From a virus, in the IMG/VR virus record IMGVR_UViG_3300024344_002588, positions 1 to 21,289 of that record: a stretch of 21,289 nucleotides of DNA; one strand, given 5' to 3'. A program made the position numbers and the translations under genes. Shown here one piece after another: positions 1 to 21,289 of the stretch (positions within the stretch are counted from its first letter, which is position 1; the number at the start of each line of letters is the position of its first letter). The notes under the pieces were generated by a model. It was not told where the DNA came from and did not search any database. It worked only from the letters and a program-made list of their open reading frames with translations.

Positions 1-1350
1 AAAATTATTAAAACAGATCCGCATGGGAGTATATGGTTAGATTTTAAATGGAAAACTCCTGTACATGCGTTGCATGAAAAACTTCCAGACATCAAGGGGA
101 AAATAGTAATATTGAGTATGACTGCGACAGGATTGGACAATCCCGTAACAACTCCTGTAGGAGTTATTCACTCGCACGATTTTATCGGTTCTGCTCTTGC
201 AACTATGATGACGGGAAGAAATATTTCTAGACCATTTTGGACAGATTTAAGCGAGCTGGGTGTTTCTTTTATATTAGCTCTGATTGTTTGTGCTGTAGTT
301 CTTACTTTGAAGTGGTATTTTGGTGCGGTTCTTCTACCGTTAACATTAGGCGGTGCATATTACACTAGTCATTATCTTTTCGTTAATCATAGTTATTTAA
401 TAGATTGGTCTTATCCTGTAATAACTATATTTGTTGCTTGGGCAATTGCTTCGTTCCTTCGGTTTATGGAAGAATATCGCCTCAAGCAACAAATTAAAAA
501 GCAATTCGGAACATATCTTTCTCCCGATATGGTTGAGAAATTACAGAAAGATCCAGACCTGTTGAAACTTGGTGGTGAAACTAGGGATCTTTCTATTATG
601 TTTACCGACGTGCGAGGTTTCACTACTATATCTGAGCATTATGGTAAAGATGTCCAAGGTTTAACAAAAATAATGAATCGATATATGACTGCTATGTCAG
701 AAAGCATACTAGGGAATAATGGTACTATCGATAAATATATTGGTGACGCTCAGATGGCATTTTGGAATGCTCCGCTTGATGATACGGATCATGCTAAGAA
801 ATCGGTTGATACGGCTTTAACAATGATGAAACGATTGGAGGAATTTAATGATGAAGTTTCAGTGGAAGGAACCCCGCCATTTGGAATGGGTATTGGGATC
901 AACACTGGTAGTGTTGTGGTCGGCAATATGGGTAGTGATCAGCGTTTCGATTATACATGCCTTGGCGACTCGGTTAATTTAGCTGCTCGCCTTGAAGGTC
1001 AAAGTAAATCATATTCAGTTGATATTATTCTTGGTGAAGAAACAGTAAAGCAACTTCCTGAGTATCCCTGTATAGAATTAGATTTATTGGTGGTTAAGGG
1101 CAAAACAAAACCTGTTGCAATATATACGATTTTAGATAAGACTTACGATACAAAACTACATAAGATATTTTTGGAGAGATATCGCGCTCAGGATTGGGCA
1201 AACGCTAGGCAGTTTGCAATAGAATTAGCTGGGGAGTTTGATGAAAAACTTTCAGGATATTATGATATGATGATTGAACGGATAGAGAAATATAAGACCA
1301 CACCTCTTCCCGAAAATTGGGGAGGGGAATTTGTCAGCACCACAAAATAG
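1..1350 (+). CDS. CHASE2-type class III adenylate cyclase (5' truncated by window edge)
   Basis: The frame is open to base 1, so the true start lies upstream; the TTG at 70 is only the first permitted start inside the window. The visible part begins with the end of a periplasmic CHASE2-like sensor region (about 1-230). Three hydrophobic segments follow, near nt 258-320, 322-380 and 405-465, then a cytoplasmic class III cyclase domain. The metal-binding motif FTDVRGFT lies at about 601-624, GDAQMAFWNAP (second metal Asp) at 742-774, the GINTGSVVVGNMGS region at about 898-940 and FDYTCLGDSVN at about 945-977. The catalytic set looks complete, and the FDYT context fits ATP rather than GTP (family knowledge). 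The expected product is cAMP made at the inner membrane. A nucleotide-cyclase receptor is very unusual in a phage. The last 20 nt overlap the next gene, so the two are probably co-translated. Confidence 0.88.
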   Translation, partial: KIIKTDPHGSIWLDFKWKTPVHALHEKLPDIKGKIVILSMTATGLDNPVTTPVGVIHSHDFIGSALATMMTGRNISRPFWTDLSELGVSFILALIVCAVVLTLKWYFGAVLLPLTLGGAYYTSHYLFVNHSYLIDWSYPVITIFVAWAIASFLRFMEEYRLKQQIKKQFGTYLSPDMVEKLQKDPDLLKLGGETRDLSIMFTDVRGFTTISEHYGKDVQGLTKIMNRYMTAMSESILGNNGTIDKYIGDAQMAFWNAPLDDTDHAKKSVDTALTMMKRLEEFNDEVSVEGTPPFGMGIGINTGSVVVGNMGSDQRFDYTCLGDSVNLAARLEGQSKSYSVDIILGEETVKQLPEYPCIELDLLVVKGKTKPVAIYTILDKTYDTKLHKIFLERYRAQDWANARQFAIELAGEFDEKLSGYYDMMIERIEKYKTTPLPENWGGEFVSTTK

Positions 1351-2266
1351 AATCAAAATAAACTATTGGGATAAATGTAAGGGCAACGGACATAGCGCGG
1401 GTTGTAATGCAGTTGCCGGAAAAGTAGCAAAAACAGTTGAAATACTTCCGGGACTACATGGTCCTCATGCGGGTGAAGGGGTTTTCGATTTATTCACAAG
1501 TGACGCATTTCATGAAGTTCATAAGCACGGGAAAACGGGAACTAAGATCGGTTGGATTCAAGAACCAAGGGAACTTCATGGTCAGCACTATGATAAAGTT
1601 GCAAACAACCTTTCTCATTGGTTTGGGGGTGACGGATTTAAATACCTATACACCCATGACTACGATCTAGTTCGAACTGATCCAACAAAATTTAAGTTTT
1701 TATTGGGTAATGGTTTTTGGATTAAAGACCCCAAGATATATCCGAAAACTCACATGTGTTCTATGATTGCTTCGCTCAAGCAAATGACCGAGGGGCAAAG
1801 AATAAGATGCACTTGGGTAGATAAATTGAGGAAACAAGAAAGAGATCCAGAAAATGTAGGGAGGTTTAATTTATTTGGAAAGGATAGAACTAGAGGAGGA
1901 GCAGGACCTGAAGATAATTTAACAATCGAAACTAAAGAAGAGGGACTTTGTGATTATATGTTTTCGGTGGTAGTAGAAAATGCAAGAACTGATGTATGGA
2001 TTACAGAAAAAGTTTTAGACTGCTTTGCTACAGGAACTATACCGATTTATTGGGGTTCTAAAAAGATTACTCATTTCTTCAATGAGGATGGTATTATATT
2101 TCTTGAACCGGATTTCAATTTAAAGCAATTGAGTAAAGAATTATATTTAAGTAAAATGACTGCAGTCAAGGATAACTTACAGCGAGTTAAAAAATTAGAA
2201 AATCCTTTAGATTATATGTTCGATGATTTATATAAGGAACTTGGGATATCTAAACCTCAGCTCTGA
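1331..2266 (+). CDS. GT10-family (alpha-1,3/4-fucosyltransferase-like) glycosyltransferase
   Basis: This 311-aa protein carries the GT10 C-terminal signature at about residues 213-260: CDYMFSVVVEN, then TDVWITEKVLDCFATGTIPIYWGS and a following FNEDGIIFLE. In this family the conserved Glu/Lys of ITEK and the YWG segment bind the GDP-sugar. The N-terminal acceptor half is divergent. The start is TTG at 1331, placed by a strong purine-rich ribosome site (GGGGAGGGG at 1319-1327) inside the end of the cyclase gene. There is no better ATG near the N-terminus. Its 3' end overlaps the leftward oxygenase gene by 10 nt, with no terminator between them. The likely role is transfer of a deoxyhexose (GDP-fucose-like donor) to a glycan, hypermodified DNA base or host surface sugar; the acceptor cannot be read from sequence. 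Confidence 0.85.
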   Translation: MSAPQNRIKINYWDKCKGNGHSAGCNAVAGKVAKTVEILPGLHGPHAGEGVFDLFTSDAFHEVHKHGKTGTKIGWIQEPRELHGQHYDKVANNLSHWFGGDGFKYLYTHDYDLVRTDPTKFKFLLGNGFWIKDPKIYPKTHMCSMIASLKQMTEGQRIRCTWVDKLRKQERDPENVGRFNLFGKDRTRGGAGPEDNLTIETKEEGLCDYMFSVVVENARTDVWITEKVLDCFATGTIPIYWGSKKITHFFNEDGIIFLEPDFNLKQLSKELYLSKMTAVKDNLQRVKKLENPLDYMFDDLYKELGISKPQL

Positions 2267-2895
2267 TCATATGTGGAGATGTTTAAAACTATTGCCATTC
2301 TTAAATTATCATCATCATTTTTTTGCGGGGGAAGAAAATGATACAGTAGGGCAGGGTGAATAAGGAAATCATCTTCTTTTGTTTCAAATGCCCAAAATTT
2401 AGCTAACCATGAGTGGATAGGATCAGATAAATCGTATCTTGGTTTATCAGGTCTAATATCATCAATATAATCTATGTGTCCGCTTTTGTTCACGAACATT
2501 GTTGGCGTATGAATTTCAGGATCGTATTTTACATAATGAATCGCAACGTAGTCAGCTCCCGAATGGATGTGTTCAGAAATATGTTGAGAATTTCCATAGC
2601 AAGTATAGTTGCACATGTGAAAATCCCAACCGAAGGGATCTGCTGAAAATGTGTTGAAATATTCTTGAATCTTTTTTTTGTATATATTGTTGAGAATTTC
2701 TAAATTTAATTGTTCGAATTTTGGATTATTCTCATCAGAATTAAGATGATGCAATTCGCTCATTCCCCAATCAACATTACGATGAGGGTCTTTTTGATAA
2801 TTAGAGGCGATTTGTTCTCTGATTTGTTTTTTGTTATATATCGTTGGATCTATGGTATCTCTAAAAATCGGAATACTAAAAATCTGTTCAATCAT
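2257..2895 (-). CDS. Phage-type 2OG-Fe(II) oxygenase
   Basis: This 212-aa protein matches the 2OG-Fe(II) oxygenase group common in T4-like marine phages. A double-stranded beta-helix core carries a His-rich metal site (HISEHIHSGADYVAIHY, residues about 105-121, with H109/H111 as candidate ligands). The distal part is DFLIHPALLYHFLPP (H180 or H186), followed by R199 in NLRMAIVLNIS, which would bind 2-oxoglutarate. The substrate is unknown; members are variously guessed to act on proteins, nucleic acids or small molecules. A clear ribosome site (AGGAG, about 10 nt upstream) supports the ATG at 2895. It is the last gene of a leftward five-gene block and ends in a 10-nt convergent overlap with the GT10 gene. 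It is unrelated by motif to the TET/JBP enzyme at 12017. Confidence 0.82.
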   Translation of the reverse strand: MIEQIFSIPIFRDTIDPTIYNKKQIREQIASNYQKDPHRNVDWGMSELHHLNSDENNPKFEQLNLEILNNIYKKKIQEYFNTFSADPFGWDFHMCNYTCYGNSQHISEHIHSGADYVAIHYVKYDPEIHTPTMFVNKSGHIDYIDDIRPDKPRYDLSDPIHSWLAKFWAFETKEDDFLIHPALLYHFLPPQKNDDDNLRMAIVLNISTYDQS

Positions 2896-2909
2896 AATAA
2901 ACTCCTATG

Positions 2910-3338
2910 CTATATTTCACCACGTCCTTTAAGGATTTCAGCATTTTTTAAATGCTCCGCTTCGATATCATCTTTACTCTGCCCATGATACGCAACGGCA
3001 TAATTATTTTCAACAAGATATTTATTTACGTCAATATCATCAACTTCAAGGATTCCTAAAATTCTACCGAATTTGCCTCTCTCGTCACCGATAATAGTTT
3101 TGAGTTCTATGCTAGATCCCACAGGGCAAAATTCTTTGATTTTATCTTTAGCAAGAAGTCCTCTTTTCTTTTCTTCTAAATCACGAGTTCGGGATTCAGG
3201 AGTATCTATGCCATAAAGACGGACTCTTTGTTTTCTTAACCATACGGAAAATCCTAGGTCAAGGTCAACATCAACGGTATCTCCGTCTATGATTTTTATT
3301 ATTTTAGCACGGTAGGAAAATGTTCTATTTTTTGTCAT
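2910..3338 (-). CDS. Thermonuclease (staphylococcal-nuclease-like, SNase fold)
   Basis: This 142-aa protein has the full SNase signature. IIDGDTVDVDLDLG (residues 16-29) carries Asp20, which corresponds to a Ca2+ ligand. RVRLYGIDTPESR (38-50) carries Arg40, Asp45 and Glu48, matching R35/D40/E43 of Staphylococcus nuclease, and GKFGRILG places Arg92 at the R87 position. The catalytic set therefore looks intact. No signal peptide is visible, so it probably acts inside the cell on DNA or RNA. It sits 4 nt downstream of the Cys-rich 63-aa gene and 14 nt upstream of the 2OG oxygenase gene, within the leftward block. The ribosome site is weak (AGGT about 11 nt upstream). Possible roles are host DNA breakdown or recycling of nucleotides. 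Confidence 0.9.
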   Translation of the reverse strand: MTKNRTFSYRAKIIKIIDGDTVDVDLDLGFSVWLRKQRVRLYGIDTPESRTRDLEEKKRGLLAKDKIKEFCPVGSSIELKTIIGDERGKFGRILGILEVDDIDVNKYLVENNYAVAYHGQSKDDIEAEHLKNAEILKGRGEI

Positions 3339-3342
3339 TCAA

Positions 3343-3534
3343 TTAAAATACCTTTCTATCTCGGTTTAATATACTTTCGGACCAAACTCCTGATGCTTTT
3401 TCTGAACAAAGTTCACAACGACAATATTCGCAAACAACGATTTCCCCTAAAATTGAATCCCTCCAATCCCTTTCGGTTCTTGTGTGACGTATGCCACAGT
3501 GGGACGCATGTCCGCAATTCATACAATATGCCAT
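3343..3534 (-). CDS. Small Cys-rich putative zinc-binding protein
   Basis: This 63-aa product has two clustered Cys/His groups: CMNCGHASHCGIRH at residues 4-17 and CEYCRCELC at about 35-43. They are consistent with one or two structural zinc sites (zinc-ribbon or knuckle type). The ATG overlaps the stop of the upstream YvrJ-like gene by one base (TAATG), which argues for a real, translationally coupled gene. It lies 4 nt upstream of the thermonuclease gene. I do not recognise a named family. Small proteins of this kind in phages often bind nucleic acid or a host protein, but nothing here specifies the target. Confidence 0.65.
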   Translation of the reverse strand: MAYCMNCGHASHCGIRHTRTERDWRDSILGEIVVCEYCRCELCSEKASGVWSESILNRDRKVF

Positions 3535-3815
3535 TATTTTTTCTTCTTTTCATTCTTTTCTTCAGTCGTGTATTTTTCCCAGTCCGGATCTTTGTACTCT
3601 AATACCATATTTAGTTTTTGGGTAAGACGAATACAATCGTTATCTAACATTCTGATTCTATCAATCAACGCTATGAGGGTTGCGGATGTTTCCCCTAAAA
3701 TTGGTTTGACTTCATTTGTAACCCAATTCCAAATATAATATACAAAATATCCTAAACCCATTGCTGCTATGATAGGAAATCCATATTTCCCTATCGCGTC
3801 TGCTAAATCCATCAA
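3534..3815 (-). CDS. YvrJ-like small membrane protein, second paralogue (possible holin-type)
   Basis: The 93-aa protein has one N-terminal membrane segment (about residues 11-31, beginning GFPIIAAMGLGYFVYYIW). An amphipathic, probably coiled-coil stretch follows (about 40-70), and the tail is highly charged (TEEKNEKKKK). The pattern GFPI-x-AA, a glycine-rich hydrophobic helix, then a heptad-like region is shared with the 92-aa protein encoded just upstream, so the two are tandem paralogues. The layout recalls the YvrJ family. Its ATG overlaps the upstream gene's stop (4-nt overlap) and its own stop overlaps the next start, so all three are coupled. Small size, one TM helix, charged tail and a neighbouring nuclease fit a holin or holin regulator, but no lysin gene is in view. 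Confidence 0.68.
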   Translation of the reverse strand: MMDLADAIGKYGFPIIAAMGLGYFVYYIWNWVTNEVKPILGETSATLIALIDRIRMLDNDCIRLTQKLNMVLEYKDPDWEKYTTEEKNEKKKK

Positions 3816-4090
3816 TCTCTCCTTGCGTCCTCTTTACCTTCATTCGCTGCTAATCTGTCTATATTTGGTTTCACCCCTAAAGCATACGACAGTAGAACAT
3901 CAATTTTTGTTACGTCATTATTCATAGTCTGCACGCGATTATCCAATGCTTGTATGATGGATCTTAATGATTTTATAGATCCTGTGACACTATCTAAAAT
4001 ATATTTGATAGTTAAAAACACGAAAAACCCACCAGCAACTGCTGCCGCTATAGGGAACCCGACATCGCTTACAAATGATAGAAAATCCAT
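3812..4090 (-). CDS. YvrJ-like small membrane protein, first paralogue (possible holin-type)
   Basis: The 92-aa protein begins with a hydrophobic segment GFPIAAAVAGGFFVFLTIKYIL (about residues 11-32, written here as a single TM helix). A heptad-rich region follows (SIKSLRSIIQALDNRVQTMN, about 38-57), then a charged C-terminus. It shares the GFPIxAA start and overall layout with the next gene, which suggests duplication. It is the first gene of the leftward block. A good ribosome site (AGAGGTGAG) lies 5 nt before the ATG at 4090. The divergent gene pair shares a roughly 60-nt region holding a rightward promoter; a leftward promoter is not clear. A function in membrane permeabilisation is inferred, not shown. 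Confidence 0.68.
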   Translation of the reverse strand: MDFLSFVSDVGFPIAAAVAGGFFVFLTIKYILDSVTGSIKSLRSIIQALDNRVQTMNNDVTKIDVLLSYALGVKPNIDRLAANEGKEDARRD

Positions 4091-4119
4091 TTATTCTCAC
4101 CTCTAGCCATATTTAGCCC

Positions 4120-4148
4120 TTTACAATTGGCAACTTTTATAGTACAAT
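4120..4148 (+). promoter_or_regulatory. Sigma70-type promoter P1 (divergent region)
   Basis: The -35 is TTTACA (4120-4125), continued as ATTGG. A 17-bp spacer leads to the -10 TACAAT (4143-4148). It matches the other five promoters of the window except for T instead of G at -35 position 3. Transcription would start near 4155. It faces away from the leftward block that starts at 4090. Confidence 0.75.
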
Positions 4149-4155
4149 GATTAAC

Positions 4156-4509
4156 ATGAGTCTGATGCCCGCATACTTTACCACGACCAGCACGCGCAAA
4201 CGTAAGGTCAAGAAATCTGCAAAACAGTTAGCTGCTGAGCGTGAACACCAGAAATGGTTGAAGAAGAACGGATATACGAAAAGCAAGAAAAGTAATTATA
4301 GGTCGGAAATTCCATCATATATAGATAAGGTAGATAATTTATCACCCACTTCTGGCGTTATCCCTACAGGCACCGCTGCTAAAGATGCGCCAAAGAAATA
4401 TGATGGGAAACGCAAATTGCTAGGCATTGCTACTATGCACAAATCAAATATGGTTCCTGTTTTTAGTAAAAAGGATGCAGAAGATATTTCTAAAATGAGA
4501 AGAAACTGA
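4156..4509 (+). CDS. Lys-rich basic protein of unknown function
   Basis: The 117-aa protein is strongly basic at its N-terminus (TRKRKVKKSAKQLAAEREHQ) and again around residues 35-50, with no membrane segment and no recognised domain. The basic character suggests nucleic-acid or ribosome association (inference). Start choice: the longest frame opens at 4147, but that ATG lies inside the -10 box TACAAT. The real start is therefore 4156 (almost at the predicted transcription start, so leaderless or nearly so) or 4165. No clear ribosome site precedes either. The stop overlaps the ATG of the metallopeptidase-like gene (TGATG). Confidence 0.6.
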   Translation: MSLMPAYFTTTSTRKRKVKKSAKQLAAEREHQKWLKKNGYTKSKKSNYRSEIPSYIDKVDNLSPTSGVIPTGTAAKDAPKKYDGKRKLLGIATMHKSNMVPVFSKKDAEDISKMRRN

Positions 4510-5006
4510 TGAACGAATTCATGTTAGCAGCTATGATCTGGATATCTACGTTTGTCCCAAACTGGAATGTTCCTGCATTGCCTGATGTGAAATATGCAAA
4601 CCATGCAACTCTTCAATACATGCTTTATGGTTGCGGTAATATTACTGAGGAACGAGGAAACAAATTAGTTTGTTCGGGTGAAGCAGAAACAGTAGGCAAA
4701 ACACTTGCAATATATAATAATGATACGAAAACTATTTGGTTGCGAGATAACCTTAAAGAAACACTTTCTGATATTGTCTATAAATCGGTTATAGTTCACG
4801 AGTTGGTTCACCATATGCAATATTCAAATAAGGGCAAATATGCTTGTATGGGAAAACGGGAAATAGAGGCATATGAAATTCAAGATGAATGGTTAAAAGC
4901 GCAAGATCATGTGGGTGTGATGGAAGCATTGGATTTAAATGGTTTGTATATGGCAACAATGTTTGCTTGCCCCTATGATGGTTATTGGGTTCCACAAATG
5001 GATTGA
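4509..5006 (+). CDS. HExxH putative zinc metallopeptidase-like protein
   Basis: The 165-aa protein has a zinc-peptidase-like helix VIVHELVHHMQ (H97-E98-x-x-H101). About 20 residues later comes REIEAYEIQ, whose E120 (or E118) could be the third ligand, a gluzincin-like layout. The N-terminus (MNEFMLAAMIWISTFVPNW) is hydrophobic and may be a signal or anchor, placing the domain in the periplasm or at the membrane. Several Cys (C42, C55, C113, C154) could form disulfides, which supports export. I cannot assign a named peptidase family with certainty; DUF6647-type proteins are similar in style. It is preceded by the basic-protein gene with overlapping stop and start. Possible roles are cell-wall or envelope processing, or host protein cleavage. 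Confidence 0.65.
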   Translation: MNEFMLAAMIWISTFVPNWNVPALPDVKYANHATLQYMLYGCGNITEERGNKLVCSGEAETVGKTLAIYNNDTKTIWLRDNLKETLSDIVYKSVIVHELVHHMQYSNKGKYACMGKREIEAYEIQDEWLKAQDHVGVMEALDLNGLYMATMFACPYDGYWVPQMD

Positions 5007-5016
5007 AGGATTTGGT

Positions 5017-5220
5017 ATGATAGAATTGAATATTCTTCACCCTTGTTATGAACAAGCATTAATGTTCATTAAGAAAACTCCTGTCCTTTTTAAAGAACGT
5101 GGTTTTTTTGCTGAAGATATTCGGGATTTTATTTGTTGTAGTGGTGGTGAGTATTTTTTAACTTTGAATGATTTATTAATCCTATTAGAAAATGTTAGTG
5201 GAGGATATGGTGATGGGTAA
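5017..5220 (+). CDS. Hypothetical 67-aa phage protein
   Basis: The start at 5017 follows GAAGGA (5005-5010) with a 6-nt gap; the frame is open further upstream, but that part lies inside the previous gene. The product is 67 aa, mixed hydrophobic and acidic, with a CC pair (residues 40-41) and a leucine-rich helix near the C-terminus (LNDLLILLENV). No domain is recognised. It overlaps the following WYL_2-like gene start by 8 nt. Packing between two coupled genes makes it likely to be real; function unknown. Confidence 0.6.
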   Translation: MIELNILHPCYEQALMFIKKTPVLFKERGFFAEDIRDFICCSGGEYFLTLNDLLILLENVSGGYGDG

Positions 5221-5488
5221 TTATAGTAAACAACAAATTCAGGAACAAGCTCGAAACGGAATTATCAATGTCCGTTTTACTAAGGTAAATGGTGAAGAAA
5301 GAGTTATGAATTGCACTCTTCTTTCTGAATATTTACCGAAGCAGATGGATTTTTCTGAAAGTAAACCAAACGATCAAGTTCTTTCTGTTTGGGATGTTGA
5401 TATAGGAGGTTGGCGTTCATTTCGCGTTGAAAGTGTCTCAGATGTCGGTCCACAAATGCTTACTGAAGATATGATTGGACCGCAATGA
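5213..5488 (+). CDS. WYL_2/DUF2693-like SH3-barrel phage protein
   Basis: The 91-aa protein shows the pattern of a small family typical of T4-like phages: INVRFTKVNGEERVMNCTL (about residues 18-36), then LP, and near the end VWDVDIGGWRSFRVESV (about 59-75). The family is predicted to form an Sm/SH3-like beta barrel related to WYL domains, which bind nucleic acids or small ligands (family knowledge). I chose ATG 5213 over 5192 or 5207 because GTGGAGG at 5198-5204 is 8 nt upstream of it. It ends in an ATGA overlap with the GT4 gene. It may be a small regulator; no target can be deduced. Confidence 0.7.
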   Translation: MGNYSKQQIQEQARNGIINVRFTKVNGEERVMNCTLLSEYLPKQMDFSESKPNDQVLSVWDVDIGGWRSFRVESVSDVGPQMLTEDMIGPQ

Positions 5489-6531
5489 CTAAGTTAAATG
5501 TAACAGGATTAACCAGTGGTTCTGATAAGTTTACTCGGAAAACGACTAAACCACGAGATGGGCAACTGATAGCTGGTAATAAGGAAATTCCTGCACCTTC
5601 AGAAAATGGTACTTATACCGAAAGTCGGGGTGGAACTGAAATGATGTTGGAGGGTCTACGTGAACGTGTTGACCCTGAACTGCTGGATAAATTTCATATT
5701 ATATGTTCACGTGTTCGAAGCATTAGCGAGGATAAGCAAAATATTCTCTGGATGCATGATACTTGGGATGACCCTGAGTGTGAACATTTAAAAGACCCTG
5801 AATCACGAAAACGGTTTGGGAAAATTGTATTCGTGAGTAATTATCAACAGGCAACATTTAATATGGGTCTTGGAGTTCCTTATTCCGAGGGTCTCGTTAT
5901 TCAAAATGCAATAGTTCCGATTGAGGAACACGAGAAACCTAAAGATGATACGATTAATCTGATTTATCATACCACCCCGCATAGAGGACTTGAAATACTT
6001 GTTCCAGTTTTTGAGCATTTTCGGAAGGTAAAACCAGAACAGAAACTTCATTTGGATGTTTATTCATCTTTTGAAATTTATGGATGGGCAGATAGGGATA
6101 AGCAATATAAAGAAATTTTGGATAAATGTAAAGAGCATCCTGATATCACTTATCATGGATACCAACCCAATCATGTTGTCCGAGATGCCCTCAAGAAAGC
6201 ACACATATATTCATATCCGAACATATGGCCCGAAACAAGCGGAATTTCTATTATAGAAGCGATGAGTGCTGGTTGTTCGGTTGTTGCTCCTAATTTTGCG
6301 GCAATACCTGAAACTCTTGGCAATTTTGGAATAATGTATAATTGGAATGAGGATGTGAATAAGCATGCCAATACTTTTGCTCAGGCATTGGATGCGGCAT
6401 TAACAATTCATTGGGAAGATAACGTACAGAACAAACTCAAATTTCAGGCAATGTACGTTAATAATTTTTACAATTGGGATCTTCGTACTACCCAGTGGAC
6501 GGGATTCCTACAGAGTATGGAGAACCTATAA
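5485..6531 (+). CDS. GT4-family glycosyltransferase (GT-B fold)
   Basis: The 348-aa protein has a GT-B C-terminal domain with YSYPNIWPETSGISIIEAMSAG. The EX7E motif (E250 and E258) binds the nucleotide-sugar donor, and CSVVAPNFAAIPET follows. A middle segment INLIYHTTPHRGLEILVPVF (about 156-175) is the usual start of the second Rossmann half. The N-terminal domain is short but contains GGTEMMLEGL, the acceptor-side glycine motif common in GT4. No membrane segment is visible, so it is probably cytosolic. It starts in an ATGA overlap with the WYL_2-like gene and ends overlapping the next tiny gene. It could glycosylate modified DNA bases or surface glycans; the TET/JBP locus further right favours DNA, but this is inference. 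Confidence 0.88.
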   Translation: MTKLNVTGLTSGSDKFTRKTTKPRDGQLIAGNKEIPAPSENGTYTESRGGTEMMLEGLRERVDPELLDKFHIICSRVRSISEDKQNILWMHDTWDDPECEHLKDPESRKRFGKIVFVSNYQQATFNMGLGVPYSEGLVIQNAIVPIEEHEKPKDDTINLIYHTTPHRGLEILVPVFEHFRKVKPEQKLHLDVYSSFEIYGWADRDKQYKEILDKCKEHPDITYHGYQPNHVVRDALKKAHIYSYPNIWPETSGISIIEAMSAGCSVVAPNFAAIPETLGNFGIMYNWNEDVNKHANTFAQALDAALTIHWEDNVQNKLKFQAMYVNNFYNWDLRTTQWTGFLQSMENL

Positions 6532-6653
6532 TGGAATTGTTGGATTATTTATGTGGATTTTTTACTGGTGCCACATTGGCGTTCGTTATTGTTATGATCA
6601 TGGAGTGTAGAGATATTCGAAAAAGATTAAAGGAATGGGGAGACTCGTTATGA
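6531..6653 (+). CDS. Tiny one-TM membrane protein (40 aa)
   Basis: The ATG at 6531 overlaps the stop of the GT4 gene (TAATG). The 40-aa product has one hydrophobic helix, about residues 8-24 (CGFFTGATLAFVIVMIM), followed by a basic, charged tail (ECRDIRKRLKEW). The ATGA overlap with the next tiny membrane gene supports coupled translation. Function unknown; two tiny membrane proteins in a row recall phage accessory lysis or envelope proteins. Confidence 0.55.
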   Translation: MELLDYLCGFFTGATLAFVIVMIMECRDIRKRLKEWGDSL

Positions 6654-6796
6654 GTGTAGGAATGGTTATATTTCATGTCCTGTTTATCAGCGCATGTGTT
6701 GGTGCGTCTTGGTGGATGGGGTATAAAGCTGGTCGTATGGACGAAAAAGATATCGTGCAGTGGGCAAAAAATAAAAATAATGAAAATAAGCCTTGA
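6650..6796 (+). CDS. Tiny one-TM membrane protein (48 aa) ending inside a promoter
   Basis: The 48-aa product has an N-terminal hydrophobic segment (about residues 4-22, VGMVIFHVLFISACVGASW) and a charged tail. It begins in an ATGA overlap with the 40-aa gene. Its stop codon TGA (6794-6796) lies inside the -35 box TTGACA of the next promoter, and its last residues (…NKP) are encoded by the conserved promoter-upstream block. Function unknown. Confidence 0.55.
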   Translation: MSVGMVIFHVLFISACVGASWWMGYKAGRMDEKDIVQWAKNKNNENKP

Positions 6797-6821
6797 CAAT
6801 TGAGGCTTTATAGTTTACAAT
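6793..6821 (+). promoter_or_regulatory. Sigma70-type promoter P2
   Basis: -35 TTGACA (6793-6798), 17-bp spacer, -10 TACAAT (6816-6821). The block AAAATAAGCCTTGACAATTG (6783-6802) is repeated at the promoters at 18080 and 20510. AAGCCT before and AGGCTT after the -35 region (6788-6808) form an inverted repeat, so the same DNA could fold as a small hairpin. The predicted transcript start (near 6828) coincides with the first base of the structured RNA. Confidence 0.88.
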
Positions 6822-6827
6822 GGTTGT

Positions 6828-6944
6828 TATAGTTAAGGAGTGTGGTGGGGCGTTCTCCCCACAAAAACTAGAAGCGACGACGACGGTGGTCACTTCATCA
6901 GCATGAAAGCGTTATTCACACTCCTTAACTATCGCGTCTTTTTT
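6828..6944 (+). ncRNA. Candidate structured RNA with a perfect 16-bp closing helix
   Basis: ATAGTTAAGGAGTGTG (6829-6844) is the exact reverse complement of CACACTCCTTAACTAT (6917-6932). Directly stacked on the first strand is a hairpin, GTGGGG (6845-6850), loop CGTTCT, CCCCAC (6857-6862). A weaker hairpin TTCAT/ATGAA with a CAGC loop lies at 6893-6906. Six T's (6939-6944) follow six bases after the closing helix. The predicted transcription start of P2 falls at its 5' edge. The whole fits a roughly 117-nt multi-branched RNA: either a stand-alone small RNA or a 5' leader/attenuator of the 377-aa gene whose ATG is 20 nt beyond the T-run. I do not recognise a known riboswitch, ribozyme or tmRNA core. 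Confidence 0.7.
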
Positions 6945-6963
6945 CTAATGATAGAGGTCTATT

Positions 6964-8097
6964 ATGGCAAAGAAACCAAGGAAGGCATCGAAAACTCTAA
7001 CTCAATCCTTCTATGGCGATGAACCAACTTGGGAAGATCAACATGAACTTTCCGAAGATGAACTAAAATCAAAGATGCTTCGTGCATATAACTGGTATAA
7101 TTATATGCTGGACCGGAAAAAATATAAGGGGATCGTTGTCAGATATCTCCAATCCATCAAAATGAATAAGAAAACCATTTCAGCAATTAAATCATTAGAG
7201 GATTATAGGTTTTCTACGGTTGCTGATCTATGTAGTATGATGGAACAAGGTTTAGATTTACCTGATGATAGCAGAATTTGGTTAGATGAACAGATATCAT
7301 CTTTTAAATCTCTTGCTGATCAAAAGAAAGCAGAAAAGGTTATAGAAGCTGCTCCAAAAGCAAAGGTAATTTCAATTCAAGAACGTGTTCAGAATGCGGC
7401 GAATGAACGTATCGCTGAATTGGAGCAAGAAATTGATGACTTCGTCAACGCCAAATGCAAGAGTGAATTTTCTATGTATGATTGGTTGCAGAGTTCGGAT
7501 ATTAAACCAATGATTGCTTCAAAGATCGGTGAATATTATGTTCCTGTAATGGAAGAAGCTGAGCTGGCAGTGTCTGGTGAAGATGAACAGGTAAACGAGG
7601 CATATAAGTTTATCACCAAGAAACAACGTGTTCAGTTGTTTGAATTTCTGTCCATGATTGTTGATGATGCTCGTAAATTTGGCAGCAATAAACGTAAGGT
7701 TCGGCAACCTAGGAAAAAGAAATCTATGTCTGTACAGCAAATCGTTAAGAATGTACAGTACATGGAAGAAGATCCATCCCTAAAAATAGCAAGCATTGAT
7801 CCATCTAAGGTTATTGGTGCATCAGAACTTTGGGTCTATTGGACAAAATATAAAGCATTGTTTCACTATGTTGCCATCGATCGTGGCGGTCTTACATTTA
7901 AGGGAACTTCTATTAAAAATTATGATGAGAAGCTGTCTAAATATAAGGTTCTCCGCAAACCGGAAGAAACTATCGAGAAAATTTTAAATGGTGGACCGAA
8001 AGCAATTATTAAAAGATTTGATGAACTTACTACAAAAGCAAAAGATTGTAATGGTCGACTAAATAAAATGACGGTCTTATTGAGGGTGATTAATTGA
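6964..8097 (+). CDS. Conserved-looking phage protein of unknown function (377 aa)
   Basis: The product is soluble, Lys-rich and largely helical. The start MAKKPRKASKTLTQSF is basic. RAYNWYNYMLDRKKYKG lies at about residues 41-57. A coiled-coil-like segment lies near 135-160 (RIAELEQEIDDFV). A very basic patch KRKVRQPRKKK lies at about 244-254, and the C-terminal part has WVYWTKYKALFHYVA. I recall related proteins of unknown function in T4-like marine phages but cannot name a domain. The basic patches suggest DNA or RNA contact (inference). AGAGG upstream supports ATG 6964. The gene lies just downstream of P2 and the structured RNA, which may control it. Its stop overlaps the TTG start of the next gene. 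Confidence 0.75.
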   Translation: MAKKPRKASKTLTQSFYGDEPTWEDQHELSEDELKSKMLRAYNWYNYMLDRKKYKGIVVRYLQSIKMNKKTISAIKSLEDYRFSTVADLCSMMEQGLDLPDDSRIWLDEQISSFKSLADQKKAEKVIEAAPKAKVISIQERVQNAANERIAELEQEIDDFVNAKCKSEFSMYDWLQSSDIKPMIASKIGEYYVPVMEEAELAVSGEDEQVNEAYKFITKKQRVQLFEFLSMIVDDARKFGSNKRKVRQPRKKKSMSVQQIVKNVQYMEEDPSLKIASIDPSKVIGASELWVYWTKYKALFHYVAIDRGGLTFKGTSIKNYDEKLSKYKVLRKPEETIEKILNGGPKAIIKRFDELTTKAKDCNGRLNKMTVLLRVIN

Positions 8098-8438
8098 ACG
8101 ATTCAGCAAATACCAATCTCATACAGTTTCCAAAATCTGCAATTATTAAACGCGAAAACATAGTTGCTTTGCATAAAAACAAAGAGTCAGTTGAGGCAAC
8201 TCAAAGGGAACTGATTTCTCAGATGATCGACTATCATGCTCATCATTTGGTACAGGTATTTGCATTAGATGGCATCGATATTGAGTCAGAAGATTTTGAT
8301 AAACTTTTTGCTCTATCTATTGAATGCCTTCGTGCTACAGTTTATAACACTTTAGACTTACATCATCCGCTTTTGCCAGTGTTAAAGGATATGGCAGAAA
8401 AAGTTGAAATGGCAGTTGATGTAAAGGAAGAGGAATAA
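8094..8438 (+). CDS. Hypothetical 114-aa phage protein (TTG start)
   Basis: The start is TTG at 8094, overlapping the TGA stop of the 377-aa gene (TTGA). A good ribosome site GAGGGTG lies just upstream. The 114-aa product has a short N-terminal LIQFPK motif seen in many phage hypotheticals, then a helical His-rich stretch (MIDYHAHHLVQVF, about residues 43-55), and ends in an acidic tail (VDVKEEE). There is no membrane segment and no recognised domain. It ends in TAATG with the flavoenzyme gene, so the three genes are likely translated together. Confidence 0.65.
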   Translation: MNDSANTNLIQFPKSAIIKRENIVALHKNKESVEATQRELISQMIDYHAHHLVQVFALDGIDIESEDFDKLFALSIECLRATVYNTLDLHHPLLPVLKDMAEKVEMAVDVKEEE

Positions 8439-9133
8439 TGTCGGTTTACATCTCCCCACCATTTGGTAATTATGTTGGGTATGGTAGATGCGTTCGGATA
8501 CGAGGAACCTATACCTGGGAAAGAAGAACAGGATTGATTAAACAGATTGCTCGCACTCTTAGGAAAGTTCCAGGAGGGTGGATTAATAAGATTGGGTTCC
8601 GTAACTGTGGAGCGCAGAACTTAAAGAAGTGCGACCGCGAGGCGGTTTATTCTATTGCTGCTTTGGATAGTGATTGGACCCCTTTTATTGAAAAGCCCCC
8701 TTCATGGAGTAAATTAGAAATCAATATAGGTTGTCCCAATGTTAGCGGTTATTCAATAACAGATGATGAAGTGAAACGATTTGTTAACAGGTTTCCTATG
8801 CTTCAGGTTAAATTTAGTCCAACTGATAATATGCCTGATGATGTTGCTAGAATGTATAATTTAGGAGTGAAAGTATTTCACCTTTCTAATACTATTCCAA
8901 CTAACAGGGGTGGCATCAGCGGAAGGCAACTCAAGGAAGTCAATCTTCCATTAATAGAAAAGGTTGCCAATATGGATTTAAAGGGAACTGCTATAATAGC
9001 AGGTGGGGGAATATATACTCCTCAGGATGTCAGAGATTATAAGAATGCAGGTGTGACTTCTTATAGTTTGTCTACAATTTGGTTCACACCTTGGAAGGTT
9101 CCAGCGGTTTATCAGGAGGCACTAAAATGTTAA
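8438..9133 (+). CDS. Short dihydroorotate dehydrogenase-like FMN TIM-barrel protein
   Basis: The 231-aa protein carries the C-terminal half of the DHOD/dihydrouridine-synthase barrel: LEINIGCPNVSGYS (about 89-102, equivalent to N-x-SCPN), LQVKFSP (Lys that contacts FMN), VKVFHLSNTIPTNRGGISGRQL (SNT and GG-SG phosphate-binding motifs), then AIIAGGGIYTPQDVRDYKNAGV. Typical DHODs are 300-340 aa, so this one is shortened, with a remodelled N-terminal third. It could reduce or oxidise a pyrimidine, for example dihydroorotate, a uridine in RNA, or an odd pyrimidine nucleotide of the phage. The family assignment is fairly safe; the substrate is unknown. The ATG follows GGAAGAGGA and is coupled to the upstream stop. 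Confidence 0.72.
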   Translation: MSVYISPPFGNYVGYGRCVRIRGTYTWERRTGLIKQIARTLRKVPGGWINKIGFRNCGAQNLKKCDREAVYSIAALDSDWTPFIEKPPSWSKLEINIGCPNVSGYSITDDEVKRFVNRFPMLQVKFSPTDNMPDDVARMYNLGVKVFHLSNTIPTNRGGISGRQLKEVNLPLIEKVANMDLKGTAIIAGGGIYTPQDVRDYKNAGVTSYSLSTIWFTPWKVPAVYQEALKC

Positions 9134-9513
9134 AAGCAATGATGATAATTGCCATGGTTGGCGGTGTGAGTGTAGACTCTACAAGTGAATACGAATCTAT
9201 GCACGAATGCAAGGTTGTAAAACAAATTATCATGAAGCAAGATGAGGATGCTAAAGTATATTGCGTCCCTGTTGCTCGTTCAAAGGTGGATCAATTGTTT
9301 GATAAATTTATGAAGCTGGTAAGAGAAATGCAACAGTTGGGTGAAGAAGAAAAGGTTCCAAATGAAAATTGGTTATCGAAGTGCCGTGAAGGGTGGGGCG
9401 ATTTGGAACGCAATTTCTTTGACGATAGCGTTAAGAAACAATGTAGCGGTGCGACAATTCAAAGGCGATTTAAATTGAAATTGCCAGACACTGTTCCGGA
9501 TATTCGAGGGTGA
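9127..9513 (+). CDS. Small putative exported protein (128 aa)
   Basis: The ATG 9127, with AGGAGG (9114-9119) upstream, was chosen over the longer frame from 9079, which lies within the flavoenzyme gene. The N-terminus MLKAMMIIAMVGGVSVDS is a short hydrophobic stretch that may be a signal sequence. The mature part has four Cys (CKVV, YCVP, SKCR, KQCSG) that could pair in the periplasm. It overlaps the flavoenzyme stop by 7 nt and is the last gene before promoter P3. No family recognised. Confidence 0.6.
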   Translation: MLKAMMIIAMVGGVSVDSTSEYESMHECKVVKQIIMKQDEDAKVYCVPVARSKVDQLFDKFMKLVREMQQLGEEEKVPNENWLSKCREGWGDLERNFFDDSVKKQCSGATIQRRFKLKLPDTVPDIRG

Positions 9514-9522
9514 AAAATAAAT

Positions 9523-9551
9523 TTGACAATTGACGTCATCACCTATATAAT
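9523..9551 (+). promoter_or_regulatory. Sigma70-type promoter P3
   Basis: -35 TTGACA (9523-9528) with the shared ATTGAC extension, 17-bp spacer, consensus -10 TATAAT (9546-9551). It is the strongest match of the six to the sigma70 consensus. Transcription would begin near 9558, giving a leader of about 26 nt before the RNase H gene. It probably drives the long operon that includes the TET/JBP locus. Confidence 0.88.
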
Positions 9552-9583
9552 GAAATGATGAATGATAATACGTTGGAAATAAT

Positions 9584-10462
9584 ATGATTTTGGTTGATTT
9601 AAATCAAGTGATGATATCGAACCTTATGATACAACTCAAACATTCTGGTGGGGTTGTTGAGGAGGGTCTGATGCGGCATATGGTTCTCAGCAGTTTGCGG
9701 AAATATCGTGGTCTATTTTATGAAAAGTATGGAGAACTTGTAATTTGCTGTGATGATAAGAGTTATTGGAGAAAAGATCTATTCCCTTATTATAAAGCAT
9801 CAAGAAAGAAAGATCGTCAGGCATCTTCAATTGATTGGAATACTGTATTCGTCACGTTAAACAAAATTCGTGATGAAATTCGTGAAAATATGCCATATCT
9901 TGTTATTCAAGTTCCTCATGCCGAAGCTGATGATATTATTGCCGCTCTTTGTCACGAGTTTGGTCATACTTCTTCCAGACCTATTGGTGAACCAATTCTA
10001 ATTTTGTCTGGCGATAAAGATTTCGTACAACTTCAAAGATATTATAATGTGGATATTTACAATCCCATTCTTAAGAAAGAAGTGAGGGTGGACAACCCTG
10101 AACGATATTTACGAGAGCACATTATGTTAGGGGATAGGGGTGATGGTGTTCCTAATTTCCTTTCTGATGATGATACGTTTGTCGAAGGAAAACGTCAGAA
10201 ACCTATTTCCCGTGTAAAATTAGCTGAGTGGTGTGAAAAAGAACCGCAAGAGTTTTGCACGAAGGAGATGCTTGATGGTTATATGCGGAATAAGTCACTT
10301 GTTGATTTAACCGAAATTCCTCAAGAAATAAAGGATAAGACTTTGGAGCAATATTATGTCTATCACCTTGCTCCAGACATTCAAAATCCAAGATCAAAAA
10401 TCATTGAATATTTTATGAAGAAGAAACTGAAGAAACTTATGTCTGATGTTCAGGCATTCTAG
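9584..10462 (+). CDS. rnh: T4 RNase H-like 5'-3' exonuclease (FEN family)
   Basis: The 292-aa protein is close in size to T4 RNase H (about 305 aa) and keeps the acidic metal-site ladder: D5 in ILVDLNQ, D57/D58 in CCDDKSYWRKDLFPYYKASR, E114/D116/D117 in HAEADDIIAALC, D144/D146 in ILSGDKDFVQL, and D184/D187 in GDRGDGVPNFL. This family removes RNA primers and flap 5' ends during lagging-strand replication together with the phage polymerase, clamp and ssDNA-binding protein. The start is placed by promoter P3 about 25 nt upstream, with only a weak ribosome site (TTGGAAAT). The stop overlaps AGGAGG of the next gene. It is a strong marker of a T4-like phage genome. Confidence 0.9.
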   Translation: MILVDLNQVMISNLMIQLKHSGGVVEEGLMRHMVLSSLRKYRGLFYEKYGELVICCDDKSYWRKDLFPYYKASRKKDRQASSIDWNTVFVTLNKIRDEIRENMPYLVIQVPHAEADDIIAALCHEFGHTSSRPIGEPILILSGDKDFVQLQRYYNVDIYNPILKKEVRVDNPERYLREHIMLGDRGDGVPNFLSDDDTFVEGKRQKPISRVKLAEWCEKEPQEFCTKEMLDGYMRNKSLVDLTEIPQEIKDKTLEQYYVYHLAPDIQNPRSKIIEYFMKKKLKKLMSDVQAF

Positions 10463-10471
10463 GAGGTTAAT

Positions 10472-10891
10472 ATGGTTGCTACACCTTTGAGTGAAATTGT
10501 AAAGAGTATTGAATCTAAGAAAACGATCAAACAGCAGGCTGAGGCGATAAAAGAAAACGACTCACCTGCTCTAAAAGAAATTTTTGTGATGTCCTGTTGT
10601 CCTGTTGTAGAGTGGCAACTTCCTGCGGGAAAACCACCCTATGAACCCTTGACCAAAGAACAGGGAGTCGACCAAGAAGGGCGATTATATTCTGAGGTTA
10701 AGAAACTTGATTTATTTGTCAATACACCGCAGGGTTTAGAAATTTCCTCTATGAAAAGAGAGCAAGTTTTTATTGAATTATTGGAAACAGTGCATCCGGA
10801 TGATGCGCTACTCCTTATTAGAATGAAGGAGAAAAACCTGAAGGTCAAGAAGGGTGCTTTAGAAGAAGCATATCCGGGAGAACAATGGTGA
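10472..10891 (+). CDS. DUF6433-like phage protein
   Basis: The 139-aa protein has the layout I associate with DUF6433 proteins of T4-like phages. An N-terminal helix is followed by ALKEIFVMSCCPVVEWQLPAG with KPPYEPL (about residues 30-57), then SEVKKLDLF. Next comes REQVFIELLETVHPDDALLL (about 90-109), followed by a MKEKNL helix, and the end is EAYPGEQW. The function is unknown; the conserved LHPDDA-type segment suggests a small helical scaffold, not an enzyme. AGGAGG at 10461-10466, overlapping the RNase H stop, places ATG 10472. The 3' end overlaps the next gene by 7 nt. Confidence 0.65.
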   Translation: MVATPLSEIVKSIESKKTIKQQAEAIKENDSPALKEIFVMSCCPVVEWQLPAGKPPYEPLTKEQGVDQEGRLYSEVKKLDLFVNTPQGLEISSMKREQVFIELLETVHPDDALLLIRMKEKNLKVKKGALEEAYPGEQW

Positions 10892-11127
10892 CTGAAAAAT
10901 ATTTAGATACTCGAACTGCTAACCATTTAGCAGCATTAATGAGTGAAGTTGAAATCCTTAAAGGCAGGATACAACCACATGATACAGGTCATATTCACAC
11001 AACTATCAATGTTCTAGAATCACGCATTACAGAACTAAGAGAAAGCGTGAAAGCAGAAGCACCTGTTCAGCATGCTACAACGACTTGGCACGATGTGCGG
11101 GAAGTTAAATGGCAGGAAGAGCATTGA
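10885..11127 (+). CDS. Small conserved-looking phage protein (80 aa)
   Basis: The 80-aa acidic and helical protein has a central DTGHIHTTINVLESRITELR segment (about residues 32-51) that looks like a short coiled coil. It has no membrane part. Its start overlaps the end of the DUF6433-like gene, and GGGAGAAC gives a ribosome site. Its 3' end overlaps the next gene by up to 19 nt. I recall similar small proteins in T4-like marine phages but know of no function. Confidence 0.6.
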   Translation: MVTEKYLDTRTANHLAALMSEVEILKGRIQPHDTGHIHTTINVLESRITELRESVKAEAPVQHATTTWHDVREVKWQEEH

Positions 11128-11807
11128 CGAGTGAAGTCGCATATATAGTAGGTAATGGTCGCTCTCGGGATGGTTTTGACTTAGAACAATTGATAGGATC
11201 CGGAACTATTTGGGGGTGTAATGCTCTTTATAGAGATTGGGCAAATGAAGGTTCTAATAGGAGATTTATGTTACCGGACTATTTGGTTTCGATAGATCAC
11301 GGGATTATTTCAGAAATAGAAAATTCTGAGTTTCCATCAGAAAGATTTATTGTTCCTGATCATGATGAACAGTATGAACCAGCTGAAGTGAATCCTGGTC
11401 GACCACGTAGTAATGCTGGCATGAACGCAATGATTGAAGCAATACGAAAAGGAGCAAACATTTTGATTTGCCTTGGGTTTGATTTTCTTCTCCCAGGAAA
11501 TGTGACCAATATGTATGATGGAACTGAAAATTATACTATGGAAACAAGAGCTACAGCGCAAGATAATAAGGGGAGATGCCGTTATCTTCAGTGGTTCGTA
11601 GAACAAAATCCCGACGTCACATTCTTTTTCGTCTATCCTAAATTTGATAAAGATATTCATGATGATTCTGTGCTTGATTGTACTGTAGAGCGTCGTCACA
11701 GACAACCTGCATTTCCCGCAACATCACGGGACATAGTAGTTCCTATCGCAGGAGAAAGAGTTCATTATTGCACATACGAACAATTATTAGCAAATCTAGA
11801 GGAATAA
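11109..11807 (+). CDS. MptE/DUF115-like or sugar-related Rossmann protein
   Basis: The 232-aa protein begins VAYIVGNGRSRDGFDLEQL (about residues 10-28), then IWGCNALYRDW, LVSIDHGII and a central NILICLGFDFLL. This resembles the 6-hydroxymethylpterin pyrophosphokinase MptE-like/DUF115 group that occurs in phage and bacterial glycan clusters, where it is thought to handle sugar or nucleotide substrates. The assignment is by pattern only. Two starts are possible: ATG 11109, or TTG 11124, which overlaps the previous stop as TTGA and has AGGAAGA upstream. A TTGA overlap is also used at 8094. It sits four genes after RNase H and two before the TET/JBP gene, so it may belong to the same base-decoration pathway. 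Confidence 0.55.
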   Translation: MAGRALTSEVAYIVGNGRSRDGFDLEQLIGSGTIWGCNALYRDWANEGSNRRFMLPDYLVSIDHGIISEIENSEFPSERFIVPDHDEQYEPAEVNPGRPRSNAGMNAMIEAIRKGANILICLGFDFLLPGNVTNMYDGTENYTMETRATAQDNKGRCRYLQWFVEQNPDVTFFFVYPKFDKDIHDDSVLDCTVERRHRQPAFPATSRDIVVPIAGERVHYCTYEQLLANLEE

Positions 11808-11808
11808 C

Positions 11809-12039
11809 ATGTATATTACAGGTTACGATCTATTGACAATATTGATGTTGCTTGGGTTGGTAATGATATCAATGTATATTGGGTATCGATATCAGAAAAA
11901 CAATGTAAAATTTTATGCGCAGGTAGTTGATGAAGTTCTTGATAATTTGAAAGATGATGGTATTATAATCATTAAAGAAGAAAACGGTGAATTGGAAATT
12001 TATAGTGGATATAAACATGACCCAAAAACTACACCTTGA
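11809..12039 (+). CDS. Small one-TM membrane protein (76 aa)
   Basis: The N-terminal hydrophobic helix (about residues 5-26, LLTILMLLGLVMISMYIGY) is followed by a cytosolic acidic domain (VVDEVLDNLKDDGIIIIKEENGELEIY). AGAGGAA precedes ATG 11809. The 3' end overlaps the TET/JBP gene start by 23 nt. The C-terminal domain resembles small phage proteins with a beta-rich IIIIKEENGELEIY pattern; I do not recognise a family. A membrane tether for a neighbouring enzyme is possible but unsupported. Confidence 0.6.
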   Translation: MYITGYDLLTILMLLGLVMISMYIGYRYQKNNVKFYAQVVDEVLDNLKDDGIIIIKEENGELEIYSGYKHDPKTTP

Positions 12040-13342
12040 AAATATATTTCGTAGCAAAAAAGAGGCAGACGATACTCTTGGCGGTAAATTCATAGATCAT
12101 GATGCTTATGATATCCTCATAACAGAGGACACGGATGTATATAAAAAGTCCGGTCTTTTTGAGGAGGAGTCCGAGTCTAATTTGTTGCTCAAATTCCGCA
12201 AGAACGTGATACCTCAAGAAAAGGTTCGCGCTGCTTATGATGGTTTGAGGCATGGTGCTAGTCTTACAGATAATCGTGGTCTTGCGGCAGGAACAGAGAA
12301 ACAAGAATATCAACAGTTGATAACAGCACAAGGTTCATCCTCAGGCAAACGTAGATGGGTCACAGAACGTGAATCAGTTTGCCTTTCTTATATGATGAAA
12401 GGTTCAGTTAAGGATATCTATGGGGAAGACCAGTTAGAAAGTTTATGGAATAGTGTTAGTCCTAATCCAATCCCAGGAAGAGGCGGTGCTGGTCTTATCG
12501 GTGGCGGTTCCATATGGGTTGTTGAAAGGGTTAAAGATTTCGATATCAATGGTTGGTTTGAGTCGACTTTTGATATGGATACTGAGGAACGATATGCAGC
12601 TGCTTCATCAATTTTGAATGATAAGATTTCATCTACTACATATGGAAACGGTGTATATTCAGGTACTGCCGGATACATGGATAGATATCCTCGTATTCCA
12701 TTTTGCCGTGAAACTGCTTGGACTGCTGCTAATAAAGAAAGGTTCAATTCAGGAATACCTATGATGGAAGAATGTTCTAAGGTATTTCAGCGTGAGGTTC
12801 CATCACGGTGGCAGGGACAGAAAGATTGTATTGATCAACTATCGGAAGATTGGCGAATAGGGGATACGGTCTACACAACTATCACACTCAATAGGGATTT
12901 TCGTACAGCATGCCATCGTGATGCGGGTGACTTATGTGAGCAACCAGAAGATCGAGCAGTTCCTCGTGGATTCAGTAATCTCACTGCTATGACAAATGGA
13001 AAAGAGTATGAAGGGTTCTATCTTTGTTTTCCTGAGTACAAAGCAGCTGTTGATATTCGTGATGGCGATTTACTCATGATGGATGCTCATCAAATTCATG
13101 CAAACACACCTCTTATATCAGGAGAAGAGGGTATCGAGCGGTGTAGTGTTGTATTATATTTCCGTGAAGCAATGTTAGGTTGTGATTCACTAAAGCATGA
13201 GAATATGCGTCGTGATTTTGTATACGACAGGAAAGAGCGTTTAGCAGGTAAGGACGGGCGACCTAAGAATTACAATGGCATAGACCCAGACATATTTTTT
13301 TCAGAGGAGTGGAAAGATTGGCAGAGCACATATAATGTATAA
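12017..13342 (+). CDS. TET/JBP-family 5-methylpyrimidine DNA dioxygenase
   Basis: The 441-aa protein (ATG 12017, preferred over the longer frame from 11987) has a C-terminal 2OG-Fe(II) core in the TET/JBP style. ITLNRDFRTACHRDAGD has H300 and D302 as the HxD pair. GFSNLTAMTNGKEYEGFYLCFPEY and VDIRDGDLLMMDAHQIHANTP follow, with H361 (or H358) as distal ligand, and RCSVVLYFRE has R375 for 2-oxoglutarate. All catalytic residues appear present. The family oxidises the 5-methyl group of thymine or 5-methylcytosine in DNA to hydroxymethyl (and sometimes further) using O2 and 2OG. The N-terminal ~220 residues are not recognised. In phages it commonly starts a hypermodification pathway; the next genes here (FkbM methyltransferase, aGPT-PPlase-like) fit that. 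Confidence 0.85.
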   Translation: MTQKLHLENIFRSKKEADDTLGGKFIDHDAYDILITEDTDVYKKSGLFEEESESNLLLKFRKNVIPQEKVRAAYDGLRHGASLTDNRGLAAGTEKQEYQQLITAQGSSSGKRRWVTERESVCLSYMMKGSVKDIYGEDQLESLWNSVSPNPIPGRGGAGLIGGGSIWVVERVKDFDINGWFESTFDMDTEERYAAASSILNDKISSTTYGNGVYSGTAGYMDRYPRIPFCRETAWTAANKERFNSGIPMMEECSKVFQREVPSRWQGQKDCIDQLSEDWRIGDTVYTTITLNRDFRTACHRDAGDLCEQPEDRAVPRGFSNLTAMTNGKEYEGFYLCFPEYKAAVDIRDGDLLMMDAHQIHANTPLISGEEGIERCSVVLYFREAMLGCDSLKHENMRRDFVYDRKERLAGKDGRPKNYNGIDPDIFFSEEWKDWQSTYNV

Positions 13343-14069
13343 AACGTACAAAGGAGTCTATGTACGAGACGGTCTTGCTGTCGATAAGAATATGGTAAGA
13401 GATTGTTTCCGACATTATGATAAGTTTGGTAGCAAGCACTCTCTTAAAGATGCTGTTGTCATGGATTGGGGTATGAATATTGGTGGGTTCGGTTACATGA
13501 TGTTGCGGGAACCCATTAAACAGTATATTGGTATCGAACCGCATCCAGATAATTTTGAGGTTGCCAAGGCGAATCTAGGTCATGACCCGAGAGCAGTTTT
13601 AATTCAAGCAGCGGTTACAAACGAACCTGTGGATTCTATAGAACTTCACCTCACAAACTCAAAGCAAAATTATTGTTCAGGAACTATTAATTTAAAGAGC
13701 AAAGCTGCTGCCAGTTTACGTCAGACTAAGATAGATGTCCCTACAGAACAAGCAAATGAGTTGATGGAGAAATATAAACCAACTCATTTCAAATGTGATA
13801 TCGAGGGTGAGGAATATAGAATTTTTGATAGCTGGGACTGGAAGTTTCCTGAATGCGTCAAAGAAATGGCAGTAGAGTTTCACTGGCAGGATAAGGTTTT
13901 ATCCTATGAAAATGGGTGGAGATCTAAAATCCTTGATAACGACTTTGATCCTGTCTACGAAAATTTGAATTATGTGAAAGGTGATACAGAATTCACTTGG
14001 CAAAACTCTCCAGCATCATATAGAAATATTTGGGGAATAGACTGCTTTTATGAGAAGCGCATTGACTAA
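13335..14069 (+). CDS. FkbM-family SAM-dependent methyltransferase
   Basis: The 244-aa Rossmann methyltransferase shows VVMDWGMNIGGFGYMML (SAM-binding glycine loop, about residues 37-53), IGIEPHPDNFEVAKANL (acidic residue for the ribose), then HFKCDIEGEEYRIFDSWDW (the FkbM signature K-D-IEG-E, about 151-169). FkbM enzymes are typically O-methyltransferases on sugars, polyketides or similar hydroxyls. The start overlaps the TET/JBP stop by 8 nt (ATGTATAA), and the 3' end overlaps the next gene by 20 nt, so it is tightly coupled to the DNA-modification genes. It may methylate a hydroxyl of the added group on the hypermodified base or of a glycan (inference). Confidence 0.85.
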   Translation: MYKTYKGVYVRDGLAVDKNMVRDCFRHYDKFGSKHSLKDAVVMDWGMNIGGFGYMMLREPIKQYIGIEPHPDNFEVAKANLGHDPRAVLIQAAVTNEPVDSIELHLTNSKQNYCSGTINLKSKAAASLRQTKIDVPTEQANELMEKYKPTHFKCDIEGEEYRIFDSWDWKFPECVKEMAVEFHWQDKVLSYENGWRSKILDNDFDPVYENLNYVKGDTEFTWQNSPASYRNIWGIDCFYEKRID

Positions 14070-15207
14070 GTATCTGCACCCAGACAATCGTGATAAACCA
14101 TATGTGGATTGGCGTCTACCTGAAAATAGAATAGAGATGTGTCTTCGGTCATATGGTTGGCGAATGAAGCATCGTGATGTAGACCATCATACTTACAATG
14201 AAGCATACATGAATCAAGGTTCTATGAGTGATGAGCAGAGGATCTATTTTTCTATGCTGTTTGGTATAACTTATCAATCATCAATGGCGTGGGTGATTTG
14301 GTCGCATTTTCCTGATATCGAAAAGATAAACTGGAAAACTCTCGAAGACTGGAATAATGAAAATTATGCTCGACAACATTTTTCAAAAGACACAAAATAC
14401 AACAAAGGCAAGTTTATTCCTATCCTAAAAGATATTCATGAAAAGGTTCTAGAAAAGCATGGAACCCTCAGATCATGGATTAACACGTTTCAGGATTTCG
14501 ACCATGCGCTCAAAGAGGTTATGACAATTTATAGGATAGGACGTATGTCTGGTTGGTTAACAACTCAGGCATTTTATGAGCAATGTGCTGGAATGAGTCA
14601 TATTGTACCGAAAAATATGTTAGCAACTGATCCGTCAAATTGGTCAGTAAGATCAGGACTGGTTTACATTTATAACAAACCGGAATTGATGGATTTGGAT
14701 AGCAAAAAGAAATACAGCAGTGATGACCTAAAATGGATTGAAAGTCGTGAGCAGGAATTCATAGAGTCTTGCGCTGAATTTGTATTGCCCACTGATATGT
14801 CTAGTCCATTCACATTAGAAACGCATCTGTGTCAGTATAAGAAAATGATTGCGACTGGCGGCGACGCTCCGGGAACCCCAACTCAGGATGCGTACACTCG
14901 TTGGTATAAGTTAAAACAAGCATGGTCAGAGCTTGAGTGGGATTTTTATGAGGATGTATCAAAATATTCTGCACCTTGCGTAAGGAAAACATTTCAGAAT
15001 AAGATTCTTATGAAGACAGGCGCAATGACAGGTCAAATGATTAATATGCATGAGGACAATGAGGATTTGCCTGATATGTATAAAGAGTTCGGTGTAAATC
15101 AGTCATGGCTTACTGACTTCAATAATTTTGGGAGAATAGAAATAAAGAATAATTTTAATAATTATGTTGAAAATCAAGGAAAATCGATTTACGATTTTAT
15201 TCACTAA
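14050..15207 (+). CDS. Amino acid:DNA transferase-like (aGPT-PPlase clade 2-like) protein
   Basis: The 385-aa helical protein has features I associate with alpha-glutamyl/putrescinyl thymine pyrophosphorylase clade 2 (amino acid:DNA transferase). These include EQRIYFSMLFGITYQSSMAW (about residues 61-80), then VIWSHFPDIEKINWKTL, WNNENYARQHFSKDTKYNKG, and a C-terminal MHEDNEDLPDMYKEFGV. Proteins of this group act on phosphorylated or pyrophosphorylated 5-hydroxymethylpyrimidine in DNA and join an amine or amino acid to it (family knowledge). Recognition is from memory of the pattern, so moderate confidence. The gene starts inside the FkbM gene (ATG 14050, or TTG 14062 with a closer GAGAAG). It is the step expected after TET-type hydroxylation and a DNA kinase; no kinase is visible here. 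Confidence 0.62.
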   Translation: MRSALTKYLHPDNRDKPYVDWRLPENRIEMCLRSYGWRMKHRDVDHHTYNEAYMNQGSMSDEQRIYFSMLFGITYQSSMAWVIWSHFPDIEKINWKTLEDWNNENYARQHFSKDTKYNKGKFIPILKDIHEKVLEKHGTLRSWINTFQDFDHALKEVMTIYRIGRMSGWLTTQAFYEQCAGMSHIVPKNMLATDPSNWSVRSGLVYIYNKPELMDLDSKKKYSSDDLKWIESREQEFIESCAEFVLPTDMSSPFTLETHLCQYKKMIATGGDAPGTPTQDAYTRWYKLKQAWSELEWDFYEDVSKYSAPCVRKTFQNKILMKTGAMTGQMINMHEDNEDLPDMYKEFGVNQSWLTDFNNFGRIEIKNNFNNYVENQGKSIYDFIH

Positions 15208-15273
15208 GACCCGAGACCTACTCACTCCGATCAAGGATTGTCTCGTTAATAAACTGACATAAAGGAGAATGAA

Positions 15274-16413
15274 ATGAATGCAGTTAAAAATAGAAAGATT
15301 CGTATAGCGGTTGTTGGAGTTGGCAATTGCTCATCTGCCCTTTTACAAGGCATTAATTATTATCGCCATCGAAACCAAAAGGATGTCCCAGGAGTCATGT
15401 ATCCAAATATAGGTGGGTACGACGCTGACGAGATAGAAGTTGTTGCGGCATTTGATGTGGATAAGAGAAAAGTTGGTAGTCCCATCAGTGAAGCAATATT
15501 CAGTGATCCCAATAACACCCCAACATTTCATACTGATATTGATGATGACACAGTAGTGGAAATGGGTATGCCTCTTGATGGTGTTGCCTCGCATATGGCA
15601 GATTACCATGAGGATGTAAATTTTAAAGTATCTGATGAACCTCATGCTGATATTACAAGGATATTGAAAGACCGAGAGGTGGATATCGTTGTTAATTATC
15701 TTCCCGTTGGGTCCCAGAAAGCAACTGAATTTTATGTCAATGCTGCTATTCAAGCAGACGTTGCATTTTTGAATTGCATTCCGGTTTTCATCGCTTCTAA
15801 TCCGATTTGGGAGAAACGATTTGTTGATGCGGGATTACCTATAGTTGGTGATGATATGAAATCACAGTTTGGTGCTTCAATATTGTCTCAGGTTTTACAG
15901 GAAACTTTATTCAATCGAGGACACAGCGTGGAGTTCCATCAGCAGTTGAATGTGGGAGGAAACAGTGACTTTGCTAATATGATGGACCAGTCTCGTTTAG
16001 CATCAAAGAAAACATCCAAGGAAAATGTAATACGCAGTCAGAATGATATTCGCGGTATTCCTGTTCCTAAAGACGGTATCTATGCTGGACCGTCTTCGTT
16101 TATTCCTTATTTGAAAGACAACAAGGTTGCTTACATTAAAGTGTTAGCGCATGGATTTGGTGGTGCCGAAGTTGAAATTGATTGTAAGTTGTCGGTACAG
16201 GATAGTCCTAATTCGGCAGGAGTCGTTATCGACGCTATTCGGTTCTTGAAAGTTGCCCGTGAAATGGGTATTGTTGGATCCCTTCGTGGACCATCAGCTT
16301 GGACTCAAAAAACTCCACCGGAACAGATGACCATTGAAGATGCTAAGTTAGAGTGTGACGCTCTTGCTGATCGTTCATTTACAAACCTGACGGAGACTCA
16401 ACGTGCTGTATAA
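15274..16413 (+). CDS. Myo-inositol-1(3)-phosphate synthase (actinobacterial Ino1-like)
   Basis: The 379-aa enzyme matches bacterial inositol-phosphate synthase along its whole length. An NAD-binding start IRIAVVGVGNCSSALLQGI (about residues 9-27) is followed by YDADEIEVVAAFDVDKRKVG, VDIVVNYLPVGS, NCIPVFIASNPIWEKRF with AGLPIVGDDMKSQFGAS, QLNVGGNSDFANM, and a C-terminal LAHGFGGAEVEIDCKLSVQD. The family converts glucose-6-phosphate to inositol phosphate via an NAD+-dependent oxidation, aldol closure and reduction. The gene has its own ribosome site (AAAGGAGA) after a 66-nt gap that contains a weak inverted repeat (15212-15217/15240-15245). Such an enzyme is very unusual in phages and points to inositol as a building block. 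Confidence 0.9.
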   Translation: MNAVKNRKIRIAVVGVGNCSSALLQGINYYRHRNQKDVPGVMYPNIGGYDADEIEVVAAFDVDKRKVGSPISEAIFSDPNNTPTFHTDIDDDTVVEMGMPLDGVASHMADYHEDVNFKVSDEPHADITRILKDREVDIVVNYLPVGSQKATEFYVNAAIQADVAFLNCIPVFIASNPIWEKRFVDAGLPIVGDDMKSQFGASILSQVLQETLFNRGHSVEFHQQLNVGGNSDFANMMDQSRLASKKTSKENVIRSQNDIRGIPVPKDGIYAGPSSFIPYLKDNKVAYIKVLAHGFGGAEVEIDCKLSVQDSPNSAGVVIDAIRFLKVAREMGIVGSLRGPSAWTQKTPPEQMTIEDAKLECDALADRSFTNLTETQRAV

Positions 16414-16849
16414 CATGAGAGATTGGTCGCAACCTTATAATGTAAAATTAGGTGAAGGTCGCTTATTTGGTAAGTCTAAAAAACTTAAGATCAATACATT
16501 TGATTATGATGGCGTCATCAATTTGGGTCATGGATATACTGGAGTCAAACCTTGCGAAAAGGATATCATAGTCACAGGCAAACCTATCAGCGAGTACACT
16601 GAGCTTCGCACGAAACTTGATAGCATGGACATAAATAACCATGTGATTATGAATCCTATTTCTCGTAGCAGTGCTGAATATGGTCGAGAAGCGAGTGGGA
16701 AATGGAAGGCAAAAGTTCTGACGCTGCTTAAAGAGTGTTATGATATCGGAATTCATTTTGAGGATGATCCGATACAGATTGAGGAAATTCGCCAAAGGCA
16801 CTCGGATATAGAAATTGTCTATCTTAGACATGGATTGGTGGAGAGATGA
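16403..16849 (+). CDS. HAD-like phosphatase (DxD nucleophile)
   Basis: The 148-aa protein has the HAD motif I as INTFDYDGV (D34, D36), a central HVIMNPISRSSAEYG, a Lys-rich KWKAKVL helix and the final acidic motif HFEDDPIQIEEI (residues about 119-130), as in HAD phosphatases. The product is short and lacks a large cap. The GTG start at 16403 has GGAG 7 nt upstream; ATG 16415 is the alternative but lacks a well-placed site. It overlaps the stop of the inositol-phosphate synthase gene and ends in ATGA with the CmoA-like gene. It may dephosphorylate inositol phosphate, a sugar phosphate or a nucleotide; adjacency favours the first, but that is inference. Confidence 0.7.
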   Translation: MLYNMRDWSQPYNVKLGEGRLFGKSKKLKINTFDYDGVINLGHGYTGVKPCEKDIIVTGKPISEYTELRTKLDSMDINNHVIMNPISRSSAEYGREASGKWKAKVLTLLKECYDIGIHFEDDPIQIEEIRQRHSDIEIVYLRHGLVER

Positions 16850-17541
16850 AGTTTACGTTCGCACAAAGACCTGAAGGTTTCGATGAGCATATTGATCTAT
16901 CAATCCGCAGGTATTCTGACCTGTGGAATGACGTTATTAAGATATCCGAGTATTTCATAGAGGATGATACTTGGGTCTATGATATAGGTTGTTCAACTGG
17001 TAAATTGATAAGCGCGATGGTAGAGCGGAACACTTGGGTTCAAGATGTAAAATGGGAGGGAATAGAAATTGAAGAAGATTTCTTTGGTTATCCTGGTTTG
17101 GATCAACTCGAAGATGAATTTCGTCAAAAAGAAAAATCTGTGTATTTCAGGAATCGTGATGTCCGTGAGACCATATTTTTTGAAAACACCTCATTTGTGA
17201 CATCTATTTTCACATTACAGTTTATGCCTAGAGCTGATAGACTCGAAACGGTAAAAAGGATATACAAGGCATTAAACAAGGGTGGTGGGTTTGTTTTTGC
17301 TGAAAAGACTATGTCTCCTCATAGTATGATTCATGATATCCGAACCTTCACCTATTATGATTTCAAGCGTGAAAACTTTGATTATGAAGATATTATGACC
17401 AAAGAGCAGGAACTGAGGCACATGCAGAAACCCGATACACGCAATGACCTGATTGATATGTGCAAGGATGCTGGGTTCGAGCAGATAGACTCGTTTTGGC
17501 AGAATCATTCTTTTACGGGATTCATTGCGATTAAGCCTTGA
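16846..17541 (+). CDS. CmoA-like SAM-binding protein (carboxy-SAM synthase homologue or methyltransferase)
   Basis: The 231-aa protein follows CmoA closely in layout. FDEHIDLSIRRYSDLWNDVI near the N-terminus is followed by the SAM loop VYDIGCSTGKL, then FTLQFMPRADRLETVKRIYKAL, GGGFVFAEK, YDFKREN, and a C-terminal DAGFEQIDSFWQNHSFTGF. CmoA makes carboxy-S-adenosylmethionine from SAM and prephenate for tRNA wobble-uridine modification. By my eye alignment with E. coli CmoA from memory, the Arg that holds the carboxylate (R199) corresponds to Glu187 or Gln188 here. It may therefore be an altered transferase. It starts in ATGA with the HAD gene, and its TGA stop lies inside the -35 of promoter P4. 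It may supply a one-carbon or carboxymethyl group for base modification. Confidence 0.7.
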   Translation: MKFTFAQRPEGFDEHIDLSIRRYSDLWNDVIKISEYFIEDDTWVYDIGCSTGKLISAMVERNTWVQDVKWEGIEIEEDFFGYPGLDQLEDEFRQKEKSVYFRNRDVRETIFFENTSFVTSIFTLQFMPRADRLETVKRIYKALNKGGGFVFAEKTMSPHSMIHDIRTFTYYDFKRENFDYEDIMTKEQELRHMQKPDTRNDLIDMCKDAGFEQIDSFWQNHSFTGFIAIKP

Positions 17542-17566
17542 CAATTGAGGCTTTATGAGGTACAAT
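17538..17566 (+). promoter_or_regulatory. Sigma70-type promoter P4
   Basis: -35 TTGACA (17538-17543), 17-bp spacer, -10 TACAAT (17561-17566). The TGA stop of the CmoA-like gene (17539-17541) is inside the -35 box. AAGCCT/AGGCTT flank the -35 as at P2 (17533-17553), able to form a small hairpin. Transcription would start near 17573 and the first ATG is at 17595. Confidence 0.88.
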
Positions 17567-17594
17567 AAGTCATAATGGAAAAAAGGAACACGTT

Positions 17595-17759
17595 ATGATG
17601 AATTGTAATTGGATAGTTCGGAATCTTCTGATCAAAAAGAAAATGTTGAAAGAAGCAGGGATTGATGTAGTCCCGCTCGACAACGAAAAGAAAGTCAATG
17701 ATGCCTTCAAAGCGTCAGGTTTGGTTTTCCCAAAATCAAACAATCGTGGGGTTGCGTAA
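17595..17759 (+). CDS. Small basic protein (54 aa)
   Basis: ATG 17595, with AAAAGGA upstream, encodes 54 aa (MMNCNWIVRNLLIKKKMLK…). It is Lys-rich near the N-terminus, with no membrane segment. The stop overlaps the next ATG (TAATG). A promoter directly upstream (P4) makes it the first gene of a short transcript. No family recognised; function unknown. It is too short for standard ORF lists but supported by promoter, ribosome site and coupling. Confidence 0.6.
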   Translation: MMNCNWIVRNLLIKKKMLKEAGIDVVPLDNEKKVNDAFKASGLVFPKSNNRGVA

Positions 17760-18064
17760 TGGTAATGTCTAACGAAATTTCATTCGTGCATCCAGATGTG
17801 TCAGAAGAGGATAGAAAGCTGTTAGGTTTCGATACAGGCGATGAGCATACCATCGGAACCGCTGTCAATTCGACAACTGGTGATTGGATGATGTGCCACT
17901 TGATGCACTTCGTTGGATTGTTCCCCAGTGTCTCGGCAGCACGTAAAAATGGATGGAATAAACCAATTCCAGCTGGGATGTCAGAATTTACGGTCGGCAA
18001 GCGCAAAAAGAAAATTTGGATTCTCAATGTCCATCCGGATGACATCGATAAAATAATTGATTAA
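17759..18064 (+). CDS. Hypothetical 101-aa phage protein
   Basis: The 101-aa protein, ATG 17759 with GGGG 7 nt upstream, overlaps the previous stop by one base. It has MMCHLMHFVGLFPSVSAARK (about residues 43-62), then GWNKPIPAGMSEFTVGKRKKKIWIL. The second half is weakly reminiscent of S4-type RNA-binding segments (GKRKKKI), but I cannot assign it. No membrane helix. It is followed by promoter P5 after 15 nt. Function unknown. Confidence 0.6.
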   Translation: MVMSNEISFVHPDVSEEDRKLLGFDTGDEHTIGTAVNSTTGDWMMCHLMHFVGLFPSVSAARKNGWNKPIPAGMSEFTVGKRKKKIWILNVHPDDIDKIID

Positions 18065-18079
18065 TGTGTAAAATAAGCC

Positions 18080-18108
18080 TTGACAATTGGGCATTATTAC
18101 GGTACAAT
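18080..18108 (+). promoter_or_regulatory. Sigma70-type promoter P5
   Basis: -35 TTGACA (18080-18085), 17-bp spacer, -10 TACAAT (18103-18108). The 22 bp at 18068-18089 are identical to 20498-20519 at the next promoter. It drives the CobT-like gene, whose ATG is at 18133 with an AGAGAGAGAA ribosome site. Confidence 0.9.
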
Positions 18109-18132
18109 TAATCATAATTGAGAGAGAGAACG

Positions 18133-20496
18133 ATGACAACCACCACTCCTAATCTTGACAAGCTGACGAATCTTCTAGCAACCGAAAATATCACGGTTGA
18201 ACACCGCAAGGTTCCTACAGCTTCATTTGACGTAAAATCTCGAATCCTCACTCTTCCTTTGTGGAAAGAAATGAGTAAGGAATTATATCACCTCTTGATC
18301 CTCCATGAGGTTGGTCATGCTTTATATACTCCCGAGGAAGACTGGGTTGATGCAGTCAAGGACAGCAAGAAACTCAAAGGATATGTGAACGTTGTAGAAG
18401 ATGCTCGTATCGAGCGGAATATGAAAAACAAATATCCTGGGTCACGTCGGGATTTCACGGTTGGATATAAAGAAATCTATGACCGAGACATTTTTGGTGT
18501 TAAATATAAACCAACCGAAAAAATGAATTTTATCGACCGTGTAAATCTATATTTCAAATTAGGTTCCTCTATGGATGTCACGTTTTCATCTGAGGAAATG
18601 AAATATGTGGAACGTGTAGAGTCTACCACAACTTTTGATGATGTCGTTCTTCTTTCAGAAGAAATGCTTGCTTATGCAAAAGAAACTGCTGAAACTGATG
18701 AAGATCACGATTTCGGTGAAATGAGTGATGAGTTCGGTGATTGGGATGAAGATGGCGACTTCGAGGAGAGTGGTGACAATGGTAACATAGCGGATTCCAA
18801 ATCCGAAGACGAGGGTTCGACTCCTTCCTCTCCTGCCAACTCAGAAAAAACTGATGAAGAAACTGATGATGAAGAAACTGATGGCGAAGGTGAAGGTGAT
18901 TTTGATGCCAGCGGTGAATATGACGATGATGACGGTGAAAATGATTCAGGTGGTCGCAATGGCGGTGATGACTGGAACGATAAAGTAACTGCCACGACTG
19001 ATGAAAATCTAGAAAAAAATATGATTGATCAGTTAGTCGACGAGTCTGCTATTCCTACGACTTATGTCGAGCTCAAGAGGTTGTATGATTATAAAAAACA
19101 TATAATTCCTTACAAATTAATTCAGGATACTATTCGTATTTTCCGTGCCGACATGAGAAAGGGTCTTATCTATCCAGAGGATCCTTCTTTACCTGAGCGT
19201 GTAAAAGAGTGGGATGCAAATACTGAAACTCGATATTCCGAGTTTGTCTCTGCCAATAAGAAAAATGTCCTGTATCTTGTAAAAGAGTTTGAGATGAAAA
19301 AAGCAGCTGATCAGTATAGCAGATCCCGTGACGCAAAAACTGGTGTTATTGATCCTACTAAGTTACATTCCTACAAATACAGTGAAACCATTTTCAAACG
19401 CATTTCGGTTCTTCCTGACGCTAAAAACCATGGATTGGTCATGTTAGTCGATTTCTCTGGTTCAATGGCAGAAAATATGAAAGGAACAATCGAGCAATTG
19501 GTAAATCTTGTTATGTTTTGTCGGAGGGTCAATATCCCCCATCGTGTTTATGGATTTATCGATAATATCAGGACCGAAGATTATTATGAAGGATTGAAGG
19601 AAGTATTTTCATCTTATAAAATGAAAAAAGATGGGTTGTTGGATAGAAGTAACTGCTGCCTCATGGAATTATACACTGAGAAGATGAATAATTCAGATTT
19701 TGTTGAAATGACCAAATACCTGCTAGATTTTGGTAGCGAATGTCATTATCACTATGGTGGTAGATACACTCGTGGATGGTACACCCAAGAAAATAGAGGT
19801 CTGACAGCTTGGAGGTCAACTGTTCTTTCTCTTGGTGGAACCCCATTAAATCAATCTTTGGTTTATTGTAGAGATCTGATTAATGATTTCCGGAAAGAAA
19901 CCAATTCCCAGATAGTAAATTTCGTTTGTTTGACCGACGGTGAATCCAATGGTTTCTCGTATGATAGGGATCATCTAATAGCAGCTGGTCATTATGATGA
20001 TACTGGTAACCTAGTTGGTTCTCGTCACTTGATAATCCGTGATCCTATCACAAAATTGACCAACAAGGAAGAATATAGGAATAATCGGCATGGGCAAACT
20101 GAATATATGCTGAATGTCATTCGGAAATCGTGTGATGTTAATATCATCAACTTTTACATTACTCCAGAACGTGGTTATCCTTATAACCTTATTAAAATGA
20201 TAGGAGAATCTCGCGCAAATGCTGGTAAAAATCCTTGGATTGATGATGATGAAGTCAAAGAAATCAGGAAATTATGGAGAAAACAAAAGCATATGAGTGT
20301 TCCCAACACGGCAGGATTCGATGAGGTTCACGTGATTATGGGTGGTGACGCATTAGAAACTGAGGCAACCAGTTTAGACGATATCCCAGTTGGTGAAACC
20401 AAAGGTAAAATGGCGCGTGCTTTCATTAAGGCGAACAGCAAGCGCAAAACCAGTCGTGTTATCCTGAGTAAATTTATTGATAAAATAGCTGCTTGA
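18133..20496 (+). CDS. CobT-like protein: HExxH peptidase-like N-terminus plus VWA domain
   Basis: The 787-aa protein (ATG 18133; the in-frame TTG at 18118 lies ahead of the ribosome site) has three parts. The N-terminal domain has a zinc-peptidase-like helix LHEVGHALYTPEED (H58-E59-x-x-H62) and VEDARIERNMKNKYPG. A strongly acidic, repetitive linker (about residues 189-284, rich in D/E/G/S) follows. The C-terminal VWA domain has a MIDAS: VDFSGSM (D440, S442, S444), GGTPLN (about T569) and CLTDGES (D602). Such CobT-like proteins pair with CobS/MoxR-type AAA+ ATPases, as here, and occur in T4-like phages although no cobalamin pathway is present. A chaperone-like or remodelling role on an unknown client is likely. 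The combination with HExxH suggests it might also cleave. Confidence 0.85.
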   Translation: MTTTTPNLDKLTNLLATENITVEHRKVPTASFDVKSRILTLPLWKEMSKELYHLLILHEVGHALYTPEEDWVDAVKDSKKLKGYVNVVEDARIERNMKNKYPGSRRDFTVGYKEIYDRDIFGVKYKPTEKMNFIDRVNLYFKLGSSMDVTFSSEEMKYVERVESTTTFDDVVLLSEEMLAYAKETAETDEDHDFGEMSDEFGDWDEDGDFEESGDNGNIADSKSEDEGSTPSSPANSEKTDEETDDEETDGEGEGDFDASGEYDDDDGENDSGGRNGGDDWNDKVTATTDENLEKNMIDQLVDESAIPTTYVELKRLYDYKKHIIPYKLIQDTIRIFRADMRKGLIYPEDPSLPERVKEWDANTETRYSEFVSANKKNVLYLVKEFEMKKAADQYSRSRDAKTGVIDPTKLHSYKYSETIFKRISVLPDAKNHGLVMLVDFSGSMAENMKGTIEQLVNLVMFCRRVNIPHRVYGFIDNIRTEDYYEGLKEVFSSYKMKKDGLLDRSNCCLMELYTEKMNNSDFVEMTKYLLDFGSECHYHYGGRYTRGWYTQENRGLTAWRSTVLSLGGTPLNQSLVYCRDLINDFRKETNSQIVNFVCLTDGESNGFSYDRDHLIAAGHYDDTGNLVGSRHLIIRDPITKLTNKEEYRNNRHGQTEYMLNVIRKSCDVNIINFYITPERGYPYNLIKMIGESRANAGKNPWIDDDEVKEIRKLWRKQKHMSVPNTAGFDEVHVIMGGDALETEATSLDDIPVGETKGKMARAFIKANSKRKTSRVILSKFIDKIAA

Positions 20497-20509
20497 GGTA
20501 AAATAAGCC

Positions 20510-20538
20510 TTGACAATTGAGCGTTTTTTAGGTACAAT
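20510..20538 (+). promoter_or_regulatory. Sigma70-type promoter P6
   Basis: -35 TTGACA (20510-20515), 17-bp spacer, -10 TACAAT (20533-20538). Upstream sequence is identical to P5 over 22 bp. It gives a leader of about 27 nt before the AAA+ gene, with a GAGAGAGTG ribosome site. Having separate promoters before the CobT-like and CobS-like genes suggests adjustable stoichiometry. Confidence 0.9.
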
Positions 20539-20571
20539 GTATATATTGAATGATAATGAGAGAGAGTGATA

Positions 20572-21289
20572 ATGACCACAATTAATGAATCAACCAAAGC
20601 GAACTTTGTTTCTGATTTGCTCAATCGTCACGGCAATATCGTGACCAACAAGCAGGTCGAAGACCTTCGAAATGAATATGGAATATCACCACCTTGGTGG
20701 TTCTTTCGTGAGTATGCCGTGAAAGAAAGTCGCGGCAAATATGCTGTGAATCCATCTGAGGCATTGCTCATGAATAATGGTGCCACACCAGCAACTGAAG
20801 TTGATATGGCAGCTGCACAAATTGTTCCGTTGACTCGACGGTCTGCACCTGAGGCAGTCAAATTTGACCCTAATGCAGTTTCCGAATATGAATATGCTGT
20901 CGTTCCTGATCGGGATCGGAGTTATGTTCCTTTCGGTGATTTTAAAGATGTCGAGAGCATCATAAAATCCTGCCAGTTTTTTCCTGTATTCATTTCCGGT
21001 CTATCCGGTAATGGTAAGACCTTTATGGTTGAACAGGCATGCTCACGAGCAAAGCGTCCGATGGTTCGGGTGCAGATGTCTCGCGAAACTGACGAAGATG
21101 ATTTAATCGGTGGTTTCCGGTTGATCGATGGCGAAACTCGTTTTATGAAAGGTCCGATCCTTCGGGCAATGGAACTTGGTGCTGTCCTTCTTATCGACGA
21201 AGCTGACCGAGCAGATCCCGGCAAAGTTATGTGCTTGCAGGGTGTTCTCGAAGGAAAGCCTTACTATGTTAAGAAAACTGGTGAGGTGG
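20572..21289 (+). CDS. CobS/MoxR-like AAA+ ATPase (3' truncated by window edge)
   Basis: The frame is open from ATG 20572 to the window end (239 codons visible). Walker A is GLSGNGKT (G143-T150), Walker B is VLLIDEAD (V205-D212), and GGFRLIDGETRFMKGPILRAM resembles the MoxR/CobS insert before Walker B. The N-terminal ~110 residues (ISPPWWFFREYAVKESRGKYAV) resemble the helical N-terminus of phage CobS-like proteins. In cobalt chelatases CobS is the ATPase partner of CobT; here the pair probably acts as an MoxR/VWA remodelling machine. GAGAGAGTG lies just upstream of the ATG, and promoter P6 lies about 33 nt before it. Confidence 0.88.
   Translation, partial: MTTINESTKANFVSDLLNRHGNIVTNKQVEDLRNEYGISPPWWFFREYAVKESRGKYAVNPSEALLMNNGATPATEVDMAAAQIVPLTRRSAPEAVKFDPNAVSEYEYAVVPDRDRSYVPFGDFKDVESIIKSCQFFPVFISGLSGNGKTFMVEQACSRAKRPMVRVQMSRETDEDDLIGGFRLIDGETRFMKGPILRAMELGAVLLIDEADRADPGKVMCLQGVLEGKPYYVKKTGEV

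Follow-up and report, generated by a model that had tools for sequence, protein, structure and literature searches.

Phage DNA is known to carry amino acids, polyamines, sugars, and 7-deazaguanines as decorations, and we know of no description of an inositol-modified DNA base. A full-text literature search returned neither inositol on DNA nor a function for phage-encoded myo-inositol-phosphate synthase (MIPS). In cells, MIPS is the entry to the phosphatidylinositol, di-inositol-phosphate, and mycothiol pathways. The closest described route of DNA decoration is the thymidine hypermodification of phages M6, ViI, and phi W-14, which involves 5hmdU, the kinase 5-HMUDK, and transferases (PMC6449724). 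Two further systems invite comparison, namely phage 7-deazaguanine DNA modification (Hutinet 2019, PMC6884629) and the glucosyl-hydroxymethylcytosine of T4. A phage MIPS gene was met in one text only: the authors of the Ps15 paper place it among bacteria-like genes, near 'queuosine' genes, and treat it as acquired (PMC9025141).

Here, we describe a phage locus in which a MIPS gene and a small HAD phosphatase gene overlap among putative base-modification genes. The locus lies in IMG/VR record IMGVR_UViG_3300024344_002588, positions 1 to 21,289 (the whole 21,289-nucleotide stretch analysed, hereafter ‘the window’), which is contained at 100% identity in the 43,161-bp IMG/VR contig IMGVR_UViG_3300009703_002664. 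Six genes, from TET to the CmoA-like gene, share one strand with overlaps of a few bases in most cases, an operon-like arrangement; a seventh feature follows on the longer contig:

11987..13342, + strand: TET/JBP 2-oxoglutarate/Fe(II) dioxygenase (PF12851 E 7.6e-13, above cut-off; possible true start ATG 12017)
13335..14069, + strand: FkbM-type methyltransferase (PF05050 E 2.7e-9)
14050..15207, + strand: ADDT-like (amino-acid:DNA transferase) enzyme (phrog_3271 E 7.5e-31, family relatives, fold)
15274..16413, + strand: myo-inositol-phosphate synthase (MIPS/Ino1) (PF01658, 1gr0, phrog_33138)
16403..16849, + strand: small capless HAD phosphatase, predicted inositol-phosphate phosphatase (motifs I–IV, fold, MIPS partnership)
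16846..17541, + strand: CmoA-like SAM enzyme (TIGR00740 100.8 bits, below the cut-off of 193; 1im8 YecO E 2.4e-19; phrog_4752 E 6.6e-53)
window-equivalent 24281-24898, about 3 kb past the right end: PLNK3 P-loop kinase (PF18751 57.8 bits, cut-off 27)

Beyond the window, the contig carries an AAA+ ATPase, a glycosyltransferase-like gene, and a sliding clamp in addition to the PLNK3 kinase. Because TET, PLNK3, ADDT-like, MIPS, and HAD genes all occur in the window or its contig, the steps of oxidation, activation, and transfer are predicted together with the inositol genes in one phage.

Other features of the same region are recorded for completeness. Two glycosyltransferases (1331-2266 and 5485-6531; GT10 and GT group 1) could also decorate DNA or the surface. 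On the minus strand, 2257-3338 holds a possible 2OG-Fe(II) oxygenase (weak, under cut-off) and a staphylococcal-nuclease homologue. A large phrog_459 ‘peptidase’ gene (18118-20496) is followed by an AAA_5/CbbQ-like ATPase (contig continuation 20566-21786), which together resemble a MoxR/CbbQ-type pair; a tRNA-Trp called by ARAGORN at 18764-18838 was set aside, as it sits within a coding gene. The family phrog_1574, distantly glycosyltransferase-like, adjoins the sliding clamp in many MIPS-type phages (L084:9436-10299 and equivalents; window-equivalent 22176-23036).

The synthase ORF (379 aa, ATG start, AAAGGAG upstream) scores 81 bits against PF01658 (cut-off 27), aligns over residues 7–360 with the Mycobacterium tuberculosis Ino1 structure 1gr0 (E 5e-94), and matches phrog_33138 (E 8e-160). 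Its K284, D310, and K346, invariant in 11 phage MIPS, align to K284, D310, and K346 of the mycobacterial enzyme, which we take to be the catalytic residues. The phage protein is therefore like bacterial and mycobacterial Ino1 (1gr0; TIGR03450) in its full-length homology and in its active-site lysines and aspartate, but it differs in scoring 342.6 bits against the mycothiol-type INO1 equivalog TIGR03450, below the curated 638; judged by sequence, the window gene is a MIPS, though not a TIGR03450 equivalog. The nearest bacterial MIPS by identity include those of Saccharibacteria MAGs (about 62–67%). A single recent acquisition by phages was considered but not adopted, the three locus systems described below being intermixed in a quick, poorly supported tree (28 state changes).

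The stop codon of the synthase (TAA 16411-16413) and the start of the HAD ORF (148 aa, GTG start; alternative start ATG 16415) overlap by 11 bp. Across an alignment of 36 relatives, conservation of HAD motifs I–IV (D34xD36, T58, K102, and E120-D121-D122) is complete or no lower than 90%, and the predicted model (pLDDT 89.7) has the HAD Rossmannoid fold, with the 3'-phosphatase domain of T4 Pnkp (5uj0) as its best match (probability 1.00, E 4.9e-4, TM 0.58/0.60). No Pfam or NCBIfam HAD family matched the window protein above cut-off, and neither did a PDB sequence search return anything above threshold; the HAD identity stands on motifs and modelled fold, and the substrate is not deducible from sequence. 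Public records mislead on this gene, the HAD of MIPS phages being labelled polynucleotide kinase or phosphoribosyltransferase.

These results bear out the first-pass annotation, which had described a near full-length synthase with the main family motifs, its stop overlapping the GTG start of a HAD-like phosphatase, directly after a TET/JBP and an ‘aGPT-PPlase-like’ gene. The TET/JBP assignment holds as well: the window protein scores 48.5 bits against PF12851 (cut-off 34.9), its profile finds TET2 as the closest relative of solved structure, and the iron ligands HxD (H310, D312) and H371 are invariant in 20 relatives. Phage TET/JBP genes carry the misleading label ‘SNF2 DNA repair protein’ in public records (L001, L003, L005). 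As for the gene at 14050-15207, its position before the synthase stands, but its family is reassigned to ADDT. The window copy gives no match to PF18724 (ADDT), and 21 of 24 aligned relatives do (best 1.3e-52); the AlphaFold model (pLDDT 88.9) finds the 5-PmdU glycinyltransferase PUGT (8z2m) as its best PDB match, and its BFVD matches, one of them from Salmonella phage 38, are named amino acid:DNA transferase (TM 0.52–0.74 by query). Among solved structures, PUGT is thus the closest in fold to the window protein, but the two share 12% identity (TM 0.42/0.53), PUGT uses a glycine donor, and the window protein is longer by about 100 aa. We predict that the ADDT-like enzyme transfers inositol in place of an amino acid.

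The likeness to M6, ViI, and phi W-14 lies in the order of events, with a hydroxymethyl-pyrimidine in DNA, its phosphorylation by a kinase, and then substitution by an ADDT-family transferase. In the window, however, TET is the predicted source of the hydroxymethyl group, MIPS and HAD would supply the moiety, and amino-acid enzymes are not adjacent. A further difference is phylogenetic, since the MIPS-linked ADDTs form a clade apart from those sampled that lack MIPS. The CmoA-like enzyme (carboxy-SAM synthase family) may add a further tailoring step to the decoration; its membership of the cluster is uncertain, and a 231-aa gene also comes after HAD in locus L019.

Among 50,697 phage records in INPHARED, MIPS occurs in 18 (16 Stenotrophomonas, 2 Caulobacter), and the HAD occurs in exactly those 18. 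A profile search of IMG/VR gave at least 184 MIPS relatives, of which the best 80 were examined, their locus gene content being scored with a panel of profiles and their domains named by profile match. Within these best 80, all 46 loci that extend 3 kb or more in both directions from MIPS have base-modification genes flanking it, and these loci fall into three mutually exclusive types with zero mixtures. Type A, to which the window belongs (22 loci), has the order TET-ADDT-MIPS-HAD-PLNK3. Type B (13 loci) reads NMAD1-hydroxymethylase-dCMP deaminase-MIPS-HAD-HMUDK_hel-glycosyltransferase-like-C5 methylase, and PLNK3 is absent from this cluster. Type C (11 loci), of the 7-deazaguanine kind, reads QueE-FolE-TGT-MIPS-HAD-QueC. 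The HAD was found in at least 68 of 78 MIPS loci (64 by the ORF panel and 4 more by tblastn), and of the 10 MIPS loci lacking it, 4 break off no more than 350 bp from MIPS. This HAD occurs in 0/80 bacterial MIPS loci, a second difference from bacterial Ino1, and for that reason the MIPS-HAD pair looks like a phage arrangement. FkbM genes are at most a few genes away from MIPS in 33/109 type A and 63/166 type B loci (loci overlap between scans), and FkbM possibly O-methylates the decoration.

Types B and C can each be set against a described system. Type B resembles T4 in having a gp42-like dCMP hydroxymethylase (E 5e-81, versus 3e-9 for thymidylate synthase) and a protein with a weak match to T4 BGT, but it adds MIPS-HAD and an HMUDK_hel-like protein, neither of which, to our knowledge, T4 possesses. 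Type C shares QueE, FolE, TGT-like, and QueC-like genes with phage 7-deazaguanine modification, but has MIPS-HAD directly adjoining QueC; we know of no inositol-bearing 7-deazaguanine. As a separate observation, the QueE of two loci is a 618-aa protein with an apparent intein-like insertion in the radical-SAM cysteine region, as read from sequence (L075:3057-4913, L076:3732-5588).

Searches were also anchored on each partner in turn; these locus sets overlap between scans and comprise the best 80 loci at most, so that the counts are samples and not frequencies. MIPS was present in 74/74 new loci anchored on HAD, in 72/76 anchored on HMUDK_hel, in 28/32 anchored on ADDT, and in 20/39 anchored on QueC, including most of the closer QueC relatives. 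Four HMUDK_hel loci lack MIPS: L299 and L305 start at a contig edge, L291 is short upstream, and L238 belongs to the Aeromonas group considered below. QueC-anchored loci without MIPS include L323, L328, L332, and L335 (44–51% identity). The TET-anchored set, which served as a mostly MIPS-less control, contained MIPS in only 2/76 loci, and TET was rejected as a predictor of MIPS. The co-occurrence of synthase and TET/JBP genes in related phages, which the first-pass annotation had proposed to survey and the lack of which it took as refuting, is found in other phage loci (type A), but TET is not the informative partner. Since MIPS is frequent in ADDT- and HMUDK_hel-anchored loci and rare in TET-anchored ones, the trait tracks the transferase and not the oxidase, and what tells is the presence of certain clades of base-tailoring enzymes (ADDT, HMUDK_hel-like, and QueC-like). 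Profile comparison detected no homology between the HMUDK_hel-like family and ADDT.

In a tree of 71 ADDT proteins, a clade of 49 rows splits off, at 100/100 support, from the 22 rows that lack MIPS. This clade consists of all 47 MIPS-linked members, L106, and L131, whose contig ends at ADDT; the window protein is represented by relatives 84–86% identical to it (L097, L098, L100), and the fine structure is left aside, as the tree has long branches (tool warning). In several phages, the slot beside MIPS-less ADDTs holds a class-II glutamine amidotransferase and a GNAT acetyltransferase, as expected if neighbouring genes supply the moiety that the transferase attaches. L106 and L107 keep ADDT, HAD, and kinase, and MIPS is absent from their 89–109 kb; in both, a radical SAM protein precedes the ADDT-HAD-PLNK3 locus (5817-10951).

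Among cultured phages, a close HMUDK_hel homologue is confined to the 44RR2.8t group of Aeromonas phages (19 records), which gave zero MIPS or HAD matches. All 19 carry a symporter of the SSF family, sodium/glucose type, and in 44RR2.8t (L514:3304-7284) the SSF sugar symporter gene adjoins that of a 795-aa protein with an HMUDK_hel-like C-terminal part, a pair that recurs in the 19 records. The SSF gene is absent from the MIPS phages tested. If the substrate is a free solute, importing it instead of making it would be consistent, which we regard as suggestive; the symporter may not carry inositol, because the solved structures closest to it are of glucose or galactose transporters.

We propose, with a probability of roughly 0.7 and on the strength of gene content, phylogeny, and fold, that MIPS and HAD make free inositol and that a local transferase attaches it to activated bases. 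In the scheme that follows, every substrate, bond, and product is inferred from the observed genes, motifs, folds, and co-inheritance. MIPS would convert glucose-6-phosphate to inositol-phosphate, which the overlapping HAD would dephosphorylate to free inositol in the infected cell; free inositol, not a nucleotide-activated form, is argued for by the presence of a phosphatase. Meanwhile, TET would make a 5-hydroxymethyl-pyrimidine in DNA, PLNK3 would phosphorylate it, and the ADDT-like transferase would let an inositol hydroxyl displace the phosphate, giving a 5-(inositol-O-methyl)-pyrimidine (an ether), which FkbM might O-methylate. An alcohol nucleophile has a precedent in ViI, where serine, joined through oxygen, gives the O-linked ether 5-NeOmdU. 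In other phages, the same MIPS-HAD module would supply the dCMP-hydroxymethylase/HMUDK_hel and 7-deazaguanine systems. QueC normally activates 7-carboxy-7-deazaguanine, and we speculate that in type C this constant neighbour yields an inositol ester on that base, no obvious inositol transferase of type C being known to us. The decoration would probably serve as protection against restriction and other DNA-targeting defences.

Several other readings of the same genes deserve weighing. It is unlikely, though a serious alternative, that the DNA is decorated with something other than plain inositol, either because an altered MIPS makes another cyclitol or because inositol is oxidised, aminated, methylated, or carboxymethylated before or after attachment. 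One homologue of MIPS, 6k96, works as a five-membered-cyclitol-phosphate synthase, but the phage MIPS is far closer to M. tuberculosis Ino1 (318 versus 197 bits; 396 versus 222 with a profile) and keeps the catalytic lysines. Further conversion would suit the FkbM and CmoA-like enzymes adjoining the MIPS-HAD pair, but no inositol dehydrogenase or aminotransferase was found among the recurrent MIPS neighbours.

Slightly less probable again is that nucleic acid or a phosphorylated base is the substrate of the HAD, in which case phosphoinositol may be the group attached. The HAD could have a substrate other than inositol-phosphate because its nearest fold is a nucleic-acid 3'-phosphatase; a weak match to phrog_415 polynucleotide kinase and the MIPS-less HAD genes of L106 and L107 point the same way. 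Yet the HAD gene comes after MIPS in all three of the unrelated base chemistries, even at 7-deazaguanine loci that have no PLNK3, and every locus of the HAD-anchored set contains MIPS, so the common partner of this HAD is MIPS and not a kinase.

That inositol serves host lipid, osmolyte, or redox metabolism during infection, unrelated to DNA, is very improbable: the cellular pathways that MIPS opens and the treatment of the Ps15 gene as an acquired bacteria-like one would favour it, but the CDP-alcohol phosphatidyltransferase PF01066 was found in 0/12 MIPS phage records by a search positive in 14/14 control genomes, every well-flanked MIPS locus (46/46) sits among base-modification genes, and MIPS correlates with clades of base-tailoring enzymes. 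Phosphohexomutase PF00408, sought as a mark of sugar-nucleotide supply, was absent in 11 phage records. Of the two roles that the first-pass annotation had raised, the phosphatidyltransferase result speaks against inositol-lipid or solute supply, and comparative genomics supports the idea of inositol-derived DNA decoration, in that three kinds of DNA-modification locus are almost the only places where MIPS-HAD occurs.

Returning to decoration by inositol, we give about an even chance to a broader statement: that inositol, or its O-methyl derivative, is a widespread and hitherto undescribed DNA decoration, installed through three unrelated base-tailoring chemistries (ADDT substitution of a phospho-hydroxymethyl group, a system built on HMUDK_hel that modifies hydroxymethylcytosine, and a QueC-like ligase acting on 7-carboxy-7-deazaguanine). 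A single mobile MIPS-HAD module would feed all of these, with an imported polyol in its place in Aeromonas phages. A simple inositol adduct and a hexose adduct are identical in composition (+C6H10O5), and mass alone cannot separate the two; such a base, having the same mass as a hexosylated one, could have been overlooked or mistaken for a glucosylated one. MIPS-HAD genes are found in several hundred environmental phage contigs and also in the cultured Caulobacter phage Cr30 and Stenotrophomonas Menderaviruses, so inositol decoration is testable now. If the proposal is true, inositol would be a new chemical class of DNA decoration, nucleosides heavier by 162 Da need not be glucosylated, one precursor module would have been swapped among unrelated base-modification pathways, and viral ‘auxiliary’ MIPS genes would be reassigned to genome protection.
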